DNA of 64,000 nt from Ariolimax columbianus. Its lineage: Eukaryota > Mollusca > Gastropoda > Stylommatophora > Arionidae. The stretch is from positions 43,824,278-43,888,277 of the forward strand of contig JAVGWX010000005.1 of the NCBI GenBank assembly GCA_036924085.1, given 5' to 3'. Positions 1 through 64,000 of this stretch are shown piece by piece. A model generated the notes under the pieces. The model was given only the letters and a program-made list of their open reading frames with translations, was not told the origin of the DNA and made no database searches. The position numbers and the translations under genes were made by a program. The number at the start of each line of letters is the position of its first letter. The stretch's first letter is position 1.

Positions 1-1
1 A

Positions 2-562
2 GAAGAAAGGCATACAAAACATCATGATGATGAATCCAGTGAAGAAGAAGAAGAAAACCACAAGAAACACCCTGATGAATCCAGTGAAGATGAAAAGCAA
101 AGAAATCATCATGATAAATCCAAAGAAAAAGAAAAGAAGCATAAAAAACATCATTTTGAAACCAACGAAGAAGAAGAGAACCATCAAAGACATCATGATG
201 AATCAAGCGAAGAAGAGAAGCAGCATTACAAACATCAAAAGCATCATGATGATGATTCGAGTGAAGAAGAAAGGCATAAAAAACATCATCATGATTATTC
301 CAGTGAAGAAGAAGAAAACCAGAAAAAACACCATGATGAATCAAGCGAAGAAGAGAATCATAGAAAACATCACGATGAATCCAAAGAAAAAGAAGAGAAG
401 CATAAAAACCACCATCACGATTCCAGTGAAGCAATAGGGACGTGTAAAAAACGTCAAGATGATTCCAGTGAAGAAGAAGAAAAGCATTCAAAACATCATT
501 ATGATTCCAGAGAGGATGAGGACAACGAAAAGGAAGAAGGAAAAGGTGGCAATGACAACAAA
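2..562 (+). CDS. Host gene exon (5' incomplete): His/Glu/Ser repeat exon
   Basis: The frame starting at base 2 is open from the window edge to TAA 620-622 and encodes about ten imperfect copies of a unit such as KHHDESSEEEE, with Lys/His between acidic blocks. A strong donor (AAA|GTAAGT) follows base 562 and ends the exon in phase 0; beyond it the frame loses the repeat character. A Met/Lys/Asn-rich frame at 24-437 is only the off-frame reading of this exon. The unit structure is a coding minisatellite, so copy number may vary between alleles. Confidence 0.75.
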
Positions 563-3500
563 GTAAGTGGAAACTGTTTTTATTTAATGGTTCAGGTTTC
601 TACAAATATTCGTCATATGTAAAGATCATCTTCAACATATGATCATCATGTTCGTCTAAATTAACATTTTAAGATCAACACTAGTTTCGTCGCCACTCGA
701 ATCACAACTACCACTACCACAATTATTATTACTAAAACCTCCATTATATCACCATCATTACTAACACCATCATAATCACTACCATGATTACTATTAATAC
801 GAGACGTTTTTCTAATGAAACCGGGCCTAACTGCATCAAATGAAAATACGTACAAGACGTATGATGACGTCACTTCCGATGAAAATATCACATACCAACC
901 GTCAAGTTTGCAAAATGTCATTATCCTATGACTCACAGTTTCCTCAGCAGACCGTTGAAGACATGGCGGGTGTGATACTGAATCCGTCCAGAGTTGATCA
1001 GCGAGCGGAGAATCGTTTTATATCAGCTGAAGGATGTCGACCAGTTGACATTCATCACAGAATGCAAGCAGTGTTTGGTGACAAAAGTGTGTCGAAGACA
1101 ACAATCAAGAAATGGACACCGATGTTTAAAGAATGACGTGAGTTAACGCAGCGATATGGGCCTGACATGGTCTCGGAAGATCTTTCGTAAACTCACGTCC
1201 TTCTTTAAACATCATTGCACAGTTATTCACTATTGTCTTCGACACACTTGTCTCACCATACACTGCCTGCATTCTACGATCAATGTGGATTTGTGGACAT
1301 CCTGCAGCTGTTAGAAACCAAATCACCGCTCGCTGATCAACTCTGGGCGGATTCCGTATCACATCCACCATGTTTTCAACGTCTGCTGAGGAAACGATGA
1401 GTCGGAGAATAATGAAATTGTGCAAACAACGGTTGGTATGTGCTGTTTACACTAGAAGTAACGCCACCACGTGCATCGTACGTATGTTCGCTTGTTGCAG
1501 TTTGGTCCAGTTTCATTTGAACTCGCCTTGTGTCCAAAGATCTGTAACAGTTCCCGCCGGAGCAAGGGGAGTTTAGGATGCATGAACATGTTAAAGCCTA
1601 AAGCTACCTGAATGCATGTCAAGGTCACTCACCGTCTCAGCAAAGGAGAACAGAGTTGGGTTAAGGAATGTGGACAGATAGAAACTGACCACTGGCCTTC
1701 CGATTTTGGTAGCGGGAGATTGATTGACAGACGAAATTGGCAGCGGGGCTTGCTGCGAGAGAATGAGTGACAGGTGTGCAAAGTGTTTCGTTCCAATTGG
1801 GATTGAAGATGACCATACCTGAGATCGATTGGTCAAGCTCTGGCCTTGCTTGAGGATATATAACTCGAGACAAAGTTTAGCTCGGGAGGCTGGAGGAGAG
1901 ATGGAGAGTGAGGGAGAGAGAGAGGCTGTTTGGAGGAAAGTGAGAGAGAGAGACTGAATGTAGATAGTATGTTTTACTCCCCGACTTAGATAGAGGATCG
2001 ATTGATAGACTGTTGGACGAATGTTTAGTGATAGAACAGGGTCGCTCAAATAGGTGAATGAGTTTTGCATTAATAGATAATCTGAACGTGTGTTTGTAAG
2101 CAAGGACACATTGTGAACGAGTATGTCGAGATCGCCCGCCTGAGGGGATTTCAGTGAGGAAGAGTATTTGATAAGGTGTGTTGAAGACGAAGTTAAGGCG
2201 ATGTGTGTGTGATGTAATTGCAAAGCAATAGAACTGGGTTTTTAGATAGTTGGGAATTCCATCAATAGCTAATGCTTACAATTCCCGTTTTAGTAGAATG
2301 TTTAGTTAAGATATGTATTATATTGTGTTTGTAATTTCTCTACTCATTCTATGATATGAGTATGATTTAATAAATATGCCACCTGCTGTGTGATATGTCA
2401 TTTACTGAGTATGGTCATGATGATGTGGATGAGTGTGAGAATGTTCTAAGTTAGATCGCGGCCAGGGCAAGCAGAGGGTCTGTTACAGATCCAAAACATC
2501 AACTTTATAGTAAAATTTGTTATGACAAGGGAAATTATGTCAGCAAATTTAAATAGTTCATTGTTGGCTCCCATTCGACCTTATCGCCGACAGGAGTGGG
2601 AAAGAGCGGGAGGGTTGAAGGAAATTGGGGATTGACAGGATGAGTGGCCGATTAAAGAAGAAATATGCAGGCAGGGTTGAGATGGCGCGAGGCAGAAGGG
2701 ATGGACGGGTTTCTGGACAAACAAACTTATTGAAAGAGATAATGCATGCATTTATATGAAATATTATATCTATCTTCAGTCCGCTTATGTCGTTAGACGT
2801 GGTGGGGAGGTGTGACCTCTTTTGTTTCATATTTTTTTTTTGCCAGGTGAAAATCAACTGGTGACTTGCCAGATCAGTTCCAGCATCTGACAGCCAATGG
2901 AATATACGATCGCTTATTTTTTAGACAAGCTGAGGTAAAAGCGTAAATTAGAGAAAGGTATACCCGCAGCCCGTCAGGTGCTATCTAAGCCGCTCTGCTA
3001 GCCACATAACCAAGATCTGACGTTTTAGTCACACAGTCCGATGTTTGCGACATATTCTCTGTGGGGCGAATATCCATATAATAATTTGAGTAGATATTTA
3101 ACTTGAATTTTGCCCGAGCAGCGGCTAAGGTATTATTAACGTCCCCGCCACTGCACACGGGTGTCTGGTCTCACTACTCAGAGATCAGGGGAAACATATA
3201 CCGGATGATCCACGTGAAAAAAAAAAAATCCCGACATTTTGCACCCGAGGCGAACACCTTACCTCGAGACCACTGAGTCCCACACCCAAGACGAACACCT
3301 TACCTCGAGACCACTGGGTATATAGGCACTATTAGACAATGTTAACCATTATATGGTTATTAGACAGTGTGGTATACACACAATAACTGTGATGTGTGTT
3401 AAGGTGTTATGATTTATTCTTTCAGCCAGAGACTTGCTCGTTCTTTGACATAACCAAACGAGAAGTGTAGTTCACGTACCAGTCTTGTTTCTTGTTTACT

Positions 3501-6500
3501 TCCAACAGAAGATCCATTTCAAAGACTTCAAATCATGGTTCAAAGAGCAGAAACATGATAACAAAGAAAAGGAGCAACACAAGGAGTATATGAGGAGGAC
3601 AATGAAGGAGTTCATGGAGATGAAGGTAAGATTGTTTCTCTGACAGCATTGAGCGTCTTGTGAGAGGTACAAGCGGGTATTCCACAATGTGCACTTCTCC
3701 CATATTGGTGAAGATCGTCGTCTGTCCACCCTTGTGGGACTTGTGTCTCATCCCAAAAACTGTCAAACTCAAATCGTGGATTTACGCAGATGTGTGCTTA
3801 TGTGGATACGTGTTTGTTTGTGATTGTAGATGAATGTGCATGTATTGACACATGTTTGTTTGTGATTGTAGGTACATGTGCATGTGTTGATTCATATGTG
3901 TTTATTTGTGATTGTAGATGAATGTGCATGTATTGATACGTGTTTGTTTGTGATTGTAGATGAATGTTCATGTGTATTTATACATGTTTGTTTGTGATTG
4001 TAGATAAATGTGCATCTATTGATACATATGTGTTTGTGATTGTAGATTAATGTACATTTATGCGTGTTTGTTTGTGATTGTAGATGAATGTGCATGTATT
4101 GATGCGTGTTTGTTTGTGATTGTAGATGAATGTGCATGTTTTGATACGCGTTTGTTTGTGATTGTAGATGAATGTACATGTGTATTTATACATGTGTGTT
4201 TGTGATTGTAGATACATGTGCATGTATTGATACATATGTGTTTGTGATTGTAGATGAATGTACATGTGTATTTATACGTGTTTGATGGCACCGCACTCGC
4301 TGCGCGTCTATATTGCTATGGTGTTTTTGTTAATTATGGATGCCGCTAGGCAACACATTTGCTTGGAATTCACACTAGTCGACGCTTACACTTGTGTTCA
4401 CGAAAACGTGTCGTTGTTTTCCATTTAGATTGGCTAATTCGTTCGTTTTATTGTGTTTTATTTTTTGCGCCAGAAAAAAAATTTTAAGTAACTGTTTGCA
4501 GTAGCTTTTCTCACATCCCGAGCGTGCTGATCAAAGCAGACCATGGTTATCCGTCGGTTGGGCTATGCTTGGCTTCAATTGCGTGACGATCACTACTGCT
4601 AGCCAGTCTGCCCTGAAAACAGCCCATTTCCAGCAAGGTCTACGTGCAAACCAAGTGGTTAGTGTGTTTTGCCTGACCTTGACTAACATGTCTGATCAGT
4701 ATATTTTGCCTGACCAGTGGTTAGTCTCCCACCCCATGGCATGTCCTTCAACTCCTAGCCTAGGTTCTGAATAAATACTCGCCAAGTTCTCCATCATGCG
4801 CCATCACTTCCATCTTCTCAAGTGCCTTAACTGCCACTTTTCGGTTCGTCTCAAAGTTCTCCAAAAGTGTTCATTGTTGCTCCTGCCTCGCTTGTTCTGA
4901 AAATTACAAATTAGCGTCTGCGTTTAAATGTTATCAGCTGGTTTCAATAATGTGTGTTATATCCATCGCTAACACTGTATCTGTACGTCTAGTTACACTG
5001 AGTAATGTCCCGTTCCATGACACAGTTCTACGAGGTGTGTTCATATGAAACCAGACAAAACCGCAACAAGTGAACATACGTAAGATGCTTATCATGAAGT
5101 CACTTCTAGTGTAAACAGCACATACAAACAGTCAAGTTTACAAAATGTATTTATGATCCGAATCATAGTTTCTTCACTAGACCGTTGAAAACATGGCGGG
5201 TGTGATACGGAATCCGTCCTGGGTTGATCAGTGAGCGGTGATTCTGTTTCTAACAGCTGAAGGGTGTCGACCAGTTGACATTCATGGCTGAATGCAGGCA
5301 TTGTTTGGGGACAAACGTGTATCAAACGCAACAATGAAGACCTGGACAACGATGTTTAAAGAAGGATGGGGGTTAACGCCGCAGCATGCGACGTTAACTC
5401 ACGTCCTATGAGTCGGATAATAGTGAAATTTTGCAAACTTGACGGTTGGTATGTGATAATTACATCAGAAGTGACGTCATCATGCGCATCGTACATATTT
5501 CACTTGTTAAAGCTTGGTCCAGTTTCATTTGAACACGTCTGGTGCATTAGAAACGAATCCATACCAATATATTCACTTGCACTTTTCTTTGTTTCAACGT
5601 CACAGAGCCATCTAATAGGACGGCCTTGACATTGAATTCGAAGAACTGTTTTTTCGTGGCGGATTTAATTTATCTCGATGTCAACAAACTCACTAAAGCA
5701 GATGACCATCTCTCGCCTTTTCTATTCTAAGTGTGATGTATGTAACAGAACCTCCAACCTTGTTCATTGTCCTACCATTAAATATGAATGAATCTACCTC
5801 TTGTAGTCATTTGTTTCTTAGTACAATTTGATTGTCTGTGCTTGTTTTTATTTTTATAACATGTCGGTCTTATTTCTATGTGTCCCTCATTACGTCGCTA
5901 ACTTCAGTGAGTATATTAACTTTATTTTGCACTATGTTGTGATTGTGACATAGAAGATCCAAATCATCAGCATAGCCTAGATCATAAAGTCGCTTCGTCA
6001 AAAGCTATTGAATACAATTTACAAAGGAGTTATCGTGTTCTTCATAATTTAGTGAATAGCCAGCAGAAAGAGGAATGGTGATAAGAGGCAGTGCTGTCTC
6101 ACATCCAGTCCTGTGCTTCATATTTTCGTACGTTTCCTAAATATTACCTTCATTGGTATTCCATAGCGCCAGTGCAACTTCCAGAGTGAGTCTGTTTAAA
6201 TTGTCAAATATCTTCTCGTAATTCTCGAGCCCGATATAAAGTAATGTATTTATGTCTCACCATCATCATCATGCAGCATGTCCTTTATAGAACGTCGCTT
6301 GCATCACAGTACGTATGAATGAAACTCTTTCCTTTGTCAAAACTCCAGCCTCTGCCAATTTCATTCCCAGGCATTTCTGGATATCTTGGTGCCATTGTCG
6401 TCTTGATCTATCCCAGCCTCTTTTGCCTGACACCATACCTTACATCACTGTTCAGTCAAGAACGTTGTATCTCTTGACACGACCAAAGTATTTACAGAGC

Positions 6501-9500
6501 TGATGTAGTATTAATGAAAAACAGTTTTATTACCTGCCTGATATTCTGTCGATTTGACTCTAATTTAGAATATAATACATTTTGCTATCCTCATCTCCAT
6601 GGCACTGAAAACATTTTGCCTGCACATGATCTCTGATTTTAGTGCCACATCTGGAGATTTATCTTTTATGTGTATATTACCAGCAGAAGGAGATGCAGGG
6701 AAAGGAAGACCAGAAGTCTCTCAAAAAAGAGAAAGAAAAGATCCAAATGAAGAAAATGCTAGCTGAGAAGCTCTACAATGTGACACAAGCCTATACGGCC
6801 CGGAAAATGGAGCTCAAGAAAGAAATTATCAATCAACTGCTGGATTATTGTGAATGTGATAATTCAAAAAAAATGTTTCAAAGGTGAATATAATTCTCAG
6901 GTAGAAAGGAAAGTGAGCTGTAGAAATAATAATAATTACTATTATTATTATTATAATTATTATTATTATTTTTATTATTATTATTATTATACGGTGTCTT
7001 ATATATCGTAAATGTCATGATATATAACGTATACTAAATATGTTATATTAAATATGTCAAGTTAATTATACCACGTTAATGTTGTTATGTTAAATACTGT
7101 ATGATAAATATCGCATGATAAATATGTTATGTTAAATATCGTATGATAAATATATTGTGTTAAATGCTGTACGATACATATGATGGATTAAACATGTTAT
7201 GATCAGATGATACTAGCTACCTCAAAATAGGAAGAGAGCCTAATGTACCTCCAATGTCTTGTCTACCTTGTCTGATACTGCAATCTTGGAAATATTTTTT
7301 TGTTTCTCTACTGAACACAAACATTGTTTCAGTAGGTATTCCGTGCACTTGTCTTTCCAGAATGGTTTTCTTCATTGTTATTGTAAATGCCCCATATTTG
7401 AACTGTCTCATCAGTCAGATGTAATTTATTAATTATCTTTCAACTAGCAGTACGCTTGTAAACGATCTGCTCATCAATGGGACTGCACACAATGAGAGAA
7501 ACACCCTTTAACAACTGAACAATGTCATTATACTGGTCTAAATAACTGTATACAACCAGTTTCTTCTATTCATTGTCGTGTTTGTCTTCTCCGAAGCCAC
7601 AATAGGTCATAAGGGCATCACGCAGCGTGTGAGCGTTGTGTCTTGGGTATGTCTCCCATGCCATTTCTTCATTCACCTTCTCCCACGCCGATGAACGTTT
7701 TGGTACTTCTGCTTAATCTAACTGGATAATCATCCTGCACATCTCCCAAAACACCCTCTCTCTCTCTCTCGTAGGCGATTCATTTCAATGGGAACAAGCT
7801 TTGTTCTTGTCTTTATCTCCTTTCAAGTTTCTTTGTGTTTTTCGTTATCCTTTCAGCACCTGTACGCACCTACGACATTGTCGTAAACAGGTCAAACTTA
7901 TCTCAATGCTTTAACTTACTTAACGTCTGTATATTGGTTTAGAAGAGTTCACAGAATCCGTATACAACCAGTTTCTTTGAAGGTGGTTTAAACAATGTGC
8001 GAGTCCATCTTAATAGACTCAAACACTAGAGCTAAGTAGATACGCAGCGGGTTAGGCGCATCTATAGCTGCTCTTAGCGAACCACCTGGGGAAAGGTACA
8101 AATAACATGGGTACATTTTTAACTTCAATGTTCTCGGGGCGTCGGACTCTGTTCGATTTCAAACTGCCAAGAGATTTTTAATGTGCTCGACCCTGAACAC
8201 GAGATTCCGATCTCACTACCCAGAGATCAGAGGACATTTTACAAGAAGATCTAGGTGAAAAAAATCCTGGTCTCCACTGAGATTCGAACAACAATTATTA
8301 GAATAATTATACAAACCGTAAGAGTGGAAAGTGATACTTCTTCGAATTTCGAATGTGTACGAAATAAAATGTGAAATCCACGCTATGTTCTCAAAATATG
8401 TATTAAAGTTATCATTTCAATCATGCAAAGCAAAAAGTCTTATGTTGTATTGAAGATAAAATTATACAGTTACATTATAGATGCAATCAAACACTTGAAA
8501 CGTGTCATTGACAAGGAACAAAGAAAGAAGCTGCTTACATTTTGAGATTTCAAGATCGCTGAATTGGTTCATTATTTAAGGTCCAATGGAAACAGCTGAG
8601 CTAACTGCAAGTGACCTGTCAAATTTCTTCACGTTAATGAATTCAGTTCTACATTTCGTGGACGGTCGTTGTGAGGATAATACCCACACATTGAAAACGT
8701 ATTTGTCACTTTTCCGTCATCAACAACATAATGGCTTTCCTCCTATAGGAATTTTTTATATAATATTATGACAAGTATGTAATGCATGTCAAGTATGTCA
8801 CGTATGTCAAGTATGTCTGCTATGTCAAGTATGACAAGTATATTAAGTATATCAAGTATGACAAGCACGTCAAGCATGGCAAGTGCGTCCAGTATGTAAA
8901 GTATGTTAAGAATGCCAAGTATGTCAATTGTGTCAACTATGGTAGTATGTTAAATATTTTAAGTATGTCAAATATGACAAGTATGCCAAGCATATCAAAT
9001 ATGTCTGATATGTAAAGCATTCTTGCATGTCAAGTACGACAAGCATGTCAAATATACCATTATGTCAAATATGACAAGTACATCTAGTATGTCAATTATG
9101 TCCAGTATGACAAGTATGTCAAGTGTGTCAAGTATGTCTAGCGTGTCAAGTGTGTCAAGCATGTCAAGTATGATAAGTATGTCAAGTGTGTCAAGTATGT
9201 CTAGTATGACAATTATGTTCAGCATGCCAAGTATATCAAGTATAAAACGTATGTCAAGGAAAGACAAGTATGTCAAGCATGTCATATATTTTAAGGTTGT
9301 CAAATATGTCCAGTATTCTAAGTATGTCAAGTTTATCAAGCATGTCATGTATTACAAGAATGTCAAGTATGTCTAGTATGTCAAGTATGTCCAACATGTC
9401 AAGTATGTCTGCTATGTCAAGTATGACAAGTATATTAAGTATATCAAGTATGACAAGCACGTCAAGCATGGCAAGTGCGTCCAGTATGTAAAGTATGTTA

Positions 9501-11636
9501 AGAATGCCAAGTATGTCAATTGTGTCAACTATGGTAGTATGTTAAATATTTTAAGTATGTCAAATATGACAAGTATGCCAAGCATATCAAATATGTCTGA
9601 TATGTAAAGCATTCTTGCATGTCAAGTACGACAAGCATGTCAAATATACCATTATGTCAAATATGACAAGTACATCTAGTATGTCAATTATGTCCAGTAT
9701 GACAAGTATGTCAAGTGTGTCAAGTATGTCTAGCGTGTCAAGTGTGTCAAGCATGTCAAGTATGATAAGTATGTCAAGTGTGTCAAGTATGTCTAGTATG
9801 ACAATTATGTTCAGCATGCCAAGTATATCAAGTATAAAACGTATGTCAAGGAAAGACAAGTATGTCAAGCATGTCATATATTTTAAGGTTGTCAAATATG
9901 TCCAGTATTCTAAGTATGTCAAGTTTATCAAGCATGTCATGTATTACAAGAATGTCAAGTATGTCTAGTATGTCAAGTATGTCCAACATGTCAAGTATGT
10001 CTGCTATGTCAAGTATGACAAGTATATTAAGTATATCAAGTATGACAAGCACGTCAAGCATGGCAAGTGCGTCCAGTATGTAAAGTATGTTAAGAATGCC
10101 AAGTATGTCAATTGTGTCAACTATGGTAGTATGTTAAATATTTTAAGTATGTCAAATATGACAAGTATGCCAAGCATATCAAATATGTCTGATATGTAAA
10201 GCATTCTTGCATGTCAAGTACGACAAGCATGTCAAATATACCATTATGTCAAATATGACAAGTACATCTAGTATGTCAATTATGTCCAGTATGACAAGTA
10301 TGTCAAGTGTGTCAAGTATGTCTAGCGTGTCAAGTGTGTCAAGCATGTCAAGTATGATAAGTATGTCAAGTGTGTCAAGTATGTCTAGCATGTCCAGTAT
10401 TCTAAGTATGTCAAGTTTATCAAGCATGTCATGTATTACAAGAATGTCAAGTATGTCTAGTATGTCAAGTATGTCCAACATGTCAAGTATGTCAAGCATA
10501 GATCTCATTTTTTCTCGGTATTAATATATTCCTCATCTTCTGATTATCAGCGACACTAAAACTCCCTTTATCTCTGTACCAATACATTCTTCATTGTCTG
10601 ATTATCAACGACAGTAGAACTCCCTGTATCTCTGCATCATTAGATACACTAGGACATATTGTATATATACATCAATACATTATTCATTATCTGATTACCA
10701 ACGACACTAGATATCCATTTATCTCTGTATCAATGTATGCGTGTCTTATGTAATGTATTATGGATCTCAAACACTCGCTTTACGGCTCCCCTTGTTTACG
10801 TTTTCCTTAGTGAGACAGACCAGTGCCAGTCGTAGCAGGTTATATTTCGCATTGAATCCTAGAACTGACAATAATTTTTTATTCTATTTTCTTCAGTTTA
10901 CGTTTCTGAAAAACAAAATTCCTGCGTATATGTCTCCATTTACAGAATCGCCAAAGGTCAGTTTGGTGACCAAGAGAGCTCTAAAAATATATTGGACTTC
11001 AGCAATAATGACTCCAAGGAGAAAGACAATGGTGGCAACAGCAGCAGTGTGTCGATTTACAACGAGAAATTCACAGGCAACAACAGCACAGAACATCATC
11101 ACAGTGAAGATGCTAATTTCCAGGTGAAAAACTGAACTTAGCCTAAGTGAGGCACTGGCTAGATTGATTAGATAAGAGTATCGACTGGTTGCATTAGCAA
11201 GAGAGAAAGGAAAAACATATTCAGAAATGGACACATGAAAGAAAACAGTAGAAATGATTCATTAGAAACCGTGAGTTATGTTTATAGGATAATATCATAA
11301 GAATTCAAGTCTATTTACAGGAAATTAACGAAAAACACATCATATAGATGATAGGAAGAAATAGTTAAATGAGGAATTTTATAACAATTATTGTTATATA
11401 TATTATAGATGAAATTATCAGACTTGTTATCGTAAAATCCATGCTTATATGATAGCACACGTTGTCACACACAGGAAACTATTAAGATGTTCGCCAGTCT
11501 GACGAAATCGGACCAAGTGAAGCACGTGACACACGATCTGATCAAGGTATTGTGCGACTCTGCCACTAACTACATGGGCATGATGAAGGAGGTTGAGACT
11601 TCCCTAGTCGAATTTAAGAAAGGCCATACAGACTGA
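2..11636 (+). CDS. Unrecognised multi-exon host gene (3' part), His/Glu/Ser-rich repeats then Lys/Glu-rich helices
   Basis: Five exons can be joined: 2-562, 3509-3625, 6687-6883, 10946-11123 and 11475-11636. All introns are GT-AG and phases match (0, 0, 2, 0), giving 404 codons before TGA 11634-11636. The start lies before the window. About 187 residues of exon 1 are repeats of the type KHHDESSEEEE. Next comes a Lys/Glu/Met-rich, probably helical or coiled-coil stretch (exons 2-3), a Ser/Asn/His-rich linker (exon 4) and a helical tail (exon 5) ending in KKGHTD. No catalytic motif or transmembrane segment is visible. Clustered SSEEE motifs would suit acidic-directed kinases (CK2 or FAM20C type) and the His/Asp/Glu richness could bind metal; both are inference. 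An AATAAA at 12037-12042 could end the transcript. Family unknown; I am fairly sure of the exon chain because phase and splice sites agree at four junctions. Confidence 0.72.
811..1523. mobile_element. Mariner-derived fold-back (two inverted transposase 5' ends)
   Basis: The left arm starts with TCTAATGAAACCGGGCC and the right arm ends with TTGGTCCAGTTTCATTTGAA. The arms are long inverted repeats covering the TIR, the 5' untranslated part and the start of a mariner-like transposase. On the plus strand, 964-1134 encodes an N-terminal helix-turn-helix (reads as MAGVILNPSRVDQRAENRF, then DIHHRMQAVFGDKSVSKTTI). The right arm encodes the same region on the minus strand (1370-1190). No DDE domain is present, so the element is non-autonomous. 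It lies in intron 1 of the host gene, 19 bp from the solo LTR. Confidence 0.75.
1543..2487 (+). mobile_element. Solo LTR (945 bp) with GATC target-site duplication
   Basis: The segment begins TGTAACAG and ends CTGTTACA, an 8-bp terminal inverted repeat typical of LTRs. It is flanked on both sides by GATC (1539-1542 and 2488-2491), a 4-bp target duplication as made by Gypsy-type integrases. A TATA box (TATATAA, 1857-1863) and, downstream, AATAAA (2369-2374) give plus orientation and U3-R-U5 order. No second LTR or internal gag-pol is next to it, so this is a solo LTR left by LTR-LTR recombination. Reading frames inside it are not coding. Confidence 0.8.
2940..3320. repeat. Dispersed repeat A, copy 1 (with a short internal duplication)
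   Basis: The text around 2965-3080 (CAGCCCGTCAGGTGCTATCT, GCTCTGCTAGCCAC, then ACATATTCTCTGTGGGGCGA) recurs in diverged form at 7985-8290 and 62130-62400. A segment around 3247-3320 ending in ACCTTACCTCGAGACCACTG occurs twice in tandem. No coding capacity or TIR is visible, so the class is unknown. The stretch 2492-2940 before it, still in intron 1, shows nothing I recognise. Confidence 0.55.
3509..3625 (+). CDS. Host gene exon 2 of the visible chain
   Basis: The acceptor TTCCAACAG precedes base 3509 and the donor GTAAGA follows 3625. The 117-bp exon is phase 0 at both ends and encodes 39 residues starting KIHFKDFKSWFKEQKHDNKE and ending FMEMK. The composition is Lys/Glu/Met-rich and helical, continuing the charged character of the first exon. 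Confidence 0.72.
3790..4285. repeat. About 40-bp minisatellite (TGTTTGTTTGTGATTGTAG core)
   Basis: Roughly a dozen tandem copies of a unit of about 40 bp with core TGTTTGTTTGTGATTGTAGA, followed by a variable ATGTGCATGTATTGATACG part. It lies in intron 2 of the host gene. The minus-strand reading frames across it (Thr/His/Gln repeats) come from the repeat. Confidence 0.85.
4286..4470 (+). repeat. Dispersed repeat B, copy 1
   Basis: About 180 bp with the landmarks ATTATGGATGCCG, GAATTCACACTAGT and GACGCTTACACTTGTGTT, shared in order and orientation with 19085-19260. The start sits directly on the minisatellite edge. It could be the 5' end or promoter part of a longer mobile element; only two copies are visible here. 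Confidence 0.55.
4490..4765 (-). mobile_element. Dispersed element C, copy 1 (few internal repeat units)
   Basis: Read on the minus strand, the copy has a short tandem part (GGTCAGGCAAAATATACTGA about twice) followed by a shared 3' module with GATCAGCACGCTCGGGATGT and GAAAAGCTACTGCAAACA. The same module order occurs at 20222-21305, 22895-23345, 28590-28875 and 43041-43650. No protein is encoded; the class is unknown. Confidence 0.6.
5036..5536 (+). mobile_element. Mariner-derived MITE with transposase N-terminal remnant
   Basis: The left end (GTTCATATGAAACCAGAC) and right end (TGGTCCAGTTTCATTTGAAC) are inverted repeats extending inward over roughly 130 bp. Between them, 5193-5370 is a decayed copy of the mariner-like N-terminal helix-turn-helix (MAGVIRNPSWVDQ, then an in-frame stop). 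Everything after that domain is missing and the 3' TIR follows directly. The same family supplies 811-1523 and 26591-26915. Confidence 0.72.
5640..6240 (-). pseudogene. LINE reverse-transcriptase fragment, decayed
   Basis: On the minus strand the frames read, in order, an RT-like segment (YEKIFDNLNRLTLEVALAL), then LLSPFLFLLAIH, the catalytic motif YADD within KRLYDLGYADDLDLLCHNHN, and a later VGGSVTYITLRIEKARD. These match the usual RT order (AFD, LSPFLF, YADD, TARISKAR). Stops and frameshifts are frequent. It lies in intron 2 of the host gene in antisense. Confidence 0.65.
6245..6500 (-). pseudogene. LINE ORF C-terminal end with (ATG)n-like tail, decayed
   Basis: The minus strand reads GRVKRYNVLD, then SGKRGWDRSRRQWHQDIQKC and LGMKLAEAG, ending HAA-stop, followed by GATGATGATGATGG. 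This is the C-terminal end seen in many RTE/Jockey-like LINEs (G-x-R-x-R-G-R-P-x-x-x-W). It is the 3' end of an element other than the RT fragment beside it, because it lies 5' of that RT on the same strand. Confidence 0.6.
6687..6883 (+). CDS. Host gene exon 3 of the visible chain
   Basis: The acceptor is TTACCAGCAG, a NAGNAG, so the exon may start at 6684 (one extra Gln) or 6687. The donor is CAAAG|GTGAAT, leaving phase 2. The 197 bp encode a strongly Lys/Glu-rich helix (KEMQGKEDQKSLKKEKEKIQ) and end KKMFQ plus AG of the next codon. That codon is completed to Arg by the first base of the exon at 10946. Confidence 0.72.
6905..7215. repeat. (ATT)n microsatellite and AT-rich about 25-bp degenerate repeat
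   Basis: 6927-6990 is an ATT/ATA microsatellite. 7030-7210 repeats TATGATAAATATGTTATGTT with changes. From 7215 to 7900 I see no gene or recognised repeat. Confidence 0.75.
7900..8290. repeat. CR1/L2-type LINE 3'-end scrap followed by dispersed repeat A, copy 2
   Basis: 7915-7975 (TATTGGTTTAGAAGAGTTCA, ATACAACCAGTTTCTTT) is the same terminal text as in the minus-strand CR1-like 3' ends at 18310, 25950 and 38885. 7985-8290 is a copy of repeat A, sharing CTAGAGCTAAGTAGATACGC and the later TCTCACTACCCAGAGATCAG with the other two copies. 8290-8780 holds nothing recognised. Confidence 0.5.
8780..10500. repeat. 9-bp satellite (AAGTATGTC) organised in 592-bp higher-order units
   Basis: The basic unit is AAGTATGTC with variants. 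Long stretches recur every 592 bp (landmarks at about 9023, 9615 and 10207), and the first two full units appear identical over hundreds of bases. The third has an internal deletion near 10385. Because 9 is divisible by 3, both strands give long low-complexity frames (Ser/Met on plus, Asp/Ile/Leu on minus); these are not genes. It occupies much of intron 3 of the host gene. Confidence 0.9.
10946..11123 (+). CDS. Host gene exon 4 of the visible chain
   Basis: The acceptor CTCCATTTACAG precedes base 10946 and the donor CCAG|GTGAAA follows 11123. One base completes the split Arg codon, then 59 codons read IAKGQFGDQESSKNILDFSN and on through a Ser/Asn/His-rich linker to HSEDANFQ in phase 0. The upstream acceptor TTTTCTTCAG at about 10896 would give a stop in the required frame, which supports the 10946 start. 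Confidence 0.72.
11475..11636 (+). CDS. Host gene terminal coding exon
   Basis: The acceptor CACACACAG precedes base 11475. The phase-0 frame reads ETIKMFASLTKSDQVKHVTH, continues helical, and stops at TGA 11634-11636 after KKGHTD. The 3' untranslated part follows; 11637-12140 contains no gene, and AATAAA at 12037-12042 is a plausible polyadenylation signal. Confidence 0.72.
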   Translation, partial: ETIKMFASLTKSDQVKHVTHDLIKVLCDSATNYMGMMKEVETSLVEFKKGHTD

Positions 11637-12149
11637 GGACATCACAAAGAGCGGGTTACTGTGGTAGGTTTATTGTTGATTCTGTTAGAGTAGTGGTCAT
11701 ATGGTATCTCATCTTCGTTAGCGGCAACAAGGTGCTACAACTACAGCTATAGGAACTCACTTAATTTGTAATTGTATACTAGAAATGCAATTTATTTTGA
11801 CAGAAATATCTAGAAAACGCATTCTTCCTTGACAAATGTGACTACACTTCATTCTCCTAAGTCAAGGTTCCTCCTGCTTTGTACACTAAATATTTGCCAT
11901 TTTGACAGTTAAACACCAGCATTTATTAGCATAAACCATCATTATCCCTTCTGTACAATCCGTCCAGACATATTTTACAAAGTATCATCAAATGTAAGTA
12001 AGAAAAGATAGTCTAAGGGATATAACCAGAGAAAATAATAAACAAACATTTTGAAAATACTAATTATATCCCATAGTAAAGAATGATGAATGTAGTCTAT
12101 AGAGGTCACTGCTGACAAGGATAAAGAGTTAGAATCGTCATTGTGCTAA

Positions 12150-12300
12150 TCCTCAGCTATTTTTAATAGGTGTGGCGGCCTAATCCCTTGCTTGCTGTTA
12201 TAAGATTAGGTACCAGTTTAAAGTTGGGTTGATCGGAGAGTGTCGCTATCGAGGTTCGAACTCTCAACGGGAATGGGAAGCAAGTTCACCACTCATTGTG
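12150..12300 (-). mobile_element. Possible tRNA-derived SINE remnant
   Basis: The minus strand contains GAGTTCGAACCTCGATAGCG, which fits a Pol III B box (GGTTCGANNCC) with small changes. No clear A box or tail was found, so this is tentative. Confidence 0.3.
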
Positions 12301-12524
12301 ACCCTTGTATCCTCTTCTAACAGTTTTTATAATACATCTCATCTTGAGTGATATCGTGATATTCAATGTCGCGAGACTGCACTACCTTCAGAGATGTGGT
12401 CTAATTAGAAGTTACAGAAATCTTGACGACAGACAAATTGTTACTGGATTGGAAGAACTTTTTAAGGTCAGGCTATTATTCTTGTTTTTCGTGGAACTCT
12501 TGTTTTTCGTGGAACTCATACTAA

Positions 12525-12725
12525 AATGGGGGCGGCGTGGGCTAGCGGATAAGGGACACGGCTCACAATGCGAAAGTGCTGGGTTCGATCCCCATCACAG
12601 CACCGGCTGTTACCCCGGGGAAGCAAACCTTTAGAAAATGAAGGAGGAAGTAGACCCTTACATAAAATGCATGCTGAAGTCGGATGCACTGGCCCGACAG
12701 GCCCAAAATAAAAAAGAAAGTGCAA
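12525..12725 (+). mobile_element. tRNA-derived SINE
   Basis: GGCGTGGGCTAGCGGATAAG resembles a tRNA A-box region and GGGTTCGATCCCC about 45 bp later is a near-perfect B box. They are followed by a tRNA-unrelated body and an A-rich end (CAAAATAAAAAAG). It lacks a full tRNA fold and 3' acceptor, so it is a SINE head, not a tRNA gene. Reading frames over it are not coding. Confidence 0.65.
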
Positions 12726-12819
12726 CGCACACCGCCTTTGGGAATACGGATTATTTGTTCACGTTGTCCTCCTGAGTTCCATTCATGCTACTCCAGATGC
12801 CTTGTCTTATGTTTCTACC

Positions 12820-13200
12820 ATTAAAACACGGAACATAACCTGAAGTACGAGATTGCCAGGCACCGTCGAGCAGACTGGACCGCCTTCAACTCGATGAAGG
12901 CGGCAGCAGACTTCCCCAGAGACACCAGACTGCGAACAGACATATTCGACTAAGTGGTGCTACCAGCGTGTTGCTATGGAAGTGAAATCTGGTCTCTGAC
13001 AAACGCCATAGAAAACCAGCTAAGGACAACACATGCCTCACATGAGCGCCGTCTTGTGAGCCTATCACTTAAACAACAGCGCCACAATATATGTTTACAC
13101 AACAGTGACATCCGGGCATTGTCACACATCAAGGATGCCGTACATTATGCCAACAACTCCAAGCACCACCGGGTTGGCCATATAGTCAGAAGGAAAGACG
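12820..13200 (+). pseudogene. LINE family M, RT C-terminal region, copy 1 (left of its minisatellite)
   Basis: The plus strand reads the post-RT region of an RTE/Jockey-like LINE: TAFNSMKAAADF, then a stop, LPACCYGSEIWSLTNAIENQ, SHERRLVSLSLKQQRHN and HNSDIRALSHIKDAV. This matches a family with copies at 35560-37070 and, more distantly, 63270-63620 and 63715-64000. The coding text runs into WSTATT at 13207, where the 29-bp minisatellite begins. Confidence 0.7.
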
Positions 13201-14748
13201 AATACTGGAGCACGGCAACCACACTTTGTGACTCTGGAGCACGGCAACCACACTTTGTGACTCTGGAGCAGGGCAACCACACTTTGTGACGCTGGAGCAG
13301 GGCAACCACACTTTGTGACTCTGGAGCACGGCAACCACACTTTGTGACTCTGGAGCAGGGCAACCACACTTTGTGACGCTGGAGCACGGCAACCACACTC
13401 TGTGACGCTGGAGCAGGGCAACCACTATATGTGACGCTGGAGCACGGCAACCACACTTTGTGACGCTGAAGCACGGCAACCACTATCTGTAACGCTGGAG
13501 CACGGCAACCACACTTTGTGACGCTGAAGCACGGCAACCACTATCTGTGACGCTGGAGCACGGCAACCACACTTTGTGACGCTGGAGCAGGGCAACCACT
13601 ATCTGTGACGCTGGAGCACGGCAACCACACTTTGTGACTCTGGAGCAGGGCAACCACTATCTCTGACGCTGGAGCACGGCAACCACACTTTGTGACGCTG
13701 GAGCACGACAACCACTCTCAGTGACGCTGGAGCACGGCAACCACACTTTGTGACGCTGGAGCACGGCAACCACACTTTGTGACGCTGGGGCACGGCAACC
13801 ACACTTTGTGACTCTGGAGCACGACAACCACACTTTGTGACTCTGGAGCACGGTAACCACACTTTGTGACTCTGGAGCAGGGCAACCACACTTTGTGACT
13901 CTGGAGCACGGCAACCACACTTTGTGACTCTGGAGCAGGGCAACCACTCTCAGTGACGCTGGAGCACGGCAACCACACTTTGTGACTCTGGAACAGGGCA
14001 ACCACTCTCAGTGACGCTGGAGCACGGCAACCACACTTTGTGACTCTGGATCACGGCAACCACACTTTGTGACTCTGGAGCACGGCAACCACACTTTGTG
14101 ACTCTGGAGCAGGGCAACCACTATCTCTGACGCTGGAGCACAGCAGCCACACTTTGTGACGCTGGAGCACGGCAACCACTCTCAGTGACGCTTGAGCACG
14201 GCAACCACACTTTGTGACGCTGGAGCATGGCAACCACACTTTGTGACTCTGGAGCACGGCAACCACACTTTGTGACTCTGGAGCAGGGCAACCACACTTT
14301 GTGACTCTGGAGCAGGGCAACCACTCTCAGTGACGCTGGAGCACGGCAACCATACTTTGTGACTCTGGAGCACGGCAACCACACTTTGTGACTCTGGAGC
14401 ACGGCAACCACACTTTGTGACTCTGGAGCACGGCAACCACACTTTGTGACTCTGGAGCAGGGCAACCACACTTTGTGACTCTGGAGCAGGGTAACCACTC
14501 TCAGTGACGCTGGAGCACGGCAACCACACTTTGTGACTCTGGAGCACGGCAACCACACTTTGTGACTCTGGAGCACGGCAACCACACTTTGTGACTCTGG
14601 AGCACGGCAACTACACTTTGTGACTCTGGAGCACGGTAACCACACTTTGTGACGCTGGAGCAGGGCAACCACTCTCAGTGACGCTGGAGCACGGCAACCA
14701 CACTTTGTGACGCCGGAGCACGGCAACCACACTCTGTGACGCTGGAGC
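13201..14748. repeat. 29-bp minisatellite grown from LINE coding sequence
   Basis: About 53 tandem copies of a 29-bp unit (GAGCACGGCAACCACACTTT plus GTGACTCTG, with GTGACGCTG and CTCTCAGTGACGCTG variants). The unit equals the LINE family M coding text for WSTATTLW; in the copy at 35990-36020 this text is present once. Minus-strand frames full of VTKCGCRAP repeats are a by-product (29 bp times 3 gives a 29-residue period). Confidence 0.92.
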
Positions 14749-15010
14749 ACACAAACAAGTCAGCCATCTACTGGACAACCTATTCCCGAGACAGAATCGA
14801 CTGGAAACCGAGATAAGCACAACAGCACAAAACCAAACGAAAAAACATAGCACTGCTCGAGCCCAGCCCGCTAATCAGAGAAATGCACCAGGCTACTACC
14901 AACTGGCACAAGAGTCGGGATCTGCACAAGGGATAACACCCTTGTAGACACACAAATCGACTAAGACTAAGGCTACAGTTATTGAGAACAAAATCAACAA
15001 AAAAACAGTC
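14749..15010 (+). mobile_element. LINE family M, 3' part, copy 1
   Basis: After the minisatellite the sequence continues with AACAAGTCAGCCATCTACTG, GACAGAATCGACTGGAAACC, AGCACTGCTCGAGCCCAGCC and ends near CGACTAAGACTAAGGC. The same order is found after the other minisatellite at 36890-37060. The 36-bp segment amplified there occurs here only once (14751-14795). 15010-15520 holds nothing recognised. Confidence 0.65.
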
Positions 15011-15519
15011 CCGTGCCGTGAAAAGCTAGTTTCAGGAAATGGTTATCCACAACTGGCAACATCCACCCGATCTAATATCATAACTGATGAAAAGCGCGAG
15101 TGAACTGTGTATTCCCTTATAATTTGTATATATTAACTACTAAAAATCCTTCACTTGAACAGAAACCAACAATGCGCTAAGAAAACAAGGAATTTCCTAA
15201 AACTACATAAACATGAACGAAAAAATCTACGAGGTCTCCAATACGGTCATCACACCATACCATCGTCCAGTACATATTCCGATAGCAAGGGATGCCAGGT
15301 ACGGTGACACCGTCTTCACAAGCTATTCATAGCGGTTCTAGAAGAGACCTTCATACATCTAAATTGAATCGACAGATTCGTAAATATAGGTGGAGAGTGA
15401 CTCACCCATTTTTAATTTGCAGACAACATTGTGACCATCAGTCCTACCAATGATAAAGCGCAATATTCCTTGAATGATCTAAATGGGATTAGCAGATACT
15501 TTAGTTTGCAAATGAATAC

Positions 15520-15870
15520 AATGAATGCAGAATACCTCAGAAATCGTCTTGCTTCGCATAGAAAGAAGAATATCTCAGAAATTCATCGTGTTTCTCAATG
15601 AAAGGAGAATACCTCAGAAATCCCTACTGGCCTTCAATGAAAACAATACCTCAGAAATCCCTCCTAGCCCGCAATGAAAGCAACATACCTCAGAAAACCA
15701 TCCTAGCCCGCAATGAAAGCAACATACCTCAGAAAACCATCCTAGCCCGCAATGAAAGCAAACTACCTCAGAAATTCCTCCTGCTCAAGAATGAAACTGA
15801 AAATCCCCGAAAATCCCCTCCTGTCCCTTAATAAAAGCAGAATACCCCAGAAATCCCTCTTGCCCCAAGC
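15520..15870. repeat. About 39-bp minisatellite
   Basis: About seven to eight imperfect copies of AATGAAAGCAACATACCTCA followed by GAAAACCATCCTAGCCCGC. The plus-strand frame across it is repeat-derived. Confidence 0.85.
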
Positions 15871-15939
15871 AGAAAGTCAAGCTGATCGATGAATACATTG
15901 AACAATAAATACAAGTCACAAAATTAACTGTGAAATCAT

Positions 15940-16225
15940 TAGACAGAGAAGGGTAACTGGGCATTACTTATATTGCATTAAACCAGTACTTCAAAGGGTG
16001 ACAAACATCTGTCAAAAGCACACACTTTTAACTCTTTAGTAATTCTAACCATGACCTACGGTTGCAAAGTGTGGGGAATCTCCGCGAAGCAGATGTTGAG
16101 AAGATCAGACTTACTCAAAGAGCAGTGGAACAACCTGTTCCGAAGATCGCAATAAGGGATCGGATCCGAAACGAAAAAATTCGACATCCCTCAGTTTCGA
16201 GACGTCATGGAAGCCACATTCTAAT
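15940..16225 (+). pseudogene. LINE RT C-terminal fragment
   Basis: The frames read MTYGCKVWGISAKQM, then TQRAVEQPVPKIAIRDRIRN and EKIRHPSV. This resembles the common LINE text LTYGAETW...AQRAMER...LRDRIRNEEIRRRT. It is frameshifted between the two parts. Nothing is recognised from 16225 to 17220. Confidence 0.65.
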
Positions 16226-17221
16226 TTACAATCAATATATTCAAGAGGGCGCACCAGTTGTGGTTGCGTTCTCCAACAGTTTATGTTTCGGGATAAGGTG
16301 GCTAGTGCATTTCCTAAACCCGGCTTGCTAACAGGTTGATGAATGTCGATTTGTTATTAAAAAACTCGAATAACCACGACCGGGATCTCAAGTTGAGTTC
16401 TTCACCAGCCAATTTACAAATCCGTGCATGTGCTGGAGTGAGCCCCAAGGAGGGAAAGATAACAAGTCTTTTTGACTATTTATGTGTATCTGAGGTTGAA
16501 GCAAGTTACGTTTATGTTGCTAGGCTATTGAAATGTAATATGGCATTTAAAACATCACCAGATTAAATTTAAATTGTTCTAAAATATATGAAAATCATCA
16601 TGAAGAACACGTTAGCACTCATGGAATCCATAACACAAACGGTGACGTATAGTGGTAATGACTGCTATATATTGCGTCATCTAATTGGCGTTCTAGGCTA
16701 ACCGTCTCGTGGGAAATCAAGTGCTAGGGCTTTAGAAAAAAATAAGACTGGGTCTTTTGCGTTTGGAGGTTGAATCCGCTGACCTAGTGGACCCCAAATA
16801 CAATTGTGATGTTGTCCATTAAAGTGAGGTAAGAAGGCCACATTGACACGAACAGTAAAACAGGAAACCGAGGCGGCTGGATTTGCATTGATGGATCACA
16901 GGGAAATAACATGAACAAAGAATCAGTATTATTTACCATCCATTTGTAGCATGAGTTCCACGGGTAAGGAGAATAATTCAGCTAAGCTAGAAGCCTTTAT
17001 CAGCTTATCCTGACCTTTATAAAGTTCTATTCATCCAGTAAATATTTTTCTTTCGTTAAGATTTTTGTAACTTCTATTTATATCACGTGTCTGAGGTATT
17101 GCGGCCTCGCCATATTGATTAAAAAGATACCAATTAAGAGGCGATGTATTACAAAAAGAATATTAGTTTATGAGTGATTTGTAAACTTGCTTCTCATACG
17201 AGGCTAACGTTTCATGTTCAA

Positions 17222-17250
17222 ACTCCCCCCCCCCCCCCCCCACCCCCTTT
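17222..17250. repeat. Poly-C tract
   Basis: An uninterrupted C run of roughly 20, followed by CACCCCC. Similar C runs occur at about 26089-26109 and 44488-44508. 17250-17950 shows no gene. Confidence 0.9.
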
Positions 17251-17954
17251 TCCGCCACTTTTCAGCCAATCCAGCTGAAAAACGATACCTGACAAATTGG
17301 TGGCCATGCAAAGGCAGCTAGAAAGGGTTTAAACCACCCCCAAATCCTAAAAATTAGTTTTTTCCAGTACAATGAAGATTCTAACACTTCATCCTCAGCA
17401 GTGACTGTTTTTGGTGAACTTAACTTAGAAGAGGATATAATTCCATTTTGCTACCGCGGTTTAATTATTTCTGCCAGTTATATCCCTTAGCCCACTGTTC
17501 GTTTAACTGAGGTATTTAACTGTTACAAAAACATAAGTCGATAGGTTCCTTGTTTATAGATTTTAAACGATACTCTTGAGTGTCAAGAGCACAGCGAATA
17601 TTTGTTTTGTGTAATGTGTCTTCTAAGGCTTTCTGTAAATCTAAGCTTCTTGTTATTTATGCAGTTATAAAGTCAGTAGGTCCATAAAGCTGAAAGATAA
17701 AGCTTCTGAAAAAACGACAGAACGAAACGGTTGGGTTTCCAATCCAACAAGTTTCCAACGTTCCACTTTCTCGAAACATCTTCTAGAATTATTGAAGTTT
17801 TGACCTTCAATTGGGATATTGTGTGTACAATTTATAAGTGTAAAAGAACACTTGGCAGTTGCACATCGACAAGAACAGACTGTCCGGGGAACATTCTAAA
17901 AAGTAATTCATTTCATATTCGACTCGTAATTTTTATTCCTCTAGGATTAGTAAG

Positions 17955-18240
17955 ATGCAGGAAGTCATCATCATGTTGCATATCCTTGGCAGAAAGTCGC
18001 GCTCGTCAATAATATTTCGATCAGCGGTCAATCTACCAGCCTGTGCTGCATGTTCATGTTTAAAGGTGTCCTTGATGTCTTGTGTCGATTTACTCCTTGG
18101 TCGAACTCTGCATCGTTTTCCTGGAAGAATGCCATTCTCGCTTTCCCATTCTTGTAACTGGTCCTCTGAGTATAGGATTTACCAGCCGATTTTATCTTCA
18201 TGCGTGTCTATAGAGTTTAACGATGACAGCGAACCAATTG
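17955..18240 (-). pseudogene. Possible LINE C-terminal remnant
   Basis: The minus strand reads QLQEWESENGILPGKRCRVR, PRSKSTQDIKDTFKHEHAAQ, then LTADRNI and RICNM. The pattern (GKR-x-R-x-R-P, DIK, LA-x-DR, ICN) is like the tail of RTE-type LINE proteins, but identity is low. Confidence 0.3.
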
Positions 18241-18309
18241 ATTAGCGCCTTGTGAACACACGAAACGGTAGTGGTATCCTCAAACCAGATAGGGACGCTG
18301 AGGTGAGTT

Positions 18310-18900
18310 CATGATCTTAACTTAACATCGTTATACTGGTTTAGAAGACTTTACGGCCTGTATATGACCAGTTTCATTCACTTGGTCTTAACATAGATAT
18401 GCACAACCACCATATTCTTGAATGCATTGATTGACCTTGCTTCTATTATTTCCCATGGCAATGCATCCCAAGCACCACCCTGACTAAACAAAATATTTCC
18501 TGGTATCTAATCTGGACCTTTCTTGAATTAATTTGTGGCTATGCAATCTAGTTCTTGTAGGCGGATGTATTTTGAAATAAAACTTGCTTTAGTCTGATTT
18601 CATTTCCGCTGATTATCGTATAAAGCTGTGTTAAATCACATTCTTCTCTTTTCTAGACAATATTCACCGGTTCTTCTGTGTGTCTCCTTATAATTATAAT
18701 TCTGGAATCTCCCTATCAGCTTTTTTCGCTCTTCTTTGTATCCTTTCCAGCATGTATATATCACCTCTACGATAAGGAATCCACACCTGTACACAGTACT
18801 CCAATCTAGGTCTAACTAATGCTGTAGTATACAGTTTGACTATCACTTCCTTTTATACGAGACCTGGATTTTAATCTAAGTGATCGTTTACAGCTGTGTA
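18310..18900 (-). pseudogene. CR1/L2-type LINE 3' end, decayed
   Basis: The minus strand reads [20 protein letters not shown] and [17 protein letters not shown], then RTGEYCLEKRR and a decayed SHKLIQERSRLDTRKYF block. It ends in the text GTTTAGAAGACTTTACGGCC (plus strand) shared with the other CR1-like 3' ends here. These are the RT thumb and C-terminal hallmarks of CR1/L2-group LINEs. Confidence 0.7.
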
Positions 18901-19084
18901 TATTGGTATGTGAAACAACCATGGTGCGTACCTAGTCATGATTTGCTATGAAAGGGAAAACAACTATAATCGCTCGTCCTGGAATAATGTTTGTGTGTGT
19001 GAGAGAGAAGCTAGCAAACGCATATATACCAATGCATCGATATGTTCACCAACAGATCAGTTTATACATCAACACATCGTTATG

Positions 19085-19260
19085 TGAAGAGCGGCAAAGA
19101 TGGCGCCCTACCGCCTGCGGATCTGCATTGTTCTGGTGTTTATGTTCATTATGGATGCCGTCAGACCACAGATTTGGCTGAAATTCACACTAGTTGACGA
19201 CTTACACTTGTGTTAACGGAAACTGACATTGTTTTCGATTTAGATAATTGTTACTTTTTT
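19085..19260 (+). repeat. Dispersed repeat B, copy 2
   Basis: This shares ATTATGGATGCCGTCAGACC, GAAATTCACACTAGTTGACG and CTTACACTTGTGTTAACG with 4286-4470. It is followed at 19300-19806 by two overlapping open frames (starting YFPGLVHTAKLLRDWRPSLV and later PLYKILSLAKGSSGPESEVD) that I do not recognise. They could be the 5' coding part of the element that carries repeat B. Confidence 0.5.
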
Positions 19261-19994
19261 GTGTTTTCTTTCCTCGTATTATTGTCGTCTGAACATCGTC
19301 TAAATGAATTAGCACAACGCTTAAACCTGTGTCGTATTTTCCCGGTCTAGTTCACACGGCTAAACTTTTACGAGATTGGCGCCCTTCCCTAGTTGCAGAC
19401 AGCGTCAGTTTTGGCATGACTGTGAAATTTAGACACGACTACATTGAGCTAGAAAACGGCCTAGGAGAGATGCCCAACCACACATTACTCACGCTGAGTG
19501 ATGTCCCTACGACATCTTGCAGTTATGGGAAAGGCACGACACGCAATCATAGATGTCATCCCCATCCAATGCCTTGAATGCTACCTGGTTACGGTAAAGG
19601 CTTCGGAAGTGAACCGGGAGGAAAAATCTACATCCTGTGTTATCTCGAGTCCTCTCTATAAAATCTTGTCACTGGCCAAAGGCAGTTCAGGACCAGAGAG
19701 TGAGGTTGACAGCAAGCGCAGTTACATCCTCAATTTAATCCAAATGACAGCACAAGTCACCGAATTCAACGGATACAGCAAGAGAAAGCACTGTCAAAAC
19801 AACTGAACAAAGAGAGTTGTATTCATCACTAGTGGTGGACAAACATCATCATCTGTTCCAGCAGACCATTATATGCATTACTGCATTGTTATCTGCACCA
19901 AAAGATTATTATTTCATATTAGGCGCTAAATTTACCACTTTTGAAAACAGCAGAAATACATACGCAAGCATATAAGCTAATCAAACAAAATGTA

Positions 19995-20185
19995 CTAAAT
20001 ATATACACATTTACAAATATACTTAGCATCAGTCAGACACACACATATAAGCGCACACACACATACACACACACACACGCACACACAAACACATATCAGT
20101 AGAATGCCCACAAATACACACTTAAACTTACATATATTGACGCACACACTCACACATACATATGCACACGAAAACACTAACACAC
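19995..20185. repeat. (CA)n-rich microsatellite
   Basis: ACACACATA-type simple repeats dominate. The 73-residue Cys/Val minus-strand frame over them is an artefact of the repeat. Confidence 0.85.
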
Positions 20186-20221
20186 ACATGAGGAGAGGAG
20201 GTTGACGTCTGCTCATTCAAA

Positions 20222-21055
20222 CAATACTGATCGGACAATGTTAGTCAGGGCCAAGTGAAATATACTGACCAAGATCATACCATCACTGATCGGGCAATGT
20301 TAGGTAGGGCCAAGTGAAATATACTGACCAAGATCATCCCATCACTGATATGACAATGTTAGTCGGGGCCAAGTGAAATATACTGACCAAGATCATACCA
20401 CCACTGATCGGACAATGTTAGTCGGGGCCAAGTGAAATATACTGACCAAGATCATACCATCACTGATAGGACAATGTTAGTCGGGGCCAAGTGAAATGTA
20501 CTGACCAAGATGATACCATCACTGATCGGGCAATGTTAGGCAGGGCCAAGTGAAATATACTGACCAAGATCATACGACCACTGATCGCAAAATGTTAGTC
20601 AGGGTCAAGTGAAATATACTGACCAAGATCATACCATCACTGATCGGGCAATGTTAATCAGGGCCAAGTGAAATATACTGACCAAGATCATACCATCACT
20701 GATCGGACAATGTAATGCAGGGCCAAGCGAAATATACTGACCAAGATCATACCATCACTGATCGGACAATGTTAGGCAGGGTCAAGCGAAATATACTGAC
20801 CAAGATCATACCATCACTGATCGGACAATGTTAGGCAGGGCCAAGTGAAATATACTGACCAAGATCATACGACCACTGATCGCAAAATGTTAGTCAGGGT
20901 CAAGTGAAATATACTGACCAAGATCATACCATCACTGATCGGACAATGTTAGGCAGGGCCAAGCGAAATATACTGACCAAGATCATACCATCACTGATCG
21001 GACAATGTTAGGCAGGGCCAAGTGAAATATACTGACCAAGATCATACCACCACTT
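20222..21055. repeat. 59-bp minisatellite inside dispersed element C, copy 2
   Basis: About fourteen tandem units of 59 bp with core CACTGATCGGACAATGTTAG and CCAAGTGAAATATACTGACC. The unit is homologous to the one- or two-copy motif in the other copies of element C. Units differ by point changes shared between neighbours (for example GACCACTGATCGCAAAATG twice), showing multi-unit duplication. Confidence 0.9.
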
Positions 21056-21305
21056 CTACTCACCTCTCCCCAAAAACATGTTATTTTACTTTTACTTGCT
21101 AACTGATGGATCGACGTTATCCCCGTCGTAATGAGCATCGCGCATATGAAGTCAAGCGCTTCACAACTGCCTGGCTCACCCCGCCCGACTCCATCAGCAC
21201 GCTCGCGTTGTGAGTACAGCTGCTGCAACCCGCCACCCAACAACCACTTCAGAGCACACAAAAGAGTAAAGTTACTCATCATGGGCATTCAACGACAACA
21301 GCAAA
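21056..21305 (+). mobile_element. Dispersed element C, copy 2, conserved 3' module
   Basis: Directly after the minisatellite come CCATCAGCACGCTCGCG, GCTGCTGCAACCCGCCACC, AGAGCACACAAAAGAGTAAA and GGGCATTCAACGACAACAGC, the same modules as in copies 1, 3, 4 and 5. Confidence 0.65.
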
Positions 21306-21535
21306 AAACTCTCACACACATAAACTCACACAAACCCACATGCATACAGACGATCGAACACTTACTTGTACACATAATACACCAACACATTCTCACACAT
21401 AAACTCGCACAAACTCACATGGATACAGACGCTCGAACACTTACTTGTACACATAATACACCATCACACTCTCAGACACACGCTCCCACACATATAAACA
21501 AACACACAACGACACATAGACTGTGCACACCTACT
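21305..21535. repeat. About 78-bp duplicated CA-rich segment
   Basis: ACACATAAACTCACACAAAC ... CGAACACTTACTTGTACACA ... ATACACCA occurs twice in tandem with small changes. Confidence 0.75.
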
Positions 21536-21814
21536 GGTCGATCAGCTGGTGTATAAGTGATGTATGAATTATTCTTCTTGATCTTTCAGGTTGGCATTAT
21601 CCCATTAGTCTCTGTAGAGTAGATAGCACCAGTTAGACAGAAAGACAGATGCACCGTTGAAATATCATCTCACTACAAGACTGGCGTCAGTGCTTTTTGT
21701 GTGCTCATTTGCAGAAAATAAAATGACACGAATTGTGTTTTCTTTCAGACTATGACTTTTGAACTACATTTGTTCTGTTTATAAAAAAAAGTAAATATTG
21801 ACTATCTGTTTATG

Positions 21815-22250
21815 TTTGATTTGGGACTAACTGTTATGTGTGTTATAGCGAGTGGACATTACTGTACTTCGATCAGACCTATATGTGTCCTGATTCTCTC
21901 AGTAAATGTTATATGTTTTACCTGCTGGAGTCGGATGTGTCGGACCGAAATGTGCAGATATCACAGTCAAGCTGTAAACTACGAAACAACTCACTCAATT
22001 ATCCAGTCAGCATACTGCTGCTTGCAAAGGCCTTCGCAGGGTTTGGTAGCAGGAGATTGATAATGAACATAGAAGAAGGGGAAGATGGCATATGTTTTAG
22101 TGAGTAGACGTCACTGCACGTTGCCAACACCTATAGGGTCTCGACTTTCTCAGGAAATGTGATGTGTGTTATGGCGAGTGGACATCACTGCCCTTTGATA
22201 AGACTTGAAGATGTAATGACTCTCTCTCAGTAAATGCTAAGTGTGTTTTT
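21815..22250 (+). repeat. Tandem duplication plus dispersed repeat D, copy 1
   Basis: TGTGTGTTATAGCGAGTGGA ... CTCAGTAAATG at 21834-21908 recurs at 22163-22237 (TGTGTTATGGCGAGTGGACA). In between, 21928-22075 is a copy of repeat D (AGTCGGATGTGTCGGACC, CAGTCAAGCTGTAAACTACG, TTGGTAGCAGGAGATTGATA), which recurs on the minus strand at 29600-29830. 22250-22890 shows no gene. Confidence 0.55.
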
Positions 22251-22894
22251 TTTTAAATATTAGGCTAGCCACCTCTACTCTTAATTCATAAGTTAGCTGT
22301 CTGCCCGATAAAGTATACGTTAACATCAATTTCCGTCAAACTATAAAGTTTACTCTAGTTATTTGCATTATATAAAAAGTGGGGATGAACTACAACAATA
22401 ACGTTCTTTCCCGTTGCATAATTGGAAGTTAACTTCCATCTCTGTACTGCTGAAAAGTTAATTCCCTTCATCGTGTGATTATCAAATCAAATGCATATGC
22501 ACAAAAGTTATAGCATCAACTACTATCAATAAAGCTGTAGAGTTATCTCCACTTCTTTTAACTTCTGTAGAGCATGTTTCTTGTGTTACTTCGCCTCTTC
22601 GTAAAGATTGAACCGAAATCTCCTCATCCATAACTATTGATCACTCACCTTTAATGACAACTACGCAGGTAAAACACCATTGCGTCAAACACTTCACAGT
22701 GATATGTTTCCTGTAGATCTGCAAAGGCTAACCTCAAGTTTTCCTATACTTTATCTGATTTTGCAGGAAATGAAATTAAATAATAATTATGTTCTCTTAT
22801 TAACAAAAATACTCTCAATATATGACACGAGAAGGAAATGAAAGTAATAGTTGACATGATGTAAAAAGCCTGGTTGACCACAGCATAAAAGGGT

Positions 22895-23345
22895 CTTGTC
22901 TTGTCTTGTCTTATCCACTTGTGCCGTGAGGCGCTGTCAGTTTCTGTCCAGGGCCAGACGAGCTGAAGTAGCCGTCATACCATGTCGTTGTAGTTGTTTC
23001 CTTCTTGCAAATGCCCACAGTGAGTATGTTTACTCTTTTGTGTGTCCTGAAAAGGACGTTCAGTGGCGGGTTGCAGAAGCTTTCCTCACATCCCGAGCGT
23101 GCTGATGAAGGTAGACTGGGTCCTCCAGGTGGCTGTGCTATACGTGGCTTCATCTGTATGTCACTCACTACTACGGGTATCACGTCGATACCTCACCCAA
23201 TTAGCCAGGTTGCCATGATAACAGCCCGTTTCCAGGGAGGGCTACTATGAAGCCGAGGTGAGAGTTTTGGCCAGTATATTTTGTCTGACCCTGACTAATA
23301 TATCTGATCAGCATGTTGTGCCAGACCGGAAGTTAATCCTCCTCC
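22895..23345 (-). mobile_element. Dispersed element C, copy 3
   Basis: On the minus strand: GGTCTGGCACAACATGCTGA and GTCAGACAAAATATACTGGC (tandem part, about two units), then CATCAGCACGCTCGGGATGT, TTCTGCAACCCGCCACTGAA, CACACAAAAGAGTAAACAT and GGGCATTTGCAAG. A (CTTGT)n stretch lies at its plus-strand left edge (22893-22912). Confidence 0.65.
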
Positions 23346-23734
23346 CCTGTCATCCCATGTCAATTCAGAATGTCCGCACCACTTACTCTATCCATCTAGT
23401 TCTCGTGCAACCACGGTTGTGGAAACCTGATTGTCGTGGGTTATAGGCGCACAGGGGTAATTGGTTATGTTTCATTTTCATAAGATGGCCGTACCACTTG
23501 ATTCTCTGCCCATTGATATATTAAATGCAGAGCCGTGCTTTAAAGATGATTCGCACCTATTTATTGCTCACTCAATATCTCCAAGTTGATAGTTTTCTGG
23601 AGGCATCTCCTCTCACAAGTCGTGATCTTTCTCTCTAGAGAGGTTGTTAAAGTTCACGTTTGGTACTGGTAACAGAGTGTTGGCATGATTCATTGTTGAT
23701 AAGCAGTCTATTTTGGACATGTTTATGTTAGTGT

Positions 23735-23990
23735 GTTTCAATAATGGTACGCAACTGCATTTGGTTTTTTGGCACGATCTCAATTTATCTGTATAAACCT
23801 CCATCCTGTGTGACAACACTGCCCAAGTACTCGAAATACTTCCCTGGTTTTATCTTGGTCCCGTTTACCATAATTCTCATGTTCTCAGGCTAGATGAGCA
23901 TCTGCAGCTTCTGTTTTGGTTGTGCTAATGTTCTTAATGTGTCATCCGCAGAGTTCAACATGAACATGTATAAAGGATTCAATTTGCAGA
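23735..23990 (-). pseudogene. LINE RT fragment (ADD motif region)
   Basis: The minus strand reads SADDTLRTLAQPKQKLQ, a stop, ENMRIMVNGTKIKPGKYFEY and LGSVVTQDGG. This is the RT catalytic motif followed by the NGTKIE..KYLGSVVTEDG text of RTE-type LINEs. Confidence 0.65.
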
Positions 23991-24144
23991 AAAGTTATTT
24001 TCTGTTGACAATGATAGCTGATTTCATTGTACGGAAGACTAGATGTGACGCATGTCTGTCCTCTCGCCTCTGTGCACACTTCAGAAACAGTTAGCGATGG
24101 AACGAGGAGAATGACGATTCACTTCACTTTACATAAATTACTAG

Positions 24145-24850
24145 GGGCGTTCAAGTAAAACCGGAACTTTTTTTTATTTAAAAAAAAAAGTTCGTCATAA
24201 TGCCATTTATTCGTCGATATAATCTCCTGCAACGATTTTGCACTTATCTCAGCGTTTACGTAATGCTTGAAAAGCGTCAGAGTAGAAACATTTGTCTGTA
24301 TGTCTGAACTAATCCAGGACAGCCTGTTTCACTTCGCCACTAGTGCTGAAATACTGACTTCCCAGGAATTCTTGTAGGGGTCCAAAAAAGGTGGAAAGTG
24401 CTTGGAGAGATGTCTGAGCTATAAGGTGGATGTGACAATACCTCCCAGCCGAGTGGCTGCAGATGCACATAGTGCGATGAGCCGTATAAGGTTTAGCCGT
24501 ATCTTGCAGGAGCAGGACGTAATTTGTGATCAAACCCAACGTGCAGTAACATTCCGAAAATGCAAATGTTCACGAATAATAGTTCGTGACAGTCAATCTT
24601 CAAGAATAATAGTTCGTGACAGTCAATCTTCAAGAATAATAGTTCGTGACAGTCAATCTTCAAGAATAAGGCGTTCCCCAATCTGGAAGTTACCAAGAAT
24701 CACTGTGGTGTGTTGAGAGCCACCTCGGCCGGAATCATCACTCGCGGATGTACGGCCTTCTCTGAAACGTTTACTCCATTCAAATGTCTTACTGCGGCTC
24801 AGTGTTTCATCTGATCAGTTCTCCGCCATAACGTAGTGACGATTATTCAT
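24145..24850 (-). pseudogene. Mariner transposase gene, internally deleted
   Basis: TTCAAGTAAAACCGGAACTT near 24150 looks like a mariner TIR. The minus strand reads FEWSKRFREGRTSASDDSGR (linker after the HTH) and then, after a deletion, YVLLLQDTAKPYTAHRT (second catalytic Asp region), LSTFFGPLQEFLGSQYFSTS and GEVKQAVLD. A 30-bp unit (AAGAATAATAGTTCGTGACA plus GTCAATCTTC) is repeated about three times at 24571-24668 between these parts. Inactive. Confidence 0.75.
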
Positions 24851-24929
24851 ACCGCATGATAATTCTGATTTTCAAATTCTGATTTATTTGTTTGGATGTC
24901 AGTATGTGTCGTATGTTGTCTTATACCAT

Positions 24930-25450
24930 GTTGGCCATACTTATTCTCTTTCTGGGTTTTTTTTAACAGCTTCCTTCTTCCGTTTTTATGTGACCTAGAT
25001 AGGAGAAAATCTGTACCTGTTCAAGTAGTTGATCTTTTATTTGTATCTGCATAGATTAGACTTATTGTTCTAAAGTCTGAACATTCTGTTGCATGAGATG
25101 TTTTCGGGAGTGTTATAAACGTAGATGTTTTTAGGTCTGTTCGTATGCATCCAGTATTGTATATGTCATTTCACAGATCAGTAAGTATATACCAAATTCC
25201 TCTTGGGCCTCTATCATTGCTATGCTAATGGAGTTCGGCCCCGTTTCTTTCCCTTTTTTCATACGTTTTATCCCATTTACCACATCTGATCCTAGGATGC
25301 TGGGTCTTTCATTATCATATATTGATGGTTTGGCTACGCGACTGTCCCCAAAAATCTTGCTTGTATATTTCCTCCATCTTTTCGACATGTCATTCTCATC
25401 CATCAAAATGGCACCATTCTTATCTCCGATGCATCCCCCACTCAGCGTAT
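24930..25450 (-). pseudogene. LINE RT fragment with internal deletion
   Basis: The minus strand reads GAILMDENDMSKRWRKY, then GSDVVNGIKRMKKGKETGPN and SISIAMIEAQEEFGIY, the pre-RT and fingers text of RTE-type LINEs. After stops it jumps to LLEQVQIFSYLGHIKTEEGS, which belongs after the catalytic motif. The catalytic core is missing. Confidence 0.65.
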
Positions 25451-25949
25451 TGTAATCGCAGTCTTCTGTAAATTTTCCAAGGTTTACCGCCTTCTTTCAA
25501 AAGAAACTTCATCACAACACGATGTTGCATGCAAGCACTGGCAGTGTTTTCCGTGTATTTTATTTATCTGTCACGTTACTGGTCCATAACAAGTTGGTCA
25601 CCTAGCAGTAATAGGACACAAGTGCTCCTAACTAAATATAGTATTTGCAGCACGCTATAACCCAATAAGGTAGAACAGGAACAAAAATGACCGCTTTTAT
25701 TTGAACTCATCACGTAGTATACTGACGTTTCAATCCCTGCATTCCTGATTCCATTTGCATGCACTTATTTGGCATAATTATTTTATGTGTTGTCCGTCTG
25801 TTGTATGTTTTACTTTCCTTTAAGGATATACACGTATATTTTAAATTCATATCGGGATGAGCAGTAAATCATTCTATTCCAGGTCGGTATATGATACATT
25901 TGGTCTATGCACTGCCCTGTTTGTGCCTGTTTCGTTATCTCAGGTACTT

Positions 25950-26430
25950 AATCATAATTTAACATAACGTCGTTGTACTGGTTTAGAAGACTCTGCAGAG
26001 TCTGTATACAACCTGTTTCTTTTACTTCCCGTGATCTACAAATACCTATGCGCATCCAATTTATTCTTGAATGCAATAATTGATCCTCTTCCCCCCCCCC
26101 CCCCCCCCACAACTTCCTGTGTCATAGCATTCCATGCATTTACTACTCTCTGGCAGAAAAAAAATATTTGCTTCTATCAAATCTGAACATTTCTGTAATT
26201 AATTTGTAGGTGTGCCCTCTTGTTCTTGTGAGCGACTGCATATGTTGGACAACTAATCTAGACTCATTTATTTTGTCCTTTGATTATCTTGTGAATGTGT
26301 ATTAAGTCACGTCAACTTGAACTGTTTTCTAGAAACTAAAGGAAGACTTTTCTCTTTCATCATAACCATAATTCCAGGTGATCACGATAAGTTTTGACTC
26401 TCTTCTTTTTTGTAGAACTCATGTTGGTTT
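25950..26430 (-). pseudogene. CR1/L2-type LINE 3' end, decayed, with poly-C tract
   Basis: The plus-strand text TTGTACTGGTTTAGAAGACT and TGTATACAACCTGTTTCTTT matches the 3' ends at 18310 and 38885. The minus strand keeps traces of FFCQRVVNAWNAM and RGHTYKLI. A run of about 20 C lies at 26089-26109 inside it. Confidence 0.6.
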
Positions 26431-26590
26431 ACAAATCCAACAATCGTTTGATGGCTGATTCAATGGTTACAGTCTATACATTAAATAAAGGAAGGCATTA
26501 CGCAGGCGTAGCCGCTAGTAACGAATGACGTGGTGACCAGTAATACATAGTGTGCATGCATATGCACGTGTATGCATGTAAGTACGAAGC

Positions 26591-26915
26591 GTGTTCAAAT
26601 GAAACCGGACCAAACTGCAACACGTGAACATACGCACGATGACGTAATTGCTGGTGTAAACAGCATATACCAACCGTCAAATTTGCAAAATTTCATTATC
26701 CTCGAATCATAGTTTCCTCAGCAGACCGTTGAAAACATGGTGAGTGTGATACCGATTCCGTCCAGCATTAATCAGCGAGCGGTGATTCGGTTTCTAACAG
26801 CTGAAGTATGTCGATCAGTTGACATTCATTGCAGAATGCAGGTAGTGTATGATGACAAAAGTGTGTCGAAGACAACTGAAGAACTAGACAACGATGTTTA
26901 AAGAAGGACGTGAGT
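26591..26915 (+). mobile_element. Mariner-like 5' end with transposase HTH remnant
   Basis: GTGTTCAAATGAAACCGGAC (TIR) is followed by the shared 5' part. From ATG 26737 the frame reads MVSVIPIPSSINQRAVIRFL, TAEVCRSVDIHCRMQVVYDD and KSVSKT, the N-terminal helix-turn-helix of mariner-type transposases. It breaks off at GATGTTTAAAGAAGGACGTG; no right TIR was found. Confidence 0.7.
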
Positions 26916-27554
26916 AAACGATAGATCTTCTGAGAACAGATCAGGCTCACATATGTGTATATGAGTGTATGTGTATGTGTTTGAGTGTGTAAGTTTTCTA
27001 AAATGCATGACTAAAAGCACGATTAGTAACGCATATCATATCCATTTTTCTTCTTACATAAACAGATTATTTCAACAAAACACTAAGACTCGTCTTAAAA
27101 TAGGCGATTTTATTGACGATTTTTTTTTTCCTAAACCAGACATGCACGGAACACATGTTAACTTGCATATATACACATAAACATTGCGGTCAATTTTAAG
27201 CACACACACACATACACACCGACACATACAAACGGATTTACCCCAGTACACTCAAGGTGGTTTTGTGGCAAGCATATTCACAAAAAGAAATGCAATTACG
27301 TTTCAAAGCTAAATGAAGAGGCAAGAGATACATCTCATACAATTTGTGATAATTATGTAAAGTATGGAGGTGACTCAATCTTATGATAATTATGCAAGTG
27401 ATAATGACAATGTTCTTGATGATGGTGACGAATACTGAGTTTTATAATAATTCAATTGATGAAACTGACGCAGTTTAGGATCATAGAAGTTATTAAAACA
27501 TTTGGTAATGTAACAAAAGATAATCCTGTCTGCGAAAGACAATATCAAGATATC

Positions 27555-27915
27555 AAAAGGTCAACATGTCTATGGTAGACATTGTAGAGCTTTCAACAGG
27601 TCAACATGTCTGTGAAAGAGAATATTGAGTTTTCGAAAGGTCAACATGTCTACGGTAGACAATATAGTAGTTTCAACCGGTCAACATGTCTACGGTGGAC
27701 AATATAGAGCTTTCAAAAGGTCAATTTGTCTACGATGGGCAATATAGAGCTTTCAAAATACGGACCTGTGTTTGATAAACAAAACGGAACTGTTCAAAGG
27801 CAGCGTGTCTTCGACAGGCAATGTAGATCTTCCAAAACGTCAACCTGTCTACATGAGACACTGCAGAACCATCAAAAGGTCAACTTGTCTGCGATAGACA
27901 ATATAGATCATTCAA
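27555..27915. repeat. 40-bp minisatellite
   Basis: About nine imperfect copies of TCAACATGTCTACGGTAGAC followed by AATATAGAGCTTTCAAAAGG. 26935-27555 before it and 27915-28320 after it hold no gene I can support. Confidence 0.88.
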
Positions 27916-28324
27916 ACCTAACATAATATTTTGCACGCAACACTCAAAACATATACAAATCAATAATTAATCTAAAATAACTGTCCAATCATTATAATCA
28001 GCTTTAGTTAACTCCAAGGAAGCAAACAAAAAGAGATGAACTTTCTCAGGACAGACATGTTGCAAACTTTCATTTGATTGGTATCAATATAATTAATACA
28101 GACAAATACAATATTATCATTGATGCCGCTGTTGCGAATAATAATAATAATTAAACAAGTAATGGCAGTTATACCAGGATATTAAAAACAATGACAGAGA
28201 AGAAATGGGTGATGAAAGGAAAAAATGCCGCTTACCATCTATCTCGCACCTCATACACGTATTGTCTTTCTGATACATCTTGCCTGCATTCATTTAAGCA
28301 TTACAGTAAAATGTATTCATATCT

Positions 28325-28375
28325 CCTTCTCTCTCTCTCTCTCTTTCTCTCTATTTCTCTCTCTCTCTCTATGTC
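28325..28375. repeat. (CT)n microsatellite
   Basis: CTCTCTCTCTCTCTTTCTCT-type simple repeat. Confidence 0.9.
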
Positions 28376-28589
28376 GCTTGTATTAGCATCACATGGAATA
28401 ACTGGTATCCAAACTATCTCTAGGCAGCGTCTTCATAGCTAAACATATCATCATCACCAATGGTCCTGCCTTCAGTCGCCGGTGATCAGAAGTCTCATCA
28501 GCTTTACGTCATGAATCATGTACATCCATTCTACAATTGCCCGACTTCAATCGCATGCTGATCAATCGGCTATTATCTTGTATCTTGGG

Positions 28590-28875
28590 CAACTGAGACG
28601 CTAGTCCGGTCAGGCATAACATACTGACCAAGACCACTGTCTCTCTTCAATGTAGCGCTCACTGGAACATACTGTTTTCATGGAAGGCTGACACGAGATG
28701 TGGTACTGTGCGAGCAAGTGAGGCCAATGATAGCACAGCAGTCTAGAAAATCCCAGTCCACAGTCCCGCCCGGGATGTGAGGAGAGGTACTACAACCTGC
28801 CACAACACCCTTGTTAGGTCGCAACAAAGGAGGAAACATTCTCATTATGAGCATTGAACAACAACAACCTTTCCA
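28590..28875 (+). mobile_element. Dispersed element C, copy 4
   Basis: A single tandem-part unit (GTCCGGTCAGGCATAACATA, CTGACCAAGACCACTG) is followed by the 3' module: GGGATGTGAGGAGAGGTACT, ACAACCTGCCACAACACCC and GAGCATTGAACAACAACAAC. 28875-29600 holds nothing I can support beyond a short possible tRNA-like scrap near 29320. Confidence 0.6.
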
Positions 28876-29599
28876 CCAATGTCCCCGATCTTAAAGAATA
28901 TGCCACGGTCCATCTATTGTTTTATGGAAAACTTAACACAAATCGCATGTAGCATACAGTAAGCACACAACACACGAAGAACTATAGAAGTTAGGCCATG
29001 TGTTCGGACGGCAGATATATTGTGAATATGTATACACATATGGACATTCACGCCCGAGCACAACGAAATGAGCATTTACTTTCCTTCAGGTACCACTATA
29101 CTATTAAGGTAAAAGGTCAGATTAATCTGATTACACATACCGCTGTAGTGGATGAAGTGTTAGAGCCTTCTTTGTATTAAGCTATAGTTTTATGGGGTGG
29201 GTTGACTAATTCTTCCTTGCTGCCATCTTTGACTGCAGAGGCGTCAGCCAGGAACCAATTTACAGCTGATTCGACTGGAGCTGCCGGAAGTGGATGTAAG
29301 ACCCCGTGGCATGCCAGTATAAGCTAATGCTCTACCACTGCGATAATATAACAAGTCCCTCACATTACCAATAATTCACTGTACAAATGCACGAATGTAT
29401 TGTAAATATGTTAACAACGGTTAATATCATAACCATATTACTGACATCTTGGTCATTCTCGTAGAGTCAGTGATCCACCGACAACGAGTAGAAAATAATT
29501 CATCTACGACGTCATGTATTTCCTTCCTGACGTCAAAAATTAATACGATATGACGTGTGTGTTCGTCATGCCCTTAGGGTGGCCAAGACACAACAGTGC

Positions 29600-29960
29600 A
29601 TGAGCTGAGCTGACAGCAGTCAGCGATGAATTGGCTTAGATTGGCTTCGTTCGTTCTCAATCTCCCGCTACAAAGCCCTGAAAAGGGCTTTGTAAGTAGC
29701 AGCATGTAGTCCAGAGAACGGAATGCATTGTGTCGTAGTTTACAACTTGACTGCGATATTTGCACTTTTCGATCCGGCAAATCCGACTTCAGCAAGCATT
29801 TCTTTAGCCACCCGTCTTCGATCTCTGCTCCTTAACCAGTCTGCTCTGTTGCAGCCTGTTATCCAGGATCCCCGATGGAGGTCTAAAAGGGTCTTGGCAG
29901 CTCTGGTTAGCTGGCCCTGACACTAGCAGTCAGCTATGGGTCGTTTCCCGCTGCAGTTCA
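29600..29960 (-). repeat. Dispersed repeat D, copy 2
   Basis: Minus strand: GAAGTCGGATTTGCCGGATC, CAGTCAAGTTGTAAACTACG and TTGTAGCGGGAGATTGAGAA, matching 21928-22075. Parts recur at 30215-30290 and 45280-45560. No protein family is recognised. Confidence 0.5.
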
Positions 29961-29984
29961 TGCGCTGCTCAGCGTCTTGATCCC

Positions 29985-30115
29985 AACCAGCGACTCAAAA
30001 CTGGCTGCTTGCAGGGTTAGCGACTCAAAGCTGGCTGCTTGCAGGGTTAGCAACTCAAAGCTGGCTGCTTGCAGGGTTAGCGACTCAAAGCTGGCTGCTT
30101 GCAGGGTTAGCGAAC
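29985..30115. repeat. 30-bp minisatellite, about four copies
   Basis: AGCGACTCAAAGCTGGCTGC plus TTGCAGGGTT in tandem, next to repeat D. 30290-32340 shows no gene I can support. Confidence 0.88.
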
Positions 30116-32344
30116 CATACCCTATCATGACCCTGCTCTGCCTCCAAGTCTTGGTCCTGGAAAAAAGACTGCACTAGTCACTGGCGTAGTCTGGCTAAGG
30201 TTACTGGGTCGCATAATGAAGGCTAACCTGGTACTACGTTTAGCTGAAATCGGATATGTCGACAGAAAGGCACAGATATCAGAGCTTCACTTTAAAAAAA
30301 ACGTGTCAACGTACATTTTCAGAACAATCGCCAAAGAAGCAGGAGAAGATACCCTACCTGAAATCTGTGAAACTTTTTATCTAATGACAGGCCTTATTAA
30401 CTACTCATTCCAGTCATCATAAAACACAAATTCCATTTGATTATCGTTCCTCTATATTTACGTCTTATCCTTTTCTGTTCTTCTAGATTTTAATTTTCGT
30501 TTTCACATTCTGTCATCCTCTGTTGTGTTTGAAATATTTCGTTTGTATTGAGAAGTTCCTGTAAGATGGCAACCAAGCAATAACTGATCTCATGGTCTGC
30601 GATTTTTCAGTGGTTTGTTTGTTCCAATTAATGCATGGAGCGCAGTGTTGTGCGGCGATAATTTTCTAGCACGTTCTAGGCTATCCACGTGAAGCTTATT
30701 TGAGAAATTGTCCTCGGAATTCGGAGACAACACGATATGTTGTTCATGTGTTATAGAATATACGTTGTTGGATACGTCGTCACTACAGATTGCGTACCGT
30801 CCTTGGTTGGTGTGCACGACCTACTTGGAAATGGCGTTCATTTTCATTGCATGCCACGACCGGAATCTCCCATCAACCATAGGTTAATGGTCCCTCGCCT
30901 AGACCTACAGGTGTGGTCGCTGTTCAGTAGCAGCGTCTTCTAGTCTACGTGTAGGAGCTGCTGCTGTCGAGAGGTACGACATTTGTCTCTCAAACCGTCA
31001 AGGAAACGGTGAACGATCGACTCCCACAAGTTTCAAGCGACCCCTGGTACCACGGAATGTCTCTAGTCATCTTGATTGTATGTCTCGCCACTGGTTCTCT
31101 GTAACTCAGAACAAGCTTCTGTCTCACTATAATTCACATTCAGCGCAAGTTACAGCTTCAGGACGAGGGTTGTCTGATGATGTAGCAATCTTCGCTTGCG
31201 ATAGGCAACTTACTTATTTAGTGTGTGTGTCAATTATTGCCTGTCTTTACTAATCAATCATGCAATAAGCATCGTTGCACATTCATACTTTTTAATGTCA
31301 CAATTTCTTTGTTTATAGTGAACTTACCCAGTATGTGATTCATGAACATTTGTTGTTATCAGGGTCACAATGTCCGTTAGAACAGATGATTCGACATGTC
31401 ATTGGGCCATATATACTAGTCTATGCAATAATTCATCTCCATCAATTCCGTATCCGATTGTTTTATTCTGCCGTTGTCTGTCTCCAGTACGACATTACTC
31501 CATTACTTCTCATCCCGCATTTGCTATGATTGTCTGCCGTTCAATGATACTTCTCTTAGAAAATCTTACCCACGGTTTCAGTTCCTTGAAATTTTCAAAA
31601 CATGTCTAGAGAAAGACAGTTGCTTTGTTCGGATATATGCAATAATTATTCTTTTAACATCAGCCTTCCTGAACATATAATTAGCAGTTTTCTTGACTGT
31701 CCAATGGATTTAAATATTTTCTTCCGTTAAAGGCACACTTCTACGTGTTTCAGTGACCGTTTTGTTTCATCTACTGATTGGTTATTATTTGCTTGATTCA
31801 CAATTATTGTCTGTATCTACTTGTTAAATTGAAAACAATGTAAAAATGTTAGAGTGCTTCTAAAACCTCTAAATCTCTAAATCATGGTATTCATTCAGGC
31901 ACCTGTGTCTGATACCAGGTAGCCAAATGGTCGCTATTTTTCCTTGGTGTGTCACGTTGGACCCATGGCCTTCTTCAATTAAACCTCGACCGCCCGCGAA
32001 GCGCATCTGAAGTTGTTGGGTCACCCGGACGCCATACTCCGTGTCGATATGATATCCGACATGCCCTGCACTCGACAAGCCTATCTGTATTTGTGTGACA
32101 GGGACATCTTCAATGTTCTTCAATCCATCGCTCGTTGAGTGCCTGCTTGATACAATTCAGTATTTCCCAAAAATATCAGACATTATTTTTGCACCGAACT
32201 ACCATCTTAGAGAAAAACTTTACATCTTACAATTATAACAAAATATTGGATTTTAAACATATTTTTACTTATTCTTGATTTGAAATTTAAGTTACTTTCC
32301 GACTGGCCGTCAGACATTTCGCAGGTTATATTACGGGTCATTAG

Positions 32345-32620
32345 GACACATATATATATTCGTCTCGGTGGGATTCCGTCGGCCTCATGATCAGGGGGTG
32401 TGGGTTCGACTCCGGACTCCGCCGTATTTTTCACGGGTGCTTGATGCGGAGTCCCTTGCATCCCGTAGTCGCACCATAGTCATTTTGTCCTTGACTTGCC
32501 ACTGAGGTCGGGCGGCTCGAGACGAAAGAGTGAGGATAAAAAAGGAGGGCAGTAATCTTTGCTAAAAATAGTGCTAGCAAAATTAATTATGCCATCATCG
32601 TCTTCGATGGACGGCGGCCA
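32345..32620 (+). mobile_element. tRNA-derived SINE
   Basis: TCTCGGTGGGATTCCGTCGG (A-box region) and GTGGGTTCGACTCCGGACTC (B box GGTTCGACTCC) lie at tRNA-like spacing. They are followed by a body with GGTCGGGCGGCTCGAGACGA and an A-rich stretch (GGATAAAAAAGG). It is not a functional tRNA because no acceptor stem pairs around it. Confidence 0.65.
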
Positions 32621-32794
32621 TTGCATATTCGTCTCGTGATTTTTCTTAACACATGATTAAATGAAACACTGTCTCTAATGTGTTCTCTAACGATGATGTT
32701 TCTTTTAATGGAGATACTACAAAAAAAATGTATAACTATTAAAATATATTTTATTTTAATTAACATTAGTGCTAATATTATTATCTTATTATAT

Positions 32795-35005
32795 CACGCG
32801 CAAGCAAAAGGACTGGTTTGATGAGAACGATCTAGAAATACAGGGCCTTCTCGATGCAAAACATGAAGCGCACAGGGAATACCAGAGAGACACACCATCT
32901 CCGGCAGCAAAAGCTGCCTTCAATACTGCTCGCAAAGCTGTCCAGACCAGGCTTAGAGAGATGCAAGACTCCTGGCTCAGCAAAAGAGCTGACGAAATTG
33001 AGATGTTCGCCGAGCGTCATGACACCAAACGGTTTTACGAGGCACTGAAAGCTCTCTACGGCCCGCAGCCCTCTAGTAATACTCCAGTTCGCATGCGGAT
33101 GGGGTACTGCTAACAGATAAGGTTCAGATTCTAGACAGATGGGCAGACCACTTCTGCAAAATACTAAACCCCCCATCGTCCATAAATAAAGAGGCCATCC
33201 GGCGAATGCCGCAGGTGGAACTGAACCTGGCGTTGGATGAAGTAATTACTGAGGAGGAAGTCGACAGGGCAATCAGTTCACTATCTATAGGAAAAGCTCC
33301 AGGAGCTGATGCAATACCAGAAGAGGTATATAAGACAGCTGGCCCATCCCTCACCAGAAGGATCACTGACCTCTTCTGTCACATGTGAGCTGAAGGTAAA
33401 ATTCCGCAGGAGCTAAAGGACGCCTCAATCGTTCACCTATACAAAAGAAAGGGCAATCGTCAGGAATGCGACAATCATCGAGGAATATCGCTACTCTCCG
33501 TAGCAGGCAAGATCCTAGCGCGCTTACTGATAAACAGGCTCAACAAACACCTTAAACAAAGCCACCACCTCCCAGAAAGCCAATGTGGATTCAGAGCCGG
33601 AAGAGAAACAGTGGACATGATTTTTGCCGCCCGCCAAGTACAAGAGAAGTGTCGAGAGCAAAATCAGGCCTTGTACACCACATTTATTGATTTGACAAAG
33701 GCATTTGATACAGTAAACAGAGGAGGGCTATGGATGATAATGTCTAAGTTTGGCTACCCCAACAAGTTCATAACAATGGTGAAACAGCTACACGAAGGCA
33801 TGTGTGCTCGTGTACTGGACAGCGGTGCAATCTCTAAAACGTTTCTAGTATCAAACGGAGTAAAACAAGGATGTGTACTCGCCCCGACTGTGTTCAGCAT
33901 GATGTTCGCGGCCACGATGACAGACGCTTTCAGATCATTGGAGCTTGGAATACCCATAAAGTATCGCACAGACGGCAAGTTACTCAATTCCAGAAGAATG
34001 AAGGCCAAAACCAAAGTGGCTGGCGACATAATCAGGGAACTTGTATTTGCTGACGACTGCGCTCTAATGAGCAACTCAGAACTGAACATGCAGGTTGGAA
34101 TGGACCAGTTCTCTGCCGCATGCGAAAATTTTGGTCTGACCATAAATGCCAAAAAAACAGAGGTCATGTACCAACCAGCACCAGGCATGCCGTACACAAA
34201 ACCAAAGACTACAGTCAGCGGGCAGACGTTGAATGCCGTAGACAAATTGACATATCTGGGCAGCACGCTGTCGAGATCTGTCAGCCTAGGCGATGAGGTG
34301 GCAAGCAGAATAGCAAAGGCCAGCACAGCCTTTGGTAGAATGCGCTCGATGGTCTGGGCACGTCGTGGCATCAGCGTCAAGACCAAACTCAAAGTCTACC
34401 GTGCAACACTCATTACAAACTTAATATACGCTTGCGAAAGCTGGACTGTATACTCTGGACATGCAAGGAGGTTAAATCACTTCCACACAGGTTGCCTGAG
34501 GCGAATATTCCACATCAGATGGCAAGATCGTGTCACGGACATCGATGTTCTCTCGAGGGCTAACATGCCCAGCATCCATGCACTGCTAGAAAAAGCACGA
34601 CTAGGATGGGCCGGACACCTCGTCCGTATGTCAGACGAGCGGCTCCCAAAGAAGCTTCTCTACGGCGAGCTGAGAGAGGGATGGCGCGAGAGAGGGCGCC
34701 CAAAGAAACGTTTTAAAGACGGTCTGAAGGACTCACTAAAAAGTTGCGAGATAGACATCGACACCTGGGAATGTCTTGCGAAAAACAGATCTGACTGGAG
34801 AAGCGCAGTCAAATCGGGTGTAGCTGCTGGTGAAGATGACCGTGTTGTGAAAGCCCAGAACAGACGCGAGACGCGGAAATCCAGAGCAGCGGGAACACCA
34901 TCCCCTTCTACAAACCTCGTGTGCCCGATATGTAGCAGATGTTTTCGTGCTCGCATTGGCCTGTTCAGCCACATGCGCACCCACACCCAACAGGGAAATC
35001 TATGA
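32795..35005 (+). pseudogene. LINE reverse transcriptase with C-terminal C2H2 finger, nearly intact but 5'-truncated
   Basis: The endonuclease is missing; the frame opens near 32800 (RKQKDWFDENDLEIQG, the linker before RT). A one-base loss near 33100 shifts the frame, and TGA 33386-33388 interrupts it; from 33389 it is open to TAA-like end at 35005. RT blocks are in order: IGKAPGADAIPEE, DLTKAFDTVNRGGLW, GVKQGCVLAPTVFSMMFA, catalytic ELVFADDCALM and LTYLGSTLSRSVSLGDEV. Then come ACESWTVYSGHARRLNHFHT, LGWAGHLVRM, GRPKKRFKDGLKDSL and a classic C2H2 finger (C-x2-C-x12-H-x3-H) about 20 residues before the stop. No RNase H. It is the best preserved LINE here. RTE/Jockey-like; exact clade not decided. 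Confidence 0.85.
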
Positions 35006-35039
35006 CAAGGATGATGTCGGCGGTCCTAATCGACAACGA

Positions 35040-35185
35040 TGGACAGCTATTATTATTATATTACTGTTCTGTTTTTATTATCATTATTACTATTATAATT
35101 ATTATTGTCATTATATCTATTATTTTTTAAATATTATTACTACTGTTTTATTGCTATTGCTATTATTATTATTATTAAAATAAGA
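35040..35185. repeat. ATT-rich 3' tail or microsatellite of the LINE
   Basis: The LINE ends in a long TTATTA/CATTATT-type simple repeat, a usual 3' tail. 35185-35560 holds nothing else. Confidence 0.75.
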
Positions 35186-35559
35186 TATTGTTATTGTTTA
35201 TTAAATCTGATTATGCACCCCTTTATAAGTGTTTTTCGACATTTTGCCCACATTTCTTTTTTTGGTTGTTTTCCCCATTTAATTTGATAGATGTGTATGT
35301 TCTGAAAAGTACACAATAATCTGTTGTTGTAATTCAGTCATTATCGTAGTTTATTCTAATGTATTAGTCACACCAATAAGATGGTTACGGTTAACCAAAA
35401 GAACTCCAACGATTACTCAACCACCAAAGATTTGCTGACGATTTTCACACTTATCACAGAGGCACGCGCAGAAGCGACACATATTCTAGCGAAGCTGAGG
35501 GCAAGAATGCACGTATAACAATACATATATAACAAACGAAAGCTATGCGCAACCGTTTT

Positions 35560-36140
35560 GCGGACCCCAACCCCGTATGTCTAAATGATACACCATTAGA
35601 GGATGTCGATTAATACATCTACCTCGGCAGCCTCCCCAACACGGAAAATAACTTGTAGCCCAAGAATGCCAGGTGCGGTCGAGCAGGCTGTGCCGCCTTT
35701 AAACTCGATAAAGGCTGCAGCAGACGCCACAAAGGACATCAGACTGTGAGCTGACATATTCGACACAGCGGTCCTACCAGCGTTATACTATGGATGTGAA
35801 ACCTGTTCTCTGACAAAAGCCATGGGGAACCAGCTAATGACAACACATGCTTCGCTTCAGTGTCGTCTTTTAGGCCTATCACTCAGGCAACGGCGCCAGA
35901 TGTGTTTATACAACAGGGACATCCGGGTATCGTCATCCATCATGCCAACAACTCCAAGCACCGCTGGGCTGGCATGTAGTCAGATGGAAAGGTGAACGCT
36001 GGAGCACAGCAACCACTCTGTGGTAGCGGTGCAGCAAAACAAGACCACCTGCCAGACCCTTTCTCCCCCGCCCCCTCCCCACGGGATGACAAGATTCGCT
36101 CGAGCTACACAACACTCGCGATCGTGAAACAAACAAGTGC
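35560..36140 (+). pseudogene. LINE family M, RT C-terminal region, copy 2
   Basis: The decayed frames read PLEDVD, a stop, YIYLGSLPNTENN, then LPALYYGCETCSLTKAMGNQ, HASLQCRLLGLSLRQRRQM and RWSTATTLW at about 35998-36024. The WSTATTLW text is present once here, whereas copy 1 has amplified it. A C-rich block (TTTCTCCCCCGCCCCCTCCC) lies at 36060-36080. Confidence 0.7.
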
Positions 36141-36890
36141 CGAGACAGAAGTTAGTCATCCACTGGACAACCCGTGCCGAGACAGAAGTCAGCTATCCAC
36201 TTGACAACCCGTGCCGAGACAGAAGTTAGCCATCCACTGGACAATCCGTGCCGAGACAGAAATTAGTCATCCACTGGACGACCCGTGCCGAGACAGAAGT
36301 TAGTCATCCACTGGACAACCCGTGCCGAGACAGAAGTCAGCTATCCACTTGACAACCCGTGCCGAGACAGAAGTTAGTCATCCACTGGACGACCCGTGCC
36401 GAGATAGAAGTTAGTCATCCACTGGACAACCCGTGCCGAGACAGAAATCAGCTATCCACTTGACAACCCGTGCCGAGACAGAAGTTAGCCATCCACTGGA
36501 CAATCCGTGCCGAGACATAAGTTAGCCATCCACTGGACAACCCGTGCCGAGACAGAAATCAGCTATCCACTTGACAACCCGTGCCGAGACAGAAGTTAGC
36601 CATCCACTGGACAATCCGTGCCGAGACATAAGTTAGCCATCCACTGGACAACCCGTGCCGAGACAGAAATCAGCTATCCACTTGACAACCCGTGCCGAGA
36701 CAGAAGTTAGCCATCCACTGGACAATCCGTGCCGAGACATAAGTTAGCCATCCACTGGACAACCCGTGCCGAGACAGAAATCAGCTATCCACTTGACAAC
36801 CCGTGCCGAGACAGAAGTTAGCCATCCACTGGACAACCAGTGCCGAGACAGAAGTTAGCCATCCACTGGACAACCAGTGCCGAGACGGAA
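36141..36890. repeat. 36-bp minisatellite with three-unit higher-order repeat, grown from LINE sequence
   Basis: About 20 units of CCGTGCCGAGACAGAAGTTA plus GCCATCCACTGGACAA. From about 36430 a three-unit block (CAGCTATCCACTTG, then GCCATCCACTGGACAATCC, then GACATAAGTTAGCC) repeats as a roughly 108-bp higher-order unit. The unit equals the single-copy segment at 14751-14795 in LINE family M copy 1. Confidence 0.92.
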
Positions 36891-37070
36891 TCGACTTGAA
36901 ACCGAGATGAGACCAACAAAAAACATAGCACTGCTCGAACCCAGCTCGCTAAGCAGAGAGCAGCACCCGGCTATTACCAACTCGCACAAGAGTTGGAACC
37001 CGCATAAAGGCTAATGCATTTGTAGATCCACAGGTCGACTAAGACTAAGACCAAGACTCAGACCATAGTT
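36891..37070 (+). mobile_element. LINE family M, 3' part, copy 2
   Basis: ATCGACTTGAAACCGAGATG, AGCACTGCTCGAACCCAGCT, TACCAACTCGCACAAGAG and GGTCGACTAAGACTAAGACC repeat the order seen at 14795-14990. Confidence 0.65.
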
Positions 37071-37336
37071 CAAAAATACCGCATAATCGTACATAATACA
37101 AAACTGTATTGAATTTTATTTAGTCATAAACCCAGAGTTGTGGATATATGAATATTTGTAATAACAGCAGTAACACCGATATTGACAAAGGTGATATGGG
37201 CGTTTGTATAACTTATAGTACACTACAGCATGTATATTGCGAAATTCGTAGTCAAATAGAAAGTAAATATGGCAACAACTTAGCAGTACGTTTTGTCCAA
37301 AATTTGAAAAAAATGGTACAACATATTTGATGATAC

Positions 37337-37743
37337 TTCTTCTTCTTCTTCTTCGTACGCAGTCAGACAGTAACCATTATTTTTTCGAAAAAAAGCGGCG
37401 GTCATCCTGAGGCTGTCGCCACTACCATAGAGCTTGTCTTGCAGTTCCACTGGTGATGGCCACATCTGCTCTCTCTGATCCTCGTATGTCGGGCAGTTCT
37501 GCAGCAGATGTTCAGCGGTCATTTTACCAGTACCGCACGGGCATTCGTCGGTACACCCTATCTTCAATTTGTTGAATAGGTGGTACCTCAGTCTATTGTG
37601 GCCAGTGCGAAGTCTGAAGACAACGACCTGCTCTCTTCGGTTCAACTGGTAATAGGCATCGTTTTTGGTGTAACCAGTATGTTCGGTTTCCCATTTGGTC
37701 ATGTATCTGGCTTTGATAAGCCGTTTCGACTCTTCGTACGTCA
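37337..37743 (-). mobile_element. 5'-truncated copy of the GAA-tailed LINE (3' end only)
   Basis: The minus strand is an open 3' end reading MTYEESKRLIKARYMTKWET, LNRREQVVVFRLRTGHNRL, a zinc-knuckle-like CTDECPCGTGKMTAEHLLQN, then a (GAA)n tail at 37337-37354. The 12-bp duplication ATTTGATGATAC flanks it exactly (37325-37336 and 37744-37755). The frame has no stop before the tail and continues as poly-Glu. This copy fixes the family's 3' terminus and integration style (target-primed, 12-bp duplication) and lacks stops over the LINE part, so it is younger than the 51-57 kb copy. Confidence 0.88.
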
Positions 37744-38529
37744 ATTTGATGATACAATAATTGAACTTCCAAATTGATAATAGCTAGAGAAATACAAACA
37801 ATGTGTAGACTATAGCAGGAGCAGATACATGTAGTGGAAGATATACCAAAAACATAAAACTAGAATAATAACAATAGCATCATTAGCTCGTTCCGTCTTG
37901 TCAGACGATAGTAATTGTGCTTTGAAAAAAAAAAGGTTATATAACTACAGTGGATGTAACGAATGTGACTCGTAAGACCAATTTCGAGGAGAGAAGCGTC
38001 ATCCACAGTGTGTGCAAGGAAAGTCAGGACCGTTTGCAGCGCTGCATTGTGGGGTGTGTTTTCTCAAAAGCTGAGTCTTTAGCCTATCAGCAATCAGTAT
38101 CTCCTTTGTCTGTATGACATGCTTAATCCATGCTTAATAACAATATCAGTTACACAACTATCACTGCATTTTTCTTGCAGCTGGGTTCCATCCGAGAATT
38201 ATTACGACTTATTAATGTATCTTCATATTTGCATAATTATTTATACAGAGCCCTTTGCCAATTATTTTTAAGTATTTTAACATTTAAAAATATCAGTAAC
38301 ATAAATAATATCAAAAATAATTTAAAATCACGTACTTGCAGTTATAAATATGTTGCGTAACAATTAAATATAGTAATAATAAGTTAGAACTTTTTTTTTC
38401 ATGGTATTTTAATCCAAAACGTATAGCGAGCATTACATATGGTTCTTGACAAAGACCTTGAAACGAAGAACTTACCTGCAATAAATAGATCACAATAGGC
38501 TGTTAAAAATGGTTTATGATATACATACT

Positions 38530-38880
38530 TGTACCCCATGTATTGTTGCATTCCCATTGCTCCTTATTTCTCTATATAATTCTCACCAACATTGATACCT
38601 TTATCCCATCGCTTTATCAGTGCACCAAGACCTGCAGCCCAGAAGTCTTTGATATTCTGCTATGCTTCAAGTTCAACCTCATTCGCGAAACGTCTCGCGT
38701 CAAAATGGGATTTTAGTGCATCAAAAAGGTGGAAATCGTTCAGGACTACGTCGGGTCTGTAAGGCGGATGTTCAAGAACTTGCAACCCTTGTTGGTCGAT
38801 TTTGTTTCCAAAGTTAATTGAGCTGTATGTGTTTTGTCATTGTTATGATGGATCAGTACTCCTCTAGCCAGCAGGCCTAG
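38530..38880 (-). pseudogene. Mariner transposase C-terminal half, decayed
   Basis: The minus strand reads HHNNDKTHTAQLTLETKSTN (catalytic Asp region), GCKFLNIRLTD and a frame-shifted HPPYRPDVVLNDFHLFDALK, then SHFDARRFANEVELEA and AAGLGALIKRWDKGINVGEN. It is a different mariner lineage from the 24.1-kb one. 37760-38520 before it is AT-rich without a gene. Confidence 0.72.
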
Positions 38881-38884
38881 ATGT

Positions 38885-39234
38885 CTTAACTTACCTTAAC
38901 CTGACGTCTAAATACTCGTTTAGAAGACTCTGCAGGTCTGTATACATCTAGTTTCATTTACATGTCCTTGCTTTAAAAGATATGTGCATCCAATCTATTC
39001 TTAAATGCATTAATTGTCTCTGCCGTCACTACTTCATGTGGCAATGCATTCCAAGCATACACCACTGTCTGACTAAAACAATATTTCCAAATATCTAATC
39101 TGCACCTTTCGTTAGTTAAATTGTAGCTATGCCCTCTTGTTCTTGTTGGTGGTTGCATTTTGAAGAAACTTGTTATAGTCTAATTTATCCATTCCTTCGA
39201 TTATCTTATAAACCTGTATTAAGTTACACCTCTG
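38885..39234 (-). pseudogene. CR1/L2-type LINE 3' end
   Basis: An intact short frame (39158-38973) reads TRGHSYNLTNERCRLDIWKY, CFSQTVVYAWNALPHEVVTA and ETINAFKNRLDAHIF, the conserved C-terminus of CR1/L2-type RT proteins. The 3' noncoding end TTTAGAAGACTCTGCAGGTC follows. It separates two copies of a mariner segment. Confidence 0.78.
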
Positions 39235-39380
39235 GTATGCTTCAAGTTCAAACTCATTCGCGAAACTTATCGCGTCAAGATCGGATTTTAGTGCATTAAA
39301 AAGGTTGAAATCGTTCAGGAGTACGTCGGGTCTGTAAGGCGGATGTTCAAGAAGTCACCACTCTTGATGGTCAATTTACT
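39235..39380 (-). pseudogene. Second copy of the mariner C-terminal segment
   Basis: TATGCTTCAAGTTCAA...CATTCGCG...GTCGGGTCTGTAAGGCGGAT repeats 38659-38790 with about one change per ten bases. It directly abuts the CR1-like 3' end. Confidence 0.7.
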
Positions 39381-39408
39381 GCAGTGATGATCTCATCATT
39401 TATTCATC

Positions 39409-39595
39409 AGTTTTATGCCAGTCCATTTGGGGTTTTCAGACTTTTATGAAAAGAGATCAGTTTTAGCTCTGTTTTATGCCAGTCCATTTGGGGTTTTCAG
39501 ACTTTTATGAAAAGAGATCAGTTTTAGCTCTGTTTTATGCCAGTCCATTTGGGGTTTTCAGACTTTTATGAAAAGAGATCAGTTTTAAAATGTTT
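39409..39595. repeat. 61-bp tandem repeat, three copies
   Basis: TTTTATGCCAGTCCATTTGG ... AAAAGAGATCAGTTTTAGCT CTG repeated three times, essentially identical. Confidence 0.9.
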
Positions 39596-39959
39596 GCATT
39601 CTGCTTCCACACGGCGCTGGTATTGATCGTTTACATAGCAATGCTTTACAAAATGAGGTTGCTAAATCAATGCACAATTATTTGTGTGTGCGTTTGTTTC
39701 TTGTTATGTTGGTTTTCTTTACGAGGTGCTTGGAATGTTTAAAGTGGCGCTATTATTTCTTCTCTGAATAACATAAACAAATAACTCTTATTGATTATTT
39801 AAAAAAGTCATTTGGCAATATCAATTCGTAATACTAGTAAATAATTTTAAGTTCTAAAATATAGTAATACAAACACATAATATGACTTTTACAGAAATCT
39901 AAACCAACATGATAGTGATCTTTGTTGCCATTGCCGGTATCCACTGTGATGATTTATAG

Positions 39960-40065
39960 TTTTAATTTTTGTAATAATAATTATAATGATAATAATAATA
40001 ATGGTAATAGTAATAATAATAATAGTAATATTAATAATAACAATAATAATACTTTTAAAATATGT
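39960..40065. repeat. (AAT)n microsatellite
   Basis: AATAATAATAGTAATAAT-type simple repeat. 39595-39960 and 40065-40190 hold nothing recognised. Confidence 0.88.
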
Positions 40066-40189
40066 GTAAAATAAGATGACAATAGAACAAATGATTAATA
40101 AATAAAAGTAACAATCGTTTTTATAAAAAAAGAATCAGTAGTTAGTATTTGACTCATATTAATAAGTGTAGGCTTATTATATAACGCTT

Positions 40190-40800
40190 CTATATTGCAG
40201 CGACCCGTGGGCAGCATATGCCAAACAAGAGAATAGGCTCAATACCTTTCATCTACTGCGTCGGAAATCCATCCTTGGCGTCTCATGGATAAAGACGGTT
40301 ACAAATGCGGAGGTGCATTCTCGCAACGGTCTTCCAAGTATGTACACCCTCCTTCGCCAACGAAGACTTCGATGGCTTGGCCATGTTCGTCACTTGGGTG
40401 ACAGTCGCATCCCCAATGATATTCTCTAAGGGCAGATTTCGTGAGGTAAAAGAACAGCTGACCGACCACAGCTACGGTTCGAAGATGCATGTAGGCGGGA
40501 CATGAAGGCTCTGAATATGGATCTGACATCTTAGGATGAGATAGCTGCAGATCGATCCAAATGGAGATGTAACCTAAAGAGCCACCTTAGACTGGGCAAA
40601 AATAAGTCCATGCAATACAGGGAAGTGAAGAGACAACACCGGAAGGAAAAGGAAACCCCAAAGTTCAGTAGAGAGTTGCTACTCCAAGGCCACATCAGCA
40701 TATAGTAGACATGACTGAAAAGAGGTTACTACTACTACTAATATTACTACTACCACTACTACTACCACTACTACTACTACTACTACTACTATTACTACTA
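40190..40800 (+). pseudogene. LINE C-terminal region with (ACT)n tail
   Basis: The plus strand reads NTFHLLRRKSILGVSWIKTV, NAEVHSRNGLPSMYTLLRQR and RRLRWLGHVRHLGDSRIPND, then a decayed tail to GACATGACTGAAAAGAGG and a (TACTAC)n microsatellite at 40720-40800. The part from 40500 recurs at 60830-61080 with the same tail type, so both are 3' ends of one LINE family. Confidence 0.7.
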
Positions 40801-41839
40801 ATAAGTGTAGAAATAAAACATGTAACAAAGCAAATCTATCCGTTCTTCAATGCAGCACAATCGCTAGGTCATATGTCTAGTAGATTACAATTGTAGAAGA
40901 ACAAAGATTAATTGCCTTGGAAGTCGCCGTGCAGTGTTTTATATTTCACCCAGAAAGTCTTTCCAGGGTTCGAACTTTTCCAGCTGGAATAGTAAACATG
41001 TAGGATAATCGCTCGGGCACACGCTCCTCCGATAGAAAAATAATAATTAATCAAGAAAGGCAGCAAATGTATGTGAAATAATAGGGCTGATAATTTTAGA
41101 TACATACATCAGTAATGAAATATAATAATTAAAGTCATTATTCAGTGACGACGTGTTTAAATGTTGTTTTTTTAAATGTCAACATATAATGAAACAGAAC
41201 GAATAAAACAAAAATTAAAAAATCATATAAACACGTCGGCATTTTTATCATCAATCTTCTTGTCGAACCGTTTTGCTATTGGCTGGCGATGCAATCAACG
41301 ACCATCAATCCTGATGGCGTTTTTCAGGGCCGTAAAAAAACGTCTCTTGATTGGTTCATTCTGCCATTCATCCTTCTAGTCCGTTGTTCGTGGATGCCAC
41401 ACTTGTTTATGTTGCTATAATCAGTAACATGACACATATAAATGTCTGTAGGGATAAATATATGCTCATTTCAAATACAAATAAAAAGAACACAGTATAC
41501 TGTATCCAAAATTTCTTCGTCGGGGACAGGAGACAAAGTTAAACTAAAGAAGTATATTTAAAAACGTTGATGTTCGTGAATTCCACATCTTTTATGCATC
41601 TGTCATCATCTTCTTTTATCTTCTTATTTCTTCTTTTTTATTTTTCTCTCTTACCTTTGTAATTTTTCTGAAACGTGTTATTATATGTTTTTATTTTTAT
41701 CTTTTCCCGTTTTCTGCATTTCTACGTCGTTATGTACTTAATGTCAAAATAACCAACATTATGTTCACAACATACTTATTTCTGCCATTCAGACATTATC
41801 ATTTAGGTAAAGTGTAACAAGATCATATTCCGGGTTAAA

Positions 41840-42545
41840 TTGAAAAGGATACAAAGACAGTTTGAATGCAACATCCGTGAAGTGCAAGCGGCTCAAGAAA
41901 AGACAGAGAGACTACAAATCACACATTTTGAACATAAGTAACATCTTTGGAAAAATGTAGAGAGTATAACGTAGATCTGTATGCATGTTTTATCGATAAT
42001 ACCAATTTCTTCGATTCCATAAAGCATCAGAAATTGTGGAAAAAACATGACAGATATTGATTTTCCAGTACATCTAATCCATATAATTGAATCTTTATAT
42101 CAGGAACAACAAGTATCTGGTGGAACACTAGATTGGTTCAAAGTACAGATGGTGCTATGGAGGTGATATATTTTCTCACCATGCCTATGTCAAATTGATG
42201 ACCGTCGAAGAATATGGGAATATCCATAGTTACACTGTTTTTACAATCGGCGGATACAAGATCTCAAAGCAAAAAATTGCAGACGATACTGTGATACTAC
42301 CGAACTTTACAAAGTGGTTAGAGCAGCTAATTGCAGCCGTAAAAAAATGCATTGAAGATCAAAACTTCTTCAAAAACATAAACAGAAGAAAGGTAATGAC
42401 ACTGACAAAACAAGAAGTCAACATTAACTAAATTTAGGGGTGTGGAAATAGAACAGGTCACGTACTTTTTGTACATGGGCTCAAGAATCGCACAAATAAC
42501 AACTTATCAGATGAAATCACAAGGAGATGGTAGGGGGAGTGCAGA
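41840..42545 (+). pseudogene. LINE RT fragment, decayed
   Basis: The frames read YNVDLYACFIDNTNFFDSIK, HQKLWKKHDRY (RT motif A region), then KISKQKIADDTVILPNFTKW with ADD, KNINRRKVMTLTKQEVN and a frame-shifted VEIEQVTYFLYMGSRIAQ. Typical RTE-type RT order with several stops. 40910-41840 holds no gene I can support. Confidence 0.68.
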
Positions 42546-42564
42546 GGTTACACAACCTTAGAAA

Positions 42565-42895
42565 ACTATCAGAATAGCAGCAGAATCTGTATTTAGTGTG
42601 ACTAGCTGCAGAAACAAAATAGTATTGATGCGTTTACTCGTTTCACTAACTGTAGGAACAACACCTATTGATGGGTTTACTCTTGTGACTAACTACAGGA
42701 ACACAGACTTTTGATGCGTTTACTTATGTCACTAACTACAGGAACACACACTTTTGATGCGTTTACTTATGTCACTAACTACAGGAACACACACTTTTGA
42801 TGCGTTTACTCTTGTCACTAACTACAGGAACACACACTTTTGATGCGTTTACTCTTGTCACTAACTACAGGAACACATCGCATGGGTGAGTTTAC
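42565..42895. repeat. 44-bp minisatellite
   Basis: About six copies of TTGATGCGTTTACTTATGTC plus ACTAACTACAGGAACACACACTTT (written in two parts), the central ones nearly identical. Confidence 0.88.
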
Positions 42896-43040
42896 TATTA
42901 TCGATAGCTGTTCTCAGAGATGTAGCATCAAGTTTTAAAACCCCAAAATACGTATAGTTCAAGTCTAAGAAAGTTTTTCTATGTTTTTTTTGTTACCAAA
43001 ATAGCTTTTTCTTTGCAATCAACGTTGACAATAACGTTCA

Positions 43041-43650
43041 GTCAGACACAACATGATGACCAGGACGTCGTATGAGGGTCAGACACAACATGCTGACCAG
43101 GACGTCGTATGAGGATCAGACACAACATGCTGACCAGGACGTTGTGTGAGGGTGAGACACAACATGCTGACCAGGACGTCGAATGAGGGTCAGACACAAC
43201 ATGCTGACCAGGATGTCGTATGAGGGTCAGACACAACATGCTGACCAGAACGTCGTATAAGGGTCAGACACAACATGCTGACCAGAACGTCGTATGAGGA
43301 TCAGACACAACATGCTGACCAGGACGTCGTATGAGGGTCAGACACACCATGCTGACCAGGACGTCGTATGAGGGTCAGACACATTATGCTGCCAAGGACG
43401 CCGCGTCAGAGTCAGGAACAGTATGCTGGCCAGATAGGAAACATGCTGTTTTCAAGACATCCTGGGTGACGAGATGTGGATCAACGTGTAGTGAGTGTCA
43501 CACATAACCGCCATGAGGACTACTCTCCACGTTCATCAGCACGCTCGGTACAAGAGGAAAGCTACTATAATCCGGCACTTTACGTACGTTTCAGTGTGCA
43601 CATAAAGAGCAAACGTATCGAATGTAGGCATTAAACAGCAACACTTTACT
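43041..43650 (+). mobile_element. Dispersed element C, copy 5, with 37-bp minisatellite
   Basis: Ten tandem 37-bp units (CAGACACAACATGCTGACCA plus GGACGTCGTATGAGGGT) at 43041-43410 are followed by the 3' module (CATCAGCACGCTCGG, AGGAAAGCTACTATAATCCG, GCACATAAAGAGCAAACG, GGCATTAAACAGCAAC). The unit is homologous to the two-copy motif in copies 1 and 3 but has a different period from copy 2. A further scrap of the module lies at 45250-45295 (minus). Confidence 0.7.
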
Positions 43651-43754
43651 TGCATCTGTGTTTTCAAGTGTCATCCTTTTTTATACCGCCATTCATTCAA
43701 CTATGCAGCGCCACATTCCGGCCCTTCTTCTAAATGTTGCAGCTGAAGACACAC

Positions 43755-44400
43755 AAATACAGGGTGGCCCACTCTATACCGGCACCTGGTATTCTCTTGT
43801 AACGTGTAAACCAATGAACGTACTTCAAAACAATTTGACAGGGACAGATCTGAATGTATGAGAAACATAATGAGCTTATATAAAAATGTGCACCAGTATG
43901 TGCGCGGGCGCTAACGCGTGTTTGTTTGTGTATGTGTGTCAAAAAAAACTCTTAGTCGCTACCGGGGCCTAGTTTTCCCTTCCAACTGTTAAACCAATCA
44001 ACGTAATTCAATTTAATTTGTCCGAGACATACCTTGGTGTGTGAGAAACATAATCAGCGCAAATTAAATGTTGCAAGTCGTTACCATTAGCAGCAAAGCA
44101 TGTCTGTACACGACTCTCAATGTTACAGAACGTATTCATCAACGCACCTAGAGTTACAAACTCTGATTTTTACCAAATGTTTTCTTGCAGTTCCGTGAGA
44201 TTCCTTGACTTGTTGCAAAACACTTTCCCCTTCAGCATGCCCCATAGGAAGAAATCAGGCGGAGTAAGTAAAGGCGACCTTCGGGGTTAAACTTCATTGA
44301 AAATTATACGATTCTTAAAGAAGGAGGACATTTCAGCCATGCTAACATTCGAGGTGTGGCTCCATCCTGCTGAAAATAGCCAGTACGTAGTTCATCGTAG
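43755..44400 (-). pseudogene. DDE_3-type (IS630/Tc1-mariner superfamily) transposase remnant
   Basis: The minus strand reads ELRTGYFQQDGATPRMLAWL (second catalytic Asp in QQDGA), then TPPDFFLWGMLKGKVFCNKS, RNLTELQENIW and NIESRVQTCFAANGNDLQHL. AGGGTGGCCCACTCTATACC at 43761 resembles the TIR seen with this transposase type. The segment GTAAACCAATGAACGTA...GTGTGAGAAACATAAT is partly duplicated (about 43805-43885 and 43990-44055). Confidence 0.68.
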
Positions 44401-44485
44401 TCCAAATGGTTCACAGCATGTCCGTATACAATCGTATTGGTTTACAAGTTAAAATGAAAAATCAGGAGCCAATAGCGAGGCGCAA

Positions 44486-44510
44486 CCACCTCCCCCCCCC
44501 CCCCCCCTTA
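44486..44510. repeat. Poly-C tract
   Basis: A C run of roughly 20 (CCACCTCC followed by C's and TTATTT). Confidence 0.9.
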
Positions 44511-44894
44511 TTTATGTGCACTCATCAAAGCTACATCAACATCTGCCCTACATATAATTTACAAGACAGAACTGCAATTCATATTCAGTGACAGACAAAT
44601 CAAATTCAACTGATAAACATAAGACAAAAACAATAAACTATAGAATACAACAGCTCTGCAGTAAATGCAATATGTCATGAAACCTCAACATGAAAATCGG
44701 ATACATCTTCTTCTGGAAGTAATATTGGTCTGTGTTTAACATTTAGACGCATAAGAAGTGATAAACACATTTGTTTCTAATACTGACAATCAAAGTGTAG
44801 GAAACACAAACTTTGTAATCACCAAGATGTGCCAGGGCGTATATAGAAGCATTCTCAATCTCCCAAAACTCCAAAAGTAAACAAAATATAGTCT

Positions 44895-45250
44895 GCTTCA
44901 TCTTCTTCATCTTCTTCATCTTCTTCTTATTATTATTATTATTATTATTCTTCCTATATTTCTTTTTTATCTTCTTCTTCGTTATCATTCTTTTCATTCT
45001 ACTATTTATTTTTTAATTTCATTTATTTTTCTTCATCTTTGTCTTCTTTTTATCCTTTTCCTCCTCTTCTTTTTCTTTTTTATTTTCTTCTTCTTCTTCT
45101 TCATCTCAATGCTCTTAATTTTCATGTTCTTTTTTTCTTCCTCCACTGCTCCTTCTACTTCTTCTATTTCTTTTTCCTTGTATTGTTCTTCTTCTTCAAT
45201 GTTTTCTTACGCGTCTTATACTTCTTCCTCTTTTTCTTCTTTTTCTTTTG
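44895..45250. repeat. (TTC)n-rich pyrimidine tract
   Basis: Long TTCTTCTTC/TTTTCTTC simple sequence. The Phe/Ser-rich plus frames and Lys/Asn minus frame over it are artefacts. Confidence 0.88.
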
Positions 45251-45279
45251 ACGTTTGTCCTGAAAAAGCCGTTGTGAAG

Positions 45280-45560
45280 TTGTGTGGCAGTTTACAGTGA
45301 GACTGCGATATCTTCGTCAATCAGCCCGATACAACAGGTTTCAGCTGGCATCCTGGGCTTTCCTTCTCACTGCATTACTTATTTTCTTAGCCAAGCTTTA
45401 CTAGTGCAGCTTGTTTCAAGGATCGTCGCTTGGAGTAGATTGAATAAGGTGTTGGTCAGCTCTTATTTAATGAGCCAGACGCCAGCAGCCAACTGCGAGT
45501 TGATTGCTGCTGTCAGCTCATTCACTCCACTGCGTCTTTGGCCCACGAAATATCAAATCA
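45280..45560 (-). repeat. Dispersed repeat D, copy 3 (diverged)
   Basis: Minus strand: GAGCTGACAGCAGCAATCAA and CGCAGTCTCACTGTAAACTG match parts of 29600-29960. Low identity, tentative. Confidence 0.4.
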
Positions 45561-45579
45561 TGAAAAACACAGATGTATT

Positions 45580-47145
45580 TAAAAATTAAAATATCCATTC
45601 ATTTAATAACTCACATATGTATTTAAAAACTAAAATAGCCATTCACACAAGAGCAAACGAATGTTGCTAAAGACTAAAATAGCCATTCACCTAATAATTC
45701 ACAAATACCGTTACAAAAAAAATCCATACACCATCCAACTCACACATGTCGTTAGAAACGTAAATATCAATTCATTCAAGAACTCACAAATGTAGCTAAC
45801 ATCTAAAATATACATTCACCCGAGAATGAAATTGAAACCGGAAATATAAAATTATTAAAAAAACATAAATTAATTCAAACACAAATCGCAAAGAATCTCA
45901 CAACCAAGAAAACACAACGAAGGTAAACCACACAAAGATATTTACCAAGAAACCACAAAGAAAATGAACCACACAAAAGTTATTTACCAAGAAACCACAA
46001 AGAAAGTGAACCACACAAAAAGTTATTTACCAAGAACCCCCAAGAAAGTGAACCACACAATAATTATTTACCAATTATGCACGTAGTGAATGAATCAAAT
46101 GTATTAAAATAATCACAAAGAACCAATATAATAAGTCAAACATAAACTATCCCCATAAGAAAGAAGTCAAAAATTGAAGTGAAAGACGCATACGTCTTTT
46201 ACAAATAATTCAGAAAATAAGCAACCTACAAAATAAGGAACAACAACGAACTAACAACTAAAGATAAACTCAACATAACAAAGCATCATATAAATCACAA
46301 ACTAAGCGAAACCAAAAATAACTAATTCCCGGGAGCAAACAAAATGTGCAGAACAGAAGTAGCCCGTTACAAACTACGTGAAATGCATTTTGTCTGATCA
46401 TCAGCAAATCACGCAATACACTATACAAAAATAAGAAAACACTGAACCAACACAATGATTGAAACACAAAATATCGACTAACTATGAACAAACAAAAAAA
46501 GTGAAACACAAATTATCAAATAGCCATGAACCAACAAAGTAATTGAAACACAAAATATAAAATGCCCATTAACCAACCAAGAAAGTGAAACACAAATTAT
46601 CAAATAGCCAGGAACCAACTAAGAAAGTGAAACACACAATATCAAATAGCCATGAACCAACCAAGAAAGTGAAACACAAAATATCAAATAGCCATGAACC
46701 AGCAAAGTAATTGAAACACAAAATATCAAATAGCCATGAACCAACCAAGAAAGTGAAACATAAAATATCAAATAGCCATGAACCAACAAAGTAATTGAAA
46801 CTCAAAATATCAAATGCCCATTAAGCTACCAAGAAAGTGAAACACAAAATATCAAATAGCCACGAACCAACTAAGAAAGTGAAACACAAAATATAAAATA
46901 GCCACGGACCAACTAAGAAAGTGAAACACAAAATATCAAATAGCCATGAACTAACCAAGAAAGTGAAACACAAAATATGAAATAGCCACGAACCAACTAA
47001 GAAAGTGAAACACAAAATATCAAATAGCCATGAACCAACCAAGAAAGTGAAACACAAATATCAAATAGCCATGAACCAACAAAGTAAGGGAAACACAAAA
47101 TATCAAATCACTCTCAACCAACAAAAGAATGAAATCCAAAATGTA
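45580..47145. repeat. 42-bp satellite, degenerate on the left and regular on the right
   Basis: From about 46490 the 42-bp unit (GAAACACAAAATATCAAATA plus GCCATGAACCAACCAAGAAAGT) is regular for about fourteen copies; 45580-46480 has degenerate relatives (AAAATAGCCATTCAC). Being a multiple of 3, it leaves open minus-strand frames with a 14-residue period (FTFLVGSWLFDILC). I treat these as satellite by-products. Confidence 0.88.
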
Positions 47146-47184
47146 TTTCCATAATGCACGTTAAATAAAACATATCGCGTCATC

Positions 47185-47830
47185 TAGACCACACCATGAA
47201 TAGAACACACATTGTTCATCTAGAACACACATTGTTTCATCTAGACCACACCATGAATAGAACACACATTGTTTCATCTAGACCACACCATGAATAGAAC
47301 ACACATTGTCTCATTTAGACCACACCATGAATAGAACACACATTGTCTCATCTAGACCACACCATGAATAGAACACACATTGTTTCATCTAGACCACACT
47401 ATGAATAGAACACACATTGTTTCATCTAGACCACACCATGAATAGAACACACATTGTCGCATTTAGACCACACCCGGAATAGAACACATTGTTTCATCTA
47501 GACCACACAAAGAATAGAACACACATTGTCTCATTTAGATCACACCATGAATAGAACACACATTGTCTCATCTAGACCACACCAGGAATAGAACACACAT
47601 TGTTTCATCTAGACCACACCATGAATAGAACACACATTGTTTCATCTAGACCACAACATGAACACACATTGTTTCATCTAGACCACACCATGAATAGAAC
47701 ACACATTGTCTCATCTAGACCACACCATGAATAGAACACACATTGTCTCATCTAGACCACACCATGAATAGAACACACAATGTTTCATCTAGACCACACA
47801 ATGAATAGAACACACATTGTGTCATCCTCT
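47185..47830. repeat. 37-bp minisatellite
   Basis: About seventeen copies of TCATCTAGACCACACCATGA plus ATAGAACACACATTGTT. It directly follows the 42-bp satellite. Confidence 0.92.
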
Positions 47831-48062
47831 ATAAAAACATATTAAATATATGCAATACGAAATAGCCAATCACCAAGAACCACTTAGTTTCGAAAATGGA
47901 CAATTTCTAATTACCAAGAATGACAAAGTGTTATTGTAACGTACATTGTCTATTCTTAAACAAGCACTAAATGTTTAAGAGTATAGAAACGTGAAACAAC
48001 AAAACATCCAGGCATGTCCAAAGTCATAGCCACACGCTATAACCATTAACCGCCAGATCACA

Positions 48063-48226
48063 TCATAACTCTACGTCGTCGTCGCCAAAGCGCGGGTCCC
48101 CGACGCTGTCTAGGGTCTGAGTGCTGATGCTGTGCCCGTTGCTGTAGGTCTGCGTGGCGTTGGTAGACCTACTGTAGCCGCTGCTGAAAGAGCCTGAGCT
48201 TCGGAGGTGTCTGGTCATCTCCAGAT
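48063..48226 (-). CDS. Terminal coding exon of an unrecognised host gene
   Basis: On the minus strand an acceptor (TTGATATTCCACAG) precedes 48226. Two bases complete a codon, then the frame reads LEMTRHLRSSGSFSSGYSRS, TNATQTYSNGHSISTQTLDS, VGDPRFGDDDVEL and stops at TGA 48065-48063. Third codon positions are C/G-rich, unlike the surrounding AT-rich DNA, which supports real coding. The Ser/Thr-rich end with an acidic DDDVEL terminus looks like the cytoplasmic tail or C-terminal end of a larger protein; a PDZ-type ligand is conceivable but not shown. Earlier exons, to the right on the minus strand, were not found. Confidence 0.6.
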
Positions 48227-48344
48227 CTGTGGAATATCAAGTTGTACTGTTACAAAATATATTATTTTCATTTTTCATCTGCTCCTGCATCTGCTTGCTT
48301 TTTCGCCGTCCCAAGCTTCTTCATCGATTGTTTTTTTTTGTTGC

Positions 48345-48685
48345 TTACTACATATTCTTGATCTACTGCTTTTTTCTACTTCTTCTTCTTGTTCTTATTG
48401 TTCTTTTTCTTTTTCTTCTTGTTCTTGTTACTCTTCTTCTTCTACTTCTTCTTCTTCTTCTTCTTCGTCTTCTTCTCCTAATTCTTCTTCTTCTTCTTCG
48501 GCATCTTCGATTTCTTCTACTTCTTTTATATTTATTTATTGTTTTAATTCTGGTTGTTCTCTTTCTTCTTCCTTTTGCTGTTCCTACTTATTCTTAATCT
48601 TCTTATACTTATTGTCCTTTTTTTTTATCGTCTTCTTCTTCTTCTTCATCATTATCATCTTCTTATTAATATTATAATTATTATC
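48345..48685. repeat. (TTC)n-rich pyrimidine tract
   Basis: Interrupted TTC/CTT repeats within the intron expected upstream of the 48063-48226 exon. The Ser/Leu-rich frames over it are artefacts. 48700-50600 otherwise shows no supported feature. Confidence 0.88.
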
Positions 48686-50614
48686 ATGTTAATTATTTGT
48701 ATTATTTTTAGTAATATTATTCGACATATTTGATTTAATCTCTTTCTTTTATATTTACATTTTAAAAATCCGAATTGTTCTCTTTCATTTGTTGTTCTTG
48801 CTGTTTTTATTTATTCGAAAACTTGTCCATCTTCTTGTTCTTCTCCTTTTGTATCTGCTTATTCTTCTCCTGCTCCATATTTTTCATCATCTTCTACTCC
48901 TTCTTCTTCAATGACTGTTAAGAGAATGATATATTAATTAAATCGTGTACTTTGCTTTCTACAATATTTAGTAGAATATTAATTATTTAAGATGTTCGAA
49001 TAAATTTTGTAATGACAACATGTGCTTTACCAAACGTGAAGCAGTAGTCTACTCTAGATAAGTTAGACAACAACAAATTAAAGTAGATATCCCTAGTAGC
49101 AGAACTATGTGTGTATACGTTGTAAATATGTGTGAAAATTACCAAATGTAACACTGCAGACAAGTCGTGATGTAGCGGTTTTCACAGAACACACCAGCAT
49201 ACTACTTCGGCTAGTTTAGTTGCATCGATATATGATTCTTATAGTTCATTTTGTAGAGGACGTGTACACGTCACAGTGGCTCGAGTACAGTGTAAATTCA
49301 TGTGGTTTAAGTATTTTGAACCCACACAAGCGGGCACAGCCACAAATTCATTCCCCAGTTGAGGCGGAAATGTTTTTCAGACCACAACGGCTCTCGGGTC
49401 GACCTAGCCTTAAATGGGTACCGGTTCAGTCTGAGAAGTAAAAGCGGCGAGGGAGAGGCGATGGCTACAGGCCCTCATATAGCCGAGCCTTTGAAATGTG
49501 AAATCGCTAACATTTCACACCCCTTACGGCAGTAATGCAATTGGTTACTTTACTTTACTTTTAGTAGATTTACTTCGGCTTTATTAGGCATATTTCTTTA
49601 GTACACTGACTTCCGTTATCTGATGATTAATTCTTAAGTAAATTAACTTCCGTTTAGTTAGGCTTAATTTCTTAGTAGATTGGCTTCTTTAACTAAGAGC
49701 AAAATCAAGGATCGATTGTGCCATCTGGATCAACTGTAGCGACATATGCTCTAGACTCGAACATATCTCAGTATCTTCAGTACAAAGAAGCCTAACCACT
49801 CTGACATAAAACCTGATCGATAATTGAAGCATAAAACACGAATAGATTACATATTATTTACAATTGTAATGTGAAAGAACGCGGTTGATGAATACCAATA
49901 AAACAAAACTATAACTAGACTTGTCAACAAAGACATGCTTACACGCTGCTTTTTAATTAGCTAGCTCTAATTGATCCATCAATAAAACACGTGTCGTGGG
50001 CAGGAGCCGCAGCCTTCAGATAAACTTGAAAGAGAATTGTCCTTCGATCCCATTCCTTGCTCAGTTAGGAATGGTTACCAGCACGTAACGTGGCGTCGTA
50101 ATTACAGCAATAAACCAGAAAAAGCCAATTGAAATTGACCTGTCAGACCTTAACAAACAATAACAATATCACAGAAAGAATTATGTTTTCGCACTGCAAG
50201 TACAGAAGTTAAAACGTAGGTAAAATGTGTGCAGAATAGCAAATGCAAGTCGCGACGTAATTAGTATTGTTCTGTTTCTACTCGAGTCACATAAGAGAAA
50301 ACGTACATTGTCTACAATCAAATACAGGGGAAAGGTTATGAAAGTCACTTTGTCAGATGTTTAAAAAAAAATGTAAGTGTTTGCCTACCTGTATCTACTG
50401 ACAGAGGCACGCTTCTTTCCACTCCGGGTCGCAACCTTTCAGGTGATATTAGGACTTATTAACCAGTGATTGGATGCACGTGTGCGTCTGTATGTAACTA
50501 TGCTAGATTTTGCTGGTCTCAGAGGTCAACAAAAATCCAATAGAAGGGTCTCACCCTGAAGGCGCGTGTGATCGTTGTGTAAGAGTGTGATTATTGGATG
50601 GAGTCAAATGAAAC

Positions 50615-51118
50615 AGGGTGTGAGGTAAGAAGAGAGAGGAACCTTGCAGTTTCACTTAATGTTACATAATAGAGTGTGAGGTAAGAAGAGAGAGGAACCT
50701 TGCAGTTTCACTTAATGTTACATAATAGAGTGTGAGGTAAGAAGAGAGAGGAACCTTGCAGTTTCACTTAATGTTACATAATAGAGTGTGAGGTAAGAAG
50801 AGAGAGGAACCTTGCAGTTTCACTTACTGTTACATAATAGAGTGTGAGGTAAGAAGAGAGAGGAACCTTGCAGTTTCACTTAATGTTACATAATAGAGTG
50901 TGAGGTAAGAAGAGAGAGGAACCTTGCAGTTTCACTTAATGTTACATAATAGAGTGTGAGGTAAGAAGAGAGAGGAACCTTGCAGTTTCACTTAATGTTA
51001 CATAATAGAGTGTGAGGTAAGAAGAGAGAGGAACCTTGCAGTTTCACTTAATGTTACATAATAGAGTGTGAGGTAAGAAGAGAGAGGAACCTTGCAGTTT
51101 CACTTAATGTTACATTAC
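50615..51118. repeat. 56-bp tandem repeat, nine near-identical copies
   Basis: Units start at 50615, 50671, 50727 and every 56 bp to 51063 (AGAGTGTGAGGTAAGAAGAG ... CACTTAATGTTACATAAT). Only single-base differences are visible (for example ACTTACTG near 50823), so the expansion is recent or homogenised. Confidence 0.95.
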
Positions 51119-51317
51119 AGGATGCTTACATTGGATGGCATCGGTCATTAGGCTAAACGGAGGTAAACCGTGTGCTTAGAAAACTGAAATAGATTATTGA
51201 TATACGCGTATGTCGTCCAACGTGAATTTTATATCGCATATCTATCATCATGCTGTCTGAAATGATCAAGAGAGCACTAGCAGGACATTCTTAGCGTTCT
51301 AGAGTAAATAATCTATA

Positions 51318-52750
51318 TTCTTCTTCTTCTTCTTCTTCTTCATCGTACGCAGTCAGATAGTAACCATTAATTTTTCGAAAAAAGCGGCGGTCATCCTGAT
51401 GCTGTCGACACTGCCATAGAGCTTTGTCTTGTGGTTCCACTGGTGATGGCCACATCTGCTCTCTCTGATCCTCGTATGTCGGGCAGTTCTGCAGCAGATG
51501 CTCAGCGGTCATTTTCTCGGTACCACACGGGCATTCGTCGGTACCACCTATCTTCAATTTGTTGAATAGGTGGTACCTCAGTCAATTGTGGCCAGTGCGA
51601 AGTCTGAAGACCACGACCTGCTCTCTTCTGTTCAACTGGTAATAGGCATCGTTTTTGGTGTAGCCGGTATGTTCAGTTTCCCATTTGGGAATAAGCCGTT
51701 TTGACTCTTCGTACGTCATACTAGTATCTAGTGGTAGTCTTGCACCTTCTTTTGCCAGTCTGTCTGCCTCCTCGTTGATTTGGATGTTGCAGTGTGATGG
51801 GACCCACTGTACCACTACCCTTTTTGGTGCGGACTGCTGGCATAGTTGACAGAGTACTGCTCTTAAATCATTAAGCTCAGTGTTTTTCTGGCTTTTTAGC
51901 GCTGTGACTACGGCCAGAGCATCTGTAAGCAGGACTATATGGCTTTCATTTTCTTTATGTGTCACCATTTCTTCCACTGCCGCCCTCAGTGCCTCTGCCT
52001 CCGCTCTGAAATTGCTTATGTACTTACCAGTAGCGAATGACAGTGCTCTTTTTCTGCCATTTTATAGCTTCAGGAATGCTCCTGCCCCTCCGTTCTGTGT
52101 AGTGTTTGATACAGAACCGTCGGTGTATGCATGGGTCCAGTCCATTGGGTAGTTTTTCGATATAAAGCTTAGGGTAGTATCTCTCCTTTCTTTTTCAGTC
52201 TGGCGGTTTTTGTTTCCAATACATTGTATATTTTATACCACCTCTGGAAATATATACTGCCTCCAGGTAGGTTTTCGTACAGTAGTGATGGGCTTTGGTG
52301 TTGTTAGTGTATTTATGGGATCTTCGTGCATCTTTGCTTTGGCTATTTCTGCAAAGTTTCTCCGCTTTAGTTTCCCATTTCCCAAATTGTTTAGTCTCTG
52401 GTGCATTGGGTGGTCAGTCAGTATTCGGAATCTCTCTGACTGCAGCTGGACTCTGCAGTATCTTCTATCGGTCATGGGTTGCAGCTTTGTAATCTTTTCA
52501 AGTTCTAAAATTGGCGTTGACTTCATGCCTCCTGTTATAACTCTCATGGCTTGGTTTTGAGGTTTGTTAACTTTATCGAAGTTCGCCTTTGCTGCTGTTG
52601 TCCATGCCGCAATGCCATACTCGAGGACTGGTCTCACTCTTCTAGTGTACAGTTTCTTTAGTATACTTTCGTCTGCCCCCCAGCTTGTGCCAGCCAGTTT
52701 CCTCATGATTGCCATTCTTTCTCTGGCTCTCATTCGGTTTCTCTCGATCT
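51318..52750 (-). pseudogene. GAA-tailed LINE, 3' half: RT thumb, RNase H, C-terminal Cys/His region
   Basis: From 52750 the minus strand continues the RT (RMRARERMAIMRKLAGTSWG, RRVRPVLEYGIAAW). It then has an RNase H domain: AYTDGSVSN, NFRAEAEALRAAVEEM, HIVLLTDALAVV and VQWVPSHCNIQINEEADRLA, i.e. the D-E-D-H/D set. Then come RTGHN, a stop at 51584-51582, and the CPCGTEKMTAEHLLQN region before a (GAA)n tail at 51318-51340. Stops also occur at about 52230 and inside RNase H. APE-type LINEs with RNase H include the I, Ingi, Nimb and Loa groups; I cannot place it further. It is the 3' half of the element whose 5' half is 55118-57600. Confidence 0.85.
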
Positions 52751-54326
52751 TCTTCTTGTTCATCGTACGCCATTTACAGCGATATTTACGTTGCACTGTT
52801 TTAATTTGTTAGCCTGTGGCTCAGTGCATCCAATTTCAACAGGCTGCCCTCCTTAGCCTTTGGCTGTCCGTAGCCTAACTGCAAGGCAGCAGTTGTTTTT
52901 GGTCAGAGTTGTCTCTCTTAGGAAGTTGTCTTTGCAGGACTATCGAGTCTTCCCTACTCGTGTCTATAGGGTTTGGCAATGATATGATGGACTATGTACT
53001 AGTTTGTACTATCCCGGAAGAGAGGCAGTCTAGTGTGAATTTTTCCCAGGATCGTCACGTCCTGCCAGAAACGTAGCATATGCATATGAGTGAGGTATCT
53101 TTTTGCTCGCTTTATTTTCTCGGCTCATCTGCAGTGATGGTACGCCTATCATTCCCCGCCACCCGGGAGGTTGTCACCATAGGGCAGGAGGTGCAATGTC
53201 CGCTGGACTGCATCTCTTCTGCGTCCATTGGAATGACTGATAGCAGACAGAGGCAAAGAGCGAGGAAGGAGTGCATTTTACCAAGTGCATTCCTGCGGCT
53301 CGACCGGGCGGGGCTAAGACGCAAATCCTAGCCATGTCGCAGCCTCCCATCACAGCAGTGCTGAGATTTAGGGCGGGATTCTGGCTTAGAGGCGTTCGGC
53401 CGTAGTCCCTCAGATGGTAGCTTATCAGCCAAGCACGTGGACCAAATGTCAGCGACCTATGATTCCTCTCGAAATAGTGCATTTGACCAGGGGACAAGCC
53501 TGGTCATTGCACGGAGATGTTGTTCGCCTGGTGCGAACATATCTCATGTCAAGGGTTGAGTCTCAGCAGTTCGCAGTGAGGTAGCTGATCTACTGCTTAG
53601 GGCACCCCGACCGAGAACTAAGTCTTCTGCAAATGGTTTCATACCTCAACGCCGTATGGGGTGAATATCGAGCAGCTTCCCGCCCGCTTTGATCGGCAGA
53701 CGGCAGAGACCTCATTCTGCGGCTTGAGCGGGCGGGGCTGGAGCGGGAGCCCCAGGTCCCCACCATGTCAAAGCCTCCCCTTTCAATCGTGCTGAGCTTT
53801 TGCGTGGGATTTTGGCTTAGAGGCGTTCGGCCGTAATCCCTAACCTGGTAGCCTCGCGCCGTTTGCTTATCAGCCTAGTACGTGAACCAAATGTCTGCGG
53901 CTCCTCTCGAGTTAAACAGGATTACCGTAGCAACGCACTGTCAATAGTAGGGTAAAACTGACCTGTCTTCCGAGGGTCTATTTCCAGCACCCGTTCAATA
54001 TTAGACCGGACGTATACATAAAGGGCTTTTTAGTTTTGTCAATGACTGTCCTGTCTTCCGTGGGTCTAATACCAGCACACGTTCACTATTAGACCCAACG
54101 GAAGTGCTCTCAATTTGACATTCATTCTACAGTATTAGCGTCAATTTAAGCTGCACGCTCCACTCCTGGTAGTGCCCTTCCGTCAATTCCTTTATCAAAA
54201 ACTGAATGCAGACCAACCGAGCCACAGAGGGCATAACCCCCGATTTCTAAGCATCCAAATCCAGCACCCGTTCCATATTAGACCAACGGAAAGTGGTCTC
54301 GGTATGTCAGTCACTTCATTGTTGGC

Positions 54327-54398
<72 letters not shown>

Positions 54399-55117
54399 TT
54401 TGCAACCATACTTCCTCCGGAACCCAAACACTTTGGTTTCCCGGAAGCTGCCCGCAGAGTCATCGAAGCAACTCCTGCGGATCGCTAGTCGGCATCGTTT
54501 ATGGTCAGAACTACGACGGTATCTGATCGTCTTCGTGCCTCTGACTTTCGTTCTTGATTAATGAAAACATTCTTAACAAATGCTTTCGCAGTAGCTCGTC
54601 TTGCGGCGATCCAAGAATTTCACCTCCAACGCCGCATGACGAATGCCCCCTTTTGTCCCTGTTAATCATTACCTCCAGTTCCGAAAACCAACAAAATAGA
54701 ACCGAGGTCCTATTCCATTATTCCATGCACCATTATTCAGGCAGCCGAGGCCTGCTTTGAATACTCTAATTTTTTCAAAGTAAACGAGCCGGCCACCCAA
54801 GACGCTCAGCGAAGAGCACCCGTGGGAGAGAGCTGGCAGACGGTAGGGCAAGAGACAACGGGTAGTCAATCGGCGCGAGCCGGACCGCCCGCCTGCGCCT
54901 GAGATCCAACTACGAGCTTTTTAACTGCACGAACTTTAATATACGCTATTGGAGCTGGAATTACCGTGGCTGCTGCCACCAGACTTGCCCTCCAATAGAT
55001 CCTCGTTAAAGGATTTAAAGTGTACTCATTCCAATTACGGGGCCTCGAAAGAGTCCCGTATTGTTATTATTCGTCACTACCTCTCCGAGCCGGGAGTGGG
55101 TCAGTTTCTATCGATCT
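52734..55117 (-). mobile_element. Nested rRNA-LINE chimeric retroposon with 17-bp target duplication
   Basis: The insertion is 52751-55100. It is flanked by AGATCGATAGAAACTGA (55117-55101) and AGATCGAGAGAAACCGA (52750-52734), two differences in 17. Read 5' to 3' on the minus strand it has an 18S fragment (55100-54325), a scrambled 18S/28S-like leader (54324-53000), LINE 5'-leader text (about 53000-52780) and GCGTACGATGAACAAGAAG, the LINE family's 3' terminus. It encodes no protein. It interrupts the host LINE exactly between IDRN and RMRARE of one RT domain. A 28S-like block is duplicated inside it (53290-53470 and 53720-53930) but single in the outer copy. Confidence 0.78.
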
Positions 55118-57600
55118 GACTTTTCCATGTCATGCGCCGATCAAATGTGACTTCCAGATAGTTTGGGTTGTCGTTTGGCTGCAGGAAAATGCCATTTAGA
55201 CTTAATTTGGGGTGTTGGGGTTTGATTGAAAACGAGAATATTGTACATGTGGTTTTCTTGTCGTTTATTTTGACCAGCCATGAGTTTGCCCACTCTTCCA
55301 GCGATGTTATGGCCTGCTGCATCCGGTTTCTTGCTATGGTGAGATTCATTTCAGTGGTCCACATAGCCAGATCGTCTGCAAACATTGAGCTATGGACTCA
55401 TCTTGGTATATTCTCTGTAATGTCGTTTATATACACCAAGAAGAGTGTGGGTGACAGTACTCCCCCTTTGGGTACTCCCTGCTTAAGTGTCAGCTTTTTG
55501 CTCATCTGCCCTTGTACTTGGACTCTGGCCGTTCTTTGTTTGAGGTAGTGGTTGATCCACTTGTACAAACTTCACTTCTCCTTAGCTTGACTCTAACTTC
55601 GTTTTTCCAGACTTTGTCAAATGCCTTTTCCAGGATCACCCGAACCGCTACTGTGTGCTTCTGTGCCTGGTAGGCATCTTTCTTTTTCATGGGCTATGAG
55701 GATGACCTGGTCCTCAGTGGATCTGTGCTGTCTAAGGCCGGCTTGCTGTGGAATTAGTATTCGTTTTTCTTCCAGATGCCACATCAGTCTGGTGTTTATC
55801 ATACGTTCCATCAGTTTACCCACACAGATCAGTAGGCTGATAGGCCTGTATCAACTTGGATCTGTTTTGTCCTTTCCTTTCTTTGGTACTGGTACAAGTA
55901 CTGCGTCTTTCCATGCCTGGGGTACAATTCCCCTTTTCCAGCTTTGGTTCAGGACCGATAGCAGTTTCCTCTTCGCTGTTTGGCCCAGCGCCATCAGCAT
56001 TTCGTTTGTTATCCCGTCTTTTCCCGGAGATTTCCTTTTCTTTAGTGTTCTCATTGCTTTTTCCATTTCACTCATTGTTAATTTCGCCATCATATGCTCT
56101 TCTGATTCCGTATTGATGTAGTCGTGCACCTTTTGCTCTTCACTAATGTCTTTATGCCTATCTGCAGGGACATCTATGTGGTTCGCTCTGGCATAGTGTT
56201 CAACAAAGGCGTTTGCGGCTTTTTTTCCAATGAGCAAGTTTTCGCCCTGCTTGATGGTAATTTGTTCGTTTGAAGGGGTTTCGTTATTCATGGCTCTGAC
56301 TAGCTACCATAGTTTGTTCCCTTCTTTGTCTAAATTGAGGCTTTCTGTTTTATTTTTCCAGCTTTCTCTTGCTGTTTGGTTTAGAGTGTATTTGTATTTT
56401 CCCGCGGCGGCTTAGAGGGCGATATTTGCCTCCATAGATTGTTCTCGCTCTGCCATGTTCCTGGCATTTGTGACTGCATCTTCCGCTTTCTGCAACTCAT
56501 CATTCCAATAGGGCTTATAGTTTTTCCTAGCCCCTCTTGGAATGGTTTCAGTGGCGGCTTGCATTATTGCCTTGCTTAGGCTTGCCACCATGGGCTTCAT
56601 TTTGTTGTTTCGTGTGTTGATGGTTTCACACAGCCCATATGTCAGGATTGCAAATCTGTCCCAGTCGGATCGTTTGTAATTCCAACTTGGGAGCGGTTTT
56701 GTTTTCTATGGGCCTACTTCCATATCAATGTCTAGCCTGATCGGCCTGTGGTCGCTACCTGCCAGTTGGTTCAGCACCTGGCGGTCTATTTTATGGTGTA
56801 TGTCCTGTGTGGAAAAAGCAAAATTTGGAGTCGAGGTGGTATGCCATGTTCTAGAATAGAAACTAGGGCTATCCTCCGGCCATTTGATTAGAGAGAGATG
56901 TGTGTCTATCTCCCAATCGTCCACTTCGTCACCTCTGCTGTATGAGTCCGAGTATCCTCATCTCTCCGAATGGCTGTTGAAGTGTCCAACTACTATGCAG
57001 TTGGAGTCCTTGACGTCCACACTGGAGAGCGATAGATCTTTCGTTGGTCGTCCGTACAGATTGAAAATGCGGAGCTTCGTCTCTTGAGCCATTATGTCAA
57101 CTCCTACAATTTCTGCTTGTCCGGTGTGATTGACAGATACCGCGCTACTCGGTATGCAGTTTCGGGTCTATATCAGGACCCCTCCTTTGTGACTTTCTAT
57201 ATCGAGATGGAAGGTCTGGTATCCTCTAATTGAGAATTTATTGTTTTTGTTGAGGTGCGTTTCCTGGATACATGCCACGTGAATCTTACCTTCATGCAGG
57301 TGATGTGTTAGAGAAAGCTTTTTGTTAACGACACCCTCCGCATTCCACTGTAGTATTTTGAGGGTCTTTAATTTTTGGTCAATAGGAGTTGCCCCATAGC
57401 CATGTGCCTTGACTCCACAACACATCGGTGGCTGACCACCAGTAGTAAAGGGTGGGCCCCTTCGAGGCGTGAGGCCCGGCACTCTCGCTGCCTGGCGGGA
57501 CTTCGCAGGATGAGCGCCATACCTTTTTCTGATAGGTTGTACTGTCATCCTACTGCGATTTACGTTACACTGTTTCGTTAGGCTTGTGGCCCTGTGCATC
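55101..57600 (-). pseudogene. GAA-tailed LINE, 5' half: APE endonuclease and RT
   Basis: The minus strand from 57599 has a short Arg-rich start, then the endonuclease (LKILQWNAEGVVNKKLS, HVACIQETHLNKNNKFSIRG), later GSDHRPIRLDI near 56730 (His/Asp end of the endonuclease). The RT follows: SPGKDGITNEMLMALG, WKDAVLVPVPKKGKDKTDPS, LIPQQAGLRQHRSTEDQVI, AFDKVWK, catalytic MFADDLAMWTTEMN and TFDRRMTWKSQIDRN. Frameshifts and stops break it into at least six open pieces. No ORF1 was found upstream. It continues at 52750 after the nested insertion. Confidence 0.82.
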
Positions 57601-58914
57601 CGAATTCAACAGGCGTTTCTGTAGGGATGCCCTCCTTAGCCTTTGGCGGTCCCCAATTTATCTGCAAGGCAGCAGTTGTTTGTGATCAGAGTTGTCTTTC
57701 TTCTGGAAGTTGTCTTACCAGACTAACGAGTCTTCACTACTCGTGTCTATAGGGTGCGGTTATGATATATGAGATGATATATGATATGGATTGGTTTACC
57801 CGGAAGAGAGGCAGTCCAGTGTGTCTGTATCCCAGGATCGTCACGTCCTGCCAGAAACGTAGCATTTGCATGTGAGTGGAGTATCTCTTTGCTCCCTTTA
57901 TTTTCTTGGCTTCTATGCAGGGATGGTACGCCTAGCATTCCCCGCCACCTGGGATGTTGACACAGTGGGGCAGATGTGCAATGTCCGCTTGTCTGCATCT
58001 CTTCTGCGTCCATTGGTATGGCTGATAGCGTACAGAGGTAGATATCGAAGCAGAAGTGCATTCAACCAGGGGACAAGCCTGGTAATGTAACGGAGATGCT
58101 GTTCGCCTGTTTTGCGGACATTTCTCGTGGTCAAGAAATGAGTCTCGACAGTTGACAGTGATATGGCTGCTCTACTGTTTTCGACACCCCGACCAAGAAC
58201 TAAGTCTTATGTTGGTATTTCGCCCCCCATCGCCGTATAGGGTAAATATCGAGCAGCTATCCGACCGCTTTGATCGGCGGATGGAAGAGACCTCTTTCTG
58301 TGGCTCGACCTGGTAGGGTTGAGGCGCGATCCCCAGGTCCCGACCATATCGAAGCCTTCCATTGCAGTGGTGCTGAGAATTTGGGCGGGATTCCGGCTTA
58401 CAGGCGTCCGGCCGTCGTCCCTCACATGGTAGCCTCGCGCCATTGGCTTATCAGCCTGGTACCTGAACCAAATATTTGCAGCTCTTCTCGAGTTGAGCAG
58501 GATTTCCGTAGCAACGCCCTGTCATGTGTAGGGTAAAACTGACCTGTCTTCCGATGGTCTATTTCCAGCACCCGTTCACTATTTGTCCAGGACGAATTAA
58601 TCGAGGGCTTTTGTTTGTTAGTGACCAGGTATCATGTCTTCCATGGGTCTAATACCAGTACACGTTCACTATTAGACCCAACGAAAGTGCTCTCGATTGG
58701 TCAGTCGTTCTACAGTATTTGCGTGTTGAGTCAAATTTAGCAACAGGCGTCACTCCTGGTAGTGCTCTCCCGTTAATTCCTTTATCAAACACTGAATGCA
58801 GACCAATCGTGCCACAGAGGGCATAACCCCAGATTTCTAAGGGTCTAAATCTAGCACCAATTCCATATTAGTACCAAGAGAAGTGGTCTCAGCGTGTCAG
58901 TTATTTCAGTGTTG
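57601..58914 (-). other. LINE leader with 28S 3'-end-like and scrambled 18S/28S sequence
   Basis: Between the 18S part and the LINE coding region. 58590-58130 on the minus strand has clear 28S 3'-end homology (GACAGGTCAGTTTTACCCTA, AATCCTGCTCAACTCGAGAA, ACGCCTGTAAGCCGGAATCC). 58900-58600 contains a second, degraded 18S piece (AAAGGAATTAACGGGAGAGC ... AAATTTGACTCAACACG) and three versions of a 28S-like GGTCTAA...CCAGCACC motif. 58130-57600 is unclassified and may hold the real 5' end of the LINE. The same order recurs in the nested copy at 54324-52780 with about one change per eight bases. Confidence 0.7.
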
Positions 58915-60152
58915 GCCGTGTTGAGTCAAATTAAGCCGCAAGCTCCACTCCTGATGGTGCCCTCCGTCAATTCCTTTAAGTTTCAGCTTTGCAACCATAC
59001 TTCCCCCGGAACCCAAACACTTTGGTTTCCCGGAAGCTGCCCGCAGAGTCATCAAAGCAACTCCTGCGGATCGCTAGTCGGCATCGTTTATGGTCAGAAC
59101 TACGACGGTATCTGATCGTCTTCGCGCCTCTGACTTTCGTTCTTGATTAATGAAAACATTCTTAACAAATGCTTTCGCAGTAGCTCGTCTTGCGGCGATC
59201 CAAGAATTTCACCTCTAACACCGCAATACGAATGCCCCTGTTTGTCCCTGTTAATCTTTACCTCCAGTTCCGAAAACCAACAAAATAGAACCGAGGTCCT
59301 ATTCCATTATTCCATGCACCATTACTCAGGCAGCCGAGGCCTGCTTTGAACACTCTAATTTTTTCAAAGTAAACGTGCCGGCCACCTAGGACGCTCAGCG
59401 AAGAGCACCCGTGAGAGAGAGCCGGCAGGCGGTAGGGCAGGAGACAACGGGCAGTGAATCGGCGCGAGCCGGACCGCCCGATTGCGCCTGAGATCCAACT
59501 ACGAGCTTTTTAACTGCAACAACTTTAATATACGTTTTGGAGCTGGAATTACCGCAGCGGCTGGCACCATACTTGCCCTCCAATAGATCCTTGTTAAAGG
59601 GTTTAAATTCTACTCATTCCAATTACTGGGCCTCGAAAGAGTCCCGTATTGTTATTTTTCGTCACTACCTCTCCGTGTCGGGAGTGGGTGTTTTGCGCGC
59701 CTGCTGCCTTCCTTGGATGTGGTAGCCGTTTCTCATGCTCCCTCTTCGGAATCGAACCCTGATTCCCCGTTACCCGTTTTAAACATGGTAGGCATGTCCC
59801 GTACCATCGACATTTGATTGGGCAGACATTTGAAAGATGTGTCGCTGGCACTTGAGGCCATGCGATCAGCACAAAGTTATCCAGAGTCACCAGTGGGGAC
59901 GCCGCAACCCCGCGAGGGGAACGTCGATTGGTTTTGAATTAATAAAAGCGCTCTTTCCGCGAGGGTCGGAGCTTGGTAAGCATGTATTAGCTCTAGAATT
60001 GCCACAGTTATCCAAGTAGGATCGTGTCATCTAAAGAACCTGGACTGATTTAATGAGCTATTCGCGGTTTCACCGTGAGACAGTGTGAACTTAGACATGC
60101 ATGGCTTAATCTTTGAGACAAGCATATGACTACTGGCAGGATCAACCAGATA
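58915..60152 (-). rRNA. 18S (SSU) rRNA, 5' two thirds only
   Basis: The minus strand starts TCTGGTTGATCCTGCCAG and runs collinear with eukaryotic 18S: TCTAAGTTCACACTGTCTCA, GGCAAGTATGGTGCCAGCC, GTGAAATTC region, AAAGGAATTGACGG-like text and CTTAATTTGACTCAACACGG, where homology stops. About 1.24 kb of a usual 1.8 kb is present; the 3' third is missing. Universal positions show some substitutions (for example GGTGCCAGCCGCTGC), so it is probably a pseudo-rRNA attached to the LINE, not a working gene. Confidence 0.88.
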
Positions 60153-60785
60153 TCTTTCGGAGACGTACGTACCGCACACACCGGTCGGCGGAGGACGGGT
60201 GTGTAAAAAACCTCACTGGGACGGCCGCAGGGACCGACTAACGAACGGACGGACGGTTGTTCCCCCCGTGCCTCACTCCATCGACCTAGGACCGTCTGAC
60301 AGGGGCCCCTACACGCACCAGACGACTTACCGACCGGGCTCGCTCGAGGAGGGATGGCAGCGCTCTCTGCAAAACGGATCCCAACGACCCCGGCGATGAA
60401 TTTCACTGGGACTAGAGACAATTTGGCCTGCCGGCCTGCCTTTCTCCCGAGGGTTGGTCTCCGGAAGAACACAGGGCCTTCATGCACGATTCCTGCTTTC
60501 CATTTGCCGATCACAAGCTCTTTGCGAGAGTTTGACCACCAGCGAGACGAACTGTCGAGCTCTGCTATAAGCCTTAGATAAATCACCACCGACTGACAAC
60601 GTTTCTCGATACGGACCAGAGCAGCGCACCTCGGCGGAGGAGACGCCAAAAAAAACCGCATCCCGATACCTCTACGGGGAAAGGCGAGCAAGCGTTTTCC
60701 GCAAGCCCGCGCTATCGCTCCTCCTGGCGGGACTGAGATCGCTTTACGAACACTGGTTGAAATTGAATCGCGGCGGCGAGACAAC
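60153..60785 (-). other. Putative pre-rRNA 5' external transcribed spacer
   Basis: A GC-rich block directly upstream of the 18S 5' end, ending abruptly at CTGGGGTAGTTGTCTCGCCG (60785), beyond which ordinary AT-rich DNA begins. Position and composition fit a 5' ETS. The 244-residue frame across it and the 18S start is a shadow. Confidence 0.6.
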
Positions 60786-60829
60786 TACCCCAGATTAATC
60801 TCTATTTAACATCAACATCATGAAACATG

Positions 60830-61085
60830 TCCTTCACATAACGTCACTCTCATCATAGATATGGAACTGAAATCTTGGGAAGATATAACTGCAGACTGAT
60901 CGAACAGGAGATGAAAAAGCCACTTTAGGCTGGGTGAAAATATGCCGATGCAACACATGTAAGTGAAAAGACAACTCCGAAAGGAAAAATAAAACCAAAA
61001 ACGCAGTGGAAAGTTGCTACTCCTAAGGTCGCATCAACCTTTAGTCAGACATGACTGAAAGGGAGCTAATATTGCTATTACTACT
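60830..61085 (+). pseudogene. LINE 3' end, same family as 40190-40800
   Basis: GATATAACTGCAGACTGATC, GAAAAAGCCACTTTAGGCTG, GAAAGTTGCTACTCC and AGACATGACTGAAAGGGAGC repeat 40530-40720 in order, ending in a short (TTACTACTA) tail. Confidence 0.65.
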
Positions 61086-61924
61086 ACTCTCATCACAACC
61101 TGTCTGCAAGGATCTCTGTCAGCTATTAATCTCCCAGCCTATTGCAGGGTTAAATTCAACGTTTCATAGACGTTTAATACGCACAGTTGTCTTGGTCGGC
61201 ATCTGCTTCGTCTTTCAGGAACCACGCCCTCTAGAACTGGTATTTTAACTAGGTTGTAACTTTTAACGTCGCATACAAATATCATTTTTTCGAGACACAG
61301 TTAATTATTAGTGTGTTGCCCATTGCAAGCGAAAATAAGACAGCGTCAGTCATGTTTATTCAGATGTGACAGTAAATGACGATACAGTTCGATCTAAGTG
61401 TGACAAACTCTATCGCACGGATGGCACACATGAACATGATTAAGGATTGGGTCGCTTTGCATTATATCCATGTGTGTAGCTAGCTTTTCCTGCCCCTCGT
61501 AATGGTTCTCTGCTCAGTGGAGCAAGCAACATGTGTGATGGCACTGCACCAGACTGTGTGGTTCGGAGCAAGCACCTCCCAGTCAGCTACATCGATGGAA
61601 AAACTATTCAAAGACACATTTACAGTGTCTTTCTTTGAATCATTTCATCTTCTCCCCCTCCCCATGGCGAGAACTGTCCTGTTTTGAGCTCACCGCTGTT
61701 TAGGCAGGTGCCCACATGACAATGCGAACAACATGTCCAGTCCACCAAATCTGGGCTTTCTGCGGAGGTGAAACATACCACTGTTTATAAGACTACTGTC
61801 GTCTACATTTATGTCTATCAGAATGGCGTTGGCTTTTAAATTAAAATTATATTGTCGAAGACATTCTCAGAATACTACCATTGTTCGAGGTATCGGAAGA
61901 ACTCTTCAGCGCCCATGTCTATAC

Positions 61925-61995
61925 ACAAAGTTATGCTCTTTGTATCGAATCTTATCTTATCTTATCTAACCTTATATATCTTATCTTAGTAAAAC
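61925..61995. repeat. (CTTAT)n microsatellite
   Basis: TCTTATCTTATCTTATCTAA-type pentamer. 61085-61925 shows no supported gene. Confidence 0.85.
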
Positions 61996-62129
61996 TGTAC
62001 TTCTTCAAGGACATATGCCCATATGCAGGTCCCAGCTCTGGTTTGAGCTGGATGTAACCGGGAGAACGATTTCCTGCTTAGCGGGCTAGGCTCGAGCAGC
62101 TTAATACTCCGCAGCGTTGGGACAAGCGC

Positions 62130-62400
62130 TTATGAGGGGTGGTTAACTGATGTGCGCGTCCATCTTACTTGACAAACACTAGAGCAAAGTAGATCTGTAG
62201 CCTGTTAGGCGCCATCTATGCTGCTCTAAACAAACCACTTAACCATGGCCGGTGTTATGCCATGTTTCACAGTTAGTCGCCATTTACGACATTTTCTCTG
62301 TGAGATAGTGGTGCAATTATTGTCCTTGTCATACACACAGACCCCGGCGGAGCACTCGGGCAAAGTTATTCTCAGCTACAACAGAACATTGTGTTGAGTG
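62130..62400. repeat. Dispersed repeat A, copy 3
   Basis: GGTGGTTAACTGATGTGCGC, ACACTAGAGCAAAGTAGATC, CTGTTAGGCGCCATCTATGC and CGACATTTTCTCTGTGAG match copies 1 and 2 in order. Confidence 0.6.
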
Positions 62401-62734
62401 GTCTTCTGGGTTTGATAAAAAGCTTTAGGAAACAATACTCCATACAAACGAGTCACAGTGTATTTAGCGACATGTCATAGCTACAAAGTATTGATGACAT
62501 AAATAGCTTACACAAAAGAGATGAAAGTCTCATCTTTCAGTTCCGAACAGGACACATTAGAGTCAACAGCAACTTAAATGTCATCAATCCTCTAGCAACA
62601 ATACCCAATACAATGTATGAACAGGGGAACAAATAGAGATTTGTATACATATACGAATGCCATTGGGCTGCCAAGTGAAGCTTACTTAGCAGCAATGTAA
62701 TAATAATAACAGCAACAATTTACGGAAAAATGCA

Positions 62735-62940
62735 GCATTAATGTTAGATATATGTCAGATCTTAGCTCTAATAGGGGCTGATTCTGTTTAATAGCAACAG
62801 ACATGTTAGATGTATGTCAGAGCTTAGCTCTAAGTTTGGCTGATTATATTTAATAACATCAGCCATGACATATGCATATGAGAGCTCACCTGTAATATGG
62901 GCTGATTCTGATTGACAGCAGAAACGGAGGTTATGACTTG
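62735..62940. repeat. About 65-bp degenerate tandem repeat, three copies
   Basis: ATGTCAGATCTTAGCTCTAA ... GGCTGATTCTG ... AGCAACAGAC recurs three times with changes. 62940-63265 shows nothing recognised. Confidence 0.7.
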
Positions 62941-63264
62941 GCCTTGAAAAAAACGCATTTTTGAAAGCACGATGGTACTTTACGCTCTTTGAGGCAAGTT
63001 GTGTTTTGTTCTGTCACAATGGTCTTCGCTTCCAAGAAACGCATGGGTCTCATATTATCGTCCTGGGATATGTTGTGTTTGTCATAAGAAGATGACACTT
63101 TCCGACATGTGTACTTAAAAATAAGACATAATTGAGAAATAGGTCTTTAAAGAAGAACCGAGATGTATATTTGTTGCTGCAGGTGACATAATCATTTTAT
63201 TAATCAAATAATGAGAACTTCTCTTTTACACCAATTTACATCCCCTATATATGCATTAGTCTTT

Positions 63265-63625
63265 GAATGCAAGGTATCCTCAATTCTGACATAAGACGAT
63301 TGTCTCTGGTGAATGATGCACTAATCCATTCAGACAAGGTAAAAAATAGATGGGAAAGTCAAATGTTATGGCGAAACGATGGTCCATGGAGCACAGTGAC
63401 ATCAGTCTGGTACCCCTTAGGCAAAAATAGACCTCCAGTGCGTTGGTTAGATTCCCTTTCTGAACGCTGCAACATCGAAATGTCTCTAGAGGAGTATTTC
63501 CACGCACTGGACTTTGGTGGTCTAAGGCAAGGTCCGCTGGAGACAAAGTTGGGACCCGCAGCTACGCCGAGGAACGGGTCATCAAGATCAAGACCAACAT
63601 CACGTGTGTTACATCTTTATCACAT
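63265..63625 (+). pseudogene. LINE C-terminal fragment related to family M
   Basis: The frame reads ILNSDIRRLSLVNDALIHSD, KVKNRWESQMLWRNDGPWST, VTSVWYPLGKNRPPVRWLDS and ERCNIEMSLEEYFHALDFG. It matches family M (NSDIRALSHIKDAV, WSTATT) with a single WSTVTSVW unit. It is open for 139 codons, so it is a younger copy than those at 12.8 and 35.6 kb. Confidence 0.7.
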
Positions 63626-63714
63626 CACATCTTTATTCAATTATATTCATCCTTCAAATATGAATAGATTAGAATATAATATGTGACATGTTCCTTGTGA
63701 TCCAGCCATCCTTG

Positions 63715-64000
63715 GCAGGGTACGATTAGAGGATGTGGACGAGTACATATATCATAGGCGCCTCCTCAATGTGCAGAACAACCTGGAACTTGAACCGACA
63801 AGACGGTCCTGGAAGGTAGCCAAGACCATAACCTCCGAGCCTATATGATAATCTATGTAAGCCCGGCAAAACATAGATGGGCAAGTTACATGTTGCGACA
63901 ATGGTCATTAGAGAAACCGACAACAATCTGGTACCCCCGAAGTAAAAAGAGAAGGCGGGGAAGACCTCCAATGTGTTGGTCAGACTCCCTTGCTTTCCGC
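63715..64000 (+). pseudogene. LINE fragment related to family M, runs off the window
   Basis: The plus strand reads VRLEDVDEYIYHRRLLNVQN, NLELEPTRRSWKVAKTITSE, then HRWASYMLR and TTIWYPRSKKRRRGRPPMCW after an internal deletion. PLEDVD...YIYLGS at 35595 is the matching part of copy 2. Confidence 0.65.

What the first reader, a model, noticed from the sequence alone, without database searches (positions are those of the whole stretch)
51318..60785. A LINE with an rRNA leader: ETS, 18S and 28S-like sequence fused upstream of an APE/RT/RNase H retrotransposon
On the minus strand one collinear object runs ETS-like, 18S 5' two thirds, scrambled 18S/28S leader, APE endonuclease, RT, RNase H, (GAA)n tail. 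The 18S/leader/LINE junctions are the same in two separate insertions (outer copy and nested copy), so they did not arise by one-off template jumping. Models: (a) the LINE inserts in 18S at CTCAACACGG, is co-transcribed by Pol I, and read-through RNA starting at the rRNA promoter was retroposed here; (b) the lineage has taken an rRNA segment as its own leader. Known rDNA-specific LINEs (R1, R2, R7, R8 and others) live inside rDNA; a copy that carries rDNA with it to another site would be unusual.
Basis: partly seen in the sequence, partly recalled or inferred. Interest (0 to 1): 0.9.

Follow-up and report, generated by a model that had tools for sequence, protein, structure and literature searches.

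The report
Jumping gene wearing a ribosomal-RNA leader
A LINE retrotransposon family with thousands of copies carries the front end of the host's ribosomal-RNA transcript as its own front end, and the borrowed 18S piece has, as far as tested, stayed identical to the working ribosomal gene while the rest of the element changed.

Summary
On the minus strand, 60795-51318 is a LINE headed by 5'ETS, 18S nt 1-1240 and an rRNA-like leader, then APE/RT/RNase H and a (GAA)n tail, between 9-bp duplications (8 of 9 bases match). It is a family trait: the exact 27-nt 18S/leader junction occurs 4,451 times in the 2.29-Gb genome (control 0). Of 20 copies chosen by leader similarity, 16 carry 18S and 10 reach the ETS start. 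Complete copies begin at or very near ATCTGGGGTAG, where homology to a functional-looking rDNA unit begins, so the 5' end is probably the Pol I start. Two sets of copies share the same ancestral 18S (0 fixed differences in 1,240 columns) while ETS differs at 33/648 and leader at 26/262. The one rDNA unit read matches the 18S consensus over the 547 nt read. ETS and leader trees conflict (AU p 2e-49 and 4e-11). So ETS+18S is exchanged with, or copied from, live rRNA genes independently of the LINE. Unresolved: template switching onto pre-rRNA, or sources inside rDNA.

The parts
60796..60804 (-). 5' target-site duplication TAGAGATTA
51318..60795 (-). complete-length but mutated copy of the rRNA-headed LINE, including the nested insertion
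   Evidence: same order of parts in sister copies; start and duplication
60153..60795 (-). 5'ETS, beginning at ATCTGGGGTAG, the base where homology to a tandem rDNA unit begins
   Evidence: L047; sister copies
58916..60152 (-). 18S rRNA, about nt 1-1240
   Evidence: Rfam RF01960, 876 bits
57600..58915 (-). rRNA-derived leader / 5' UTR
   Evidence: exact junction repeated 4,451 times in the genome
58722..58783 (-). internal repeat of about 18S nt 1180-1240 within the leader
58118..58520 (-). degenerate 28S 3' end in the leader
   Evidence: aligned repeat of the nested Rfam LSU match; LSU 3005-3399 in sister copies L010, L012, L028
51353..57599 (-). broken reading frame APE - RT - RNase H, interrupted by the nested insertion
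   Evidence: the ORF listing; Pfam on sister copies L012, L013, L025
51318..51345 (-). (GAA)n tail, limits approximate
51309..51317 (-). 3' target-site duplication TATAGATTA
52751..55103 (-). nested ORF-less derivative: 18S part, leader, LINE 3' tail
   Evidence: Rfam; BLAST; same architecture in L040
55104..55117 (-). duplication flanking the nested copy, AGATCGATAGAAAC
52737..52750 (-). duplication flanking the nested copy, AGATCGAGAGAAAC
   Evidence: uninterrupted sequence in L043

Best explanation
This is a multi-thousand-copy APE/RT/RNase H LINE family whose transposing RNA begins at the start of the rRNA transcript and reads 5'ETS - 18S nt 1-1240 - rRNA-derived leader - ORF - (GAA)n. It inserts by target-primed reverse transcription at unrelated sites (supported by duplications, 5' truncations and tail). 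The ETS+18S module is kept in step with the host's living pre-rRNA by recombination, most simply inside the shared 18S stretch, while leader and LINE evolve on their own (shown: identity and conflicting trees; the breakpoint is inferred). The route of refreshing is inferred. Either the reverse transcriptase, having copied LINE and leader, switches within 18S to abundant pre-rRNA and copies it to its 5' end; or the source copies sit in or beside rDNA arrays, are made by Pol I, and share concerted evolution with their neighbours. The confidence is for this shared core, not for one of the two routes.
For: 4,451 exact 18S/leader junctions, control 0. 10 of 20 leader-chosen copies reach the ETS start; starts at ATCTGGGGTAG or small variants next to target duplications; 9 of 13 18S-chosen copies start exactly there. 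Homology to the rDNA unit begins at that base and excludes the upstream spacer. 0 of 1,240 fixed 18S differences between 8 lineage-A and 10 other copies against 33/648 in ETS and 26/262 in leader; the ORF changes mostly at third positions between lineages, 31/27/118, so the LINE lineages were functional over that time. 18S nt 1-547 of the rDNA unit equals the A consensus. ETS: B-C 0 fixed, functional-B 3, functional-A 35; leader: B-C 19 of 262. Reciprocal AU rejection.
Against: Thousands of identical junctions must have been templated by element RNA or DNA, so de novo jumping alone cannot be the rule. A-type ETS was not seen in rDNA contigs (40 scored of 3,364 candidates). All A-versus-functional ETS change could have happened in rDNA after an A burst; there is no outgroup. 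Only 547 nt of one rDNA unit's 18S were read. The 18S-chosen copies are biased to few private changes. No copy with the junction was shown inside an rDNA array, and no RNA evidence exists.
Confidence: 0.72

Rival explanations
1. Sources live in rDNA: a rearranged rDNA unit (18S fused to 28S 3' sequence, LINE downstream) is transcribed by Pol I as one RNA, and gene conversion with neighbouring units keeps its ETS and 18S current. This is one of the two routes within the best explanation.
For: 5' end at the rRNA start without promoter; ETS, 18S and 28S 3' end in rDNA order; module exchange and 18S identity expected from concerted evolution; irregular unit spacing in rDNA contig C67.
Against: 0 LINE tails within 30 bases of the downstream half of the 18S site. 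No rDNA contig among the 40 scored matches to A-type ETS. The junction list shows only the first 100 places, all on C1, so rDNA contigs could not be checked.
Confidence: 0.4
2. 5' renewal by template switching: element RNA that ends in or near 18S is completed during reverse transcription by switching to pre-rRNA, which is copied to its start. This is the other route within the best explanation.
For: A second rRNA::leader join (18S to about nt 1737, then leader) at two loci; 18S 3' sequence about 395 nt upstream of a leader hit at C1:102335386 (coordinates only); constant 5' end at the rRNA start; ETS 0.5% apart but leader 11% apart in L034/L039; one-off L1-rRNA chimeras are in print (passages of PMC13174262).
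Against: The canonical junction is templated in thousands of copies; gene conversion in DNA gives the same pattern.
Confidence: 0.35
3. The leader was captured once and 18S is held by selection on the element RNA (for example processing, nucleolar targeting or avoidance of silencing), with no further exchange.
For: 0 of 1,240 fixed changes is compatible with constraint; ORF also under selection.
Against: ETS and leader trees conflict; identity to the working gene holds over nt 1-547 including the less conserved parts.
Confidence: 0.12
4. The join is an assembly error or a single fusion in this window.
For: Prior caution about rDNA in assemblies only.
Against: 4,451 exact junctions; copies with different flanks and duplications on many chromosomes.
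Confidence: 0.02

Closest known systems
rDNA-specific non-LTR elements (R1, R2, R7, R8, R9)
   Same: Non-LTR element tied to rRNA transcription; [quoted passage not shown]
   Different: Here copies lie dispersed with the rRNA on board at the 5' end, and no insertion at the 18S site was found
Chimeric LINE-1/rRNA insertions of mammals
   Same: rRNA piece joined to the 5' side of a LINE; 18 cases with 28S (passages of PMC13174262)
   Different: Those are single events with fragments; here one junction is repeated 4,451 times and the rRNA starts at the transcript's first base
rRNA-derived SINEs (5S, 28S)
   Same: rRNA 5' part and LINE 3' tail without ORF, as in the nested copy and L040; such SINEs are mentioned in PMC13174262 (passages)
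   Different: ETS+18S rather than 5S or 28S; kilobases long; Pol III promoter not tested
5' UTR replacement in mammalian L1 lineages (recalled, no call)
   Same: Modular replacement of the 5' end of a LINE
   Different: Here the module is host pre-rRNA and matches the living gene

Membership tests
Non-LTR retrotransposon (LINE), APE type with RNase H | APE endonuclease, RT and RNase H | tested here: met
   Pfam on sister copies L012, L013, L025; relatives with the same domains
Non-LTR retrotransposon (LINE), APE type with RNase H | target-site duplications, 3' simple tail, 5' truncation | tested here: met
Non-LTR retrotransposon (LINE), APE type with RNase H | placement in a named clade by tree | not tested
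   no reference set of clades was used
R element (rDNA-specific LINE) | inserted at a fixed site in rRNA genes | tested here: not met
   0 matches of LINE tail beside the 18S site; fetched copies lie at unrelated sites. Other rDNA sites were not tested
R element (rDNA-specific LINE) | co-transcribed with rRNA by Pol I | not testable with these tools
   5' end equals the inferred rRNA start; no RNA data
One-off chimeric rRNA/LINE insertion | junction unique to one insertion | tested here: not met
   4,451 exact junctions
rRNA-derived SINE / non-autonomous derivative | no ORF, rRNA 5' part, LINE 3' tail | tested here: met
   only for the nested copy 55103-52751 and L040
rRNA-derived SINE / non-autonomous derivative | short length and internal Pol III promoter | tested here: inconclusive
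   kilobases long, promoter not tested

The most novel reading that the evidence does not exclude
A LINE that renews its own 5' end from the host: it keeps an 18S stretch as a homology handle and, during reverse transcription, switches onto abundant pre-rRNA and copies it to the Pol I start. The element then has a complete, current rRNA front end without having to preserve it itself, and its dispersed copies record past versions of the host's ETS.
Probability: 0.35. Interest if true: 0.95.

Novelty: new variant of a known kind. Interest (0 to 1): 0.86.

Why it matters
It would be a LINE family whose RNA front end is the host's own pre-rRNA, kept current by exchange rather than merely inherited. 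That makes several questions testable: whether LINE reverse transcriptases switch templates by homology in nature, whether Pol I can drive a genome-wide LINE, and whether 18S identity shelters an element from small-RNA silencing. In practice, such a genome holds thousands of 18S pieces outside rDNA, which can mislead 18S-based identification, rDNA copy counts and repeat masking.

Tried and rejected
Rejected: assembly error or single fusion. Not supported: LINE insertion at 18S CTCAACACGG (exact pattern, assembled rDNA only). Considered: A-type ETS as a second functional rDNA variant; no rDNA contig among 40 scored of 3,364 candidates, so disfavoured, not excluded. Considered: all A-versus-functional ETS change happening in rDNA after an A burst; not excluded without an outgroup. 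Not reached: genome counts of ATCTGGGGTAGTTGTCTCGC and of the LINE tail. Nine answered literature searches listed no paper whose title or abstract start reports a LINE family with an ETS-18S leader; the library is open access only and I saw listings, plus passages of two papers. nominally extends the L043 18S match to the model's end; I place the join at about nt 1737 by eye and by offset. Rows dropped: L031, L035, L036; L031 and L035 from the B set; the fixed counts used 6 A, 9 B and 2 C copies, L019, L022 and L025 having no leader cut, and the L019 row of the ETS alignment was mis-cut and was removed. In one search the ten non-A copies include L039 and L042, later called C. 'Fixed' means the majority base in at least 75% of each set.
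Full report
What is there. The minus strand of 60795-51318 holds one retrotransposon copy. In order: 5'ETS (60795-60153), 18S nt 1-1240 (60152-58916), a leader (58915-57600), a broken APE/RT/RNase H frame (57599 to about 51353) and a (GAA)n tail. The flanks TAGAGATTA and TATAGATTA match at 8 of 9 bases. Rfam gives SSU at 59007-60149 with 876 bits, SSU in the nested copy, and the LSU 3' end in the nested copy. In three sister copies (L010, L012, L028) the leader matches LSU positions 3005-3399, the 3' end of 28S, with 82-92 bits: a degenerate 28S 3' end. Before it lie repeated blocks, one of them a second copy of about 18S nt 1180-1240; the shorter blocks I read as 28S-like by eye against recalled 28S.

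The nested copy. About 55103-52751 is not a second complete LINE. It is a 5'-truncated, ORF-less form in which the leader runs straight into the LINE 3' tail, flanked by AGATCGATAGAAAC and AGATCGAGAGAAAC inside the outer copy's coding region. L043 shows that region uninterrupted. L040 on C9 has the same ORF-less architecture with ETS and 18S, so this form has moved more than once.

A family, not an accident. The window lies in a 2.29-Gb assembly of 401 contigs. The exact 27-nt 18S/leader junction occurs 4,451 times (2,207 forward, 2,244 reverse; reversed-pattern control 0). I fetched 20 copies ranked by leader similarity. 10 of 20 reach the ETS start, 1 begins within the ETS, 5 within 18S, 1 (L011) has only the last few 18S bases, and 3 (L009, L018, L021) begin in the leader: the usual 5' truncation of LINEs. 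In 13 of the 16 copies with 18S, the 18S and leader alignments meet at the same join within 3 nt; in L017, L022 and L023 a deletion covers it. Complete copies start at ATCTGGGGTAG, exactly in L010, L022, L023, L026, L027 and L028 and with small changes in L015, L019, L024 and L025, directly after a target duplication at unrelated sites, for example TAGTCACAC, TCTTTTAAAC, ATACCTTCAC and TTGATTGATT. Of 13 further copies found by 18S similarity (L030-L042), 9 start exactly there, 3 within a few bases and 1 is truncated; 11 of 13 have the exact canonical junction, L035 has it with one change and L036 has another. L030 and L031 look like a local duplication of one insertion.

The 5' end is that of pre-rRNA. 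A query with 18S 3' sequence found tandem rDNA on small contigs, with units near 12.28 kb on C222; of 40 scored places 16 lie on small contigs and 24 on chromosome-size contigs. One unit was read in part (C222:52180-53769). Element homology begins at the A of ATCTGGGGTAG; the spacer upstream (...GGAATGTATATT) is not in the elements. The form GTATATTATCTGGGGTAGTTG occurs 122 times; of the 100 places listed, 4 are on chromosome-size contigs and 96 on small ones. That this base is the Pol I start is inference; no RNA was examined.

18S does not drift. Among 16 copies of the main lineage (A), mean pairwise divergence is ETS 5.4%, 18S 3.2%, leader 5.1% and 2.6%, APE-RT 3.8%, RNase H and tail 3.4%, so the parts moved together. 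A second lineage (B) appears among copies with the best 18S. Between 8 A copies and 10 others, fixed substitutions are 33 of 648 ETS columns, 0 of 1,240 18S columns and 26 of 262 leader columns. Coding differences between the A majority (11 copies) and the states shared by two B copies fall 31/27/118 on codon positions 1/2/3 in 1,249 codons (105 synonymous codons, 59 not); deviations within A fall 238/218/345 (283 synonymous, 487 not). So source lineages were under selection while single copies decay. At the roughly 10% seen in leader and third positions, some 120 changes would be expected in 18S. The rDNA unit's 18S nt 1-547 equals the A consensus exactly; its ETS is 7.0% from the A consensus and 1.3-3.0% from B/C copies, L035 apart; the remaining 693 nt of 18S were not read. 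Copies L030-L042 were chosen by 18S score, which favours few private changes, so the telling number is the absence of fixed differences.

Modules with different histories. Lineage C (L039, L042) has a leader fixed apart from B at 19 of 262 columns and from A at 13, yet its ETS has 0 fixed differences from B and 29 from A; the functional unit differs from B by 3 and from A by 35 substitutions. L034 (B) and L039 (C) have ETS 0.5% and leader 11.0% apart and group on ETS with support 99. Forcing one topology on the other segment, 17 copies, is rejected both ways (AU p = 2.26e-49 and 4.46e-11). The functional ETS falls among the B/C copies (support 88 for its group). The functional unit also lacks some ETS columns that both element sets have (16 gap columns, 25), so rDNA units may vary there. 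Taken together, ETS+18S has been exchanged with, or taken from, living rDNA independently of leader and LINE. The point of exchange is most simply in the shared 18S; this is inference.

Other joins. L036/L043 on C22 starts at the same base, runs through 18S to about nt 1737, then joins the leader at about its position 36, followed by an internal deletion, the LINE 3' part, a tail and the flank GGATAAGG. The same join is matched at C12:4768963. At C1:102335386 18S 3' sequence lies about 395 nt upstream of a leader hit, known by coordinates only.

Mechanism. Shown: a TPRT-type LINE; the rRNA module is part of the transposing unit; that module does not share the history of leader and LINE. Inferred: Pol I start and the route of exchange. 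Two routes remain: rDNA-resident sources with concerted evolution (0.4) or template switching onto pre-rRNA (0.35). Against the first: 0 LINE tails beside the downstream half of the 18S site and no rDNA contig among the 40 scored matches to A-type ETS. Against the second as the sole process: thousands of identical junctions must have been templated. Selection on 18S without exchange (0.12) does not explain the tree conflict.

Known relatives. Protein relatives are many (1,896 with E <= 0.001 among 8,000 scored; best 66% identical and unnamed; Batillaria attramentaria 46% and Littorina saxatilis 43% are named), which suggests a gastropod host. Passages of PMC13174262 report single L1-rRNA chimeras, 18 of them with 28S pieces. 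Passages of PMC5035012 report R8 in hydra 18S and R2 families with 28S-derived 3' UTRs. What I saw of the two does not describe a family headed by ETS+18S.

Noticed in passing
window 37336-37743 (-): A 5'-truncated 3' end of the same LINE (RNase H side and GAA tail), about 90% identical to the outer copy.
   Followed up: partly
window 33611-35005 (+): A second, different LINE-type ORF: Pfam RVT_1 (E 3.8e-21) and a weak C2H2 finger below its cut-off at the C terminus.
   Followed up: partly
window 50500-51232: A 56-bp tandem array lies right downstream of the element's 3' end.
   Followed up: no
window 8995-10524 and 13145-14750: Long repeated ORFs suggest tandem arrays: near-identical 117-aa frames spaced 592 bp apart and a repeated SHKVWLPCS-like motif (by eye).
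   Followed up: no
G000 contig C67 (rDNA): Spacing of promoter-linked rRNA starts is irregular (for example 18.6, 16.3 and 17.0 kb beside about 12.15 kb, one start inverted), as if units carry insertions or rearrangements.
   Followed up: no
G000, 24 chromosome-size-contig places: 18S 3' sequence also lies outside the rDNA contigs; except for L036/L043 and the C12 join these places were not read.
   Followed up: partly
L047 (rDNA unit, C222): This unit lacks a stretch of ETS (16-25 aligned columns) that both element lineages carry.
   Followed up: no
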